Shown here: positions 1-64,000 of the stretch, in pieces
How the letters are laid out: every line of letters begins with the position of its first letter
Position numbering within the stretch: the stretch's first letter is position 1
Assembly: GCA_024516155.1 (NCBI GenBank)
Contig: JAJJXM010000068.1
Location: 244,295-308,294, forward strand
Direction of reading: 5' to 3'
Source of the DNA: Pyronema omphalodes
Taxonomy: Eukaryota; Ascomycota; Pezizomycetes; Pezizales; Pyronemataceae
DNA length: 64,000 nucleotides
Position numbers and translations under genes: made by a program
The notes under the pieces: generated by a model
Told to the model about the DNA's origin: nothing
Databases searched by the model: none
The model's input: only the letters and a program-made list of their open reading frames with translations

Positions 1-2292
1 GGATTGTAGAAAATGGTAGAAACGTAACCTTAGTGCGACAACCAACTTTCCACAAGCTAATTCGTGTTGGGCTGCCAAACGTATGTTATTCCACGATTGA
101 TGTCTGTAGTAAATGTTGTAAGAAATGCTAATATTCCCAGCGTCTTCGTGGTGAAATCTGGGAACTTACATCCGGATCGCTATATCTTCGCTTATTCAAC
201 CCAACTCTCTACAAAGACACCATTCAAGAATTCGAGGGACGACATTCTCTATCAATAGATGAGATTGAAAAGGATCTAAATCGATCATTACCAGAATACC
301 GCGGTTTCCAAAGCGAGGAAGGAATTGGCCGTCTCAGAAGAGTTCTCGGTGCATATTCCTGGGTAAATGAGGAAGTCGGATATTGTCAAGCTATGAACAT
401 TGTCACAGCTGCTTTATTGATGTGCGTATCTCCTTTTCGAGTGATGGTTCGTGTTAAAATCGTAACTAACGTATCACAGCTACATGTCGGAAGAGCAAGC
501 ATTCTTCGCCTTATCGACCCTGTGTGACCGCCTTGTCCCAGGATATTATTCGAATACCATGTACGGAACCCTGTTGGACCAGCGTGTATTCGAATCTTTG
601 GTCGAAAAGACAATGCCAATTCTCTGGGAGCACTTGGTAAAGGCAGATGTCCAACTCTCCGTCGTCTCCCTCCCCTGGTTTTTGTCTCTCTACATCAACT
701 CGATGCCCTTAGTCTTTGCCTTCCGTGTCCTCGACGTTTTCTTCCTCGAGGGTCCTAAGGTTTTATTCCAAATTGGACTTGCCATCCTCCGTATCAACGG
801 CGAGGAACTTCTTGATGCCACCGACGACGGTGCTTTCATCTCAATCCTAAAATCATACTTCTCTCGCCTGGACGAGAGTGCTCACCCTCGCTCGGATAAC
901 GAGAAGCTCCGAGCAGTTACTCGCTTCCAGGAATTAATGGTAGTCGCCTTCAAAGAGTTTTCAGGCATTACCGCAGCCACCATCTCCGAGCAGCGAGCGA
1001 AGCTTAAAGAAGGCGTAATGTCCTCCATCGAGTCATTCGCCAAACGCACACAGCTGCGTAACCTTGGCCCCGAGTCGAAACGGTTAAAACCAGAGGAACT
1101 TTCCGCCGTCTACGACCGCTACCACTCGGCCATTTACGAGCGACAATCCCGCCTCCAAAAACTAGCTGAAGAACTTGACCGCGTAGCAAGAAAACGTGGT
1201 GCCTCCTCTGCCGCCAGTATCAAATCCACCGCCACTGGTCCTTTAGGTTCTTCAGTTCCAAGCCCAGTCACAACCATGGACTACGAGACCTTTAAAGAGT
1301 TCCTAGCCTCAATCACAACCTGGGCAATCGCTGATCCACCCCCCCCTCCTCCAACCCCGGAGTTACTGCCCCCGAAAAAAGAAAAGAAATTCTCCCCATC
1401 ACCAGAGCCTGCTGAACACGAATTCCTGCAACGACTTTTCCGGCGCTGGGACGTCGGCATGACCTCCACCCTATCCCTTGGCGACATCGTAGCCGGCCTC
1501 GCAGACGTCGTAGGAAAACGAAAAGACCTAATGAGCATAATCGCCTACTGGTTCGAGCTCTACGACGACGACGGCGACGGAAAAGTCGACCGCGAAGGCA
1601 TCCTTCGTATTTCCGAAGCATTACTATTCGTAACGCGTCGCTCAGAAGAAGAAAAAGTCCTCAGCGCAGTCAGCGGGTTTATTAGAAGATGTTTCGAATA
1701 TGCAGATCCGGATAGACATAGAGAAAGAGATAGGGATGATGAACTTATTCCCACTTCTCCAGTCGAACGTGCAAATGCTGCCTTGAACCCACAGAGACCA
1801 CTGTATATCACACTGCCGACTTTTAGAATGGTCATCCTCGCGGATGAAACCTTGGAAAGCTTCTTTGAAACGGGATTTAGTGATTCCTTTAGATTGCTGC
1901 CCAGTGAGAATTCGCCGGTTCCTCCAACGGCTGCGGCTTACCTCCCGTCGGCTAAGGGGATTAGAGGCGTCTTGGATGGCCTGGTGGATGAAGCTACGAA
2001 GATGGCCGCGGAGGTCAGGAAGAGAATTGATCTTGAGCAGGAGGATGAGGGCGAGGAGGGTGAGGAGAAGGATGGTGATTTATTGAAAGGTGCGGATGCG
2101 GAGGCGGGGGTACAGGTTGTGGAAGCTAGTAGGCCGCAGCAGCTACAGGGGAAGGGAAGGAGTGATAGTTGTCCCGAGCAGAAGAGGAGTGTGTCACATT
2201 CTGGAGCACCAGGGGGGTCGAGTAGTGGTGGTGGGGTCGTGGAGTTTGAGGGTGAGGAGGCGAATGGAAAAGAACCGAAGGAGGAGAAGTAG
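1..2292 (+). CDS. TBC-domain Rab GTPase-activating protein with EF-hand (5' partial)
   Basis: The coding sequence is join(<3..80,141..421,480..2292); the 5' end lies outside the window. The protein is a TBC-type GAP for Rab GTPases, resembling the fungal Gyp2/Mdr1 group, and would act in vesicle transport. Exon 2 carries both catalytic fingers: the arginine finger in [15 protein letters not shown] and the glutamine finger in GYCQAMN. The TBC fold continues into exon 3 ([17 protein letters not shown], then [13 protein letters not shown]). A canonical calcium-binding EF-hand loop ([12 protein letters not shown]) lies at about nt 1561-1600, and a weaker EF-like helix (about 1450-1510) precedes it. 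A proline run lies near 1338-1370, and the C-terminus is acidic and low-complexity (2030-2290). TBC plus C-terminal EF-hand fits the GRAM-TBC-EF architecture; the GRAM part would lie upstream. No internal stop is seen. The identification follows from family motifs; the Rab substrate is not deducible. Confidence 0.93.
81..140 (+). other. Spliceosomal intron 1 of the TBC gene
   Basis: 60-nt intron, GTATGT...CCCAG. Removing it joins LPN to [13 protein letters not shown] in one frame, which is the typical start of a TBC domain. Confidence 0.9.
422..479 (+). other. Spliceosomal intron 2 of the TBC gene
   Basis: 58-nt intron, GTGCGT...TCACAG, with a TAACTAAC branch-site-like sequence about 12-18 nt before the acceptor. 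Removal splits an Ile codon (AT|C) and joins VTAALL-I to YMSEEQAFF. Confidence 0.9.
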
Positions 2293-2609
2293 GCGAATAA
2301 CAATGGGCCCGAATAGGCGAATGGCGATGAGCCGGAATAGGTGAATTGTAATGGCCAGAACAGGGGAAGTAGGCAAAGCAGACGTAGCCCGGAAAAGAAC
2401 GCATTTAGGACTTTGGACATTATTTGTAATAGATAGCAAGCAAGTAAGCTTATGATGGTATTTTGAATTGTCATTATCGCAATTGTGAATAGGCTATTTT
2501 GGACTTGGTGAAAGACAGAAAGAAGGAAAGAAAGAAAGACTTGTTGAAACGGATTAGAAATTGGTTTACCTTACTTACCTTATTTACTTAGTCTTTGTCA
2601 TGGTATGGG

Positions 2610-2615
2610 AATAAA
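2610..2615 (+). promoter_or_regulatory. Candidate polyadenylation signal of the TBC gene
   Basis: AATAAA lies about 320 bp after the TAG stop at 2290-2292. This is the first canonical hexamer downstream, so it is a plausible 3'-end signal. Fungal poly(A) signals are loose, so it is only a candidate. Confidence 0.35.
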
Positions 2616-2732
2616 TTAGGATAGAAATACTGTGGTTGTTTATTGATGGGCAAACTTTTCGGTGATGTGATACAAGGAGGCTATGAGGACTGCTGGGGAG
2701 AATATTATCGTAAATTCTGTGAAGATTGGTTA

Positions 2733-2762
2733 CAGGTTATAGATTACAGGTTATAGATTACA
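2733..2762. repeat. Two-copy 14-bp tandem repeat
   Basis: ACAGGTTATAGATT occurs twice in tandem, followed by a partial copy. Confidence 0.7.
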
Positions 2763-3017
2763 CATGACACATTACAGATCACACTCAACAGATAACAAAT
2801 TCAATTTTACAACAGTGACGTCATGTAAACTAGATGGATTGAAAATATATTTATACATTTATATATTTCTTCAAAATATAACAAAGAAAACTATATATAA
2901 ATAACTAAAACAATATACCTCCAAGCCAAATGAGATTGTATTCATCAGGCGTTGGTAGTTGGTGTCTATGTATATCATATCATATCTACTCGCTGTCATC
3001 TGTCATCTGGCGTTTAC

Positions 3018-3048
3018 GGAATATGGAATATGGAATATGGAATATGGA
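3018..3048. repeat. 7-bp minisatellite (GGAATAT)n
   Basis: Four direct copies of GGAATAT and a partial fifth. Confidence 0.85.
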
Positions 3049-3269
3049 AGTGTGGTTATGATTTGTACTAGATAATATGCTTTGATAAGCACACCCCCCC
3101 TTCCCCCCTATGGCTTAATTTCCTGCCATGATGATGTTTTCGGATACTTTGCGCTGTATAAATGGAGTAGTTGGTCAACAAACAAAGGATATCGTGACCT
3201 GTAACCCGTAACTATAAATATAACTATAACTGCTGGCTCATGAAGCTTCAAGCTGTGGATAAATATCAA

Positions 3270-3375
3270 GCCCTATAATGCCCCATAATGCCCCACAAAG
3301 CGCCATCGAACTGCCATTGAACTGCCATCGAACCTGATTAAACTCTATTGAACCCCATTAAACTCCATCGAAGAA
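3270..3375. repeat. Degenerate short tandem repeats
   Basis: Repeated variants of CCATAATGCC, then of GCCATYGAACT and CCATTRAACTC, give a run of 10-12 bp degenerate units. Confidence 0.55.
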
Positions 3376-3796
3376 TAAACCATCAAACCATCAAACCACA
3401 ACTCCAGACAACCAGCAAGTTCCTGAACATCTTGCTACTCCATCATCTCACGATCCGCTAGAAGTGTTCAAAGAAAAAAAACAAAAAAAAAAAAAAACAT
3501 ATCAACATCATACCAATCCTTTTTGCAAGCATACTTTATCTGAGTATTTTTCCACTGGCTGGCCGTTGGCATTATTCTTAGATTTAGATGAATTCCGGTC
3601 AGATTTCATGGTTCATCCCCTGGTTGACGGGATTTTTTTCTATCCCGCTGCAAATTGATTCCGTGTTACAGGGACCCTGCTTGACGTTCATACAGATTCT
3701 AGCCTACACTGCATTGCACTGCGCTGCTTCATAACCACTGCCACTGCCGCTGTGCTGATCCAAGGCTGTATGTAGCTGTTATAGCTGTATCACCCG

Positions 3797-3886
3797 TTAC
3801 CTCCCTCCCCATTACCTCCCTCCCCATTACCTCCCTCCCCATTACCTCCCTCCCCATACCTCGCTCCCCATACCTCCTCCTCCTCC
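3797..3886. repeat. 15-bp minisatellite (ATTACCTCCCTCCCC)n
   Basis: Four near-perfect units followed by two shortened ones (ATACCTCGCTCCCC and ATACCTCC). It is strongly pyrimidine-biased, so the opposite strand is a G/A-rich tract. Confidence 0.9.
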
Positions 3887-5080
3887 ATCCCTCCCGCACT
3901 CCAACCCCCTATTCAAAATCATTATGTGTATCATTCAACCGTAGCTACATATAGCGTATAAAATCCAGATCCGCATCGCAGCAGGAAACAGGATGATTAC
4001 GAATAACTTCATATCAGTAGCTATGATCCAGGTGACTGATATTTACAGACACTATATGATATCTTTCTCGATGTCTTGGCTGGGGGTTAGAAGTTGAGAT
4101 TGTAGATGTGTTAACATTATTAACATTATTTTGGATTTTCTGATGTTTTGCTGGTAAATTCCAACAATCGAGAAACTGGTGATGGATATGCGTGATGTAG
4201 GATATTGAAAAGTGGTTTCTGAATGCTCCGTTGATCTTCTGGTAGTTGTTGTTATCACCAGGGTATTTGTATTCTTGTCTCTTATTTATGCTCGACATGG
4301 TCTCGGTATATTCTGCTATTCTGCTATTTTGTCTCAAACTGGAGGGAAGGTTGTTACCTCGTACATAAGATTTACGTAGGTGATGAATCTGGGAGGAGAT
4401 TATGATTAGAGGAGCAGTAGCTGATGCTGTTACAAGAGTTACTAGTCAATTCACATACTATCACTCACTGGCAGTGATACTGACAGATACAGGCGAAAAA
4501 GAAAAAAAAATTGAATTTAAAGGAAATAAAGGCAAGGGCACGAGAGTCTATACTCAAGGTCTCACTAGGTTCTACTCCTGTAGCTCTCGAAAAATGGTTG
4601 CCGTGGAACCCGGGAGCGACAGCGTGAGATGATATGACTGAGTCTGCTGGGTAATACAAATGAGCTGACACCGAATAACGACAACACTTAGCGCAGAAGG
4701 AATAAGGTAGAAGATGTTTTTGTCATCTAGAAATTTTAGAAACTTAGAAGGACCTGTCAGGAAACTCTAATATACCTTGACCGCTGCTAATCTCCTGGAG
4801 AAGACAGTGTGCACCAAATCATAGGTAACTGAGCTTTGAGCTGTCTAGGAATGATAGAGCATATCCCAAACTCAAGAAAGAGTATAAGCCGTGGAATGAT
4901 TTTCCTGTCTACTTTAAAGAACCGAAGACTGTAGTGAATAAAAGCTCCGAGCAGTTTTCCGGCCGGGATTCAGCCCGAACGTAACCCCTCATCTGGAGCG
5001 CATATCCCACATTGACTATCCAGCGTGAAGTCATTTGGCTGGGTGCAGGCTTCAGCATGCAGTATTAATCGTGTGGATGT

Positions 5081-5515
5081 ATGGAAGTTATGCTTTGTGG
5101 GTATATTAAGCTTGTGCCTAGTGATGTTGCTTCTTGTCGATTGTTGTGGATTACGGGATTTACTTCGGATCTAGTGATACCTCATGATGCACCACCGGCA
5201 ATTCAAGAACGTTCGTTAATCGCGAGTATGTCTCTATTGGTCATGATTATTTTGCGTATATTTTTTCGAACTCTCCCATGGGATCCCGAAGTCTTGGCAA
5301 GTTTGTTGCGCTGGTCTCGTGTCATTTCGCACGGGGTTTTCGTTGGTTTTTGGATGATCGTGCGTCGGTTGCGTCAGACAGTATTGGCTCCTTCAAGTTT
5401 CCTCCCATGCTCATACTGCTATATCTGTTGTCATGGTCCTTTACCTTTGTCGTTTTCAGTGATGTATCTGTACATCTTCAGGCAAGATGACGTTCGATTG
5501 ATTGTACGGCCTTGA
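5081..5515 (+). CDS. Hypothetical small hydrophobic ORF (uncertain)
   Basis: A 144-codon ATG-initiated frame with no family that I recognise. Its middle is hydrophobic (for example SLLVMIILRIFF and VFVGFWMIV), so a membrane protein is possible. It stands alone in gene-poor subtelomeric DNA; I see no introns, no clear promoter and no conserved domain. The hydrophobicity may simply reflect T-rich composition on this strand. It could equally be a chance frame or the decayed remnant of a subtelomeric gene. Confidence 0.2.
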   Translation: MEVMLCGYIKLVPSDVASCRLLWITGFTSDLVIPHDAPPAIQERSLIASMSLLVMIILRIFFRTLPWDPEVLASLLRWSRVISHGVFVGFWMIVRRLRQTVLAPSSFLPCSYCYICCHGPLPLSFSVMYLYIFRQDDVRLIVRP

Positions 5516-6310
5516 GTCGTAATTGTGAGCCGGCAAAGGAGAAATGGCGCCGGGCATAGGTTGTTAACTTCATAAGGCGAAGGTATAGTGGTTTAAAGTG
5601 GTGAATTGGAAAAGGTGGAGAAAAACGATTCCGCGTAAGGCCTTTATTAATGATAAGAGAGAGGAGTATGGGGATGACAAATGTTTAGCAGTTTGCTCAA
5701 CTGAGTAGACATTGAGAATATGTATTGTATCATGAATATGAGGTGGAGGATGAAGTTATGGTGGTGACAACATTGCTAATGCAGCATGTGCCGCGATTGT
5801 TTCACAGCATCACGAAAAAGGATAAAAGAATCTGTGGTAACAAGCTAAGAACATGAAATTATGATTCCGGGATAAATTGAGGGTCGAAAGCTGCAGGACG
5901 TTTTACAAGTGTCGTCCTGCCGCGAGAAGTATTCGTCAGCTTCTATCTAGCGTCACAAATTGACACCCCAGGACGTGCCGACCCGCTTGATTTGCTGCCA
6001 TGCCACGCAAACCAATTTGTGGAATGTCTACGTAATCTAAGCATAATTCTAAACCCTCCGTTACGAAGCACAATGCTATACCACGTCATAAATGGAAGTT
6101 TTGTTTTTTCAGTTAACTCTTTCGTCGGTTTGGATATCGGGAATCAAGGGGATACGAAATGATATACGTACCGGGTTCGTAGATATACGTCAGCTTAGGG
6201 ATACTAACACAGCAGCTAATAGAGAGTATCAGCTGTCAAGTTTCAGAGCGTAGTACGCGTTGGTTGCCTCGATGCACATACCGTGTTTGACGTCATGCCC
6301 ATGGATAACC
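5516..6310. other. Intergenic DNA, nothing recognised
   Basis: AT-rich sequence without a supported ORF, RNA gene or transposon signature. Confidence 0.5.
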
Positions 6311-6374
6311 CAATGATGAAGCAATGATGAAGCACTGATGAGGCACTGACGAAGCACTGACCAAGCACTGACGA
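6311..6374. repeat. 11-bp minisatellite
   Basis: About six units of the type GCACTGATGAA (variants GCAATGATGAA, GCACTGACGAA, GCACTGACCAA) in tandem. Confidence 0.8.
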
Positions 6375-6984
6375 CGGAAGACGTACAACATCTACAGGAA
6401 TTGTCGCCACCGTGAAAAAAGCGGCAAACTGTCGGCAAATCAGGTTTCGTCGGCTAGTTTCAGAACGTATAAAGAGGTCCTCTTCGCCGTTTTTGACTTC
6501 TGGCCATCATTTCAGAATATCTGCCCCCACATTGCCTACATCCTCTCTCCTCATTCTGCAACTATTCAACAAGTTAACAGAGATTCTCTCTGAGACCTCA
6601 AAAAGAATGGCTTACGTCTCCATGTTTCCTAATTCACTTCGTTGATATCACTGTGTTGATAGGCTTTTTAATCATACATTCATTCAAAGCATCAAAGGCC
6701 GATGCAGATAACAGTAATATATATGCCAACCATTTTTCCTGTTATCGAACCCACTTGAAAGCGGTCAGCTTAATTGACAAGAAGAGCAATTGTGAGTCAC
6801 TACAGAAAACACAAACGCATCACGGTACCTGGTTGCGTTTTAACTGTTGTAGTGTGTGCCCACCCTATGGTACATGTAATGGTATAAGTTTTATACAGTC
6901 TTTCTGTATATGTTTGCCTAGTGGGATAGAACAGGTTTATGATTTACATATACATTTTTAAACATGTGATATACCCGTTTATAC
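6375..6984. other. Intergenic DNA, nothing recognised
   Basis: Only short open frames without conserved motifs. No supported gene. Confidence 0.5.
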
Positions 6985-7130
6985 CACAACGGAAGAAATA
7001 CAATCGCGGGGATAACAAAAAGATATAACCTTCCACTAGAAATACAATCCAGTAGATGACACAAAGATATAACATTCTATAAAATATACAATCCGTAGAT
7101 AAAAAAAAGATATAACATTCTATAATCTAA
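6985..7130. repeat. Three tandem copies of a ~50-bp AT-rich unit
   Basis: Three degenerate units share ATACAATC...GTAGAT...AAAGATATAAC. The last two also share CATTCTATAA. They run directly up to the flank of the A6C array. Confidence 0.75.
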
Positions 7131-7242
7131 ACAAAAAATTCGGACTGAAAACATCACAATACTAGCTAAATTACCAATGATTGATGGAAATAATGTGGTA
7201 GAATCTTTGTTTATTCAGACGAGCACTACTGAACTATATGAT

Positions 7243-7487
7243 AAAAAAAAAAAAAAAAACAAAAAACAAAAAACAAAAAACAAAAAACAAAAAACAAAAA
7301 ACAAAAAACAAAAAACAAAAAACAAAAAACAAAAAACAAAAAACAAAAAACAAAAAACAAAAAACAAAAACAAAAAACAAAAAACAAAAAACAAAAAACA
7401 AAAAACAAAAAACAAAAAACAAAAAACAAAAAACAAAAACAAAAACAAAAAACAAAAAACAAAAAACAAAAAACAAAAAACAAAAAA
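7243..7487. repeat. (CAAAAAA)n microsatellite, ~245 bp
   Basis: About 33 copies of a 7-bp A6C unit with a few A5C units (near 7366, 7434 and 7440). One strand is pure A/C and the other pure T/G. Long open frames in all phases are artefacts of the repeat. The length is unusual for a heptamer; see findings. Confidence 0.95.
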
Positions 7488-8471
7488 CGCCATTGCCTCA
7501 GCTCATATCCAGCTTTCTGCAGTTTTTTAGTCAGTATTTTTTCCGCTGCAAGGCTGATGTTCTGCTTTTTTTCTTCCGTTTTTTTGTCCTTCCTGCCATG
7601 ATGTGTCGTAGCCTGTGATGCTCCCAGGTCAGCTGATGTAGCATCAATCTCCTCCGCTACCAAAAGGTTGCCAGTGGCACCTTGCGAAATGGTTCCGGGT
7701 CCATATCACTGCAGATAGAGGACATTCAGAATTTTTTTTTGATTGAATGAGGTGTTCGAGTTAGATTTTGTCAAAGTCGAGGTACCATTGTCCCACCTAA
7801 TCGACATGACGGCGGATTGATATACCCTCTCTTTGTCATTCCTGTTTTAGGCGGCGCTATAAGTATTAGTTTCTCATTGTCAGGTTTCCACCTCCATCTT
7901 GGTGTCATTATGACGTCAATGCCAACGTACAACCTCACTCGCCGTTAAGCCAACCGCTGAAACGTCTCCCAAACTCCCCACAGCATCCCTAGACGAACCC
8001 CCGGTACCCTACAATCGCCACCTTATGGAACAAGGAGAGACAGAGGTGGGGGAAAAGAGGGAAATCGAGATGAAGGACAAGGTGGAGGAACCCATTATGA
8101 TCACAAGAAATACGACGACAAAACATCATGCCTACTGGATTTGAAGAGGCCTAGCTCGCATTAGCAATCTTCCCAATCCTCGTGCAGGCTATCGGCTTGT
8201 GGTTTGACGGGCTGTCAACGATGAAGCGGATGTAAGAACTTTTGGTTTGACGAGTTGGGCAATCGATTTATAAATCACGTATTGGTCAATGGAAGATGAT
8301 TGAAATCAATTGTATTGAAGAACTGGTTGGAGTTTTCGGTTGGGAGGGGAAGGAATATGTAATCAGAAAATGTGGTGCACTTTGGTGATATGTAGAAATT
8401 ATCATTAATAAACATATGTTCTCCAAAAACCCCATAGACCAATGTCTGAGTGTTTCCATGACGATGAAGAA
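7488..8471. other. Intergenic DNA; possible short coding remnant near 8025
   Basis: No recognised gene. An ATG at 8025 opens a 39-codon charged frame (MEQGETEVGEKREIEMKDKV...) that ends at 8144. It may be the 5' remnant of a gene or chance. Nothing else is supportable. Confidence 0.4.
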
Positions 8472-8671
8472 TCTATACATATGCTATTATAAACTGAAGA
8501 ATCTTATACAATTGCCTGTATAAATTTTCGCGCTAGTCAAATATTTATACACATGCTATTATAAATCGAGAAATCTTATACAATTGCCTGTATAAATATT
8601 TGACTAGCGCGAAAACTTATACACATGGTATTATAAGTCAGATTTTTAAACAAGCAATCAGTATAAATTCT
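8472..8671. repeat. Three ~72-bp direct repeats containing a 26-bp perfect inverted repeat
   Basis: Units start at about 8472, 8545 and 8616. Each has CTATTATAA or GTATTATAA, and the first two share CTTATACAATTGCCTGTATAAAT. The arms 8525-8550 and 8590-8615 are perfect 26-bp inverted repeats (TTTTCGCGCTAGTCAAATAT...) around a 39-bp spacer. This resembles the terminal or subterminal part of a DNA transposon or MITE, but no transposase is near. Confidence 0.85.
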
Positions 8672-9134
8672 GTTTAGATTCTTCGCATGTATATGTTTTT
8701 TGGTGGGGAACTTGTATAACATATACAATCTTGGTGGCAAAAATGTACCATAGTGCCATCTCTATCACGCGGAATCGGTTACAAATACACCTCGATTCCG
8801 ATCCCCCCCAGCTGTCGCTACAACCACACAGAAATCGACAGATTTTCGTGCGGTATCGTCATCAGCGATATCGATTTACCCAGCTGAGGCATCTTTAGAC
8901 CAGACCGCTCTTTTTCGTTGTGCAAACAGTGAAACAGCGGTTTTGGACGCCTGGAGCAGCACCCAGCGATGGACTCCATCAACACCCCCCAACTCAACAT
9001 TCATCTTTCCCATCAAAATCGGAGCTTCTCCCACCTCTTCTCATCAAAGAAAAGCAATCCCAGAAAGCCAATGGCCCCACACGCCTCCACTGCGAAGAAA
9101 ACACCAGAGCTCCCCATTGTCCGTCCAGGACTGC
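8672..9134. other. Intergenic DNA next to the LINE 3' end
   Basis: It holds an open frame of 63 codons (from 8969, MDSINTPQLNIHLSHQ...) that could be an old 5' exon, but I recognise no family. Nothing else is supportable. Confidence 0.4.
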
Positions 9135-9206
9135 GGACTGGACCAGACTACATGGTGTAGTCCAGTCCAGTCCAATGTTTTCAAACACTGCGACCATGTA
9201 GTCTGG
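9135..9206. repeat. Compound inverted repeats at the LINE 3' junction
   Basis: GGACTG...GACTACA-TGG-TGTAGTC-CAGTCC (9135-9168) forms a near-perfect hairpin. In addition CCAGACTACATGGT (9143-9156) is exactly inverted at 9193-9206, immediately before the LINE tail. The AGTCC motif is also tandemly repeated at 9158-9173. Confidence 0.85.
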
Positions 9207-9615
9207 TTTGTTTTTGTTTTGTTTTGTATCACACACTGTTCGAGGCCTGAAAGGCCTATGCACGAAGAAAAGACTCATCCTGTCCTCGTGGCCAAGACCA
9301 CCTAATGAGGCGCCCCTATCTCCTATCCCCGTTACACACCCCGTAAAGAGAAAAGAAAGAAAGGAAAAAAACCAGTCAAGCCATACACCCCGCAGAAGAA
9401 GAAAAAAGAGAATAGAAAAGAAAAAGGAGACGAAGCCGCTTAGAAGCGGACCGCTCGAAAACACCGCGAGGAACTCTAAAGGAAACAAAAGAAACGTGTC
9501 CTCACCAAACGAAAAAGAAAAAAGGGAAAAACCCTGTCCTTCATCGCCTTATTCCCCGTGTCCTCCGCTATTGGACCCACTCACCCGTGCCTTTCTTATC
9601 CAACGCAACGCCTGC
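9207..9615 (-). pseudogene. LINE: last codons, stop, 3' UTR and A-rich tail
   Basis: After removal of A1 the minus-strand frame continues from ...EYLAATAVGR through CVG to a TAA at 9598-9596. The remainder is a pyrimidine-rich 3' UTR. It ends in an ACAAAACAAAACAAAAACAAA tail (minus strand, about 9227-9207), typical of LINE 3' ends. The A-rich tail marks the true 3' boundary of the insertion. Confidence 0.75.
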
Positions 9616-11027
9616 TGTGAACCTGGGCACAGTCCTAACTATGCAGAGGCTTTTCGGTTGTATCTCGAGTTCTTCGTTCTTGATGTAGACAAACACTTCG
9701 TTCCCAAGAACTAACAGACACTTCGTTCCCAAGAACTAATGGAGCTTGTTTCCAAAGATAAAGCTAGGAAGAGAATTAATCGATCACAGGCAGAATGAAT
9801 TTAATGTTGTCTTCAGAGGTTTTCGTTGGTGTAGATTTGGTATCGTCGCGTAGAGGATCCATCGCTGATAATTCAGGAGACAGAGGGAAGACATAGGGTC
9901 TTTTATAGACTTTAATCTACAAATTCGCCCAGCCTTCCTTAGCGAACGAATTGCCAAACTGAGCTTAACAGATAACACATGGGTTACAGCTGTGACGCAT
10001 TTGCTGAGGCTTGCATCATGCTCAGCGCGCAATTAAATTAATTGCTCACTTGCATAATGCCCGCCCTGGTCAGATTAATCCTGGAAATAGCTCACCGTAC
10101 TACCACACCTTCCAATGAGGTGCTGGGGTTATGAGTTACACCGGAGGGTAACTCCGTCTGACTGCATCATGCATGAACTCTTGTGAAAATGATGCATGAG
10201 TCATTTATCGTATGGGTCGCGCCATCATGGATCTCCCTAGAGAATCTCGATTGCAAGTAGAGGTCACTGACATCATAAGGCATCCTGATGCCCTACCGGG
10301 GTGGATCACTCCATCACATTACTGTTTGATGTCATATGTGCCCCACCTGCGCGCACTTGCGCGCAGCCACACCCTGCTGTGGATGCAAACGCCGTCTTGT
10401 TCTAAGTTGGCATCTCTACGCCCAAGGACGCATCATATCAGTTTCAGCAAACAGGTTTCCTGAGTGGAGTTCCCTGCTGAACGTCGTCTCATGCTGATGC
10501 ACTGTTGACCCTTGTCCTGCATTCCACTCCTGTTTGCTGACTAGACTCTGCCTTATCTCTTCGCCCAACTGTTCACCCGACTCGTCACACCGGATGACAC
10601 CCTTGCGCCGCATCTGCATCTTCTTCGAATCTCCTGTTGCTATGCAGCCCCTCTCGTAGGCGTGTATTGCCGAATACTCTTCAGGTGTAAGGAGGTGACC
10701 TATCGTCGTCTTCTTCCTTCTCCATCAGCATCGTTCGTAGTTGTCTCAAGGGTAAGTCGACACCCTTGAGGTATGTGTTCCTTCACCTTCTCCGTGCTGC
10801 ATCCTCCCAAACTGACAGTGAATGATAGTTTCAAGGCCTCGGGCCGGGATCCCTGTGATGTCCTATTGGAAAGTCACCAATCACGTGACGTGGCTAGCCG
10901 GAGCTCCTCTGGGGGGTTCTGGCCCGGGATACTAACATAATTATTCATTCTCCTGTCAAGTTTGCCATATTCTCCATAGCGTTATATATGATACCTATTG
11001 TATTCTCGCACATTATAGGGTGTGACA
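9616..11027 (-). mobile_element. Solo LTR, family A, copy A1
   Basis: A 1412-bp LTR, TGTGAACCTGGG...GGGTGTGACA in plus orientation, flanked by perfect 5-bp target duplications CCTGC (9611-9615 and 11028-11032). Orientation is taken from a TATA box (TATAAAAG on the minus strand, about 9899-9906). It is an inverted copy of A2 and A3. It contains the perfect hairpin CTGCGCGCA-CT-TGCGCGCAG (10347-10366). It holds no coding sequence; internal recombination left a single LTR inside the LINE. Confidence 0.92.
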
Positions 11028-12610
11028 CCTGCCCACCGCCGTGGCCGCCAGGTATTCCATGATCACTTTGGTAAGCCGATCGTCGGAAAGGATTTCCACC
11101 GCCTTCAGGCTTCCCCTCCGTCGCCGCGGCTTTCCTGTAGTTCTTTCCACCTCTTGAACGAGTACCTCGTACTCGCTTTGCCAGCTATCGCAGCCACCAA
11201 ACAGGTGACCCCGCGTTTGGCGTTCTCCGGAATCACACGACCAGCAGCGATCAGAGTCCCGTTTTTCAATGCCCAAGAGGTGCATGCCGATCAGCGCATG
11301 ACTGGAGGCAACCTGGAAGAACGTCGTGGCCCGGTGTTTCGGCACGGATTTCAGTCCGTCGCGGATTCCCCATTTCTTCCAGGGGCGGTAGGATGCGTCG
11401 AGGTTGGTGCGCTGGCGCACTCACTTAGCCGCAATCTCCTTGGGCAGCTCCCTCGCTGCGCGGTTGACATGCGCCAGCGATGTCCAGGGGAAGGGGGAGC
11501 AGGCGGGGTTTGCGCACCCGTGGAGGGGAGGGGCCAGGCAACGGTGACTCGTGCCTTGTTTTGCTGCCGGATCTGCGGCCCCGTTCTCCAGGATATCGCT
11601 GTGGCCTGGTACCCCCCGGAAGACCACTTCGATGCCAGTGAAGGTAGGGAGTTTTGGACTTTCGTCCCGGTTAGGCGTTGTAGGATCTGGCCACGGCCAG
11701 GCGCATCCGAGAGCAGCCGTTGCAGAGCGGCTTGGGCATCCGAAAGAATTGTAAGGAGCGGGGGGGGGGGGGGGGGTGGGGGGGGGCGAACAACCGAGTG
11801 GTGGTAGTTTTCCCAGTAGTCGCGCAGGGCCAGCAGGATGGCGTGGAGTTCTGCGTCATAAACCTCCGCATGTTGACCCACGCAGAAGGAGGAGGAGGTG
11901 AGTGTGCCCCGAATGTACTGGACAAGCCAGCACCGGCGGTGTCATCCATGGGGGATCCATCAGTTCAGATGCAGGCGGAGTCAAGGTTCCTCCAATGCCG
12001 AGCGCACTCTGTTGCCTCGTCCCTAGATGCGATAACAACGGTGCCTGGGAATTGCTAGGGAAGAGGAGGAAAAACTCTTTCAACGTGGTGGAAGCCTGAA
12101 CGGGTCGTCACGCGTTGGGTCAAGTGACGGATGATGTCTGCGGTCGGGGACAGGGGGCTGGAGCCAGGGGGGGCCGGGCGAGTGAGCAATTGTGCTCTGA
12201 AGCGGGCTTGGAACCGTGCACAAGGGACTCCGCTGGTCGCGTCGCGCTTTCTGCTGCCAGAAAGCCGAGCGGGATGGTTCCGAAGCAGCCGGTAGTGGCC
12301 TGTGCCTGCTTGTTGAGGATTAATTGAAGGCGGGACAGGTGACCAGCGTCTCGAGAGAGGAGGCGGCGGGCAGCGTTAATTTCAATACCATAAGTCGCGA
12401 CGGATTGCACGACTGCTTGCGGCAGATTCCCGGTGCTGCCCGCTGGGAGCCCGTATTGCCTGCAGAGCCGTGCAATTCGTGCTTGTTGCCGGGGGGCTCG
12501 GGAGAGCCATTTCTGCCTGTGCTGATTGAAGGTGAGTTTGCCGTCCAGCCTATATCCTAACCAGCGAACTGCAGTCTCAGAGTAACGAATGGAGTGAGCC
12601 CCCACCATTT
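11028..12610 (-). pseudogene. LINE: end of RT, RNase H and CCHC domain
   Basis: Minus strand. From 12610 the frame reads SIRYSETAVRWLGYRLDG, the Tad1/I-type motif after the RT palm, then the RT thumb (...LILNKQAQATTGCFGT). RNase H follows at about 11950-11420: the TDGSPMDDTAGAG start, then AEVYDAELHAILLALRDY and LTILSDAQAALQRLL with catalytic E and D. VPGHSDILENGAAD lies in another frame. The end carries CWSC...RGHLFGGC, a CX2CX9HX4C knuckle. At least one frameshift and a TGA just before the RNase H start show that it is dead. A 27-base G-run (11760-11786) falls in a proline stretch of RNase H. Confidence 0.85.
11760..11786 (+). repeat. Poly-G tract (G17-T-G9)
   Basis: A long uninterrupted G run inside the LINE RNase H region. 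It could form G-quadruplex structure. Its exact length is prone to sequencing error, which may itself cause the apparent frameshift in that domain. Confidence 0.9.
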
Positions 12611-14019
12611 TGTCACACCCTAAAATGTGTGAGGATAGAATTGGTATCATATATAACGCAATGGAGAATATGGCAAACTCGACAGAGAATGAATAGTCAG
12701 TTAGTATCCCGGGCCGGAACCCCCAGATGAGCTCCGACAAGCCACGTCACGTGATTCATGACTTTCCGATAGGACCTCACGAGGATCCCGGCCCGAGGCG
12801 TCGCAACTATTATTCAATGTCAGTTTGGGAGGATTCAGAAGAGAAGAGATTTTGGAACACTTACCTCATGGGTGTCGACTTACCCTTGAGCAACTACGAA
12901 CGACGCTGATGGAGAACAAAGACGAAGACGAAAGGACACCTCCTTATACTTGAGGAGTGTTCGGAAGTTCACGGCTACAAAGGGGTCTGCATCGGAAGAG
13001 AGTTCCAAGGATGTGCAGAGCGGTGCGAAGAAATCATCCGGTGTTACTTAGTTGGGTGAATGGTCAGCCAGGAAGATAAGGCAGAGTCTAGTCGGCAAAC
13101 AGGAGTGGGGCTATGGACAAGGGTCAAGATTGCTAAGGCATGAGACGACGTCCATAAGCATGCAACCCTCTCAAGGAAACTGTTTGGTGGAACCGATATG
13201 ACGCGCCCTTAGGCTATTGACTACCAACAAAGGAACAGCTCGGCGTTTGCATCCACACCAGGGTGTGGCTGCGCCCAAGTGCGCGCAGGTGGAGCCATAA
13301 TGACATCACACAAGAATGTGTCGGAGTAATGCACTCCGGTAGGGCATGGATGCCTTATGATGTCAGAATCCTCCATTCGCAATCGAGATTCTCTAGTGAG
13401 ATCTATAATAGCACGACTCACAAGATAAATGACTCACATGTTATTTGTCAGAGGAGTTCATGCATTATGCAGTCAAGGGGAGTTGCCCTCCCATATGACT
13501 CATAACCCTGACACCTGATTGGAAGGTGTGGTAGTACAGAGAGGAATGTCAAGGATTAGTCTGACGATAGCAAGCATCATGCAAGCAAGTAATCAATATG
13601 ATTACGCACTTCGTATGATGCAATCTATCAGCAGATGCGTCTCAGAAATGACTCTTGTCTTATCTCCTAGGCTCAGTTTGGAAGTTGGTTCCCTAGGAAG
13701 TCTGGGCGAACTTGTGGGCGAAAGTCTATAAAAGAGCCTTTGTCTTCCCTCTCTCTCCTCTAGCATCAACCATTTGATCCTCTACGCGACGATACCTATG
13801 ATCACCAACGAATACCTCCGAAGACAACCCTTAAGTTTATTCCGCCTGTGATCGATTAATTCTCTTCCTAGCTTTATCTTTGGATAAGCTCTATTAGTTC
13901 TTGGCAACGAAGTGTCTGTCTGTTCTTGGGGACGAAGTGTCTGTCAACACTGAGAACGAAGCACTAGAGATACAATCGGATAAAGCCTCTGCATAGTCGA
14001 AGCTGTGCCCAGGTTCACA
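12611..14019 (+). mobile_element. Solo LTR, family A, copy A2
   Basis: TGTCACACCC...GGTTCACA, 1409 bp, inverted relative to A1. TATAAAAG at about 13728-13735 gives plus orientation. It interrupts the LINE between the RT palm and SIRYSETAVRW. Unlike A1 and A3, the flanking 5-mers differ (CATTT and GTTAC), so either the flanks have mutated or it arose by recombination between two A insertions. No coding sequence. Confidence 0.85.
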
Positions 14020-14374
14020 GTTACCATGGGAGAATCGGGGTTCGGAGGGGAACGTCGCCGAGAAAACACAATCGCTTCCGTTTTCTCTGAATCGAACACC
14101 ACCGCGTTCGCCACGCTCCACGTGAGGCAAAGGGACGTGCACCGATCTAGTTTGACAGTGACGTCAGTCGCTGACGCGCCCGACACCAGCCAAGTAACGT
14201 CATCCACAAATGACAGCCCCAGCGTTCCCTCGACCTCTGCCTCAACCAACCTCGCCAGGTCAGCGACGTACCACAAAAACAGTATCGGAGACACCGGGGA
14301 GCCCTGAGGTAGGCCAGTGTCGGTATCAATTGGGTCTCCGGAGTCCCCCGCAAGAAAAATGTCCATCCTTCAGC
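14020..14374 (-). pseudogene. LINE: central RT palm
   Basis: On the minus strand this piece encodes MDIFLAGDSGDPIDTDTG, followed by the canonical LINE RT motif GLPQGSPVSPILF and the catalytic SFVDDVTWL (F-x-D-D box), then KTEAIVFSRRRSPP. It continues directly from ...TSFMEGR in the 29645-30144 piece once B1 and one 5-bp target copy are removed, and runs into the 11028-12610 piece after A2. The catalytic Asp pair is intact in this segment, but the element as a whole is fragmented. Confidence 0.88.
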
Positions 14375-14905
14375 TGTCACGGCACACGCCTGACAAGTTG
14401 TTGTGTTGTTGCGTTGCCATTGTGTCGCTGTTGTCGTTGTGTTGTTGTCGTTGTGTGTTGTTGTTGTCATTGTGTGTTACTGATGTGTGCTGTGCCGTTG
14501 AACTTGATGATGGATTGATGATGGATAACGTCCCACGAGCTGTAGGAGCTGTGGCGTTGCAGGTTGGATGATGGGGAACGGAAGTCAAACATGTTGCGAT
14601 GTTGGTTGTCGGCCCAGCAAGAGTGCTGGCCGCTTTCTGTTAATAAGAAGGCTTGCCTCCCCGTCGTTGTAGTTCTCCATCGAACGACTTGTGCTTCTTC
14701 CTGTCATTTTATAAGGAATCACAATCTCTTCTCTCCGCAAGACTTACGTCACTCTTGTCCTTGTCCTTGTCCTTGTTTCGTGTGCCCACCGTTCGTCGAG
14801 CACTTCGGTCCCTGTTTCTCCATTTCGGCTCCCGGAGCCTTGCCTAGCCCTGACCCCCCGGTAGTGTTCAGTGTGTCCTTCGAACTTCTGTTCAGGTTCC
14901 GGACA
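14375..14905 (+). repeat. B1 5' LTR
   Basis: 531 bp, TGTCACGGCACACG...CCGGACA. Contains the TTG-rich upstream block, the AGCAAGAGTGCT hairpin and the fold-back primer region near 14680 (one mismatch in this copy). The predicted primer-binding stretch follows at about 14908-14916. Confidence 0.9.
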
Positions 14906-14937
14906 TTACGTTCGATCACTCAGTTCGACCTGCACGC

Positions 14938-15252
14938 ATGAACCAAACCGGTTCTGCCTGGACCCATACTTCAAATCAAGCCCTGGAAAACTATACTTTA
15001 CCTGAGTCATTTGAAATTCCCAGCCGTTTCCCTGGTGTCATCCGAAGAACCATCCGAAGAGCAGAGAATCTTGGCTACCTTGTCATCCGTTGGCAGCTCC
15101 AGGTTTACGCTTACCAGGAGTACCATCAACACACCATCAAGCATAAGCCAACTTTCCGAACCAACAGAGATGAACGTAAAAATGATTGCAGAAGGCCACT
15201 AGCAACAAATCGTCAACGCCCAGTCCATGACCCAGTTCCCGGATGGTCATGA
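14938..15252 (+). pseudogene. B1 ORF0 (leader ORF upstream of gag)
   Basis: Begins MNQTGSAWTHTSNQAL and aligns throughout with the ORF0 of copies B2, B3 and B4 (MNPTGSAWTYALKQALE..., ...VVRWELQDYTYQE...). In this copy the terminal TAA is changed, so the frame runs on into gag sequence out of phase. Function unknown: it might be the N-terminal part of Gag or a separate leader peptide. Several radical substitutions show decay. Confidence 0.6.
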
Positions 15253-16523
15253 ACCTGTTACATTTACCAAACAATTAGCCCAATCGATCCTGGATGCCCA
15301 GGAGCACGCCACCGGCTACATCTTGAACGATCTTACCGAGGCCCCCGCCTCCCGCACCAGCACCCGCGTCTCGGGCCCTATCGCTTCCCGGGCCCTGAAA
15401 CCCCCAACCATCGCACCCCCCACCCCTGTCGGTATCCAGACCCGGTCCGTACAGGTGTACCCTAACAGACCAGACAGAATCACACAAGCCGCTGCGCCAT
15501 CAACCCCAGCCCCAGCCACAGCACCAGCCCGGGCCCCCGCCGCAATTATCGCCCAGTCCCGAGACTCCCCCCCCGAGACCAGGAAATCCTCATGACTTCT
15601 GGAGAGCAAGCGGATGTAAATGAAAACCCGTATCATGAGAGGGAAATCACCCGTCAACGTACCCTCATCAAGGCATTGCTCGCCTCTCCCGGGATCTGAG
15701 TTACCGGCGATAAGATTTCGGACACACCAACCTTTGATGGCTCCAACGAGGAAGACCTCCGCCGATTTGTTTCCCTGCTTTGGACCAGGTTGGAAGGTGA
15801 TGAATTGCGCTTCCCGACCCCCCACAAACGAATTTCAGACGCGATGGGACGTCTCCGCTGACGCGCCCTCGATCAGATCCTCCCATACATCAAGGACAAT
15901 GGGAACCGCTGGGCCCTGAATGATGTCCAAGATGTCATCAAAACTCTGGAACAGACCTTCGGAGACCCGGACGAGCGCGCAACAGCTCGTTTCAAACTCC
16001 AGAACCTCCGCCAGAACAATCAGGAGTTTTCCGACTACCACGCCAAGTTCTCCCACCTGGTTCCCGAACTGGGTTGGGACGAAGCTGCTACTATGGACGC
16101 CCTGAGGAATTGTCTGTCCATCGAACTACACGATAAGCTGGTTGGCGCACCCACCACCGCCACCATGCACGAGTTCGTCGATCAATGACAGAAGATGGAC
16201 TCCTAATTGAGAGCCCTTGAGAACCTTCGGAAACTGCACACCAACCGTGGGCCAGCCAAACCTACTACCACCACCACCCCCGCAACAAGCCGCACCACCC
16301 CTGTTCCCAGCCAACGACCGCCTCTTCCAGTAAACAGGCCACTGCCCAAGGACCCCACCAAAAACTGTCCGCACGAGAGCGCGCTACTCGTCTATCGGAA
16401 GGTCGTTGTCTTTACTGCGGTAGCCTCGGCCACATGGCAGCCTCGTGCCCTGCAAAGACGAATTTTAACGTCGCAAGCATGGAATTGTTGGATGGAGAGG
16501 AGGACGTTTCGGGAAAAGAGTAA
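15170..16523 (+). pseudogene. B1 gag remnant
   Basis: Aligned to the intact gag of B4. The ATG at 15170 starts MNVKMIAEGH and hits a TAG where B4 has Trp. Further stops and shifts follow (for example near 15700, 15860 and 16187). The capsid-like region and the zinc knuckle YCGSLGHMAASC are recognisable. The G GGA AAA slippery heptamer at 16511-16517 and the TAA at 16521-16523 are preserved. Confidence 0.85.
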
Positions 16524-18183
16524 GCCAGCCGCAGGAAGATGGCTCTGCCGCTGGGAGTGCGATTATTGCAGACACGTTATTATCATCAGGAGCAAGTTTT
16601 AAAGGAGAATTAGAATGCAGACATCTTGTTCTCTCTTGTTCCTTGTTCCTTCATAACCACTGCGTGAAGACAGTAGCGCTCGTCGACTGCGGCGCCACTG
16701 GCATTGCATTCGTGGACCGCAATTTCACCCGCCTTCACAAACTCCCCTTGACACCCTTACCCACAGCCCGAACGGTCGAAGTGATTGACAGCCGACCAAT
16801 CTCCTCGGGAAAGATTACCCACCTTGCCCAAGTAGAGTGCACCATCAATGGTCACTCGGAAACCCTCCCTATGTTCGTTACCAAGTTAGGCCACTATCTG
16901 GTGCTGCTAGGCATCCCCTGGCTGAAAAAACACGACGTAATGATCAGCTTTAGGTCCAACACTGTGAGTTTTGATACTCAATATTGCCTGAGGAACTCTA
17001 CCCCGTTGCCAGTAAGCACGACCGGTGTCGAGGTCCTGGACCCGAGGCCCCCTCCCATCATCCATGAGCCCAACACAGATATCATGCCGGAACTGGAAAA
17101 CCCGGTCCCCGACCCCCCGGACGACCCACCGATAGCAATTTCCAGCCTGACCATCTCCGGTTTCAAAGAGATGGTAGAAGACGAGAGTCTGATGGTCTTT
17201 TCGCTATCCGTGGATGAAATCACCGTAGCCTTAGAGGACAGACCCCCCCTCACAGATGAAGAATTAAGGCACATGATCACCGAAGAATACCAGGACTACC
17301 TCGAGCTGTTCAAGGACGTCAATGCGCAGGAAATCCCCCCACACCGACCTTACGACCACAAGATCCCATTGAAAGAGGGATTCATCCCCCCCTTTGGTCC
17401 CCTATACTCATTGTCGCGCAACGAGTTGCCAACACTAAAAGCCTGGCTAGACGAGAATCTGGAAAAGAGCTTCATACAATGCTCTCAATCGTCAGCCGCC
17501 TCCCCTATACTATTCGTGCAGAAATGGGATGGATCTATACGCTTGCGCGTGGATTACCGAACATTGAATGAAGCGACCGAAAAGCATCGGTTCCGGTTAC
17601 CGCTGATGCAGGAAATGATGATGAATCTTCGCCGGGGCCAGTATTTTACAACCCTGGACGTCCGGAGCGCCTATAACCTGACTAGGATGGCAGAAGGTGA
17701 AGTATGGAAAACGGCATTCCACATGAGGTACGGATTGTTCGAATCGAAAGTGATGCCCTTTGGGCCTAACGCACCCGCCGATTTCCAGGCGTTCATCAAC
17801 GATGTACTGCCACCATATTTAGACCAGTTCTGCACAGCGTATCTGGACGATATCCTCGTCTTCTCAGAAATGAAAACCAATCACACATCGCATGTCCGGA
17901 AAATCTTGGAGCGACTTCAGCAAGAAAAACTGCATTTGAAACCAGAGAAATGCAAGTTCGCAAAACCTGAAGTTCAATACCTGGGGTATAATATCGGCCG
18001 CGACGGCACTTCTATGATGGATTCCAAAATGGCGATGGTCAGAGACTGGCAGGAACCGGCCAACTTAGAACAGGTTCAAGAATTCCTCCGATTCGCAGAT
18101 TTTTACCGACGGTTCATTAAAGACTACTCGAAAGTGGTCCGCCCCCTGACGGCTTTAACCAAAAAACAAGATGGCAAAGCCAT
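16517..18183 (+). pseudogene. B1 pol, part 1: protease and reverse transcriptase
   Basis: A frame of more than 1.5 kb (16643-18183) is open. Protease with active-site DCGATG (about 16687-16704), then the conserved linker, then RT with LDVRSAYNLTRMAEGE, MPFGPNAPADFQAF and the catalytic AYLDDILVFSE (about 17838). Substitutions at normally fixed positions (LRVDYRTLN, FGPNAP) indicate loss of constraint. It is cut at KKQDGKA-I by element C and resumes at 25921 with IPFTWGKDQQ. A shift near 16620-16640 separates it from the gag junction. Confidence 0.88.
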
Positions 18184-18995
18184 TATCAGAATCCGTATCC
18201 ACAGTTACTAACGACAGGCAGCGCGGGGGTTTCGGCGGCGAGGAGGGCGGCAGGGGGTTAGGTAAGGCTGGTAAGTTGGGAATGTGCAAGGGTTTGGCTG
18301 GGAAATCACAGGTGAGTTTCGAAGAGATGGGGATATCACAAGGGAACTTTTTGTAGATAGGATTGTAGTAAATAGAAACTTGATTGCGTGAAGAAATAAA
18401 CTACATACAAATTTCCTCCTCCTATACTTGCTCCTGCATGACTCGTGACTCAGCATTCTCCGCCTGCGGAGAATGCCCTCAATGCTAACCGCCGTGATAA
18501 CTACATACATGACCAACATCCCCCACCATTTGCCAACCGCCGTAATTCCAAATAAGAAAACAAGGGAACAATACATACCAAGGATAATTAACCGCCGTGA
18601 TTCCGAATAATAATAGCAAAGAAAGAGTACATACCAAAAGAGATAACTACCTGGCTAACCGCCGTGATTCCAAATAACAAAGAAAGAGTACATACCAAAA
18701 GAGATAACTACCTGGCTAACCGCCGTGATTCCAAATAATAAAGAAAGAGTACATACCAAAAGAGATAAGTAAAAGATTCCAACATTTTCCTAGCCGCCGT
18801 GATACCTAAAATAAATTCAAATAATAAATGACTCCGAACATATGAAAATCCCCGGCAAGGGGCCCAGCCCCTTGCCCTAACCCTATCCCTATCACTTCAT
18901 GATGGCGTAGCAGGTTGCTAGGGTGATGGCAACCACCCATAGCCCTGCGGTGGTGACGGCGGGGGCCAGGAGCATGTCACGGGAGCGTTGTGACA
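18184..18995 (-). repeat. C 3' LTR
   Basis: 812 bp. Contains about four ~60-bp tandem units (GCCGTGATTCCAAATAA...GAGATAACTACCTGGCTAA, 18527-18770). Its first ~100 bp (minus strand, 18995-18892) also encode the C-terminus of ORF3. Confidence 0.92.
18527..18770. repeat. ~60-bp tandem repeats inside LTR C (3' copy)
   Basis: Units share ACCGCCGTGATTCCAAATAA and AAAGAGTACATACC. The same array is present in the 5' LTR at about 25452-25697. Confidence 0.85.
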
Positions 18996-19959
18996 TAAGC
19001 CCCCCCCTCCAGACCGAGACTCCGGCGAGGCCGTAGGCAGTCCCCAACGCGGGCCTCCGGATGGGGGACCGTCCCCGATACTGCCTTCCCCAACGTCGGC
19101 GACGTACGACGTCCTGGGTGATGTCCTCGAGGACATAAGGCGATATTTGCTCTTGTTGGTGTCCCAAGGGGGGCGCCGTTATTTGTTCTTGTTGGTGCCC
19201 TAAGGAGAACGGGGGTATTTGATCTTGTTGGTGCCCTGAGGCGGGGGGCTCCGGGGGATCCGAACAAGGGGCGGATGTCAGGTCGTTGGTTGGTCGGCAG
19301 TCGATGATGGGGAGATGCTGTTCCGGCTCCGCTGTCTGATAGAAAGACAGGTTGATCGCTACCTTCTCGTGGTCCGAGGGTCCGGTCATCATAATCACTG
19401 GGAGTTGGAGTCGGATCGTATGGATGGTGGGGTCCTCCGATTCCAGTTTGCGGGGACGGGGTGGTTCGTTTTCCTGATTTTCCGTAGGGACGGGAGGTTC
19501 CTTTCCTGTCTCGGGCTCGTCCTTGCAGGGTGGTATCGTTGCCTGGGTCTCTGTGGGGGGTTTCCATCCCCTGATGCCGCATCTCTGGTCGTGTCAGTCT
19601 TTGTTGACCAGGAATTTGCACACATTGCAGAGTCTCTTTCCTTTCTGCCATGCCTTGCAGGCTTTTTGCGGGTCCATCCTTCGATGTCGGATCACCCATT
19701 CTAACTCGGGGTCATGTAACTGCCCGCAGCTACATGATTTTTTCATGCGTGCCGCAATTGCTTGCGCCACCGCTGGGAAATGATTGTTGTCTAGTTTCGA
19801 TTGGAGGTGAATGGAGCAGGAGTCGTTGTTGCAGAACGACCAGTGTAGTTCTGCGTGCGGGATCATGGGGTGGGGGGATTTCTTTTCTGCCGGGGGAGTA
19901 GGGGTTCGGTACCAGCCCAAAGAGGACGGGGGGTCCTCGGAGTTCGTTCTATCGTCCAT
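18892..19959 (-). pseudogene. C ORF3: Cys/His-rich protein with C-terminal membrane segment (one nonsense codon)
   Basis: Starts at the ATG that overlaps the pol stop (TAATG; ATG at 19959) in the -1 phase relative to pol. The N-terminal domain has WSFCNNDSCSIHLQSK, then CSCGQLHDPELEWVIR, then KACKAWQKGKRLC-x2-C-KFLVN. This matches the ORF3 of element D residue for residue at all Cys/His positions. A TGA at 19596-19594 (Gly in D) interrupts one otherwise continuous 355-codon frame. A proline-rich middle with GHQQEQI repeats follows. The last ~34 codons, including the hydrophobic DMLLAPAVTTAGLWVVAITLA, lie inside the LTR. No known family is recognised. It occupies the env position, but no signal peptide or fusion motif is seen. 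Confidence 0.8.
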
Positions 19960-22900
19960 TACAGCTGAGGGGCAGGTTCATTAGGGTACTTGTGGTGGAA
20001 TTGGGTGATGGCGTCGGGGGAGTTTTGGAAATTGTCGGCGGGGTACCAGGTCGTATCGGGGTTGTGGAAACCAGTCCACTTGACTCGATATTGGATCTGT
20101 CCCCGGTGGCGTCGAGAATCCAATATCTCTTCAACTTCCCACTCTTCCTCGTCGTCGAGGATAATCGGTAGCGGAGGGGGCTGAACATGGCCTGGGATGG
20201 TGGTCGAAGTAGGTTGAGACGGTTCTAGAAGGGAGATGTGAAATACTGGATGGATCTTTGCGTTTGGGGGGAGGTCCAGCTTATAAGCTCGCAACCCTAC
20301 CTTAGACAAGATAGTGTAGGGGCCCAATAGCTTGTAATCGAGCTTGCTGGAGGGTCGGGTGGTTTTCACATTCTTCCTCTTCAGCCAGACCCGATCTCCC
20401 ACTCGAAGGACCGGATCCGGGTGTCGATGCCGGTTCGCCTGTTCTGCATGAGCAGTCTGGGCATAGTGGACCTCTGCCCTCAGATCCTCGTGAAGTCGGT
20501 TGAGGGCGCCAACATATTTGGAGACCTCGGGGTTTCCTTCCGCGACTTCACCCAGCGGTTGGGTAAAACGGGGATGATATCCGTAATTTGCGAAGAAGGG
20601 GGACACCTTGGTCGTTCCTGAGCGTGAGTTGTTGTAGCAGAACTCCGCCATAGGAAGGAGTTGGTTCCAATTGTTCTGTTGGTAGTTACAATACGCCCTG
20701 AGGTATTGTTCGAGGATCGCATTGACCCTCTCTGTCTGTCCGTCGGACTCTGGGTGAAACGCCGTACTCAGGTTCCTCGAGGTCCCCATTGCCTCCATAA
20801 CCCTCTTCCAGCACTGAGAGGTGAATAGGGACCCCCGATCCGAGATGATGCTGCTGGGGAGTCCGTGGGCCCGTACCACATTTGTGAGGAAACCCGTCCG
20901 CAAGTGCCCTGGGCCCCATAGTGTCTTTACATGCTACGAAGTGCGCCATCTTCGTGAAGCGGTCCACAATCACCCATATCGTATTCATTCCCCCATCTCC
21001 GGAAGACCTGTGATAAAATCCATGGAGATGGATTCCCATGGTCTTTCTGGAATCTGTAATGGTCGTAAGAGACCGAAGGGGGCGTGCTTAATGGGCTTGA
21101 TACGTTTACAGGTATCACAGTAGTCGACATATCGAGTCACATACTGTCGTTGTTGTGGCCAATAAAAACTTCGGCTGACCAACTCCAAGGTTCTTGCCCT
21201 TCCCGGATGCCCCACGGCTTGGGAGTCGTGATGTTGTCGTGAAATTTGTAACCTCAGGTCGTCGTCATCAGGGACCCATATCAATCCCTCGTATAGGAGT
21301 AACCCATCCTTTTCCTCGCATAACCCCAAGGGAACCCTATTGTCTCGGGTTATCCCTTCCCGAAGTTTGCGGATTGCCTCCTGAAGTTCTGTATCGGTTT
21401 CCGTCTTCTTCCGAATTTTGGTGATGAGGGGGGTGTCCGGGGTGAGTGTGATGAGGGGGGTTTCCGGGGTGAGTGTTATCAATTGTGTCCCGTTCACATG
21501 AAAGACTTCCTGGGGAAGGAGGACTCGGCTTCGATTCTGCCGGTGCTTCATCTCCCCTTCCCAGGGAGAGTCTCCTGACTCTCGGGACAATATGTCGGGT
21601 TTTCCTGCCAACTTCCCCGCACGATACGTGATCGTGAAGTCATGGTTAGCCAGTTGTTCCGCCCATCGGGCTTGTCGGAGGTTGAGGTCCCTCTTCGTTT
21701 GCCAATACTCTAGGTTTTTATGGTCTGACAGTATCCGGATACTGTGTTTTGTCGATTTGCAGTATGTCGACCATTTGTCTAATGCTTCCACTATTGCCAG
21801 GAGCTCCTTATCGTGGATGTCATAATTGAGCTCCGCTTCTTTTAATTTTCTTGAAAAATAGGCAAGGGGGTGCAGTACGTTGGAGTCAGTCGGGTTGTGA
21901 GCAGACTGCCCCGATGGCATAGTCTGAGGCGTCTGTTTCCAGGGTGAGTGGCTGATCCGGGTCGAAATGTTGCAGGATCGGTTGGGCATATCATTGCCGT
22001 TTTGAGTTGCTCAAAGGCCCGTTGTGTCTCGTCGTTCCATTCCCAGGGTACCTGTTTCTTCGTCAATCGTGTCTAATGGCGTGGTGATCTTGCTGAAATC
22101 CCGGATGAATCGACGGTAGAAATTGGCGAACCCCAGGAAACTTTGGACTCCCTTCACATTCACCGGTTCCTTCCATTCCTTAACCGCCCTAATTTTCTCG
22201 GGGTCCATCTGCAACCCTGTGGGGGAGATGATGTATCCCAGATATTCCGTCTTTTTCGTGTGGAATTCACATTTCGAGGGTTTCAGGGTCAGTCCTACGT
22301 CCCTTAACCTCTCCAGGACCATGCGGACGTGTCTCCGATGCTCCACCATATTATCCGAGTAAATCAATATGTCGTCGAGATAGGCGATGCAGAAGATGTC
22401 GAGGTAATCACTTAAGACTTCGTTCATCCATCGTTGAAACGAAGCTGGAGCATTTGTCAAGCCAAACGGCATCACCAAATACTCGTATAGACCGTACTTG
22501 GTACGGAACGCAGTTTTCCATTCATCTCCTGTGGCTATTCGGAGGTTATGGTATGCATCTCGCACATCCAACTTGGTATAGATCTTGGCGTTGGAAAGTC
22601 TATCCAACGCTTCCCCTATCAGCGGGAGTGGGGTGCGATCTTTGATTGTGATTTCGTTGAGTCGTCGGTAGTCGACGCATAATCGTAAGGTACCATCCTT
22701 TTTCTTAACGAAATGGATTGGGGCTCCCGCTGGAGACGTCGACCGTCGGACCCAACCCCTTCTTTCATTCTCTTCCAAGTAATCCCTCAATACTCGCAGG
22801 CCCTTCCTCATCGAGGGCTCGCAGGGGTTCGAACGGCGGAATCTTTCCTTCCATCAAGGGGATCCGGTGGTCATGATGTCGGTGCGGAGGCAACCCTACC

Positions 22901-23967
22901 GCCTCTTTTTCCCTGAATACGGAGAGGTAATCTGCATATTCTGGTGGTATTATTCCTTCCAGGGAATCATGTTTGTTCTTCCCCGCTCGGATTATGGTAC
23001 TCGCGAGTTCCAATTCCCCGGAAGTGGCAATTGATTTCGCAGGAGCGGTTTCCCAGTTCCCCGGTTCTTTCTGGTTGGCTGGCGCAGTAGCGATTGATTT
23101 GGCGGAAGCGGGGTCCCAGTTCCCCGGTTCCTTCTGGTTGGCTAGCGCTTGCGGGGGTTGCCGCGAGGCGCACTGAGGCGAGTCGGGATCGACCTCGCGG
23201 GATTCCGCGCGCCTAGATCCCTGTACGCTTTCCATATCCTCGTCCTCCGACTCTTCCACTTCTTCTCCTTCTTCATCCTCTTCTATACTTTCTCCCCAGA
23301 TCTCTTGGATGCGAAGCTCATCTTCCTCATCCGTCTGGAGCATCTCTTCCGGCCCTTCCATACCATAGGCGTGCTCCGCTTCCTCATGTATCCAGTCGAT
23401 TATATTCTTTTTCTGCCCCCCGTTCCGACACGGTCGTGGCATGGGGCGAGGTAGGAAGGACAGTTCTTTCCGCATTTTTCGGAATCGAAGACAATCCTTC
23501 CCTCCTTCCAGTCGATGCTGGGATTGTGTTTTCCGCAAGCAAGGCAGTCCCAGGATAATGGGTGCGTTGCCAATGGTAATACAGTGGAGCCTAATATCTT
23601 CCCTATGGTCGTTGATCACCATGGTCACCATGGCATCGTGGGTTACTGGGCCCCCATCCAATTCCCGTCCGTCTACAGCGAGAATCCTTTCGTGGGGTTA
23701 ATTTTTTCGCGCAGGGCAATCCCTGATGTCTCACATATTTTCGATACTATAAAATTCTCCGTGGCCCCGCAGTCGATCATGGCCGTTGTGTGGTATTCTT
23801 TCTTATTTCGTCCGATTAATTTTACTCGCAGGATAATCTTTTTCGTTTCTTCCGTATGGTCCTACACTCGATATTCTATCCGCCGGTCCTGCCGTGGTTG
23901 AACTGGTGGGCGACAGTTGCCCCAGGAATCCACCTTTTCCTCTTATTACTGGGGACTCTCTTTTCCC
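19959..23967 (-). pseudogene. C pol: PR-RT-RNase H-integrase-chromodomain (frameshifted)
   Basis: Enters by predicted -1 frameshift at 23967-23961. Remnants in order: protease region (IDCGATENF, then GGPVTHDAMV and ITIGNAPIILGLP), acidic linker with an imperfect repeat of ANQKEPGNW, RT ([25 protein letters not shown]), RNase H (DHKNLEYWQTKRDLNLRQ), integrase HHCC (QAVGHPGRARTLE...CDTCKRIK) and core (SMDFITGL, ISDRGSLF, ESDGQTERVN). A chromodomain follows at about 20120-19985 (EWEVEEILDSRRHRGQIQYR). Frameshifts lie near 23550, 22070 and 20990. Ends APQL-TAA at 19959, overlapping the ORF3 ATG. Confidence 0.9.
23930..23967 (-). promoter_or_regulatory. -1 ribosomal frameshift signal of C
   Basis: Minus strand: slippery heptamer G GGA AAA (23967-23961) in the gag phase, 6-nt spacer, then CCCCAG (23954-23949) pairing with CTGGGG (23935-23930). 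The gag stop TAA follows four codons after the heptamer. Same layout as in D. Confidence 0.75.
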
Positions 23968-25001
23968 GACGTCTCACCGAGTCCCTCTTCTACCCATGTA
24001 GTTTCCGCTGCTCTGAATAATTTCTTACTTGGGCACTTCGCAGCGTAGTGTCCCACCTTCCCACAGTTAAAACATTCGTTATTCCGCTTCCGCCTATCCT
24101 CCTCCATCCTATCCCTTGGTTTCGGTCGACGAGTGGAATCTAATTCCATTGGTTCAGGGGTCGGAGAGTCGAGAGTCGTGTCCCTGCCGCTTAAGGTGGG
24201 GGTGGTGATAGAATTGAGGTTCATATCGGGTCCTCAGGGTTCGGAAATTGAATAGTCGGTTGTCTAACGCTATGGCCTTGTTGGCGAATTCCGTGAGATC
24301 CGTTGGTCGTTCGTCAAGGAGTGCCAACTGTCGTTGGACGTCTGTGTTTAGTCCATCACTGAATTGATCGATGTAGGTCTCGTCATTATATCTTAAGTCG
24401 GATTTGATTCTTTGAAATTCGGACCAGTATGCAGCGGCGGATCGCGCGCCCTGCCTGATCATCTTGAACTTTCTTCTTGCGACTTCTTTTGAGTCGGCTT
24501 CCCCGAAAGCCCTACTGACAGCGGTCATGAAGGCCTCCCAGGTCGTGTATACGCTTTTCCCCTCCTTGATGGACGGCTCGATCCATGCCCAAGCGTTACC
24601 TCTACAGCGGGAGCTCGCATAGTTGACCTTTTTCTGTTCGGTGTCGAACCTATTCCCTTTACAATTGAACTTCAGTTCGCATTGCGTCAGGAATGCCCTC
24701 AGCTTAATTCTTTCCCCGTAGTACAGCTCCGGGTCTTTACCTTGGGGTTACTGTTTGTCGTGGGGCGATGGAGTTGAATGAGGATCTGGTTCAACTGCTC
24801 CTAGGTCATCGTGACCGGAGTGACAAGTCCCAATCCTGCCGGGGTCGCCATTTCCGCAGGGTCGTCCGTAGAGGTATGGGGCAGTTCGGGGGATTCGGGG
24901 GTCTCTGGTCTGGATGGTTGTTCGGGGGTCACTGGGCTTGCCGATCCGGTCGGTTCTTGTTCGATATGTTCTCCGAGCTCTTTTAGCTGAAAGGACGCCA
25001 C
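23946..25001 (-). pseudogene. C gag (with N-terminal extension lacking ATG)
   Basis: Capsid-type Gag of the D/C lineage: AVSRAFGEADSKEVARRKFK, then AYWSEFQRIKSDLRYNDET, then zinc knuckle CFNCGKVGHYAAKC (about 24090-24050). A CAG-to-TAG nonsense (MT-stop-EQL, about 24801) and a frameshift near 24190 break it. The first ATG (24851, EMATPAGLG) has a homologue in D. However, about 50 codons upstream remain open and similar to D (SFQLKELGEHIEQE..TGSASPVTPE), with GTG at 25001 aligning to GTG in D. Real start uncertain. Confidence 0.8.
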
Positions 25002-25013
25002 TGTGTGCGCCTT

Positions 25014-25071
25014 CTTCTGGGTTTTCTGGGTTTTCTGGGTTTTCTGGGTTTTCTGGGTTTTCTGGGTTTTC
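25014..25071. repeat. 9-bp minisatellite (GGTTTTCTG)n
   Basis: About six direct copies in the leader/gag start of C. On the minus strand they read as repeated Thr-Gln-Lys. D lacks it, so it is a recent expansion in C. Confidence 0.9.
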
Positions 25072-25097
25072 GTTCCGCGTTGGGTGTCGTACACAGG

Positions 25098-25107
25098 ACG
25101 CAATCAA
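25098..25107 (-). promoter_or_regulatory. C primer-binding site, predicted self-priming
   Basis: Minus strand TTGATTGCGT, one nucleotide after the 5' LTR, is the exact complement of ACGCAATCAA in the LTR (25314-25305 on the minus strand). That stretch lies about 37-45 nt after a TATAAG box, where the mRNA should start. This is the Tf1-type fold-back primer arrangement. Confidence 0.75.
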
Positions 25108-25108
25108 A

Positions 25109-25920
25109 TATCAGAATCCGTATCCACGGTTACTGACGACGGGCAGCGCGGGGGTTTCGGCGGCGAGGAGGGCGGCGGCGGGTTAGGTAAGGCTGGTAAG
25201 TTGGGAATGGGCAAGGGTTTGGCTGGGAAATCACAGGTGAGTTTCGGAGAGATGGGCATATCACAAGGGAACTTTTTGTAGATAGGATTGTAGTAAATAG
25301 AAACTTGATTGCGTGAAGAAATAAACTACATACAAAAGTCCTCCTCTTATACTTGCTCCTTCATGACTCGTGACTCAGCATTCTCCGCCTGCGGAGAATG
25401 CTCTCAATGCTAACCGCCGTGATAACTACATACATGACCAACATCCCCCACCATTTGCCAACCGCCGTAATTCCAAATAAGAAAACAAGGGAACAATACA
25501 TACCAAAGATAACTAACCGCCGTAATTCCAAATAATAATAACAAAGAAAGAGTACATACCAAAAGAGATAACTACCTGGCTAACCGCCGTGATTCCAAAT
25601 AACAAAGAAAGAGTACATACCAAAAGAGATAACTACCTGGCTAACCGCCGTGATTCCAAATAATAAAGAAAGAGTACATACCAAAAGAGATAAGTAAAAG
25701 ATTCCAACATTTTCCTAGCCGCCGTGATACCTAAAATAAATTCAAATAATAAATAACTCCGAACATATGAAAATGCCCGGCAAGGGGCCCAGCCCCTTGC
25801 CCTAACCCTATCCCTATCACTTCATGATGGCGTAGCAGGTTGCTAGGGTGATGGCAACCACCCATAGCCCTGCGGTGGTGACGGCGGAGGCCAGGAGCAT
25901 GTCACGGGAGCGTTGTGACA
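25109..25920 (-). repeat. C 5' LTR
   Basis: 812 bp, same length as the 3' LTR with about 20 differences, mostly transitions. Contains the predicted promoter (minus-strand TATAAG near 25350) and the self-primer 25305-25314. Confidence 0.92.
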
Positions 25921-26817
25921 GCCATCCCATTCACCTGGGGCAAGGACCAGCAAAACGCCTTTGACCGCTTAAACAATACGTTTACCACAGTACCTATCCT
26001 TAAGCATTTCGACTACGAAAAGCCCATTGTGGTGGAAACGGACGCATCTGACTATGTGTCCGCCGGAGTGTTGTCTCAATGCGTCGAAGACAACATGCTG
26101 CATCCCATTGCATTCTACTCCAAAAAGCATTCCCCGGTGGAATGCAATTACGAAATTTACGACAAGGAACTACTCGCGATACTTCGATGTTCGGAAGAAT
26201 CACGGCCCCACTTGGAGGGTTCTGCCTTTCCCATCAAAGTACTCATAGATCACATGAATCTTGAATATTTCATGACAACGAAACTACGAAATGGATGTCA
26301 AGCGCGATGGTCCGAGTTCCTATCGCCATTTAACTTCGTCATCACCTACCGACCTGGGACGTTGGGATTGAAACCAGATGCCTTGACGAGACATGCCGCG
26401 GATCTCCCGGGAGAAGGAGACGAACGAATACTGGCAAATCAACAAGCTGTTCTGAAACCACAGAATTTCCAACTGTGCATGACCACGCCCATGATACTGG
26501 CACCCTCAGAAGTTGAACTCCTGTTCAAGGAGGGATACAAGACACATTCATTCCCAAAGCGAGTGTTGGGAATGCTGGAAGACGGAACACAAATCTGTAA
26601 AGACATCACTCGCCGACTGTTCCGCGTTAGCAAACCAATTGTATTATCAGGATTGTCTCTATGTCCCCGCACTGGACAAATTATGCCTAAAAGTACTACA
26701 AGATCACCACGACCCGCTCACCATGGGACACCGGGCCGTGCGAAGACTTTCGAACTCCTCGCTGTAAACCACTATTGGCCCTCGATGCGAAAAGCTGTGG
26801 ACCAATTCGTCCGCAAC
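25921..26817 (+). pseudogene. B1 pol, part 2: RNase H and integrase HHCC start
   Basis: Continues RT after the C insertion: IPFTWGKDQQNAFDRLNN, then [17 protein letters not shown] (RNase H catalytic DAS), [13 protein letters not shown], and the integrase zinc-binding region up to DQFVRNC, where the solo E LTR cuts in after GCAAC. The reading frame is open throughout, but substitutions at conserved sites (LRNGCQARWSEF for LLNRRQARWSEF; GHRAVR-type shift near 26600-26740) show decay. Confidence 0.88.
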
Positions 26818-27936
26818 TGTAACGGCGAACAAGGGAGAGATAGCTGACGGAGAACCTGAGGGCTCTTCTCAATTATTCACTCTTGAGTTCAATGGATATA
26901 ACCTTATAATAACTTCAACGTTAGAAACTCTTAAGCTGTGTCAAGCATCAACTTAGAGACTTTCTGTGTTTAGAAGTTCAAGGAAATAAACAAAGATTTC
27001 AAGGGACAAAGAGATCCAAAGACGGGAACGAGGACGAGGACGTAAACAAAGATTTCGACAAAGTATTTGAATTTGTAAATAAACAAATAACTGTGTAAGG
27101 AGAAAAGAAAAACAAAATAAACAAACAAAGAAACAATCCTCTTATATACAGTTTTTCCTCCTTACACGCCGAGCCACTACTTGCAGATTTTTCCCAAAAA
27201 ATAACTAAGTAAACAACGCGGTCGCGGTTGCGCGTTCTAGACTCGCTAACGCGTTCGTACCAAATTAGCGTGTTTGCGTGCACAGCCTCGTCGCGCGCTC
27301 GTTAGCGTATCTCGCGTGCGCGATAGCGTACTTTGTGTTCGCGCTAGCGTAACCCTAAGCGTAGTCACGCGCGCGCTTCTGTAACCCTAATCGTGCGCGT
27401 GCGTCCGTGACCCTAACCCTAGCGGTGCACGTACGGTCACAAACCTAACCCTAGTTTGTGTGCGTGCGGGTGCAACCCTAACCCTAGTCACGTGAATCCA
27501 GATCAGCTGCGATTGGAAAGATGGTGCAATACTGATAAGGTCACATGACTAGATCTTATCTTATCGATAAGATGATCTTGCCCTAGCCCTAGTCACGTGT
27601 GCGCACATTAGTAGACCAGTGCGCGTGCATACTGATCTACTACTGATTAGAACACGTGACCGATCTTATCTAATCGGATAAGATGATCGGTAGACCGTAG
27701 GTATGGAATTTCCGAAAAGGGATCCGAGCTGACCCCTAACCCTGGAGGTATGTCACGTGACCTTTTTGACAATTTGGGAATTGAGCGTAACCCCAACCCA
27801 GGCGAGTGACGAGTGATGATCGAAGACCGAAGGATAATAGAAATAAATAAACAAACGAGTGCTGAATAATGAAGCCAATGATAATAGGTGAATGAATGAC
27901 GAGGAGGGGGAAGGTAATAATTCTCGAGCCGTGACA
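26818..27936 (-). mobile_element. Solo LTR, family E
   Basis: 1119 bp, TGTAACGG...GCCGTGACA, with perfect target duplication GCAAC (26813-26817 and 27937-27941) in B1 integrase. Same family as the LTRs of E1. Contains many CCCTAA-type telomere-like motifs (about 27345-27490), 21-bp tandem units ending in TAGCGTA (27290-27352), and two GATA-type palindromes (27558-27573; 27663-27684). Confidence 0.93.
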
Positions 27937-29105
27937 GCAACTGCCAGATTTGTAAAACAACGAAAGCGACCCGCCACGCACCTTATGGAACCCTGAAACC
28001 CCTATCAGTCCCGCATCTCCCGTGGCAAAATATATCCGTGGACTTCGTCACTGGACTTCTGGTATCCGAGGGCTTCGACGCGATATACGCGATCGTTTGC
28101 CGACTCACAAAACAGCGGCATGTCGTGCCCTGTCAGTCCACGATAGACGCGGAAGGCTTCCCGCAACTCTTCTCGGAAAATGTATTCAAACTCCACTGTC
28201 TGCCGGATACAGTAGTATCCGACCGCGGCCCACAATTTGTCGCTCACTTTTGGAAGCACCCTGCAAATTGTATGGGGATTCAGTTTGCCACGAGCACGGC
28301 CTTTGACCCCCAGACCGATGGCCAAACAGAAAGAATAAACGCGGTTACCAAACAGTATCTCTGCGCGTACGTCTGCAACTTACAGGATGTCTGGAAAAAG
28401 CTTTTACCCTTGGCAGCATTTGCCGTGAATAATCAAGTACCAGTCTCGGCATCGCTGTCCCCATTCTACGCTTTGTACGGTCAACACCCCAAATGCTCCT
28501 TCGCAAGGGAACTCAGGCCAGACAACCCTGAGGAAGTCAAAGCAAAAGAAGTAGCGAAAAGAATGTCCCACATTCATGACGTTCTGCTTTCCAAAATGAA
28601 GTATGCCCAACCCCACCACGGGGAAGCCGCAGACAACTCCTGACTCCCTGCGCCGGTCTTCAAACCAGGAGACTTGGTATAGCTGGACGCCCGCAACCTA
28701 AGAACCCGTCGCCCATGAAGGAAACTGGAAAATAAACACCTCGGCCCCTTTACTGTTGTCCGTCCCATTCGTTCCCATGCCGACGAGTTGGATATCCCGG
28801 ACACGATGAAACACCATACGACCTTTCCAGTATCTCTACCAAACCCGGCGCCTTCGGACCCTCTCCCTGGACAGATAATGCCACCGCCCTTACCCATAGT
28901 GGTAGACGGTGAAGAAGAATGGTTCGTCGACTAAATCCTGGACAGTCGTTGGTCTCGAGGAAATCTACAGTACCTCGTCAAGTGGACAGGCCACAATTCC
29001 CTGACCTGGGAACCGGACACGAACCTCTCAGAACACGAGGCCGCCGAACGCTTTCATCAACTGTACCCAGACAAACCTCCTCCTCTCGTAGGAACTCAAG
29101 CCCAC
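27937..29105 (+). pseudogene. B1 pol, part 3: integrase core and chromodomain
   Basis: Resumes with C-x2-C of the integrase zinc finger (NCQICK), then SVDFVTGL, VSDRGPQFVAHFWKH and TDGQTERINAV, so the D,D,E catalytic triad is visible. Stops appear after about 28640 (TGA where other copies have a coding triplet; also TAG and TAA at about 28680 and 28933). The chromodomain remnant lies at about 28910-29070 (SRWSRGNLQYLVKWTGH-like). The terminal stop has been lost at the polypurine tract. Confidence 0.87.
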
Positions 29106-29116
29106 AGGGGGGGTAC

Positions 29117-29644
29117 TGTCACGGCACACGGCTGATGAATTGTTGTGTTGTTGCGGTGCCGTTGTGTTGCTGTTGTCCTTGTGTTGTTGTTGTCGTGTGT
29201 TGTTGCCGTTGTGTGTTGCTGTTGTGTGTCATGCCGTTGAACTTGATGATCGATTGATGATGGATAACGTCCGCCGAGCTGTAGGAGCTGTGGCGTTGCA
29301 GGTTGGATGATGGAGAATGGAAGTCACACATGTTGTGATGTTGGTTGACGGCCCAGCAAGAGTGCTGGCCGCTTTCTGTACATAAGGAGGCTTGCCTCCC
29401 GGTCGTTGTAGCTCTCCATCGAACGTCTTGTGCTTCTTCCTGTCCTTTTCTAAGAAATCACAATCTCTTCTCTTCGCAAGACTTGTGTCACTCTTGTTCT
29501 TGTCCTTGTCCCTGTTTCGTGTGCTGACCGTTCGTTGAGCACTCCGGTCCCTGTTTCTCTGTTGCGCCTCCCGGAGCCCAGCCTAGCCCTGACCCCCCAG
29601 TAGTGTTCAGCGTGTCCTTCGAACTTCCGTTCAGGTTCCTGACT
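29117..29644 (+). repeat. B1 3' LTR
   Basis: 528 bp, preceded by a GGGGGGGTAC polypurine tract. Its last base is T instead of A. Several percent different from the 5' LTR. Confidence 0.9.
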
Positions 29645-30144
29645 TCGGCCTTCCATGAAGCTGGTTATCCAGCCAATCAGTCCCTTGTCGAAAGCTGCTC
29701 TGCGCAGCTTGTTGGTGAGGCATACGCTTTTGACCGTGGGGAAGGCACCCTTGACATGCATCAAGAGAGCCCTAGCTAATAGCTTTTCTTCCCAAGCAGC
29801 TTCTACGACTCCGACCAATACCGCCACCACGTCCGGCGCCGATCTATTTGCTCTTCCTCCGAACTGCCCATTGTTCAGTATCCCCGTACGTTCAGCCTCC
29901 TGCGCGAGGAGCACCGCGACGACCTTTTCCACCATCTTGTCTAAGCAGCTGAGCAACGAGGTTTTTCGGAAACTCTTCGCACGGGAGTGACTTGACTTTC
30001 CCGGCTTTGGGATGCACACTTCCTTCGCGATCTTCCAGTCGCGGGGGTGGTACCACAGGCGCAGGCAGTGTCTTACAAGCCAGACTAAATTGTCTGGGTC
30101 CCACGAGAGCAGGGCCTTAATGATGAGGACTCCCAGCGCGTCTG
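29645..30144 (-). pseudogene. LINE: N-terminal part of reverse transcriptase
   Basis: Minus strand: LSWDPDNLVWLVRHCLRL, then WKIAKEVCIPKPGKSSHS (the RT fingers motif W-x-A-x-x-V-x-I-P-K-P-G-K), then LDKMVEKVVAVLL, NNGQFGGRANRSAPD and LIGWITSFMEGR. It continues in 14374-14020. The usual catalytic Asp in the first palm strand is altered (LLMHVKGAFPTV where xxDVxGAF is expected), a sign of an inactive RT. The E1 LTR abuts at 30145, and nothing upstream in the LINE is present. Confidence 0.85.
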
Positions 30145-30336
30145 TGTAGCGGCGAACAAGGGAGAGATAGCTGACGGAGAACCTGAGGGCTCTTCTCAAT
30201 TATTCACTCTTGAGTTCAATGAAGATAACCTTATAATAACTTCAACGTTAGAAACTCTTAAGCTGTGTCGAGCATCAACTTAGAGATTTCTGTTTTTCGA
30301 AGTTAAGGAAATAAACAAAGATTTCAAGGGACAAAG
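30145..30336 (-). repeat. E1 3' LTR, distal piece
   Basis: TGTAGCGGCGAACAAGGG..., homologous to 26818-27000 and 58651-58845. Interrupted by B2. Confidence 0.9.
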
Positions 30337-30868
30337 TGTCACGGCACACGGCTGACGAGCCGTTGTGTTGTTGCGTCACCATTGTGTTGTCGTTGTTGTG
30401 GTTGACGACGTGCCGTTGTCTTGTCGTGTTGTGTTGTGTTGTCGTTGTGTTGTTGTGTGTGCCGTGCCGTTGTTGTTGATGGACTGACTGATGATGGATG
30501 ACGTACCATGAGCTGGAGAGCTGTGGCGTCGCAGGTGAAATGATGGAGAACGGAAGCTGTCATGTAGCGATGTTGGATGACGGCCCAGCAAGAGTGCTGG
30601 CCGCCCTTTGTACGTAAGGAGGCTTGCGTCCCCGTCGTTGAGTTCTCCATCGAACGTCTTGTGTCTTTCCCTTGTCCTTTAAATAAAGACTCCTCTTCTC
30701 AAACCTCATGTCATTCTTGTCCTTGTCCCTGTCCTTGTCTCGTGTGCCGTCCGTCTGTCGTGCACTTCGATCTTTGTCTTTCCGTTCCCATATCCCGGAA
30801 CCCGCCTAGTTCCCCCTGCTGGTAGTGTTCAGTGTGTCCTTCGAACGTCCGTTCCTAGTTCCCTGGCA
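30337..30868 (+). repeat. B2 5' LTR
   Basis: TGTCACGGCACACGGC...CCTGGCA. Self-primer ATCGAACGT at 30649-30657 is exactly complementary to ACGTTCGAT at 30871-30879, just after the LTR. Confidence 0.92.
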
Positions 30869-30904
30869 TTACGTTCGATCTAAATATTTCTTCGACCAAC
30901 ACGC

Positions 30905-31147
30905 ATGAACCCAACCGGTTCTGCTTGGACACATGCCTTGAAACAAGCCCTGGAGACTCATACACTAACCGAGACCTTCGGAATATCTGACCGATTCGCT
31001 GGCGCAGTCCGACGAGCCATCCGAAGAGCAGAAGATCACTGCTACCTTGTGGTCCGCTGGGAACTCCAGGATTATACTTACCAGGAGTACGTCCGTCACA
31101 CCATGCGACTTAAGCCGATCCTCCGAGCCCGCCAAGATGCACGTTAA
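30905..31147 (+). CDS. B2 ORF0 (80-aa leader protein)
   Basis: ATG 37 nt after the LTR. An 80-residue basic protein (MNPTGSAWTHALKQALE...ARQDAR) whose stop overlaps the gag ATG by 11 nt (ATGCACGTTAA, 31137-31147). Compared with B4 (51645-51887), most nucleotide changes are at third positions (for example CGA/AGA for Arg, TTC/TTT for Phe), suggesting past selection on the protein. No family recognised. It could be a missing N-terminal part of Gag reached by frameshifting, or a peptide that controls gag translation. Confidence 0.6.
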   Translation: MNPTGSAWTHALKQALETHTLTETFGISDRFAGAVRRAIRRAEDHCYLVVRWELQDYTYQEYVRHTMRLKPILRARQDAR

Positions 31148-32446
31148 AGTCATCGAGGAGGGGCATTGGCAGCAAATCGTCAACGCTGCTTCCATGACTC
31201 AGTTTCCAGACGGGCACGACCCGGTCACGTTCACTCAGCAGCTCGCTCAATCGATCCTAGACGCCCAAGATCATCCCACGGGCTACATATTAAACGACCT
31301 CACAGAGACCCCCGGCTCCCGCAACAGCACCCGAGTTTCCAGTCCTGTCGCCTCCCGCGCTCCGGAAGCCCCCACCCCTGCCCCCATTCCCCCCGTTGTT
31401 ATTCAGACTGGGTCCGTTGAGGTCTACACAAACGGCCCAGAGACAGCGCCGCGAACCGCCGCGCCCCTCACCACAGCCGCAGCCGCAGCTCCCGCCCCCG
31501 CTATCCTCGCGCCAGTCCCAAGACTCCCCCCCCGAGACCCCGAAATACTCTTGACCCCCGAGGAACAAGCAGACAAGACCAAAGATCAGTATTATGAGCG
31601 GGAGACCACCCGTCAGCGCACACTACTTAACGCGTTACTCGCCTCCCCCGGCATACGCGTTACCGGAGATGAAATTCTGGATCCACCAACCTTCGATGGG
31701 TCCAACAAGGAGGACCTCCGTCGTTTTGTTTCCTTGCTTCGTATGAAATCGGTGAGCGACGAATTACGCTTCCCAACCCCCCACAAGCGCATCTCTTATG
31801 CCATGGGCCGTCTCCGCGGACGCGCCCTTGATCAGATCCTTCCGTATATCAAGGATAATGGTAACAGCTGGGCCCTAACCGACGTCGAGGACGTCATTAA
31901 AATCATGCAGCGTACCTTTGGAGACCCGGACGAGCGCGCAACGGCTCGTTTCAAACTACAAAATCTCCAACAAAACAACCGCGAGTTCTCAGATTATTAT
32001 GCAGAGTTTTCCCGCCTGGTCGCTGAATTGGGCTGGGATGAAGCCGCTACCATGGACGCTCTACGGAATGGCCTATCCCTCGAGTTGCAACAATGCACGA
32101 ATTTGTCGAACAGTGCGAAAAATTGGACTCCCAGTTGAGAGCACTGAAGAATCTCCGCAAGCTGCGCACCAACCGCGGCCAAGTCAAACCCACTACCGCC
32201 GCCACTCCCACCACAAGCCGCCCCACCCCCGCTACCCAATCAACTACCGCCTCCTCTAACAAACAAACCCCTGCCCAAGGACCCCGTCGGAAACTATCAG
32301 CACAGGAACGCGCTACCCGCCTGTCAGAAGGACGTTGCCTCTACTGCGGTGGCCTCGGCCACATCGCAGCCTCGTGCCCCGCTAAGACTAATGTCAAAGT
32401 TGCAAGTGTTGAATTATTGGATAGTGAAGAAGATGTTTCAGGAAAA
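31137..32446 (+). pseudogene. B2 gag (frameshifted by a short deletion)
   Basis: Begins MHVKVIEEGHWQQIV; Pro/Ala-rich linker, then capsid-like region (DPPTFDGSNKEDLRRF, GDPDERATARFKLQN). A ~30-bp deletion near 32085, compared with B4, removes EKLVGAPP and shifts the frame. The second half (32093 on) carries the knuckle YCGGLGHIAASC. The slippery site is A GGA AAA (32440-32446), mutated at its first base, and the stop that normally follows has become CAA-like sequence. Confidence 0.88.
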
Positions 32447-35400
32447 GACCAAACCAGCCGCAGGAAGATGGCTCTGCCGCTGGTAGCAAGATTATTGCAG
32501 ACACACTATTGTTATCAGGCGCAAGTTTTACTGGCAAATTAGAATGCAAACACCTTGTTCTCTCTTGCTCCTTGTTCTCTGATAACTGCTCTGTGAAGAC
32601 AGTAGCGCTCGTTGACTGCAGCGCCACTGGCATCGCCTTTGTGGATCGCAATTTCGCCCGCCATCACAAACTCCCTCTGACCCCCCTACCCACAGCCCGA
32701 ACGGTCGAAGTCATTGACGGCCGACCTATATCCTCAGGAAAAATCACCCACCTCACCCAAGTAGAGTGTACCATCAATGGTCACTCGGAAACCTTCCCCA
32801 TGTTCGTAACCAAGTTAGGCCACTATCCGGTGGTGTTGGGTATCCCCTGGCTAAAGAAACACGACGTGACAATAAGCTTCAGCTCCAACACTGTAAGCTT
32901 CGACTCACAATACTGCCTAAGGAACTGCACCCCATGACCTGTGAGCACAACCGGTGTCGAGGTCCTGGACTCGGGCCCCCCTCCCGTCGTCCACGAGCCT
33001 GACACAGACTCCATGCCAGAATTAAAAAACCCGGCTCCCGACCCTCCACATGACCCCCCAATAGCGATCTCAAGTCTGACCATCTCCGATTTCAAAGAGA
33101 TGGTAGGAGACGAAAACCTGACAGTGTTCTCACTATCGCTGAACGAAATCGCCGTCGCCTTGGAAAACAAGCCCCCCCTCACGGATGAAGAACTAAAGGA
33201 CATGATCCCCGAAGAGTACCATGACTACCTTGACCTGTTCAGGGAGGTCAACGCAAAGGAACTCCCCCCACACCGACCCTACGACCACAAGATCCCATTG
33301 AAAGAGGGATTCGTTCCCCCCTTTGGTCCCCTATACTCGTTATCACGCAACGAGTTACAGACGCTGAAAGCATGGCTAGATGAGAATTTGGAAAAAGGCT
33401 TTATACAACGCTCCCAATCATCAGCCGCCTCGCCGATATTATTTGTGAAGAAATCACACGGATCCTGACGTCTATGCGTGGATTACCGAAGATTGAATGA
33501 AAGGACCGGAAAGCATCGGTACCCGCCGCTACTGATACAGGAAACGATGATGAATCTTTCCAAAGCCCAATATTTTACAACCCTAGACGTCCGCAGCGCC
33601 TATAACCTGATCAGAATGGCAGAAGGCGAAGAATGGAAAACGGCCTTCCGCACAAGGTACGGATTATTCGAGTCAAAAGTGATGCTCTTTGGGCTCAACA
33701 ACGCGCCTGCCGATTTCCAGGCATTCATCAATGATGTACTGCGACCATACCTGGACCAGTTTTGTACAGCATACTTGGATGATATCCTCGTATTCTCTGA
33801 AACAAAGCCCGATCACACCTCACATGTCCGGAAGAACCTGGAACGACTTAAACAAGAAAAATTACACCTGAAGCCAGAGAAGTGCAAGTTTGCTAAGGCC
33901 GAAGTCCAGTACCTGGGGTACAACATTGGCCGCGACGGCGCTTGCATGATGGATTCCAAAGTAGCGACAGTCAGAGATTGGAAGGAACCAACCAATCTGA
34001 AACAGGTCCAAGAGTTCCTTGGTTTCGCGAACTTCTACCGACGATTTATCAAAGACTACTCAAAAGTGGTCTTCCCTCTAACAGCTTTGACCAAAAAGCA
34101 AGATGGCAAAGCAATCCCCTTTACCTGGGGTAAAGATCAGCAAAGCGCCTTCGACCGACTGAAGAATGCATTTACCTCAGCACCAATCCTCAAGCACTTC
34201 GACTACGAGAAACCGATTGTAGTGGAAACAGACGCATCTGACTATGTATCCGCTGGAGTATTATCACAATACGACGACGATAACGTGTTACATCCCGTGG
34301 CGTTTTATTCCAAAAAGCATTACCCGGCGGAATGCAACTATGAGATAGATAACAAAGAACTACTGGCAATAGTTCGATGTTTCGAAGAATGGCGTCCCCA
34401 CTTGGAGGGCTCCGCCTTCCCAATTGAAATATTGACAGACCACAAGAACCTCGAATACTTGATGACAACAAAGCTACTAAACAGAAGACAAGCACGCTGG
34501 TCCGAATTCCTGTCTCGGTTCAACTTTGTCATCACCTACCGACCTGGAACGTTGGGAGAGAAACCGGACGCTTTGACGAGACGAGCCGCCAACCTCCCGG
34601 GAGAGGGAGACGAACGTATACTAGTGAATCAGCAAGCTGTCCTAAAGCCACAAAACTTCGAATTGTGCATGACCACGCCCATGAAACTTGCACCCTCCGA
34701 GGTGGACCTCCTGTTCAAGGAGGGCTACAAGACAGATTCATTCCCAAACCGAGTGTTGGGAATGCTAGAAGACGGTACACAAATCTGTAAGGACATATCA
34801 CTCGCCGACTGCTCCGCGTTGGAAAACAGATTGTACTATCGAGACTGTCTCTATGTCCCTGCACTGGACAAACTACGATTGAAACTACTACAAGATCACC
34901 ACGACCCCCCCACCATGGGACACCCGGGCCGTGCAAAGACTTTCAAACTCGTCGCCAGAAATTATTATTGGCCTTCGATGCGAAAAGACGTGGACCAATT
35001 CGTCCGAAATTGCCACATTTGTAAAAGAACAAAAGTGACCATCCACGCACCTTATGGAACCTTGAAACCCCTACCGGTCCCGCACCACCCGTGGCAGAAC
35101 ATATCTGTGGACTTTGTTACTGGACTCCCGATATCAGATGGCTTCGACGCAATATGTGCAATCGTTTGCCGACTCACGAAACAGCGGCACTTGGTGCCCT
35201 GCCACTCCACGATAGACTCGGAAGGTTTCGCGCAACTCTTCCTGGAAAACGTATTCAAACTGCACGGTCTGCCAGACACAGTAGTGTCCGACCGCGGCCC
35301 GCAATTTGTCGCCCACTTTTGGAAACACCTGGCAAATTGCATGGGCATCGAGCTCGCCACGAGCATGGCTTTCCACCCCCAGACCGATGGCCAAACAGAA

Positions 35401-36176
35401 AGAATCAACGCGGTTACGGAGCAATATCTCCACGCTTACGTGTCTGTTATCTACAAGACGACTGGAAGAAAATTTAACCGCTGGCAGAATTTGCCGCAAA
35501 TAATCAAGTATCAGATACAACGTCGCTGTCCCCGTTCTACGCCGTATATGGCCGACACCCCAAATGCTCCTTCGAATTGGAATGCAGGACAGACAATCCT
35601 GAAGAAGAGAAAGCAAACGAGGTAGCGGAAAGGATGTCGCACATCCATGACGTCCTACGCTCTGAAATGAAATACGCCCAAGCCCGCCACGTGGAAGCCG
35701 CCGACAATTCCCGACTGCCGGCGCCGGTCTTCAAACCAGGAGATCTAGTATGGCTGGACGCCCGCAACCTCAGAACCCAGCGCCCCTCAAAGAAACTAGA
35801 AAACAAACACCTAGGCCCCTTCACCGTGGTTCGACCCATTGGATCCCACGCCTACGAGTTGGATATACCGGAGACAATGAAACATCACAGGACCTTCCCC
35901 GTATCCCTACTAAACCCAGCCCCTTTGGACCCCCTCCCTGGCCAGATTATCCCACCACCCCTACCGGTAGTAGTAGACGGCGAAGAAGAATGGTTCGTCG
36001 AGGAGATTCTGGATAGCCGTTGGTCCAGAGGAAACCTGCAGTACCTCGTCAAGTGGACCGGCCATGACTCTCCAACCTGGGAACCGGAAACGAACCTATC
36101 AGAAACCGAGGCCGCTGAGAGATTCCATCAGCTATACCCAGACAAGCCTTCTCCTCTTGTAGGAACTCGAGCCTAA
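32446..36176 (+). pseudogene. B2 pol (two stops, one frameshift)
   Basis: Protease with DCSATG (Gly of the usual DCGATG replaced by Ser), a TGA at 32935-32937, then the linker, a TGA at 33466-33468, and RT ([27 protein letters not shown]). RNase H, integrase HHCC (GHPGRAKTFKL...CHICKRTK) and core follow (SVDFVTGL, VSDRGPQF, TDGQTERIN). A 2-bp insertion near 35440 shifts the frame. The C-terminal part with the chromodomain (EWFVEEILDSRWSRGNLQYL) is open from 35577 to 36176. The catalytic motifs of RT and IN are intact, but the ORF is not. Confidence 0.92.
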
Positions 36177-36187
36177 CGGGGGGGTAC

Positions 36188-36719
36188 TGTCACGACACAC
36201 GGCTGACGAGCCGTTGTGTTGTTGCGTCACCATTGTGTTGTCGTTGTTGTGGTTGACGTCATGCTGTTTTCTTGCAGTGTTGTGTTGTGTTGTCGTTGTG
36301 TTGTTGTGTGTGCCGTGCCGTTGTTGTTGATGGAGTAACCGATGATGGATGACGTACCATGAGCTGGAGAGCTGTGGCATCGCAGGTGAAATGATGGAGA
36401 ACGGAAGCTGTCATGTAGCGATGTTGGATGACGGCCCAGCAAGAGTGCTGGCCGCCCTTTGTACATAAGGAGGCTTGCCTCCCCGTCGTTGAGTTCTCCA
36501 TCGAACGTCTTGTGTCTTTCCCTTGTCCTTTGAATAAACACTGCTCTTCTCAAACCTCACGTCATTCTTGTCCTTGTCCCTGTCCTTGTCTCGTGTGCCG
36601 TGCGTCTGTCGTGCACTTCGGTCCTTGTCTTTCTGTTCCCGTATCCCGGAACCCGCCTAGTTCCCCCTGCCAGTAGTGTTCAGTGTGTTCTTCAAACGTC
36701 CGTTCCTAGTTCCCTGACA
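36188..36719 (+). repeat. B2 3' LTR
   Basis: 532 bp, TGTCACGACACACG...CCCTGACA, following a G-run polypurine tract. Confidence 0.92.
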
Positions 36720-37702
36720 CAAAGAGATCCAAAGGCGGGGACGAGAACGAGGACGTAAACAAAGATCGACAAAGTATTTGAATTTGTAAATAAACAAAAA
36801 ACTGTGTAAGGAGAAAAGAAAAACAAAATAAACAAACAAAGAAACAATCCTCTTATATACAATTTTTCCTCCTTACACGCCGAGCCACTATTTGCAGATT
36901 TTTCCCGAAAAACAACTAAGTAAACAACGCGGTTGTGGTTGCGCGTTCTAGACGCACTAACGCGTTCGTACCAAATTAGCGTGTTTGCGTGCACAGCCTC
37001 GTCGCGCGCTCGTCAGCGTATCTCGCGTGCGCGATAGCGTAACTCGCTCGCGCAGTAGCGTACTTCGCGTGCGCGCTAGCGTACCCCTAAGCGCAGTCAC
37101 GAGCGCGCTTCCGTAACCCTAATCGTGCGCGTGCGTCCGTACTCCTAACCCTCGCTGTGCGCGTACGGTCACAAACCTAACCCCATTTTGTGTGCGTGCG
37201 GGTGCAACCGTAACCCTAGTTTGTGTGCGTGCGGGTGCAACCCTAACCGTAGTCACGTGAATCCAGATCAGCTGCGATTGGGACGATGGTGCAATACTGA
37301 TAAGGTCACATGACGAGATCTTATCTTATCGATAAGATGATCGTGCCCTAGCCCTAGTCACGTGTGCGCACATTAGTAGACCAGTCCGCGTTCATACTGA
37401 TCTACCACTGATAAGAGACACGGGACCGATCTTATCCAATCGGATAAGATGATCGGTAGACCGTAGGTATGGAATTTCCGAAAAGGGATCCGAGCAGACC
37501 CCTAACCCTGGGATTAGGTCACCTGACCTTCTTGACAACCTGTGAATTGAGCGTAACCCTAACCCAGGCGAGTGACGAGCGATGATCGAAGGCCGAATGA
37601 TAATAGAAATAAATAAACAAACGAGTGCTGAACAGTGAAGCAAATGATAATAGGTGAATGAATGACGAGGAGGGGGAAGGTAATAATTCTCCAGCCATGA
37701 CA
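36720..37702 (-). repeat. E1 3' LTR, proximal piece
   Basis: Begins with the CAAAG copy left by B2. Carries one more 21-bp TAGCGTA unit than the solo E LTR, the CCCTAA-like motifs (37080-37255), and both GATA palindromes (about 37317-37345 and 37431-37455). Ends ...CATGACA at 37702 next to a polypurine tract (minus strand AAAGGGGGATCC). Confidence 0.92.
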
Positions 37703-37741
37703 GGATCCCCCTTTCTGGACTGAGCTCCGGCGAAGTAACTT

Positions 37742-40688
37742 CTAAGATAAGTTAGGGAGGGGTCCCGGTTTATCGGGGTACTTTTTATGGAAGTCGTCAA
37801 CGGCTTCACTGTCGGAATGAAGTTTGCGGGGTTCCCAATCGGGCATCACGTATCCAACCCATTCAACCATGTACTGAAGTTTCTTCCTATGAATTCGGGA
37901 GTCGAGGATAGCTTCGATGAAGTATTCGCCTTCACCGTCGATCTTCACTGGGGGTGGTGGGTCTGATTGTTGACCGGGGTAAGGGTCATTCGCAGCGGGT
38001 TCCGATAGGGAGACATGTTCAACGTTATGGCATTTCATCGTCGGGGGTAGTTCTAATCGGTAGGCATAGGGGGATACTTTGGCGATAATCTTGAGGGGTC
38101 TGTAACGTTTGTTGTCAAATTTCCGGGAGGGTCGACGAGTTTTCCAATTGCGAGCGTTCATCCATACCAGATCTCCAGGCTGATAATTCGGTGACGGGAG
38201 TCGATGTTTATCAGCATTCTCTTGATAACATAGATTAGCTCTATTGATTTCAGCTCGTAGATGGTTATGGATTTCGGCGAGGGTTTTCGAAGTTGTGAGG
38301 GCCCGTCGATCGTTAACATCGTTCGTAGCTGCTGGGAGTAGATCGAATTGACAACGGGGGTCGAATCCTTTATTAGCAAAGAACGGGGAAGTTCCCGTTG
38401 TCTCGGATGCTTGGTTATTCGCAGCGAATTCCTCTAATGGTAACCAATCAGCCCAATCATCTTGAAGATAGTTGACGTGGGCTCGGAGATATTGTTCCAT
38501 AATAGCGTTCATCCGTTCTATTTGACCGTCCGTTTGTGGATGGAATGCCGTAGATAATCGGGGCTCGATTCCCAAACTTCGACAGAGATTCCTCCAAAAC
38601 AAAGCAGCGAATTGGGGTCCTCGATTAGAGATAATGGTAAGGGGGAGTCCATGCAATCGGAAGATGTGGGTAATAAACAAAGACAATAATTCCTTTGCGT
38701 CGATATCCGTTCGACAGGCAATTAGATGTCGTTCTTTGGTCGATCTATCAACAACTACCCAAATTGCATCACACCCATTAGACCATGGTAATCCCGTTAC
38801 GAAGTCCATCGATATGTCCCGCCAGGGTCTTTCTGGAATAGGTAGTGGGCGTAGAATACCAAACGGGGCATATCTGGTAGGTTTCGAACGTTGGCAGGTA
38901 TGACAATTTCGAATATATCTTTCCACGTCTGTTCTCATCTGGGGCCACGTATAGGTTCTTGAAAGGTATTCTAATGTTTTTGATCTACCTGGATGTCCAG
39001 CGGTAGGAGAGTCGTGGTGTTGTTGCATTAGGTGTGGTCGTAGGGGTTCGTCATTTGGGACCCATAAACATCCCCGGTAGAGTAAACGGTTATTGTTTAC
39101 TGTACGTTCTGCTAATGTAATGTCTTTACAATAACGAGTGTTATCGTCTAGCATTTCAATAACCTTAGTAGGGAATGGGTCTTTATCGTATTCTTCCGTG
39201 AAGAGCTGGGATAAGGTGGGGTTTGTTTGTTGTGCGTCCGGTATTATTGTTTGTTGCGAATCTGTTATTGTTTGTTGAGTACTGGGGGTAACAGCCGCAA
39301 TGTGATGGATATTCTCCGGCTTAATGATCGTTGTATGGTTCTCTAGGGAGCGGTCATTCCCCTCTTTAGGCAGATCTCCGGATCGACGAGTCAGTGCGTC
39401 AGGTTTACCGCCTGCGGTACCGGGGCGGTAAACAATCTTGAGATTAAACTGAGACAAAAACTGTGACCAACGGGCTTGACGGCGGTTCAGGAGCTTTCTC
39501 GAAGTAAAATATTCCAGATTCTTATGATCTGACAATACTCGAATTGGGTCAATAACAGACTGCAATTCGGGATGCTATTCTTCGAAGGCCCAGACGATAG
39601 CCATGAGTTCTTTATCATATATCTCATAATTACATTTGGCGGGGGAATGTTTCTTCGAGAAGTAAGCAATAGGATGTAAGATTCCTTCATCATCATACTG
39701 AGAAAGTACTCCAGCAGAGACATAATCGGAAGCATCGGTTTCGACAATAAGATCCCGGTCTGGGTCGAAACGAGCCAGGACAGGGGCGGATGTAAACGTT
39801 GATTTCAATTCCTCAAAGGCTTGTTGTTGGGGTTCCGACCAGACGAAAGGAACTCCTTTTCGTGTGAGTAACGTGAGAGGTTGGACTATCTTTGAATAGT
39901 TTTGAACGAAACGTCGATAGAAATTCGCAAAACCCAAAACGCTCTAACATCTTTGAGGTTTCGGGGAGATTTCAAATCCCGGACTGCAGTAATCTTCTCA
40001 GGATCCATCTTTATTCCTTCTGTACTGATGATGAGTCCTAAGTACTTTACTTCCTTCTGGTGGAACTCGCATTTCTCTGGTTTAAGGTGTAATCCCGCTT
40101 TTTCGAATGCTTCGAGGATCAATTTAACATGTTGTTTATGTTCTTCGAGATTATCCGAATAGATCAGGGTGTCATCCAAATAAGCTGTACAGAATCGATC
40201 AAGGTAAGGTGCCAATACGTCGTTAATGAAGTTCTGAAACGTTGCAGGGGCATTGGTAAGCCCAAAGGGCATGACCAATGATTCGAATAATCCGTACCGG
40301 GTACGAAAAGCGGTTTTCCATCCTTCCCCATTGGCCATACGTATTAAATTATACGCACCCTAATGTCGAGCTTAGTGAACCACTTAGCTCTTGAAAGGTT
40401 CATTAAGGTGTCCTGAATCAGGGGAAGAGGGTAGCGATTCTTAATTGTTCCGGCGTTGATTCCACGATAATCGAACACCAAACGCAACGAACCATCGCCT
40501 TTCTTTACGAAAAGAATAGGAGCAGCCGCTGGGGATGAGGAGGCACGAATGGAACCTTTGGTAAGGTTTTCATCTAACCATCGTTTCAATTCCTCCAGCT
40601 CTGGACGTGATAGGGAGTAAAGGGGACCGAAGGGAGGCTGAAAACCATCGACGAGTGATATCTTGTGATCTGACGGTCGATGGGGCAG
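37742..40688 (-). pseudogene. E1 pol, part 2: RT, RNase H, integrase, chromodomain
   Basis: Continues from ...VNADKLLP (48557) once D is removed. RT start ([21 protein letters not shown]), frameshift at LDIR (about 40350), then AYLDDTLIYSDN, another frameshift at about 39940, then RNase H ([11 protein letters not shown]). A TGG-to-TAG stop lies at 39577-39575. Integrase has HHCC (GHPGRSKTLEY...CHTCQRSK) and a core, but the second catalytic Asp reads Asn (ISNRGPQF, codon 38626-38624), which should abolish activity. The C-terminal chromodomain (EYFIEAILDSRIHRKKLQYM) and stop are at about 37890-37742. Confidence 0.9.
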
Positions 40689-41435
40689 TGTCACGAACCG
40701 CTAGGGATATGCTTCTGGGAGGGATTGTAACCACAGCTGGGCTGTGGTTCGTGGGTGTGACGCTGGGGATGGCGTACGTCACAGTTAGGGTTTAAGCGAA
40801 GAGGTGGAGCTAGGGCTAGGCGAGAGGAGTTGGGGTTAAGCGAGGGACAAGGGGGTAAGTGCGGGGTGGAACGAGGAGGGTTTCCTCGAGGTTTGGAATA
40901 TGTTTTGCTTATGTGTTGTATTGTGTTTTGCTTATGTTTTGTATTATGTTTTGGTTATGTTTTGTATTATGTTTTGGTTTATGTTTGTATTGTGTTTTAG
41001 TTAGGTTTTGGGAGTCACGGTGGAGCGAAGGGTGTCTCATGATGGATGGAATATCTGCGGGTCAGATAAGTTGGGGAATCACATGAGCACAGGGACAAAG
41101 GTATATAAGGGGACATTTGTATTTCATTAGTCTAGTACGCAATCAATTATCTATTTACACAATCCTATCTACACACTGCAGTTCTATCATCTAAACCGTG
41201 ACCACAAACCCAGCCCATCCCAACATACTTACCCATCCCGAATACCCACCTATCCCCCCACCCAGATCCCCATCCGACGATTCTATCAGAGGCAACGCTG
41301 CAGGGACATCCTGTGTACAAGGTAAGTACTGCCTGAGCCCGTGACTAACTCACCTAGAAGTCCAGAGCCGAACCCGATTGCATAGCAATCCGACGGTTGT
41401 ATCGCCTGTCGGCCGTGTGTAGCCGGATTTTGACA
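40689..41435 (+). repeat. D 5' LTR
   Basis: 747 bp, TGTCACGAACCG...TTTTGACA. Has a T/G-rich repeated block (TATGTTTTGTATTATG, 40900-40990), a TATA box and the fold-back primer. Confidence 0.95.
41102..41109 (+). promoter_or_regulatory. TATA box of D
   Basis: TATATAAG, 35 nt upstream of ACGCAATCAA (41137), the predicted mRNA 5' end. The same box is at 48223-48230 in the 3' LTR. Confidence 0.75.
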
Positions 41436-41446
41436 TTTGATTGCGT
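41137..41446 (+). promoter_or_regulatory. D self-priming pair: primer 41137-41146, PBS 41437-41446
   Basis: ACGCAATCAA (41137-41146) is the exact reverse complement of TTGATTGCGT (41437-41446), which starts one nucleotide after the 5' LTR. With the mRNA starting near 41137, its first ~10 nt would fold back on the PBS, as in Tf1. Confidence 0.75.
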
Positions 41447-41528
41447 CCTCCGAACGACACCCGATACAACTAAGGAAGCACGAAGGGCTTCAACCACAAC
41501 TAAGAAAAAATAAGAAACAACCAATACC

Positions 41529-42611
41529 GTGGATCCGTTCCGATTGCAGGAGCTGAGCGAGGTTATCGAAAGAGAAGCCACCGGTCCAGCGAGCCCAGTA
41601 ACCCCCGAACACCGATCCCGCCCACAGACTCCGGATTCACCGGGACCAGCACAGATTCCCGAGGACATAGCCTCCATAATGGCCTCTCAACAGGGAACGA
41701 GCGGTATGACGCCACCCTCGGTCGTGATGACCCAGGAGCAGCTTCAACAACTGTTCCAACAACTCACCTATCGACCCTCTCCGACCAGTAATCCCAAGGT
41801 CGAGGATCCCGAACTCTATCACGGCGAGAGAACGAAGCTTCGGGCTTTCCTCACTCAGTGCGAGCTGAAGTTCAACTGTGAACCGAACAGGTTCGACAGT
41901 GATATTAAAAAGGTTAATTACGCCAGTTCGCGGTGCCGGGGAAATGCGTGGTCATGGATTGAACCCTCCATCGAGAGGGGGAGGAGCACGTACACCACCT
42001 GGGAGGCATTCAAGACTGCCGTCTCGAGAGCATTTGGAGAGGCGGATTCAAGGGAAGTAGCGAGGAGGAAATTCAAAAATGTCCGTCAGGGAAATCGGTC
42101 CGCCGCAGCGTATTGGGCCGAGTTCCAGAGAATCATCGCGGACCTGCGCTACAACGACGAAATCTACATTGATCTGTTCAGCGATGGACTTCATGTGGAC
42201 GTACAAAGGCAACTCGCCATCCTCGAGACCCGTCCGACGAAGATAATCGATTTCGCAAACAAAGCAATTGCATTGGACAACCGGCTGTTCAATTTCCGGA
42301 CCCTGCGAAACCGATTCAAACCCCAGTACCAGAATTTCCATCCGAGGAACGGCCACCAGGGATCGACCTTCTCGGAACCCGAGCCGATGGAACTGGATGC
42401 CACTCGGAGGGGCAGGCCTAGGGATAGGATCGAGGAAGAGAAACGACGAAAAAACAACGAGTGTTTCAACTGCGGGAAAACGGGCCACTATGCCGCCAAA
42501 TGCCCCCACAAGAAACCAATGGGGGAACGACGAACGTACCGGGCGGCAGAAGCCAACATCGACGAGGAACAAGTCGAAGAAAGAGCGGGAAAAGAGGATC
42601 CCCAGGAGTAA
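41529..42611 (+). CDS. D gag
   Basis: Structural Gag; forms the particle that packages the RNA. From the first ATG (41679, MASQQGTSGM...) it is 310 residues. Upstream the frame is open back to a TAA near 41508 and encodes a stretch conserved in C (RLQELSEVIEREATGPASPVTPE) with GTG (41529, context ACCGTGG) but no ATG. Capsid region: YHGERTKLRAFLTQCELKF, WSWIEPSIERG, RAFGEADSREVARRKFK, AYWAEFQRIIADLRYNDE. Zinc knuckle CFNCGKTGHYAAKC is at about 42460-42505. Ends TAA 42609-42611, overlapping pol in the -1 frame. The start codon is the open question. Confidence 0.9.
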   Translation: MDPFRLQELSEVIEREATGPASPVTPEHRSRPQTPDSPGPAQIPEDIASIMASQQGTSGMTPPSVVMTQEQLQQLFQQLTYRPSPTSNPKVEDPELYHGERTKLRAFLTQCELKFNCEPNRFDSDIKKVNYASSRCRGNAWSWIEPSIERGRSTYTTWEAFKTAVSRAFGEADSREVARRKFKNVRQGNRSAAAYWAEFQRIIADLRYNDEIYIDLFSDGLHVDVQRQLAILETRPTKIIDFANKAIALDNRLFNFRTLRNRFKPQYQNFHPRNGHQGSTFSEPEPMELDATRRGRPRDRIEEEKRRKNNECFNCGKTGHYAAKCPHKKPMGERRTYRAAEANIDEEQVEERAGKEDPQE

Positions 42612-42635
42612 AAAAACAAGGTGGACTTCTGGGGA
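42587..42635 (+). promoter_or_regulatory. -1 ribosomal frameshift signal of D
   Basis: Heptamer G GGA AAA (42587-42593) in gag phase, 5-nt spacer, perfect 7-bp stem TCCCCAG (42599-42605)/CTGGGGA (42629-42635). The gag stop lies inside the loop. The slip gives GKRGSPGVKKQGG... and continues into pol. Confidence 0.8.
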
Positions 42636-45600
42636 CGAAGAGTTCCGCCGAACCAGACAATCCGGAACCAGCCTACATGATATCGAGCGTAGGGCCATAC
42701 CGGCGAGATGAAAAGATCATATTGAAAGTAGTAATAAAAGGAAAAGATAATCGAGAACACACCACGACGGCCATGGTGGACTGTGGAGCGACGGAGAACT
42801 TCATCGATAAGGAATATGCGGAAAAGGTGGGGATTCCGTTGAAAAAGAAGGACGTCCCACGAAGGGTGTTGGCAGTGGACGGACGAGAGATAGCTAGTGG
42901 ACCAGTCACCCACGAAGCTATGGTAAGATTACAGATCAACAATCATCAGGAGGATATTCGGCTGCATTGTATCACGATTGGAAACTCACCTATCATTGTG
43001 GGACTTCCATGGCTCCGAACGCACAACCCCAGTATCGACTGGAACGAGGGAAGAGTTACGTTCGACTCGGCGCGTTGCGCTAAGAGGTGCGTAGGGACCT
43101 CGACCTCACCTCACGCGACCACGGTAACGGAAAACGACGCTATTCAGCGATATCGACTGGACACTGCGCAGGCCACAGCCAGGGCAGAAAGAATATGCGA
43201 AGCAAGTTGGGAAGAAAGGAAGGAAACCTGGGGAAGTAGAACGAGGAAAAAGGAACAAGAAGCGGCGCCGTGGCGAAGAAGGATCGGAAAGGACCAGGAA
43301 AGAGAGGGGGAAGAGGAGCAACAAGGAAGGGTCCAAGTCGGGGCACAAGATGATCTCCTTCGAAGGGAGTTCGAGGAGGACATGGGAAAGGACGAAGAAG
43401 AAGAGGAGCTACAAGGAACCTGGGAAGACGGACAAGGTGATCCTCTTCAAATACGGGTCGAGAAGGACCAGGAGGAGGAGGAACGAAAAGAGATCGAAGG
43501 TAGCGAACAAAACGATCCTTTTCGAATGCAGACTGAGGAGAAGGACGGGAAAAAGGAGGAATGGAAAGAGTCCTGGGATGCTGCACAAAACGATCCTTTT
43601 CGAATGCAGCCCGAGGGGAAAGAAGAAAAGGAGGAACGGAAACGGACCCGGGGAACTGCACAAAACGATCCTTTTCGAATGCAGCCCGAGGGGAAAGAAG
43701 GAAAGGAGGAACGGAAACGGACCCGGGGAACTGCACAGAACGACCCTTTTCGAATGCAGCCCGAGGAAGGGGAAGAAATAAAGGAGGAACGGAAACGGAT
43801 CCGGGATGGTGCAGAAAAGGATCCTTTTCGAATGCAGGCCGATGGAAACGAGGAAGATGGGGAAGACGAGGAGGAATCGGAAGGAAACTTTGACTGGATC
43901 CCTTACGCCGCCACGGGATCGCTACAGGATGAGCAGTATGGCTCCGTTCGGGAACCCGTATCCCAGGGTTCAGCCAAACAGCAGGAACCGACCCCGCGTT
44001 CGGCTGGTGACATTGTTCCGGTCGAATATCACGACTTCATGCATGTATTCGATAAGGAAGAAGTGTCGGGACGACCCCCAAACCGCCATCACGACCATCG
44101 GATTCCGTTGGTGAAGGGAGGGGTTCCACCATTCGAACCCCTTCGAGCATTGGACGAGGGAAGGTTGAAAACGTTAAGAGAATACTTGGACACGAGCCTG
44201 GAGAAGGGGTGGATACGCCGCTCGACATCACCGGCGGGGGCCCCGATTCATTTTGTGAAGAAGAAGGATGGCACACTAAGACTCTGTGTGGATTATCGGG
44301 GGCTTAACGAGATCACAGTGAAAGATAGAACACCTCTCCCGTTGATAGGGGAAGCGTTGGATCGACTATCCAACGCAAAGATATACACGAAACTCGATGT
44401 ACGGGACGCCTATCATAACCTGCGAATCGCAAAGGGGGACGAATGGAAGACCGCTTTTCGGACGAAATACGGTCTTTTTGAATATTTGGTCATGCCATTC
44501 GGTCTTACCAACGCTCCAGCATCCTTTCAGAGGTGGATGAACGAGGTCCTCAGCGACTATCTAGACATCTTCTGTCTGGCATACCTCGACGACATCCTCA
44601 TCTACTCGGATGATCTGCAGCAACACCAACAACATGTGAGAAAGGTTTTGGAACGGGTGGATAAGGTAAAGTTGAGGCTCAAGGCCTCAAAATGTGAATT
44701 TCACACCACGGAGACGGAGTACTTGGGATATATCATCTCACCAACGGGGATAAGGATGGATCCGGAGAAGGTAAGAGCAGTGGCAGAATGGAGGGAACCG
44801 ACAAACGTAAAGGGAATCCAGAGTTTCATAGGGTTCGCCAACTTCTATAGGAGGTTTATCCGGGATTTTAGCAAGATTACGGCGCCTCTTACAAAACTGA
44901 CGAGGAAGGATGTAACATGGAAATGGGACGACGCGGCTAAATCAGCATTCGAACAGCTGAAACGGGCAATGATTTCTGAACCTATCCTACGACATTTTGA
45001 CCCCACAAAACCCTTAACCCTGGAGACAGATGCGTCGGATTACGCCATCGGAGCAGTCTGCTCGCAGCCGGACGACCAAGGCATCCTACATCCCTTGGGA
45101 TATTTCTCGCGCAAACTGAAGGACCCGGAATTAAATTACGATATACACGATAAAGAACTCCTCGCCATAGTTGAAGGGCTAAATAAATGGGGTACCTACT
45201 GCAAGAATACTCGACACAAGATTACTATATTGACGGACCATAAAAATTTGGAATATTGGACTACAAAAAAAGACCTAAACCTACGGCAGGCAAGGTGGGC
45301 GGAAATGTTGGCGAATTACGACTTCGCAATAACGTATCGACCCGGCAAACTGGTGGGAAAGCCCGACATCCTATCGAGAGAATCAGGAGATTCTCCTTGG
45401 GAAGGGGAGCTGAAACACAGGCAGAACAGGGAACGAGTTCTTTTGCCGCCGCAGACCTTCTGGATCAACTCTGCCGAGGTCATGGAAATACAGGTCGACG
45501 AGGAATTGTTATGAGAAATCCAACAGAAAACAAGGGAGGATCAGATACAGGAGATATTAAGGAAATTACGAACTGGGGAGAAGATAGACCGGAAGGTGGC

Positions 45601-46972
45601 ATTGGGACTTTGCGAAGAACGAGAGGGGCTGTTGCTGTATGAGGGGTTGATATGGGTACCAGACGACCACGAGTTGCGGCTACGGCTCCTACATGACCAC
45701 CATGATGCACTCGTTGCGGGACACCCAGGGCGGGCGAGGACCTTGGAGCTAATCAGTAGGAATTATTATTGGCCTCAGCAACGCCAATATGTCAACCGAT
45801 ACGTAGACCACTGCGATACCTGCAAGAGGATTAAGCCAGTTAGGCACGCTCCTTTCGGGCTCCTGAAGCCCTTACAGCCACCATCGAGGCCGTGGGATTC
45901 GGTGTCCATGGATTTTATCACTGGACTGCCGTCAAGAGGAGGAAACAACGCCCTATGGGTGATTGTGGATCGGTTCACGAAGATGGCTCACTTCGTGGCC
46001 TGTGCGGATACGATGGGGCCGAAGGAACTGGCGGATGGATTCCTGAGGCATGTGGTCAGGGCCCACGGACTTCCTAACGATATCGTCTCCGACCGCGGGT
46101 CTCTATTCACCTCGACGTTTTGGAAGCGAGTGATGGGGGCAATGGGGACGTCAAGGAAGCTCAGCACCGCATCCCACCCCGAGACCGACGGACAGACCGA
46201 ACGCACGAACGCCACCCTCGAACAGTACCTGCGGGCGTACTGCAATTACCAGCAGGACGACTGGGAAAAGCTACTCCCAATGGCGGAGTTTTGCTATAAC
46301 AACACTCAATCCGAGACAACAAAGGTAACCCCCTTTTTCGCGAATTATGGGTATCATCCGCGGTTCGCACCCAGCCTGGGAAAAATAGAAGGAGGATTCC
46401 CGGAGGTGGCGGAATACGTCTCAGCTCTCACCAACCTCCACCGGGAACTACAGGCAGAAATCGGATATGCACAGGCTGCCCAGGCAGAACAGGCAAATCG
46501 GAAGAGACACCCGGATCCCGTACTCAGGGAGGGGGATAGGGTGTGGTTGCGGAGGAAAAACGTGAAGACAACTCGCCCATCCAGCAAGTTGGATTACAAG
46601 CTGATGGGACCATACACCATCCTCGAGCGAGTGGGGACAAGAGCGTATAAATTGGATCTCCCCGCCAGTGTGAAAATACACCCCGTATTCCACATCTCAT
46701 TGCTCGAGCTGGCTCAACCCACCCTTACACCGATCCCCGGGCACGTCCAACCTCCTCCCCCACCAATTGTTATTGAGGACGAAGAGGAATGGGAAGTGGA
46801 GGAGATAGTTGATTCCCGCTATCATCGAAACCGACTCCAGTATCGTGTACGTTGGACGGGATTCCCTGATCCCGACCGAACTTGGTACCCATCGGAGAAC
46901 TTCACGAATTCCCCCGACGCTATCCGACGATTTCACACAACCTACCCAAGAAAACCGGCCCCAAGGTTGTAA
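42593..46972 (+). CDS. D pol: PR-RT-RNase H-integrase-chromodomain (single TGA)
   Basis: 1460 codons in one frame, with a single interruption, TGA at 45512-45514 (EELL-stop-EIQQKTRED), probably a former CGA Arg. Order: protease VDCGATENFID (about 42777); an acidic repeat region (43500-43870); RT with [14 protein letters not shown] and [11 protein letters not shown] (about 44580); RNase [13 protein letters not shown]; integrase HHCC (GHPGRARTLE...CDTCKRIK, about 45718-45832) and core (SMDFITGL, VSDRGSLF, TDGQTERTN). A chromodomain follows at about 46785-46935 (EWEVEEIVDSRYHRNRLQYR), expected to guide integration to modified chromatin. The stop separates RT-RNase H from integrase, so this copy probably cannot make full Pol. 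Confidence 0.93.
43500..43870 (+). repeat. In-frame 75-78 bp tandem repeats in D pol
   Basis: Five clear units begin near 43513, 43591, 43666, 43740 and 43818 (the last is partial). Each encodes NDPFRMQPEGKE..KEERKRTRG-like peptides of 25-26 residues between protease and RT. They are strongly charged. C has an unrelated repeat at the same place. Confidence 0.9.
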
Positions 46973-46977
46973 GAACC

Positions 46978-47916
46978 ATGGCTAGCCCCATCAACCCCGA
47001 GAACGACCAACAATCCGGCGGCTGGTACCGCCAGGATGCCCCATCACCGACAACCACGTATCCCCCACACGATGCCCAACACTGGACCTTTTGTTACGAC
47101 GACTACTGCGCCACACATCGACAATCGAAAGAAAACTACAACTATTTTCCAACCGCTGGGCGGAAAGGAACCAACGAATGCAACTGCGGACGGACGCACG
47201 ATCCCGAGTTAGAAGCTGTGATCAGGAGGAAACATCTGGACGTTCGGAAGGCCTGTCGGGCCTGGCAGCGAGGGAAGAGGGTCTGCTACGACTGTGGGTT
47301 TCTGGTTAACATGGACGGCCATGAAGCCAGATGCGGCGCCACAGGGCCTGCCCGCTCCACGACAACTCCCGCTCCGACACCGGATGAACCGACCCCCGTC
47401 CCGGAGAAAGACCAGCAGCATCCCAACGGGGAACAGCCACCAACAGCACCCGAGCCGGCCTCGGAAACCTCGAGCGAGACTTTGATGGAGAAGAGGTACG
47501 TCCCTGTCTACCTCATGTCTCCGAACAGGGACCCCGAACGACTCGCAATAAACCTCTCTTTCTACGGACGACCCACTGGAAGGGAAGAGGTGCCACCGCC
47601 GACCCACACCCCACCGCCATTCGAGGGGTCCTCGTTGCCGGAGCACTCCAGCACTGGTTTCGGAGGAGACTCTCCCCGCCTCCAACGACTATCCGGCAGA
47701 TGCCGCCGCCAGGACCGCAATCGCCGTCGGCAGCGACAACCCCGACCTCGTCCCCATGGGGAACCTCAGACAAGCATCGTCGGAGTCTCGGCCTGGAGGG
47801 GGGAGCTACTGTCACGAACCGCTAGGGATATGCTTCTGGGAGGGATTGTAACCACAGCTGGGCTGTGGTTCGTGGGTGTGACGCTGGGGATGGCGTACGT
47901 CACAGTTAGGGTTTAA
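46978..47916 (+). CDS. D ORF3: Cys/His-rich protein with C-terminal membrane segment
   Basis: ATG (context ACCATGG) five nt after the pol stop; 312 residues, in the -1 phase relative to pol. Residues about 35-115 are a Cys/His domain: WTFCYDDYCATHRQSKENYN, then CNCGRTHDPELEAVIRR, then KACRAWQRGKRVCYDCGFLV and GHEARC. The Cys/His spacing matches C ORF3. The middle is Pro/Thr-rich, then [20 protein letters not shown], with a hydrophobic segment (IVTTAGLWFVGVTLGMAYV) and the stop inside the 3' LTR (from 47810). No signal peptide is evident; it looks like a tail-anchored protein. Position suggests env, but no homology to known envelope proteins is recognised. Intact in this young copy. Confidence 0.85.
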   Translation: MASPINPENDQQSGGWYRQDAPSPTTTYPPHDAQHWTFCYDDYCATHRQSKENYNYFPTAGRKGTNECNCGRTHDPELEAVIRRKHLDVRKACRAWQRGKRVCYDCGFLVNMDGHEARCGATGPARSTTTPAPTPDEPTPVPEKDQQHPNGEQPPTAPEPASETSSETLMEKRYVPVYLMSPNRDPERLAINLSFYGRPTGREEVPPPTHTPPPFEGSSLPEHSSTGFGGDSPRLQRLSGRCRRQDRNRRRQRQPRPRPHGEPQTSIVGVSAWRGELLSRTARDMLLGGIVTTAGLWFVGVTLGMAYVTVRV

Positions 47917-48556
47917 GCGAAGAGGTGGAGCTAGGGCTAGGCGAGAGGAGTTGGGGTTAAGCGAGGGACAAGGGGGTAAGTGCGGGGTGGAACGAGGAGG
48001 GTTTCCTCGAGGTTTGGAATATGTTTTGCTTATGTGTTGTATTGTGTTTTGCTTATGTTTTGTATTATGTTTTGGTTATGTTTTGTATTATGTTTTGGTT
48101 TATGTTTGTATTGTGTTTTAGTTAGGTTTTGGGAGTCACGGTGGAGCGAAGGGTGTCTCATGATGGATGGAATATCTGCGGGTCAGATAAGTTGGGGAAT
48201 CACATGAGCACAGGGACAAAGGTATATAAGGGGACATTTGTATTTCATTAGTCTAGTACGCAATCAATTATCTATTTACACAATCCTATCTACACACTGC
48301 AGTTCTATCATCTAAACCGTGACCACAAACCCAGCCCATCCCAACATACTTACCCATCCCGAATACCCACCTATCCCCCCACCCAGATCCCCATCCGACG
48401 ATTCTATCAGAGGCAACGCTGCAGGGACATCCTGTGTACAAGGTAAGTACTGCCTGAGCCCGTGACTAACTCACCTAGAAGTCCAGAGCCGAACCCGATT
48501 GCATAGCAATCCGACGGTTGTATCGCCTGTCGGCCGTGTGTAGCCGGATTTTGACA
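47810..48556 (+). repeat. D 3' LTR
   Basis: 747 bp, no difference seen from the 5' LTR. Its first 107 bp are also coding (ORF3). Confidence 0.95.
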
Positions 48557-49341
48557 GGCAGTAACTTATCGGCATTGACTTTTTCGAAGATTTCCAAGTA
48601 CTGGTGATATTCTGGTGGTACAATAGTCTTCAGATCTGGTTCCTCTTTCTCTGGTTGAAGAGCTGTGGTGATTTCATTCAACGACAAGGAGAATTGTTCG
48701 ACTTTTCCGTAACGATTATTCGCATTGTTTACGATTCCTCGAAACGTCGTAGCTGAAATAGCATGGATCTTATTTTGTTGTTTCGGAGCAATACCCTTAA
48801 GAAGGGTGGGTGTTAACGTCGTTCGGTGGGGGAGACAGTTTGGTGAAGAGAATTTGATATTGTTGTCGGCGAAGTTTATTGTAACATCGTGTTTACGAAG
48901 CCATGGGATTCCTAAAACGAGGGGATAATGACCAAGCCGAGTAACGTAAGCAGTTATTGATTCATGGTGGTCGTCTATTGTACATTCGCCTTCAATGTAT
49001 TCGGTGATGTCTCCTGATGAAATGGGTCGACCATCAATTACTTCGACCATTTTGGGGTCTTTCAATTCATTACGGGGAAAGTTGTGTTGGCGTGCGAAGT
49101 CTTCGTTCATGAAGGAAATTCCTGTGCATCCGCAGTCTACGCGAGCATGTGTATCGATTTTGGTATTGTGTTCAGTTAGTGTACATGGCACGACCAAATG
49201 ATTCCCATCCGATTCGTTTTCTTGTTTACTTGACAAGGAACTAGCGGATACATAAACGATTTCCTGAGATGAAACGAAAGACGAGGCAGGGGCTGGTCCA
49301 ACAACAGAGCCAACAGGCTGTTGATGGACTACCCTTTTCCC
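48557..49341 (-). pseudogene. E1 pol, part 1: protease and linker
   Basis: After the slippery site the -1 frame reads GKRVVHQQPVGS..., then protease VDCGCTGISFMNEDFARQH (DCGCT in place of DCGAT), ISSGDITEYIEGECTIDDH and VLGIPWLRKHDVTINFADN, then the linker to VPPEYHQYLEIFEKVNADKLLP, where D is inserted. No stop occurs in this part. It is a pseudogene because the rest of pol is broken. Confidence 0.88.
49296..49341 (-). promoter_or_regulatory. -1 ribosomal frameshift signal of E1
   Basis: Minus strand: G GGA AAA (49341-49335), 5-nt spacer containing the gag TAG, then GTCCATCAACAG (49329-49318), a 10-nt loop, and CTGTTGTTGGAC (49307-49296): a 12-bp stem with one mismatch. Confidence 0.8.
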
Positions 49342-49532
49342 TGGTCGACGTCGGGGTTGATTGGGATATCCAAAACCTCGGCAGCGGCTAGGCGAATCTT
49401 GCGGGAGTTGTTTGCTGCCAACGTAGAGCATTCGGTTTTGAAATGATCGGCTGATCCACAGTAAAGACAAAGTCCCTTAGCCATTTGTTCATCACGACGG
49501 CGTTGGTTCTGAGCCTTTTGGGAAGCTGATAG
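49329..49532 (-). CDS. E1 gag, C-terminal part
   Basis: Joins in frame to 58407-57493 when B3/B4 and one GATAG copy are removed (...APMDLSASQKAQNQRRRDEQ). Carries the zinc knuckle LCLYCGSADHFKTEC and ends VDQGKG-TAG at the slippery site. The complete Gag would be 372 residues without stops, so E1 gag was intact when interrupted. Confidence 0.88.
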   Translation of the reverse strand, partial: LSASQKAQNQRRRDEQMAKGLCLYCGSADHFKTECSTLAANNSRKIRLAAAEVLDIPINPDVDQGKG

Positions 49533-50067
49533 TGTCACGGCACACGGCTGACGAGCCGTTGTGTTGCGTCATCATTGTGTTGTCGTGGTTGTTGATTGAC
49601 ATCGTGCCGTTGTCTTGCCGTGTTGTGTTGTGTTGCTGTTGTGTTGTTGTAATGTTGTGTGTGCCGTGCCGTTGTGACTGAGAGACTGATTGATGATGGA
49701 TGACGTACCACGAGCTGGAGAGCTGTGGCGTCGCAGGTGAATTGATGGAGAACGGAAGCTTCAGGTAGCGATGTTGGATGACGGCCCAGCAAGAGTGCTG
49801 GCCGCCCCTTTGTACATAAGGAGGCTTGCCTCCCCGTTGTCGAGATTCTCCATCGAACGTCTTGTGTCTTTCCCCTGCTCCTAATAAAGACTTCTTCTTC
49901 CAAGTCCTACGTCACTCTTGTCCTTGTCCCTGTTCCTGTTTCGTGTGCCGTCCGTCTGACGAGCACTTCGGTCCTTGTCCTGCCGTTCCCGTCCCGGAAC
50001 CCGCCTAGTCCCTCTTGCCGGTAGTGTTCAGTGTGTTCTTTGAACGTCCGTTCCTAGCTCCCTGACA
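49533..50067 (+). repeat. B3 5' LTR (outer left)
   Basis: 535 bp. Self-primer ATCGAACGT 49852-49860; PBS ACGTTCGAT 50070-50078. Confidence 0.93.
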
Positions 50068-50102
50068 TTACGTTCGATCGATTAATTATTCAACCTACAC
50101 GC

Positions 50103-51080
50103 ATGAACCCCACCGGTTCTGCCTGGACCTACGCATTAAAACAAGCCCTTGAAACGCACACCCTAAACGAAACCTTTGGGATTCCCGACAGATTCGCTGG
50201 CGCAGTGCGAAGAACCATCCGACGAGCAGAAAATAACTGCTACCTTGTGGTCCGCTGGGAACTCCAGGACTACACTTACCAGGAGCACATCCGCGCACCA
50301 TCAGACTCAAGCCAATCCTCAGAGCCCGCCAGAATGCATATTAAACTTATTGACGAAGGACACTGGCAGCAAATTGTGAACGCTGCCGCCATGACCCAGT
50401 TCCCTGACGGCCATGAACCGCTTACTTTCACCACACAACTCGCACAATCCATCTTAGACGCTCAGGACCACCCCACGGGTTATCTCTTAAACGACCTCGC
50501 GGAAACCCCCGGCTCCCGTAACAGCACTCGGGTATCCAGCCCTGTCGCCTCCCGCGCTCCGGAAGCTCCCACCCCTGCCCCCATTCCCCCTGTCGTGATC
50601 CAGACTGGCTCCGTCCAGGTTTACCCGAACGGCCCAGAACCAGCACCGCGAGCCGCCGCACCCCCTACCACAGCCGCAGCCGCAGCCCCCGCTCCCGCTA
50701 TAATCGCACCAATTCCAAGACCCCCCCCCCCCCGAGATCCCGAAATCGTCCTAACCCCGGAGGAACAAGCCGATACGAATGAAATTCACTATTACGAGTA
50801 GGAGCTCACCCGCCAGCGTGAACTCATCAACGCGCTACTCGCCTCCCCTGGCATCCGCGTGACCGGAGACAAAATCTCGGACCCGCCAACCTTCGACGGG
50901 TACAACAGGGAGGACCTCCGCCGCTTTGTCTCCTTGCTTCGCATCAAGTTGGTGAGCGATGAACTACGTTTTCCGACCCCTCATAAACGGATTTCTTATG
51001 CCATGGGCCGCCTCCGCGGACGCGCCTTGGATCAGATTCTTCCTTATATCAAGGAAAATGGCAACCGCTGGGCCCTCAAC
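50103..51080 (+). pseudogene. B3 ORF0 fused to truncated gag
   Basis: MNPTGSAWTYALKQALETHT... A one-base deletion near 50293 (ATCCGC-GCACC versus ATCCGCCGCACC in B4) puts ORF0 and gag in the same frame, giving a natural fusion until a TAG at 50799-50801. The frame then continues into the capsid region and ends at ...GNRWALN, where the middle LTR begins. The rest of gag is absent. Confidence 0.85.
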
Positions 51081-51609
51081 TGTCACGGCACACGGCTGAC
51101 GAGCCGTTGTGTTGCGTCATCATGTTGTCGTGGTTGTTGATGGACATCGTGCCGTTGTCTTGCCGTGTTGTGTTGCCGTTGTGTTGTTGTGTTGTTGTGT
51201 GTGCCGTGCCATGTTGACTGAAAGACTGATTGATGATGGATGACGTACCACGAGCTGGAGAGCTGTGGCGTCGCAGTTGAATCGATGGAGAACGGAAGCT
51301 CATGTAGTGATGATTGTATGACGGCCCAGCAAGAGTGCTGGCCGCCCCTTTGTACATAAGGAGGCTTGCCTCCCCATTGTCGAGATTCTCCATCGAACGT
51401 CTTGTGTCTTCTCCTGACTCCTAATATAAGAATTCCTCTCCTAAGTCCTACGTCACTCTTGTCCTTGTCCCTGTCCCTGTTTAGTGTGCCGTCCGTCTGA
51501 CGAGCACTTCGGTCCCTGTCCTGCCGTTCCCCGTTCCGGAACCTGCCTAGTCCCTCTTTCCGGTAGTGTTCAGTGTGTCCCTTGAACGTCCGTTCTCGTG
51601 TCCCTGACA
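51081..51609 (+). repeat. B4 5' LTR (middle)
   Basis: 529 bp, TGTCACGGCACACG...CCCTGACA, directly after CTCAAC of B3 gag. Confidence 0.93.
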
Positions 51610-51620
51610 TTACGTTCGAT
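51392..51620 (+). promoter_or_regulatory. B4 self-priming pair: primer 51392-51400, PBS 51612-51620
   Basis: ATCGAACGT in the LTR is exactly complementary to ACGTTCGAT two nt after the LTR. A TATA-like TACATAAG lies about 39 nt upstream of the primer. The GGAGGC-TT-GCCTCC hairpin lies between them. Confidence 0.65.
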
Positions 51621-51644
51621 CGATTAACTATTCAACCGACACGC

Positions 51645-51887
51645 ATGAACCGCACCGGTTCTGCCTGGACCTACGCACTAAAACAAGCTCTTGAAAGGCA
51701 CACCTTACACGAAACCTTTGGGATCCCCGACAGATTCGCTGGCGCAGTGCGAAGAACCATCCGACGAGCAGAAAATAACTGCTACCTTGTGGTCCGCTGG
51801 CAACTCCAGGACTACACTTATCAGGAGCACATCCGCCGCACCATCAGACTCAAGCCAATCCTCAGAGCCCGCCAGGATGCATATTAA
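51645..51887 (+). CDS. B4 ORF0 (80-aa leader protein)
   Basis: ATG 36 nt after the LTR; intact. MNRTGSAWTYALKQALER...RTIRRAENNCYLVVRWQLQDYTYQEHIRRTIRLKP..., ending TAA. Basic, with a helix-rich look and a central Arg cluster; no recognised family. The stop overlaps the gag ATG by 11 nt (51877-51887), and gag is in the +1 phase. The overlap suggests coupled reinitiation, or a former fusion as seen in B3. Conserved in four B copies, and therefore unlikely to be chance. Confidence 0.65.
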   Translation: MNRTGSAWTYALKQALERHTLHETFGIPDRFAGAVRRTIRRAENNCYLVVRWQLQDYTYQEHIRRTIRLKPILRARQDAY

Positions 51888-53223
51888 ACTTATTGACGAA
51901 GGACACTGGCAACCAATTGTGAACGCCGCCGCCATGACCCAGTTCCCTGACGGCCATGAACCGCTCACCTTTACCAAACAACTCGCACAATCCATTTTAG
52001 ACGCTCAGGACCACCCCACGGGTTATCTCTTAAACGACCTCGCGGAAACCCCCGGCTCCCGTAACAGCACTCGGGTATCCAGCCCTGTCGCCTCCCGCGC
52101 TCCGGAAGCTCTTACCCCTGCCCCCATTCCCCCTGTCGTGATCCAGACTGGCTCCGTCCAGGTCTACCCGAACGGTCCAGAACCAGCACCGCGAGCCGCC
52201 GCACCCCCTACCACAGCCGCAGCCGCAGCCCCCGCCCCCGCGATAATCGCACCAATCCCAAGACCCCCCCCCCGTGACCCCGAGATCCTCCTAACCCCGG
52301 AGGAACAAGCCGATACAAATGAAATCCACTATTACGAGAAAGAGCTCACCCGCCAGCGTGAACTCATCAACGCGCTACTCGCCTCCCCCGGCATCCGCGT
52401 GACCGGAGACAAAGTCTCGGATCCGCCAACCTTCGACGGGTCCAACAGGGAGGACCTCCGCCGCTTTGTCTCCTTGCTTCACATCAAGCTAGTGAGCGAT
52501 GAACTACGTTTCCCGACCCCGCATAAACGGATTTCTTACGCCATGGGCCGCCTCCGCGGACGCGCCCTGGACCAGATTCTTCCTTATATCAAGGAAAATG
52601 GCAGCCGCTGGGCTCTCAACGACGTCGAGGACGTCATTAAAATTTTACAGCGTACCTTCGGAGACCCGGACGAGCGCGCAACGGCTCGTTTCAAACTACA
52701 AAATCTCCGACAGAACAACCGCGAATTTTCGGACTACTATGCAGAGTTCTCCCGCCTAGTCGCAGAGTTGGGCTGGGACGAAGCCGCCACCATGGATGCC
52801 CTGCGTAACGGCCTGTCCCTTGAGCTACACGAGAAGTTGGTTGGTGCCCCGCCCACCACCACGATGCACGAATTCGTCGAACAGTGTCAAAAATTGGACT
52901 CCCAATTAAGAGCACTTGAAAACCTCCGCAAGCTGCATACCAACCGCGGCCAAGTTAAGACCACTACCACCGCCACCCCCACCACCAGTCGCCCCACCCC
53001 CGCTACCCAAGCCACCACCGCCACCTCCAGCAAGCAAACCCCGGCCCAGGGACCCCGTCAGAAACTGTCGGCACAGGAGCGCGCGACCCGCCTATCAGAA
53101 GGACGTTGCCTCTACTGCGGTGGCCTCGGCCACATGGCTGCGTCGTGCCCCGCCAAGACGAATGTTAAAGTGGCGAGTGTGGAATTACTGGATGCTGAAG
53201 AAGAAGTGTCGGGAAAAGAATAA
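51877..53223 (+). CDS. B4 gag (intact)
   Basis: 448 residues, MHIKLIDEGHWQPIVNAAAM. Order: N-terminal region; Ala/Pro-rich linker (PTTAAAAAPAPAIIAPIP, 52210-52275); capsid-like domain (DPPTFDGSNREDLRRFVS, RTFGDPDERATARFKLQN, EFSDYYAEFSRLVAELGW, ALRNGLSLELHEKLVG); Thr-rich spacer; zinc knuckle YCGGLGHMAASC (53111-53150). Ends SGKE-TAA at the frameshift site. The only B copy with an uninterrupted gag. Cytoplasmic particle protein that binds the element RNA. Confidence 0.92.
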   Translation: MHIKLIDEGHWQPIVNAAAMTQFPDGHEPLTFTKQLAQSILDAQDHPTGYLLNDLAETPGSRNSTRVSSPVASRAPEALTPAPIPPVVIQTGSVQVYPNGPEPAPRAAAPPTTAAAAAPAPAIIAPIPRPPPRDPEILLTPEEQADTNEIHYYEKELTRQRELINALLASPGIRVTGDKVSDPPTFDGSNREDLRRFVSLLHIKLVSDELRFPTPHKRISYAMGRLRGRALDQILPYIKENGSRWALNDVEDVIKILQRTFGDPDERATARFKLQNLRQNNREFSDYYAEFSRLVAELGWDEAATMDALRNGLSLELHEKLVGAPPTTTMHEFVEQCQKLDSQLRALENLRKLHTNRGQVKTTTTATPTTSRPTPATQATTATSSKQTPAQGPRQKLSAQERATRLSEGRCLYCGGLGHMAASCPAKTNVKVASVELLDAEEEVSGKE

Positions 53224-53254
53224 ACCAGCTGCAAGAAGATGGCTCTGCCGCTGG
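53211..53254 (+). promoter_or_regulatory. -1 ribosomal frameshift signal of family B
   Basis: Heptamer G GGA AAA (53211-53217) in gag phase, 7-nt spacer containing the TAA, then CCAGC (53225-53229) and GCAA (53231-53234) pairing with CTGC (53245-53248) and GCTGG (53250-53254). In B1 and B2 the second block is GCAG, giving a 9-bp stem with a single mismatch. Confidence 0.8.
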
Positions 53255-56200
53255 TGGGAATATTATTGCTGATACATTGCTATTATCGGGCGCAAGTTTT
53301 ACTGGAAAGTTAGAATGCAAACACCTTGTCCTCTCCTGTTCCTTGTTTTCCAATAACCGCTCCGTGAAAACAGTAGCGCTCGTTGACTGCGGCGCCACTG
53401 GTATCGCCTTTGTTGACCGCAATTTCGCCCGCCATCACAAACTCCCCCTAACCCCCCTATCCACCGCCCGAACGGTCGAAGTTATCGACGGCCGCCCCAT
53501 ATCCTCAGGAAAGATAACACACCTCGCCCAAGTGGAGTGTACCATCAACGGTCACTCGGAAACCCTTCCTATGTTTGTCACCAAGCTGGGTCACTACCCG
53601 GTGGTGTTGGGTATCCCCTGGTTGAAGAAACACGATGTAACAATAAGCTTCAGTTCCAACACTGTAAGCTTCGACTCCCAATACTGCCTAAGGAACTGCA
53701 CCCCGTTGCCTGTGAGCACAACCGGTGTCGAGGTCCTGGACTCGAGGCCCCCTCCCGCTGTCCACGAGCCCGACACAAACCCCTTGCCGGAGTTGGAAGA
53801 CTCAGTCCCCGACCCCCCGGACGAACCCCCAATAGAGATCTCAAGTCTAACCATCACCGACTTCAAGGAAATGGTAGAAGACGAAAGCCTGACAGTGTTC
53901 TCGCTATCGTTGGACGAGATCACCGTCGCCCTACAAGACAAGCCCCCCCTCACGGACGACGAACTGAAAGACATGATCCCCGAGGAGTATCATGACTACC
54001 TCGATTTATTGAAGGAGGTCAACGCGAAGGCACTTCCACCGCACTGACCCTACGACCACAAGATCCCACTGAAAGAGGGATTCGTTCCGCCCTTTGGCCC
54101 GCTATACTCGCTGTCACGCAACGAGTTGCAGACGCTGAAAACATGGCTCGATGAGAATTTGGAGAAAGGATTTATACAACGCTCCCAATCACCAGCCGCC
54201 TCGCCGATATTATTCGTGAAAAAATCAGACGGATCCCTACGCCTGTGTGTCGACTACCGAAGACTGAATGAAGGTACCGAGAAGAACCGGTACTCGCTGC
54301 CATTGATACAGGAAACGATGATGAATCTTTCCAAAGCTCAATACTTTCCGACCCTTGATGTCCGCAGCGCTTATAATCTTATCAGAATGGCAGAGGGCGA
54401 AGAATGGAAGACGGCCTTCCGCACACGGTACGGCCTGTTTGAATCGAAAGTGATGCCTTTTGGGCTCACCAACGCGCCTGCCGATTTCCAGGCATTTATA
54501 AATGATGTCCTGAGACCATACCTAGACCAGTTTTGTACGGCATACTTGGACGATATCCTCGTATTCTCCGAAACAAAGTCCGATCACACCGCACACGTCC
54601 GAAAGATCTTGGAACGACTCAAACAAGAAAAACTGCACTTGAAGCCAGAGAAGTGTAAGTTTGCTAAGGCAGAAGTACAGTACCTGGGCTACAACATCGG
54701 CCGCGACGGCGCGCGCATGATGGATTCCAAAGTAGCCACAGTGAGAGATTGGAAGGAACCAACCAATTTGAAACAGGTCCAAGAGTTCCTGGGCTTCGCG
54801 AATTTCTACCGAAGATTTATCAAAGACTACTCAAAAGTGGTCTCCCCGCTGACAGCTCTGACCAAAAAGAAAGATGGTAAAGCAATCCCCTTTATCTGGG
54901 GTAAAGATCAGCAGAGCGCCTTCGACCGACTGAAGGACGCATTTACATCAGCACCCATCCTCAAGCACTTCGACTACGAGAAACCGATTGTAGTAGAAAC
55001 AGACGCATCTGACTATGTGTCCGCTGGAGTTTTATCACAATACGACGACGATAACGTGTTACACCCCGTCGCATTTTATTCCAAGAAGCATTCCCCGGCA
55101 GAATGCAACTACGAAATCTACGACAAGGAACTACTGGCAATAGTTCGTTGTTTTGAGGAATGGCGCCCGCACTTAGAGGGCTCCGCCTTCCCTATAAAAG
55201 TATTGACGGATCACAAGAATCTTGAATACTTCATGACCACAAAGCTGCTGAATAGACGACAAGCACGATGGTCCGAGTTCCTGTCTCGGTTTAACTTTGT
55301 GATCACCTATCGACCGGGAACGTTGGGAGGAAAACCGGACGCCCTGACAAGAAGAGCCGCCGACCTCCCGGAAGAGGGAGACGAACGCATACTGGCGAAC
55401 CAGCAAGCTGTTCTGAAGCCACAGAACTTTCAGTTATGCATGACCCCGCCAATGAAACTCGCACCTTCCGAAGTAGACCTCCTGTTCACAGAGGGCTACA
55501 AGACAGATTCATTCCCCAACCGAGTGTTGGGAATGCTGGAAGATGGCACACAAATCTGTAAGGACATATCGCTCGCCGATTGCTCCGTGTTAGAAAACAG
55601 ATTGTACTACCGAGATTGCCTCTATGTCACCGCGCTGGATAAGCTGCGATTGAAACTACTACAAGATCACCACGACCCCCCCACCATGGGACACCCGGGC
55701 CGTGCGAAGACTTTCGAACTCCTCGCCAGGAATTATTACTGGCCCTCGATGAGAAAAGATGTGGACCAATTCGTCCGAAATTGCCACACCTGTAAAAGAA
55801 CAAAGGCTACCCGCCACGCACCCTATGGAACCTTGAAGCCCCTACCGGTCCCGCACCACCTTTGGCAGAATATATCTGTGGACTTTGTTACTGGACTACC
55901 GACATCAGAAGGCTTCGACGCAATATGTGCGATCGTTTGCCGACTCACGAAACAGCGGCACTTAGTGCCCTGTCACTCCACGATAGACGCAGAAGGCTTC
56001 GCGCAAGTCTTCCTGGAGAACGTATTCAAACTACACGGCCTGCCAGACACAGTAGTGTCCGACCGCGGTCCGCAATTTGTGGCCCATTTCTGGAAACACC
56101 TGGCAAATTGCATGGGTATCGAAATTGCCACGAGTACGGCCTTCCATCCCCAAACCGACGGCCAAACAGAGAGAATTAACGCGGTTACGGAGCAATATCT

Positions 56201-56945
56201 CCGCACGTACGTCTGTTATTTACAAGACAATTGGAAGAAATTTTTACCACAGGCAGAATTTGCTGCAAATAACCAAGTATCGGATACAACGTCGCTGTCT
56301 CCGTTCTACGCTATATACGGCCGACACCCCAAATGCTCTTTCGAACTGGAAATCAGGACAGACAATCCTGAAGAAGTGAAAGCGAACGAGGTAGCGGAGA
56401 GGATGTCACACATCCATGACGTCTTACGTTCGGAAATGAAATACGCCCAAGCCCGCCACATAGAAGCCGCCAACAATTCCCGACTCCCCGCGCCGGTCTT
56501 CAAACCAGGAGACCTAGTATGGCTGGACGCCCGCAACCTCAGAACCCGCCGCCCCTCAAAGAAGCTGGAAAACAAACACCTAGGCCCCTTCACCGTGTTG
56601 CGACCCATTGGATCCCACGCCTATGAATTGGATATACCGGAAACAATGAAACATCATAGGACCTTCCCCGTGTCCCTACTGAACCCAGCCCCTTCGGACC
56701 CCCTCCCTGGCCAGATTATCCCACCGCCCCTACCGGTAGTGGTAGACGGCGAAGAAGAGTGGTTCGTGGATGAAATTCTGGATAGCCGTTGGTCAAGAGG
56801 AAACCTGCAGTACCTCGTCAAGTGGACCGGCCATGACTCTCCAACCTGGGAACCGGAAACGAACCTATCCGAAACTGAGGCCGCTGAGAGATTCCACCAG
56901 TTATACCCAGACAAACCTTCTCGTCTCGTAGGAACTCGAGCCTAA
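53217..56945 (+). CDS. B4 pol: PR-RT-RNase H-integrase-chromodomain (single TGA)
   Basis: 1243 codons in the -1 frame; one interruption, TGA at 54045-54047 (LPPH-stop-PYDHKI), where other copies have CGA. Order: protease VDCGATGIAFVDRNFARH (about 53382); linker; RT ([42 protein letters not shown] about 54540); RNase H ([25 protein letters not shown]); integrase HHCC (GHPGRAKTFELL...CHTCKRTK) and core (SVDFVTGL, VSDRGPQF, TDGQTERIN). The C-terminal chromodomain (EWFVDEILDSRWSRGNLQYL) runs from about 56757 to 56910, then TAA. The stop falls just before the RT domain, so this copy could make protease but not RT unless the stop is read through. Confidence 0.93.
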
Positions 56946-56955
56946 CGGGGGGTAC

Positions 56956-57487
56956 TGTCACGGCACACGGCTGACGAGCCGTTGTGTTGCGTCATCATTG
57001 TGTTGTCGTGGTTGTTGATTGACATCGTGCCGTTGTCTTGCCGTGTTGTGTTGTGTTGCTGTTGTGTTGTTGTAATGTTGTGTGTGCCGTGCCGTTGTGA
57101 CTGAGAGACTGATTGATGATGGATTTACCACGAGCTGGAGAGCTGTGGCGTCGCAGGTGAATTGATGGAGAACGGAAGCTTCAGGTAGCGATGTTGGATG
57201 ACGGCCCAGCAAGAGTGCTGGCCGCCCCTTTGTACATAAGGAGGCTTGCCTCCCCGTTGTCGAGATTCTCCATCGAACGTCTTGTGTCTTTCCCCTGCTC
57301 CTAATAAAGACTTCTTCTTCCAAGTCCTACGTCACTCTTGTCCTTGTCCCTGTTTCTGTTTCGTGTGCCGTCCGTCTGACGAGCACTTCGGTCCTTGTCC
57401 TGCCGTTCCCGTCCCGGAACCCGCCTAGTCCCTCTTGCCGGTAGTGTTCAGTGTGTTCTTTGAACGTCCGTTCCTAGTTCCCTGACA
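56956..57487 (+). repeat. B3 3' LTR (outer right)
   Basis: 532 bp; nearly identical to 49533-50067 apart from a 3-bp loss (GGATGACGTACC to GGATTTACC) and a few substitutions. Confidence 0.93.
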
Positions 57488-58407
57488 GATAGGTCCATGG
57501 GGGCCGTTCCGTGATTACCACTCTTGGTATTCGTTGGGTGGGACGCCGGGCGAGATGGCGTGGAGCTGCAACGACTAGGGACCGAAGGAACATGCCGTTT
57601 TGTGGTGTGTGAATGAGCTCGAATTCTATAATCTAGCTTCATACAAAGATACACAAACTTGGTGAAGTTCTGAGGTTCTTCGGCTTGGTAAACAAGACTG
57701 GTCTGAAGATCTCGAGAGAGTCCACGCTTCAGAGCAGCCTTCTTTGCGTTCTCATCGTAGTTCAAGATAGCCATTAATCGTTGGAACTCTGCGTAATATT
57801 GGCTAAACTCACGGTTGCCCTGTTGAAGTTTATCCAATTCCGCACATGCAGTTCCAACTTGATAAGGATCTCCGAAGGCAGCTTCCAGAATTGTAATAAG
57901 AGCCTCAACGTCCTTACGCTTAATCTTATCTGTAAGGACGTAAGGTTGAATTTGATTCTGAGCGTTGCCTTTGAGATATCCATAAGTGTAACGTAGCTTA
58001 TGTTGATCATCGGTAAAACGGGAGGAGTCTCCGGCGAGCTTGGATCTGACTTTCGAAATGAAGTTCAAGAGTTCCTTGCGTTCACCAGAAAACTCAGGTG
58101 GGTGGGGTAATTCGATAGGACGGGTATTCGGAAGGGGTCCGTTCTTCGTAAGGGCTTGTAGGAGTTGAACGGAGGCGTTGGCGCTTTCAAGATCCCTCTC
58201 CAAGTCGGTAATTCGTTGGGCGTAGAGGGAGTTATCCTTTCGAGCTTCTGTTGGTTCAACTCGGAGGTCGTCTCTAAGTTGACAGTCTCGTTCATATTCC
58301 TTTACGGCGTTGGGGACCAGTTTGATCTTCGTGGGGTCCTGTTCGACCTCCAGCCTTTCGGCTTCATTGATGTACAGTGCCACAACGACCTTGTCATTTT
58401 GGTCCAT
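57488..58407 (-). CDS. E1 gag, N-terminal part
   Basis: Minus strand ATG at 58407 (context GAAATGG): MDQNDKVVVALYINEAERLE. Coiled-coil-like region (DLRVEPTEARKDNSLYAQRI), then a capsid domain (HPPEFSGERKELLNFISK, FGDPYQVGTACAELDKLQ, EFSQYYAEFQRLMAILNYDE, LKRGLSRDLQTSLVYQAEEP), then a Ser/Pro-rich spacer up to APMD, where B3/B4 is inserted. It continues in frame at 49532. No stop in this part. Same capsid layout as family B. Confidence 0.9.
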
Positions 58408-58416
58408 TTCGAGGAA

Positions 58417-58587
58417 TTAACGGAGGTGCCAGATGTTGGTTTCGTCGTTGTATTGAATTCGAGTTGCTGAGTATTCGTTTCCGAGTTGTCGAGCAATTTC
58501 GATTTCGTTGAGGACGACAGGGTTTTCGAGGGAACGGAAAATCGGTAAAAGATTGATGAATTTGTGTAACCAGAGGTTGGGGAGCAT
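58417..58587 (-). CDS. E1 ORF0 (56-aa leader ORF)
   Basis: Minus strand ATG at 58587, 63 nt after the 5' LTR, encodes MLPNLWLHKFINLLPIFRSL...NDETNIWHLR and ends TAA nine nt before the gag ATG, in the same phase as gag. Position and size parallel ORF0 of family B, but no clear sequence similarity is seen. Only one copy is available, so conservation cannot be tested here. Confidence 0.4.
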   Translation of the reverse strand: MLPNLWLHKFINLLPIFRSLENPVVLNEIEIARQLGNEYSATRIQYNDETNIWHLR

Positions 58588-58636
58588 GTAAAGCTTGTTG
58601 TAATCGAGAGTTGACGGTAGAGCCGGCAGGTCTTGA

Positions 58637-58648
58637 TTACACAGTTAT
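58637..58648 (-). promoter_or_regulatory. E1 primer-binding site, predicted self-priming
   Basis: Minus strand ATAACTGTGTAA, two nt after the 5' LTR, is the exact complement of TTACACAGTTAT in the LTR (minus strand 58927-58916), which lies downstream of a TATATAAG box (58977-58970). Confidence 0.75.
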
Positions 58649-58650
58649 GT

Positions 58651-59787
58651 TGTAACGGTGAACAAGGGAGAGATAGCTGACGGAGAACCTGAGGGCTCTT
58701 CTGTATTATTCACTCTTGAGTTCAATGAAGATAACCTTATAATAACTTCAACGTTAGAAACTCTTAAGCTGTGTCAAGCATCAACTTAGAGATTTCTGTG
58801 TTTGGAAGTTAAGGAAATAAACAGAGATTTCAAGGGACAAAGAGATCCAAAGACGGGCACGAGAACGAGGACGTAAGCAAAGATCGACAAAGTATTTGAA
58901 TTTGTATATAAACAAATAACTGTGTAAGGAGAAAAGAAAAACAAAATAAACAAACAAAGAAACAATCCTCTTATATACAATTTTTCCTCCTTACACGCCG
59001 AGCCACTATTTGCAGATTTTTCCCGAAAAATAACTAAGTAAACAACGCAGTCGCGTTTGCGCGTTCTAGACGCGCTAACACGTTCGTACCAAATTAGCGT
59101 TTTTGCGTGCACAGCCTCGTCGCGCGCTCGTCAGCGTATCTCGCGTGCGCGATAGCGTAACTCGCGTGCGAGGTAGCGTACTTCGCGTGCGCGCTAGCGT
59201 AACCCTAAGTGTAGTCACGTGCGCGCTTCCGTAACCCTAATCGTGCGCGTGCGTCCGTAACCCTAACCCCAGCTGTGTGCGTACGGTCACAAACCTTACC
59301 CTAGTTTGTGTGCGTGCGGGTCCAACCCTAACCTTAGTCACGTGAATCCAGATCAGCTGCGATTGGAACGATGGTGCAATACTGATAAGGTCACATGACT
59401 AGATCTTATCTTATCGATAACATGATCGTGCCCTAGCCCTAGTCACGTGTGCGCAGATTAGTAGACCAGTGCGCGTGCATACTGATCTACTACTGATAAG
59501 AGACACGTGACCGATCTTATCTAATCGGATAAGATGATCGGTAGACCGTAGTTATGGAATTTCCGAAAAGGGATCCGAGCAGACCCCTAACCCTGGCGAT
59601 AGGTCACGTGACCTTCTTGACAATGTGGGAATTGAGCGTAACCCTAACCCAGGCGAGTGACGAGTGAAGATCAAAGACCCAAGGATAATAGAAATAAATA
59701 AACAAACGAGTGCTGAATAATGAAGCGAATGATTATAGGTGAATGAATGACGAGGAGGGGGAAGGTAATAATTCTCGAGCCGTGACA
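58651..59787 (-). repeat. E1 5' LTR
   Basis: 1137 bp, TGTAACGGTGAAC...CCGTGACA in plus orientation. Contains CCCTAA-like motifs (59200-59350), TAGCGTA tandem units and GATA palindromes (one arm mutated near 59417). Confidence 0.93.
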
Positions 59788-60784
59788 GTTACCAGCGAGC
59801 ACGACCGGTGCCGAGGTCCGAGACCCGAGGCCCCCTCCCGTCGTCCACGAGCCCGACACAGATACCATGCCGGAACTGGAAAACCCGGTCCCCGACCCCC
59901 CGGACGACCCACCGATAGCAATTGCCCGCCTAACCATCTCCGATTTCAAAGAGATGGTAGAAGACGAGAGTCTGACAGTCTTTTCGCTATCCTTGGATAA
60001 AATCACCGTAGCCTTAGAGGACAGAAACCCCCTCACAGATGAACAATTAAGGGACATGATCCTCGAAGAATACCACGACTACGTCGACCTGTACAAGGAA
60101 GCCAATGCGAAGGAATTCCCCCCACACCGACCTTACAACCACAAGATCCCGTTGAAAGAGGGATTTGTTCCCCCCTTTGGTCCCCTATACTCATTATCGC
60201 GCAACGAGTTGCAAACACTAAAAGCCTGGCTAGACCAGAATCTGGAAAGGGGCTTCATACAACGCTCCCAATCGTCAGCCGCCTCGCCTATACTATTTGT
60301 GAAGAAATCAGATGGATCATTACGCTTGTGCGTGGATTACGGAAGATTGAATGAAGGGACCGAGAAGAATCGGTACCCGTTACCGCTGATACAGGAATCA
60401 ATGACGAATCTTTCCAAGACCCAGTATTTTACAACCCTCGATGTCCGTAGCGCATATAACCTGATCAGGATGGCAGAAGGCGAACAATGGAAAACGGCAT
60501 TCCGCACGAGGTACGGATCGTTCGAATCGAAAGTGATGCCCTTTGGACTCACCAACGCACCCGCCGATTTCCCAGCGTTCATCAACGATGTACTGCGACC
60601 ATATTTGGTCCCGTTCTGCACAGCGTATCTGGACGATATCCTCATCGTCTCGGAAACGAAAAGTAATCACACATCGCATGTCCGGAAAATCTTACAGTGA
60701 CTTACGCGACAAGAACTGCATTTGAAACCACAGACATGCAAGTTCGCAAAAGCCGAAGTTCAATACCTGGGGGATAACATCGGC
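59788..60784 (+). pseudogene. B5: fragment of family-B pol (linker and RT)
   Basis: Starts at the position corresponding to [14 protein letters not shown] in B1 and runs through the RT ([27 protein letters not shown]) to QYLG-DNIG. A TGA at 60698-60700 and small indels follow. It begins exactly at the E1 LTR and ends abruptly at about 60784, where subtelomeric repeat sequence begins. The upstream half of this copy (LTR, gag, protease) is not in the window, and there is no 3' LTR. It therefore marks two breakpoints. Closest to B1 in wording (PELENPVPDPPDDPPIAI). Confidence 0.9.
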
Positions 60785-60953
60785 AGAAAATGCTCAATAG
60801 TTTGCGTGAGAAAAAAGAAGGCGCGCTGCCAATGGATGGGATAATCAATTAGTGCCCAATAGTGCCCAATAGTGCCACACCCCGCACGCATGAAATGGCA
60901 CTGGGCTGGCCGCACCTGTTGTTGAGAGCGGCAAAGTAAGGGTGGGGCCTGCC
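60785..60953. repeat. Subtelomeric repeat, copy R1
   Basis: The stretch AATAGTTTGCGTGAGAAAAA...AATAGTGCC...GCACGC..ATGAAATGGCA recurs at about 62366-62490 in the same orientation with roughly 80% identity. The trinucleotide-rich TAGTGCCCAA is itself repeated. No coding sequence. Confidence 0.75.
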
Positions 60954-62308
60954 TGTCACACCCTATATTGTGTGAGTATAGAATAGGTAACATGTATAAC
61001 CTTTAGAGAACATGGCAAACTCGACAGGAGAATGAATAATAAGGTTAGTGTCCCGGGCCGGAATCCCCTGAGGAGCTCCAGCTAGCCACATCACGTGATT
61101 GGTGACTTTCCGAAAGGACCTCACGAGGATCCCGCCCCGAGGCGTCGCTACCTGTTATTCACTGTCAGTTTGGGAGGATCACAGATGGATGGGAACGAGG
61201 AACAACTCACCTCATGGGTGTCGACTTACCCATGAGAAAACTACAGACGACGCTGATGGAGACAGAAAAGGACGGCGAAGGGACACCTCTTTATACCTGA
61301 GGTTGTGTTCTACCAAGCACGGCTACCAGAGGGCTTGCAAGAGAAGAGAATTCTCATGACAGTGCAAGGCAGAAGAATAGGATCATCCGAGGTCTGAGTT
61401 GGGTGGATTGTCGGCCAGGAATAACGCAGAGTCTAGTCAGCCAACAGGAGAGGAGCTCAGGACAAGGGTCAAGATTGCGTTAGCATGAGACGGCGTTCTG
61501 CAGCAGGGAACACCACTCAGGGAAACTGTTGGGTGGAACTGATATGACGCGACCTTAGGCCAATGACTACCAACTGCAAGACAAGACGGCGTTTGCGTAC
61601 ACACCAGGGTGTGGCTGCGCGCAAGTGCGCGCAGGTGGAGCAGTCATGACATCACACAGGAATGTGACGGGGCACTGCACTCCGGTAGGGCATGGTATGC
61701 CTTATGATGTCAGGTTCCTCTACTCGCAATCCAGATTCTCTAGGGAGATCTATGATCGAGATGACTCATAAGATATATGACACACATGTCATTATCAGAG
61801 GAGTCATTGCATTATGCACTCAAGTGGAGTAACCCTCCACTAGGCGCTTAACCCCAATACATGATTGGAATTTGTGGTAGCACGGCGAGGAATGTCAAGG
61901 ATTAATCTCACACGAGGGTCATCATGCAAGTGAGCAATTAATATAATTGCGCACACAGCATGATGCGAGCCATCGGCAAATTTGTCAAAGAATTGACTCA
62001 CGTCTTATCTCCCAGGCTAAGTTTGGAAGTTGGTTCCCCTGAGAAGTCTGGGCGAACCTGTAGACGAAAGTCTATCAAAGACCCTGAGTCTTCCCACCGT
62101 CTCCTCCAGCATCAGCAACTTGATCTCTTGTTGCGACATTACTATTCTACACCAAATACCTCAGGACGAGACCCTTAAGTTAATTCGGCCGTGATCGATT
62201 AGTTAACTTCCTGGCTTCTTGAGAAAAGCTATTAGTTGAATACCTTTCGACGAAGCAAAACTGATCGGACAAACCTCTGTATTGAAATCCTCAATACCCA
62301 GGTTCACA
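60954..62308 (+). mobile_element. Solo LTR, family A, copy A3
   Basis: 1355 bp, TGTCACACCC...GGTTCACA, perfect target duplication CTGCC (60949-60953 and 62309-62313). Same orientation as A2; the TATA box has decayed to TATCAAAG (about 62075). Perfect hairpin CTGCGCGCA-AG-TGCGCGCAG at 61615-61634. Confidence 0.93.
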
Positions 62309-62313
62309 CTGCC

Positions 62314-62587
62314 GGTGTCATGCATGTTGGGATATAAAATCTGTGGTCCATTACCATGGGGCAGAAGGTGCGGAATAGTTTGCGCGAGAAAAAAGAAGGC
62401 GCGGTGGCAATGCATGGGATAATGCCGGCAAATAGGGCCCAATAGTGCCGCACCCGGCACGCTCATGAAATGGCATTAGCACAGGATGGGATATTATGAA
62501 AAGAGGGCGCGGTGCCGACCATGTGATAGCAGATAGTGAAAAGAATACTTAAACTAGGCAATATATTCATATAGGAGCACAACACCT
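62314..62587. repeat. Subtelomeric repeat, copy R2, and flank
   Basis: 62366-62490 is the second copy of R1; a third weak echo (GAAAAGAGGGCGCGGTG) follows at about 62497. No gene recognised. Confidence 0.65.
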
Positions 62588-62592
62588 ATGGA

Positions 62593-62895
62593 ATGGATGA
62601 CTCTGCCTTCACCTATTGCAAAAGTACCGATGCCCAACACTGGAAGCTCGACGATTACCCCGGCAAGAAGTCTATTTGGCTGCAGTCCCTCACAAGCATC
62701 GAGAATAATCCTGGTTTCACAAAGAAGCAGCAGGCAACGGCTACGGATCTCCAGCACTACAATGCGTACGAGGTATACTTCCACTGCATTGGACTAACCG
62801 AAAAAGATTGGTGCCCTGAAGGCTTTCAGGTCATGAAAAGGCCTGGCTGGCCTGGCACTGGGCTTTTAATAAGGCCGCGTGCGAGGGCTTGGTAA
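62593..62895 (+). pseudogene. Unrecognised subtelomeric coding fragment 1
   Basis: An open frame reads MDDSAFTYCKSTDAQHWKLD...VYFHCIGLTEKDWCPEGFQ, with balanced composition and Trp/Cys content that look protein-like. After about 62830 another phase becomes more convincing (AWLAWHWAFNKAACEGLVKD to a TAG near 62930), suggesting either a frameshift or an acceptor site at TTTCAG (about 62827-62832). I do not recognise the family. It may be a decayed subtelomeric gene. Confidence 0.35.
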
Positions 62896-62936
62896 AGGAT
62901 GTGGCTGCGTGCAAGCAAGATTTCCCGTAGGGACTT

Positions 62937-63290
62937 ATGCATCCAAGCCACAACTCGGATTCGGGAAAAAGAACAAAAAGAAGACGGAAAGCGAAGCAGA
63001 CAACAGGGTTAGGGACAACATGGACCTGGAACTTAAACAATAGAGACGTTGTGAGTATCCCCAGCGTCAGCATGAATGTTTCCATGATTGATCGGGCCGG
63101 GGATGTGGCGAAGTATTTTGATCCATTGCCACAAGTGGAAGAAGCAATAACATTTGAAAGCTTAGAGGAGCTGGACATCGCCGCCGACAAATTACAAAAC
63201 GACTGGTCAACTCTCAGCTTCGTATATAACGTCTTGTACGTTCTCTTATCCTCATCTGCATATACATCACTAATGAAACTAGTTTCGTAA
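62937..63290 (+). pseudogene. Unrecognised subtelomeric coding fragment 2
   Basis: Reads MHPSHNSDSGKRTKRRRKAK...FESLEELDIAADKLQNDW...YVLLSSSAYTSLMKLVS. It starts with a basic cluster and ends in a hydrophobic stretch. It follows fragment 1 by 41 nt and may be a later exon or a shifted continuation of the same gene. No family recognised, and the start is arbitrary. Confidence 0.3.
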
Positions 63291-63836
63291 GATATCGTGA
63301 AGACCGAAGATTGCTGGAAGATGATTCGGGGGAACACACCTACGATGTCCTATGGGGCAGCATTTTTTTCCGCTTGCGCTTGTCCTCGGCATGGCCGTGC
63401 GCTGAGGTGAGACAGAACAGAAGGCAACGAGAGACGCCCTAAACTCCGATCGCTAGGATCCCTCTGTTGCCGTCAAAACCTGTAAAATCCGCCTAGATGG
63501 CGTTGTCTACGAACGTGACCATGTGTCGGCGCAGTGGGGCTTTCTCGAAGTCTCAAAGAAAGAATGTTCGGTATACGATCGGAAATTCCTTGTTGATTGG
63601 AAAAGACTTTTGACGCTAAAAGAGTTCATGACGTGGTGACAGCAGTACTTCAGGTTTTAGTTAGTTTTCTCTCACGCTAAGGTTGTTTCCTTCTAACCAC
63701 GTGTGGAAAGTTTGTCAACGAAATAAAAATGGTTGAAAATTCATGTTTCTCGGTTTTCGAAGCAATGGGCTAGGAAGTCGGGACAGACCGAAGCAAGGCA
63801 GAAGGTGTAATTAATAGATTCCATGAATAAGCTGCA
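63291..63836. other. Telomere-proximal unique sequence
   Basis: No supported ORF, RNA gene or repeat. It runs directly into the telomere array after GCTGCA. Confidence 0.6.
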
Positions 63837-64000
63837 GGGTTAGGGTTAGGGTTAGGGTTAGGGTTAGGGTTAGGGTTAGGGTTAGGGTTAGGGTTAGGGT
63901 TAGGGTTAGGGTTAGGGTTAGGGTTAGGGTTAGGGTTAGGGTTAGGGTTAGGGTTAGGGTTAGGGTTAGGGTTAGGGTTAGGGTTAGGGTTAGGGTTAGG
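63837..64000 (+). repeat. Telomere, (TTAGGG)n
   Basis: About 27 uninterrupted TTAGGG units to the end of the window. The G-rich strand reads towards the end, as expected for a right chromosome end. All 5' to 3' coordinates therefore run from centromere side to telomere. Confidence 0.98.

What the first reader, a model, noticed from the sequence alone, without database searches (positions are those of the whole stretch)
18892..19959. A third, env-position ORF (ORF3) conserved between gypsy families C and D
Both C (19959-18892, minus) and D (46978-47916) carry an ORF directly after the pol stop. They share a Cys/His pattern (W[ST]FC-x2-D-x-C-x2-H-x-QSK; C-x-CG-x2-HDPELE-x-VIR; KAC[RK]AWQ[RK]GKR-x-C-x2-C-x-FLVN), although the linkers differ greatly. 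In C a single TGA breaks an otherwise open 355-codon frame. Such conservation between diverged families suggests a selected function. Ty3/gypsy elements normally stop at pol unless they have acquired env or an accessory gene. I do not recognise this domain.
Basis: partly seen in the sequence, partly recalled or inferred. Interest (0 to 1): 0.9.

Follow-up and report, generated by a model that had tools for sequence, protein, structure and literature searches.

The report
Membrane-anchored accessory gene in fungal retrotransposons
A group of fungal jumping genes carries a third gene, kept intact by selection, that probably makes a zinc-binding protein whose membrane anchor is encoded by the start of the element's own terminal repeat; no described family matched it.

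Summary
Confirmed and extended. C and D are chromodomain Ty3/gypsy elements with paired LTRs and 5-bp target duplications; each has an ORF3 at the pol stop. The genome holds at least five ORF3 families (C-G: 31-44% identical, F-G 63%). Relatives occur in JGI records and Pyronema domesticum. Other chromoviruses in the window lack ORF3.

ORF3 is under purifying selection: D against older relatives gives dN/dS 0.23-0.31, and in the Cys/His domain shared polymorphisms are mostly synonymous, private ones mostly not.

(1) ORF3 runs through the polypurine tract into the 3' LTR, so U3 encodes its last 34-35 codons (C, D), a predicted membrane helix; searches place the LTR border inside ORF3 in all five families. 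(2) The ORF3 ATG lies -1 to +11 nt from the pol stop, in all three relative frames, pointing to stop-restart translation. (3) Eight Cys and four His are invariant in nine aligned proteins, with a C-x2-C-x8-H-x3-C finger.

Most likely a cytosol-facing, tail-anchored zinc protein tethering element products to a membrane; not env-like. Gene and selection are shown; anchoring, reinitiation and function are inferred.

The parts
46978..47916 (+). ORF3 of element D, 312 codons plus stop
   Evidence: open in 28 of 30 fetched copies
47068..47343 (+). Cys/His domain of D ORF3 (residues 31-122), two putative zinc sites
   Evidence: invariant Cys/His in alignments A4 (8 proteins) and A5 (9 proteins); AF2 hairpin-helix at residues 101-119, moderate confidence
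47795..47805 (+). Polypurine tract GGAGGGGGGAG inside ORF3
   Evidence: sequence just before the 3' LTR; synonymous divergence D vs C low over residues 263-277, pS 0.16 against 0.70 for the whole ORF
47810..47916 (+). ORF3 / 3' LTR (U3) overlap, encodes the predicted C-terminal membrane helix
   Evidence: AF2 helix 280-311, blocks from residue 281 on at pLDDT 86-96; hydropathy
40689..41435 (+). 5' LTR of D, 100% identical to the 3' LTR; TSD GGCAG
47810..48556 (+). 3' LTR of D
41137..41146 (+). ACGCAATCAA, likely transcript 5' end / self-primer complementary to the PBS
   Evidence: inference by analogy with Tf1 (recalled)
41436..41446 (+). TTTGATTGCGT, putative self-priming PBS
41679..42611 (+). 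gag of D (Retrotrans_gag, zinc knuckle)
42461..46972 (+). pol of D: protease, RT, RNase H, integrase, SH3, chromodomain; one in-frame stop at 45512-45514
18892..19959 (-). ORF3 of element C with one internal TGA (19594-19596)
18892..18995 (-). ORF3 / 3' LTR overlap in C
19000..19010 (-). Polypurine tract inside C ORF3
19957..19961 (-). TAATG pol stop / ORF3 start overlap
19959..22811 (-). 3' part of pol of C (RT to chromodomain) in three pieces of one frame
25109..25920 (-). 5' LTR of C (97.4% identical to the 3' LTR); TSD ATGGC
18184..18995 (-). 3' LTR of C

Best explanation
ORF3 is a real third gene, under selection, of one group of fungal chromodomain Ty3/gypsy elements. It encodes a protein with an N-terminal zinc-binding domain (putative sites C-x4-C with C-x-C-x3-H, and a C-x2-C-x8-H-x3-C finger), a variable linker, and a hydrophobic C-terminal helix that ends within about a dozen residues of the last one. 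[Shown: gene, conservation, selection, Cys/His invariance, LTR overlap. Inferred: zinc, membrane insertion.] The ribosome probably reaches it by terminating at the pol stop and restarting at the adjacent ATG, giving little protein per Gag-Pol. [Inferred.] In C and D the helix is encoded by the first 104-107 nt of U3, so each reverse transcription copies the anchor into both LTRs but only the 3' copy is read in frame behind ORF3. [Inferred from anatomy.] The protein most likely inserts as a tail-anchored protein in the ER/nuclear envelope or another internal membrane, with the zinc domain facing the cytosol. There it tethers element RNA, Gag particles or a host factor, helping assembly or delivery into a nucleus that stays closed in mitosis (closed mitosis taken from general fungal biology, not tested). 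[Inferred, weakest step.]
For: Genome-wide matched stretches: 181 with the D query, 118 with C, 150 with E; overlapping sets, stretches rather than copies. Protein searches: 13, 48 and 29 rows, weakest E 5e-9, 3e-36 and 9e-12 under cut-offs of 10, 1 and 1, so the family is sharply bounded. Selection: pooled dN/dS over 30 D copies 0.31 for ORF3, 0.16 for the pol 3' part in 26 of them; D vs L040 0.275 (0.18-0.42), L047 0.234 (0.16-0.37), L037 0.306 (0.20-0.47). D Cys/His domain: shared variants 3 N / 12 S, private 22 N / 7 S, Fisher p 0.0009. LTR-encoded part: 0.05, 0.09 and 0.14 in D vs L040, L047 and C, the last with saturated dS. Hydropathy maximum 1.49-2.33, its 19-residue window ending 6-12 residues from the C-end, in 13 of 13 proteins tested. 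LTR border inside ORF3 in C and D and in E, F and G. Stop-to-ATG spacing -1 (C), +2 (F), +3 (G), +4 (L037, L038), +5 (D), +11 (E): three relative frames.
Against: No expression, localisation or biochemical data. AF2 models are weak outside the terminal helix (mean pLDDT 48.8 and 62.2), and Foldseek found no solved fold at E of 0.001 or better. Two of the 13 tails score only 1.49 and 1.58, and a mid-protein stretch reaches 1.48 in P0003, so the tail is not the only hydrophobic stretch everywhere. L037 shows little constraint on its LTR-encoded part (0.82). The polymorphism test has no shared variants in the LTR part, so it says nothing there, and five C copies show no shared/private difference (p = 1). 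A consensus-like 5' splice site lies in the D leader, so a spliced ORF3 mRNA is possible there. The 30 D copies were the best matches to the query, which biases dN down. Residues at the polypurine tract and LTR end are partly fixed by those cis elements.
Confidence: 0.5

Rival explanations
1. ORF3 is an anti-silencing or host-counteracting protein: the zinc domain binds a host silencing factor, and the membrane helix only fixes where it works.
For: ORF3 evolves about three times faster than the pol 3' part (dN 0.535 vs 0.16 between C and D), as host-interacting proteins often do. Part of it resembles Pfam WCCH (17.5 bits); I recall WCCH as listed for retrotransposons and geminiviruses.
Against: The WCCH score is below the cut-off of 22.4. 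The fastest parts are linkers, and the Cys/His domain is constrained.
Confidence: 0.2
2. ORF3 is a nucleic-acid chaperone or Gag cofactor; the terminal helix is an assembly helix, not a membrane anchor.
For: Zinc-finger-like motif, and Arg-rich stretches before the tail in C and D.
Against: Net charge (K+R minus D+E) of the 13 proteins ranges from -12 to +6, so basicity is not conserved; the tail is hydrophobic in all 13.
Confidence: 0.2
3. ORF3 is a degenerate or miniature env gene.
For: Position after pol and a C-terminal hydrophobic helix; small TM-bearing ORF3s elsewhere have been called possibly env-like (PMC5408684 section 3.2, read).
Against: No hydrophobic N-terminus: in the 11 of 13 proteins that have their own N-terminus the best 19-residue mean in residues 1-33 is -0.01 (P0009 and P0011 are N-terminally incomplete). 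No Pfam env match. The N-terminal pattern looks like cytosolic zinc sites.
Confidence: 0.05
4. ORF3 is a chance or relic open frame kept open by recent amplification, with conservation due only to overlapping cis elements (polypurine tract, LTR end).
For: Fifteen codons at the polypurine tract have low synonymous divergence (pS 0.16), so cis constraint is real there; the window D copy is young (LTRs 100% identical).
Against: The Cys/His domain lies some 450 nt or more upstream of the tract, has high synonymous and low nonsynonymous divergence, and is shared by families mostly 31-44% identical.
Confidence: 0.02
5. ORF3 is made as a Pol-ORF3 fusion by frameshifting or readthrough rather than by restart.
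For: C, D, E and F share one relative frame, and G has ORF3 in frame with pol behind one stop.
Against: Three relative frames occur (C/D/E/F, G, L037/L038), so no single shift fits; in C the ORF3 frame is open for only about 20 nt before the ATG.
Confidence: 0.12

Closest known systems
Fungal chromoviruses (survey PMC2864245, passages read; the Tf1/sushi comparison is recalled)
   Same: protease-RT-RNase H-integrase-chromodomain order, SH3_Tf2-1 domain, putative self-priming site
   Different: That survey reports one or two ORFs in the majority of full-length elements; [quoted passage not shown] Here ORF3 is a defined family that crosses into the LTR.
Bdelloid rotifer LTR retrotransposon ORF3s (PMC5408684; abstract and section 3.2 read)
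   Same: Third ORF after pol, some with transmembrane helices and Cys
   Different: Those are described as env-like, GDSL esterase or exonuclease; ORF3 here was not seen to match any Pfam family above its cut-off
Retand TRP28 antisense ORFs (PMC11963269; abstract read)
   Same: Extra coding region between pol and the 3' LTR with a putative DNA-binding domain
   Different: Antisense, plant, non-chromovirus
Retroviral accessory genes overlapping the 3' LTR (nef, sag, bel; recalled)
   Same: Coding sequence runs into U3 of the 3' LTR
   Different: No direct comparison was made; Pfam gave no match; those express from spliced mRNA (recalled)
Coupled termination-reinitiation (UAAUG, as in SART1; PMC5972666, passages read)
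   Same: C has the overlapping UAAUG; in the other families stop and start lie within 11 nt
   Different: In D-G the start follows the stop, whereas the review's spaced formula (AUGnxUGA) has it before; in the passages seen the retrotransposon cases are non-LTR; no upstream rRNA-binding motif was tested here

Membership tests
Chromovirus (Ty3/gypsy with chromodomain) | Protease, RT, RNase H, integrase in that order, with a chromodomain at the pol C-terminus | tested here: met
   (D: all; C pieces: RT to chromodomain, protease not looked for apart)
Chromovirus (Ty3/gypsy with chromodomain) | LTRs flanking the element with a short target duplication | tested here: met
   D TSD GGCAG, C TSD ATGGC
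Self-primed Tf1-type element | Sequence after the 5' LTR complementary to the transcript 5' end | tested here: inconclusive
   10-nt complementarity in both families; transcript start not mapped
Env-type third gene | N-terminal signal peptide | tested here: not met
   no hydrophobic N-terminus in the 11 proteins that have their own N-terminus (hydropathy only)
Env-type third gene | Sequence or profile similarity to a known envelope protein | tested here: not met
   Pfam; solved structures
Pfam WCCH (PF03716) | Score above the curated cut-off of 22.4 bits | tested here: inconclusive
   best of the individual scores I saw is 17.5 bits in C-type ORF3, below the cut-off; one member of A1 reached E 0.00033, whose bit score was not shown
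C2HC zinc finger | CxxC hairpin followed by a helix carrying H and C | tested here: inconclusive
   the Cys and His are invariant in 9 of 9 aligned proteins; AF2 hairpin-helix at pLDDT about 64-73; zinc not testable
Tail-anchored membrane protein | Hydrophobic helix within about 30 residues of the C-terminus, no signal peptide | tested here: met
   prediction only, two tails borderline (1.49, 1.58); insertion not testable here
Coupled termination-reinitiation | Start codon overlapping or close to the upstream stop | tested here: met
   exact UAAUG form only in C
Coupled termination-reinitiation | Second product made by post-termination ribosomes | not testable with these tools
   needs a reporter assay

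The most novel reading that the evidence does not exclude
A chromovirus group has evolved its own tail-anchored docking protein. Its zinc domain binds element particles or RNA and its anchor, written in the element's LTR, places it in the nuclear envelope so that particles enter a nucleus that never opens. It would be a retrotransposon accessory function parallel to LTR-overlapping retroviral genes, expressed by stop-restart translation as a third cistron.
Probability: 0.17. Interest if true: 0.82.

Novelty: new variant of a known kind. Interest (0 to 1): 0.62.

Why it matters
Fungal Ty3/gypsy elements are usually taken to need only gag and pol. A third gene retained in at least five families of one genome, with relatives in Pyronema and in JGI records, says that this group depends on something more. 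The layout is unusual: a membrane anchor encoded by U3, read through the polypurine tract and the LTR end. It ties a protein, two cis elements and the LTR boundary into one stretch of DNA. It offers a test of how an LTR retrotransposon of a fungus uses membranes, and of stop-restart translation in LTR elements.

Tried and rejected
Env-like gene: rejected for lack of a signal peptide and of any profile match. WCCH membership: individual scores below cut-off; a genome scan with the Pfam model found nothing, but its controls were silent too, so it is uninformative. Solved structures: no sequence match, no fold match of weight. Viral and prokaryotic contigs: no relatives confirmed. Shared splice site for an ORF3 mRNA: a good 5' site lies in the D leader, none in the C leader, so not a shared mechanism. 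Frameshift or readthrough as a general route: three relative frames argue against it. Diverged C copies L049-L052: L049 is frameshifted inside and L050-L052 start in another frame, which inflates dN (0.56-0.76 for L050-L052); not used for selection. Pol of L040, L047 and L037: 12, 11 and 18 stops in 458 codons read straight, so their pol ratios (0.50, 0.31, 0.41, higher than for ORF3) are not usable as a yardstick. Host species: not identified; the only homologue with an organism name is from Pyronema domesticum. Literature: searches returned no paper that I could recognise as describing this ORF; most entries were seen only as titles and abstract starts. Read further: passages of PMC3248453, PMC2864245, PMC5972666 and PMC10799480; the abstract of PMC11963269; the abstract and one section of PMC5408684.

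Full report
WHAT IS THERE. The window (contig C198:244295-308294 of a 60.8 Mb, 232-contig genome) ends in telomere repeats. Element D spans 40689-48556: two 747-bp LTRs 100% identical, target duplication GGCAG, gag, and pol with protease, RT, RNase H, integrase, SH3_Tf2-1 and chromodomain. Element C spans 25920-18184 on the minus strand: LTRs 97.4% identical, target duplication ATGGC, with RT to chromodomain found in three pieces of one frame. The window holds no other ORF3: tblastn with ORF3 proteins of five families finds only these two and the tail copies in the two 5' LTRs. In the ORF3-less element at 30337-36716 the chromodomain frame ends at 36176 and the 3' LTR starts at about 36188.

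HOW WIDE. D ORF3 as query gives 181 matched stretches in the genome, C-type ORF3 118 and a third family, E, 150. These are overlapping sets and stretches, not copies: many C copies appear twice. The lists showed additional families F and G. I read one E (L053), one F (L056) and one G copy (L057). Pairwise identity among C-G is 31-44%, except F-G 63%. Integrase identity is 73-77% among C, D and E but 46-53% between these and two chromovirus families of the window without ORF3, A and B. That is consistent with ORF3 belonging to one clade; no tree was built. Protein searches gave 13, 48 and 29 rows, 71 distinct proteins in all. Nearly all come from JGI records, which I take to be metagenomes; the only one with an organism name is from Pyronema domesticum (P0009). 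Three carry the label 'ribosomal protein L32' (P0002, P0030, P0033), which looks like a misnomer: the L32p Pfam match of P0002 is 11 bits against a cut-off of 21.3. Many are fragments: of 71, 42 hold the C-x2-C-x8-H-x3-C finger, 32 the W-x2-C-x4-C-x2-[HY] motif, 31 a hydrophobic end of 1.5 or more, 26 the tail motif, 24 both of the last two.

THE PROTEIN. In 9 aligned proteins (families C-G and four others, chosen as near full-length) eight Cys and four His are invariant (in D numbering H31, H35, C39, C44, C68, C70, H74, C93, C103, C106, H115, C119). In the wider alignment of 25, with fragments and decayed members, fewer columns are invariant. AF2 gives a helix at 280-311, with pLDDT 86-96 in the blocks from residue 281, and helix-helix-hairpin-helix at 76-119 with block pLDDT 60-78. 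A domain-only run reached 62.2 and matched no solved fold at E of 0.001 or better. No Pfam family was seen to pass its cut-off; the nearest is WCCH at 17.5 bits against 22.4. In an earlier scan of 12 members four matched WCCH, best E 0.00033, bits not shown. The hydropathy maximum ends 6-12 residues from the C-end in 13 of 13 proteins tested (1.49-2.33); there is no hydrophobic N-terminus in the 11 with their own N-terminus; in P0003 a second stretch reaches 1.48.

THE LTR OVERLAP. In D the last 35 codons and in C the last 34 lie in the 3' LTR. The polypurine tract just before it encodes W-R-G-E/G, and the LTR's TGTCA falls in [LM]-S. E, F and G were tested with DNA queries that begin 100 bases before the predicted LTR start, so that an LTR-only match should begin at base 101. 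Counting pairs of a full match and an LTR-only match beginning at base 99-101 on the same strand 6.3-6.6 kb away, I find 3 in E, 9 in F and 4 in G. Other LTR-only matches lie further off or alone, and a few begin elsewhere (for instance 91 in E, 87 in F). So the border is where predicted in all five families. Synonymous divergence between C and D drops over residues 263-277 (pS 0.16 against 0.70 for the whole ORF), the mark of the overlapping cis element. In the LTR part itself synonymous change is high and amino-acid change low (D vs L040 0.05, L047 0.09, C 0.14 with saturated dS). L037 is an exception (0.82).

SELECTION. Thirty D copies pooled: ORF3 0.31, pol 3' part 0.16 (26 copies; 4 of low identity, from indels, dropped). 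By region: residues 1-125 0.25, 176-200 0.05, LTR part 0.10, linkers 0.55-0.59. These are the 30 best protein matches, which biases dN down. Less biased pairs: D vs L040 0.275, L047 0.234, L037 0.306, bootstrap ranges up to 0.47. The pol values for these three (0.50, 0.31, 0.41) are higher, but that pol carries 11-18 stops read straight and is not a usable yardstick. D vs C gives 0.264 with saturated dS. Polymorphism: in the domain, private variants 22 N / 7 S, shared 3 N / 12 S (p 0.0009); in pol, private 54/30, shared 1/32 (p 2e-10); linkers, no difference (p 0.69, 0.48); whole ORF3 p 0.035; LTR part, no shared variants, so no test; five C copies, no difference (p 1). Variants that survived transposition are thus purged of amino-acid changes in the D domain, less strongly than in pol.

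EXPRESSION. The ATG sits by the pol stop in every family read: TAATG in all ten C-type copies examined (nine fetched, and the window copy), TAA[AG]AACCATG in 30 of 30 D, and spacing +2 in F, +3 in G, +11 in E, +4 in L037 and L038; for E, F and G one copy each. Relative frames differ, so closeness rather than frame is kept. The review PMC5972666 (passages) names overlapping UAAUG as one form of coupled termination-reinitiation and cites SART1; its spaced form has the start before the stop, unlike D-G. This step is inference; no assay was possible.

READING. Best supported: a low-level third product, tail-anchored, with a zinc domain in the cytosol. What it tethers is unknown; a role at internal membranes in assembly or nuclear delivery is my first choice, an anti-silencing role or a Gag cofactor the main rivals. 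Nothing here shows function.

NOVELTY. LTR elements with a third ORF are a known kind. This protein family, its U3-encoded anchor and the stop-restart junctions were not recognised in the papers searched. PMC2864245 mentions an unidentified additional ORF in a figure legend, so an earlier sighting cannot be excluded.

Noticed in passing
window 63836-64000: Perfect AGGGTT repeats to the window end: a telomere, so this is a subtelomeric nest of retrotransposons.
   Followed up: no
window 45512-45514: D has identical LTRs (very recent insertion) yet an in-frame stop in pol between RNase H and integrase; in the other 29 D copies checked no stop was seen at this position.
   Followed up: partly
window 43507-43842: 75-bp tandem repeat (4.4 copies) inside D pol between protease and RT.
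   Followed up: no
window 19144-19241: 36-bp tandem repeat in the C ORF3 linker, encoding a 12-residue unit with QQ[ED]QI; related proteins P0006 and P0009 hold fewer units.
   Followed up: partly
window 41137-41146 and 41436-41446: Transcript-start-like ACGCAATCAA complementary to the sequence after the 5' LTR in both C and D; suggests Tf1-type self-priming.
   Followed up: partly
window 41322-41357 and 48443-48478: In the D LTR a GTAAGT...CTAAC...CTAG stretch looks like a tiny intron or a 5' splice site; no such site in the C leader.
   Followed up: no
window 10011-13623 and 60954-62217: Large imperfect inverted repeat with a further copy near the telomere; no Pfam domain in two ORFs tested.
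   Followed up: no
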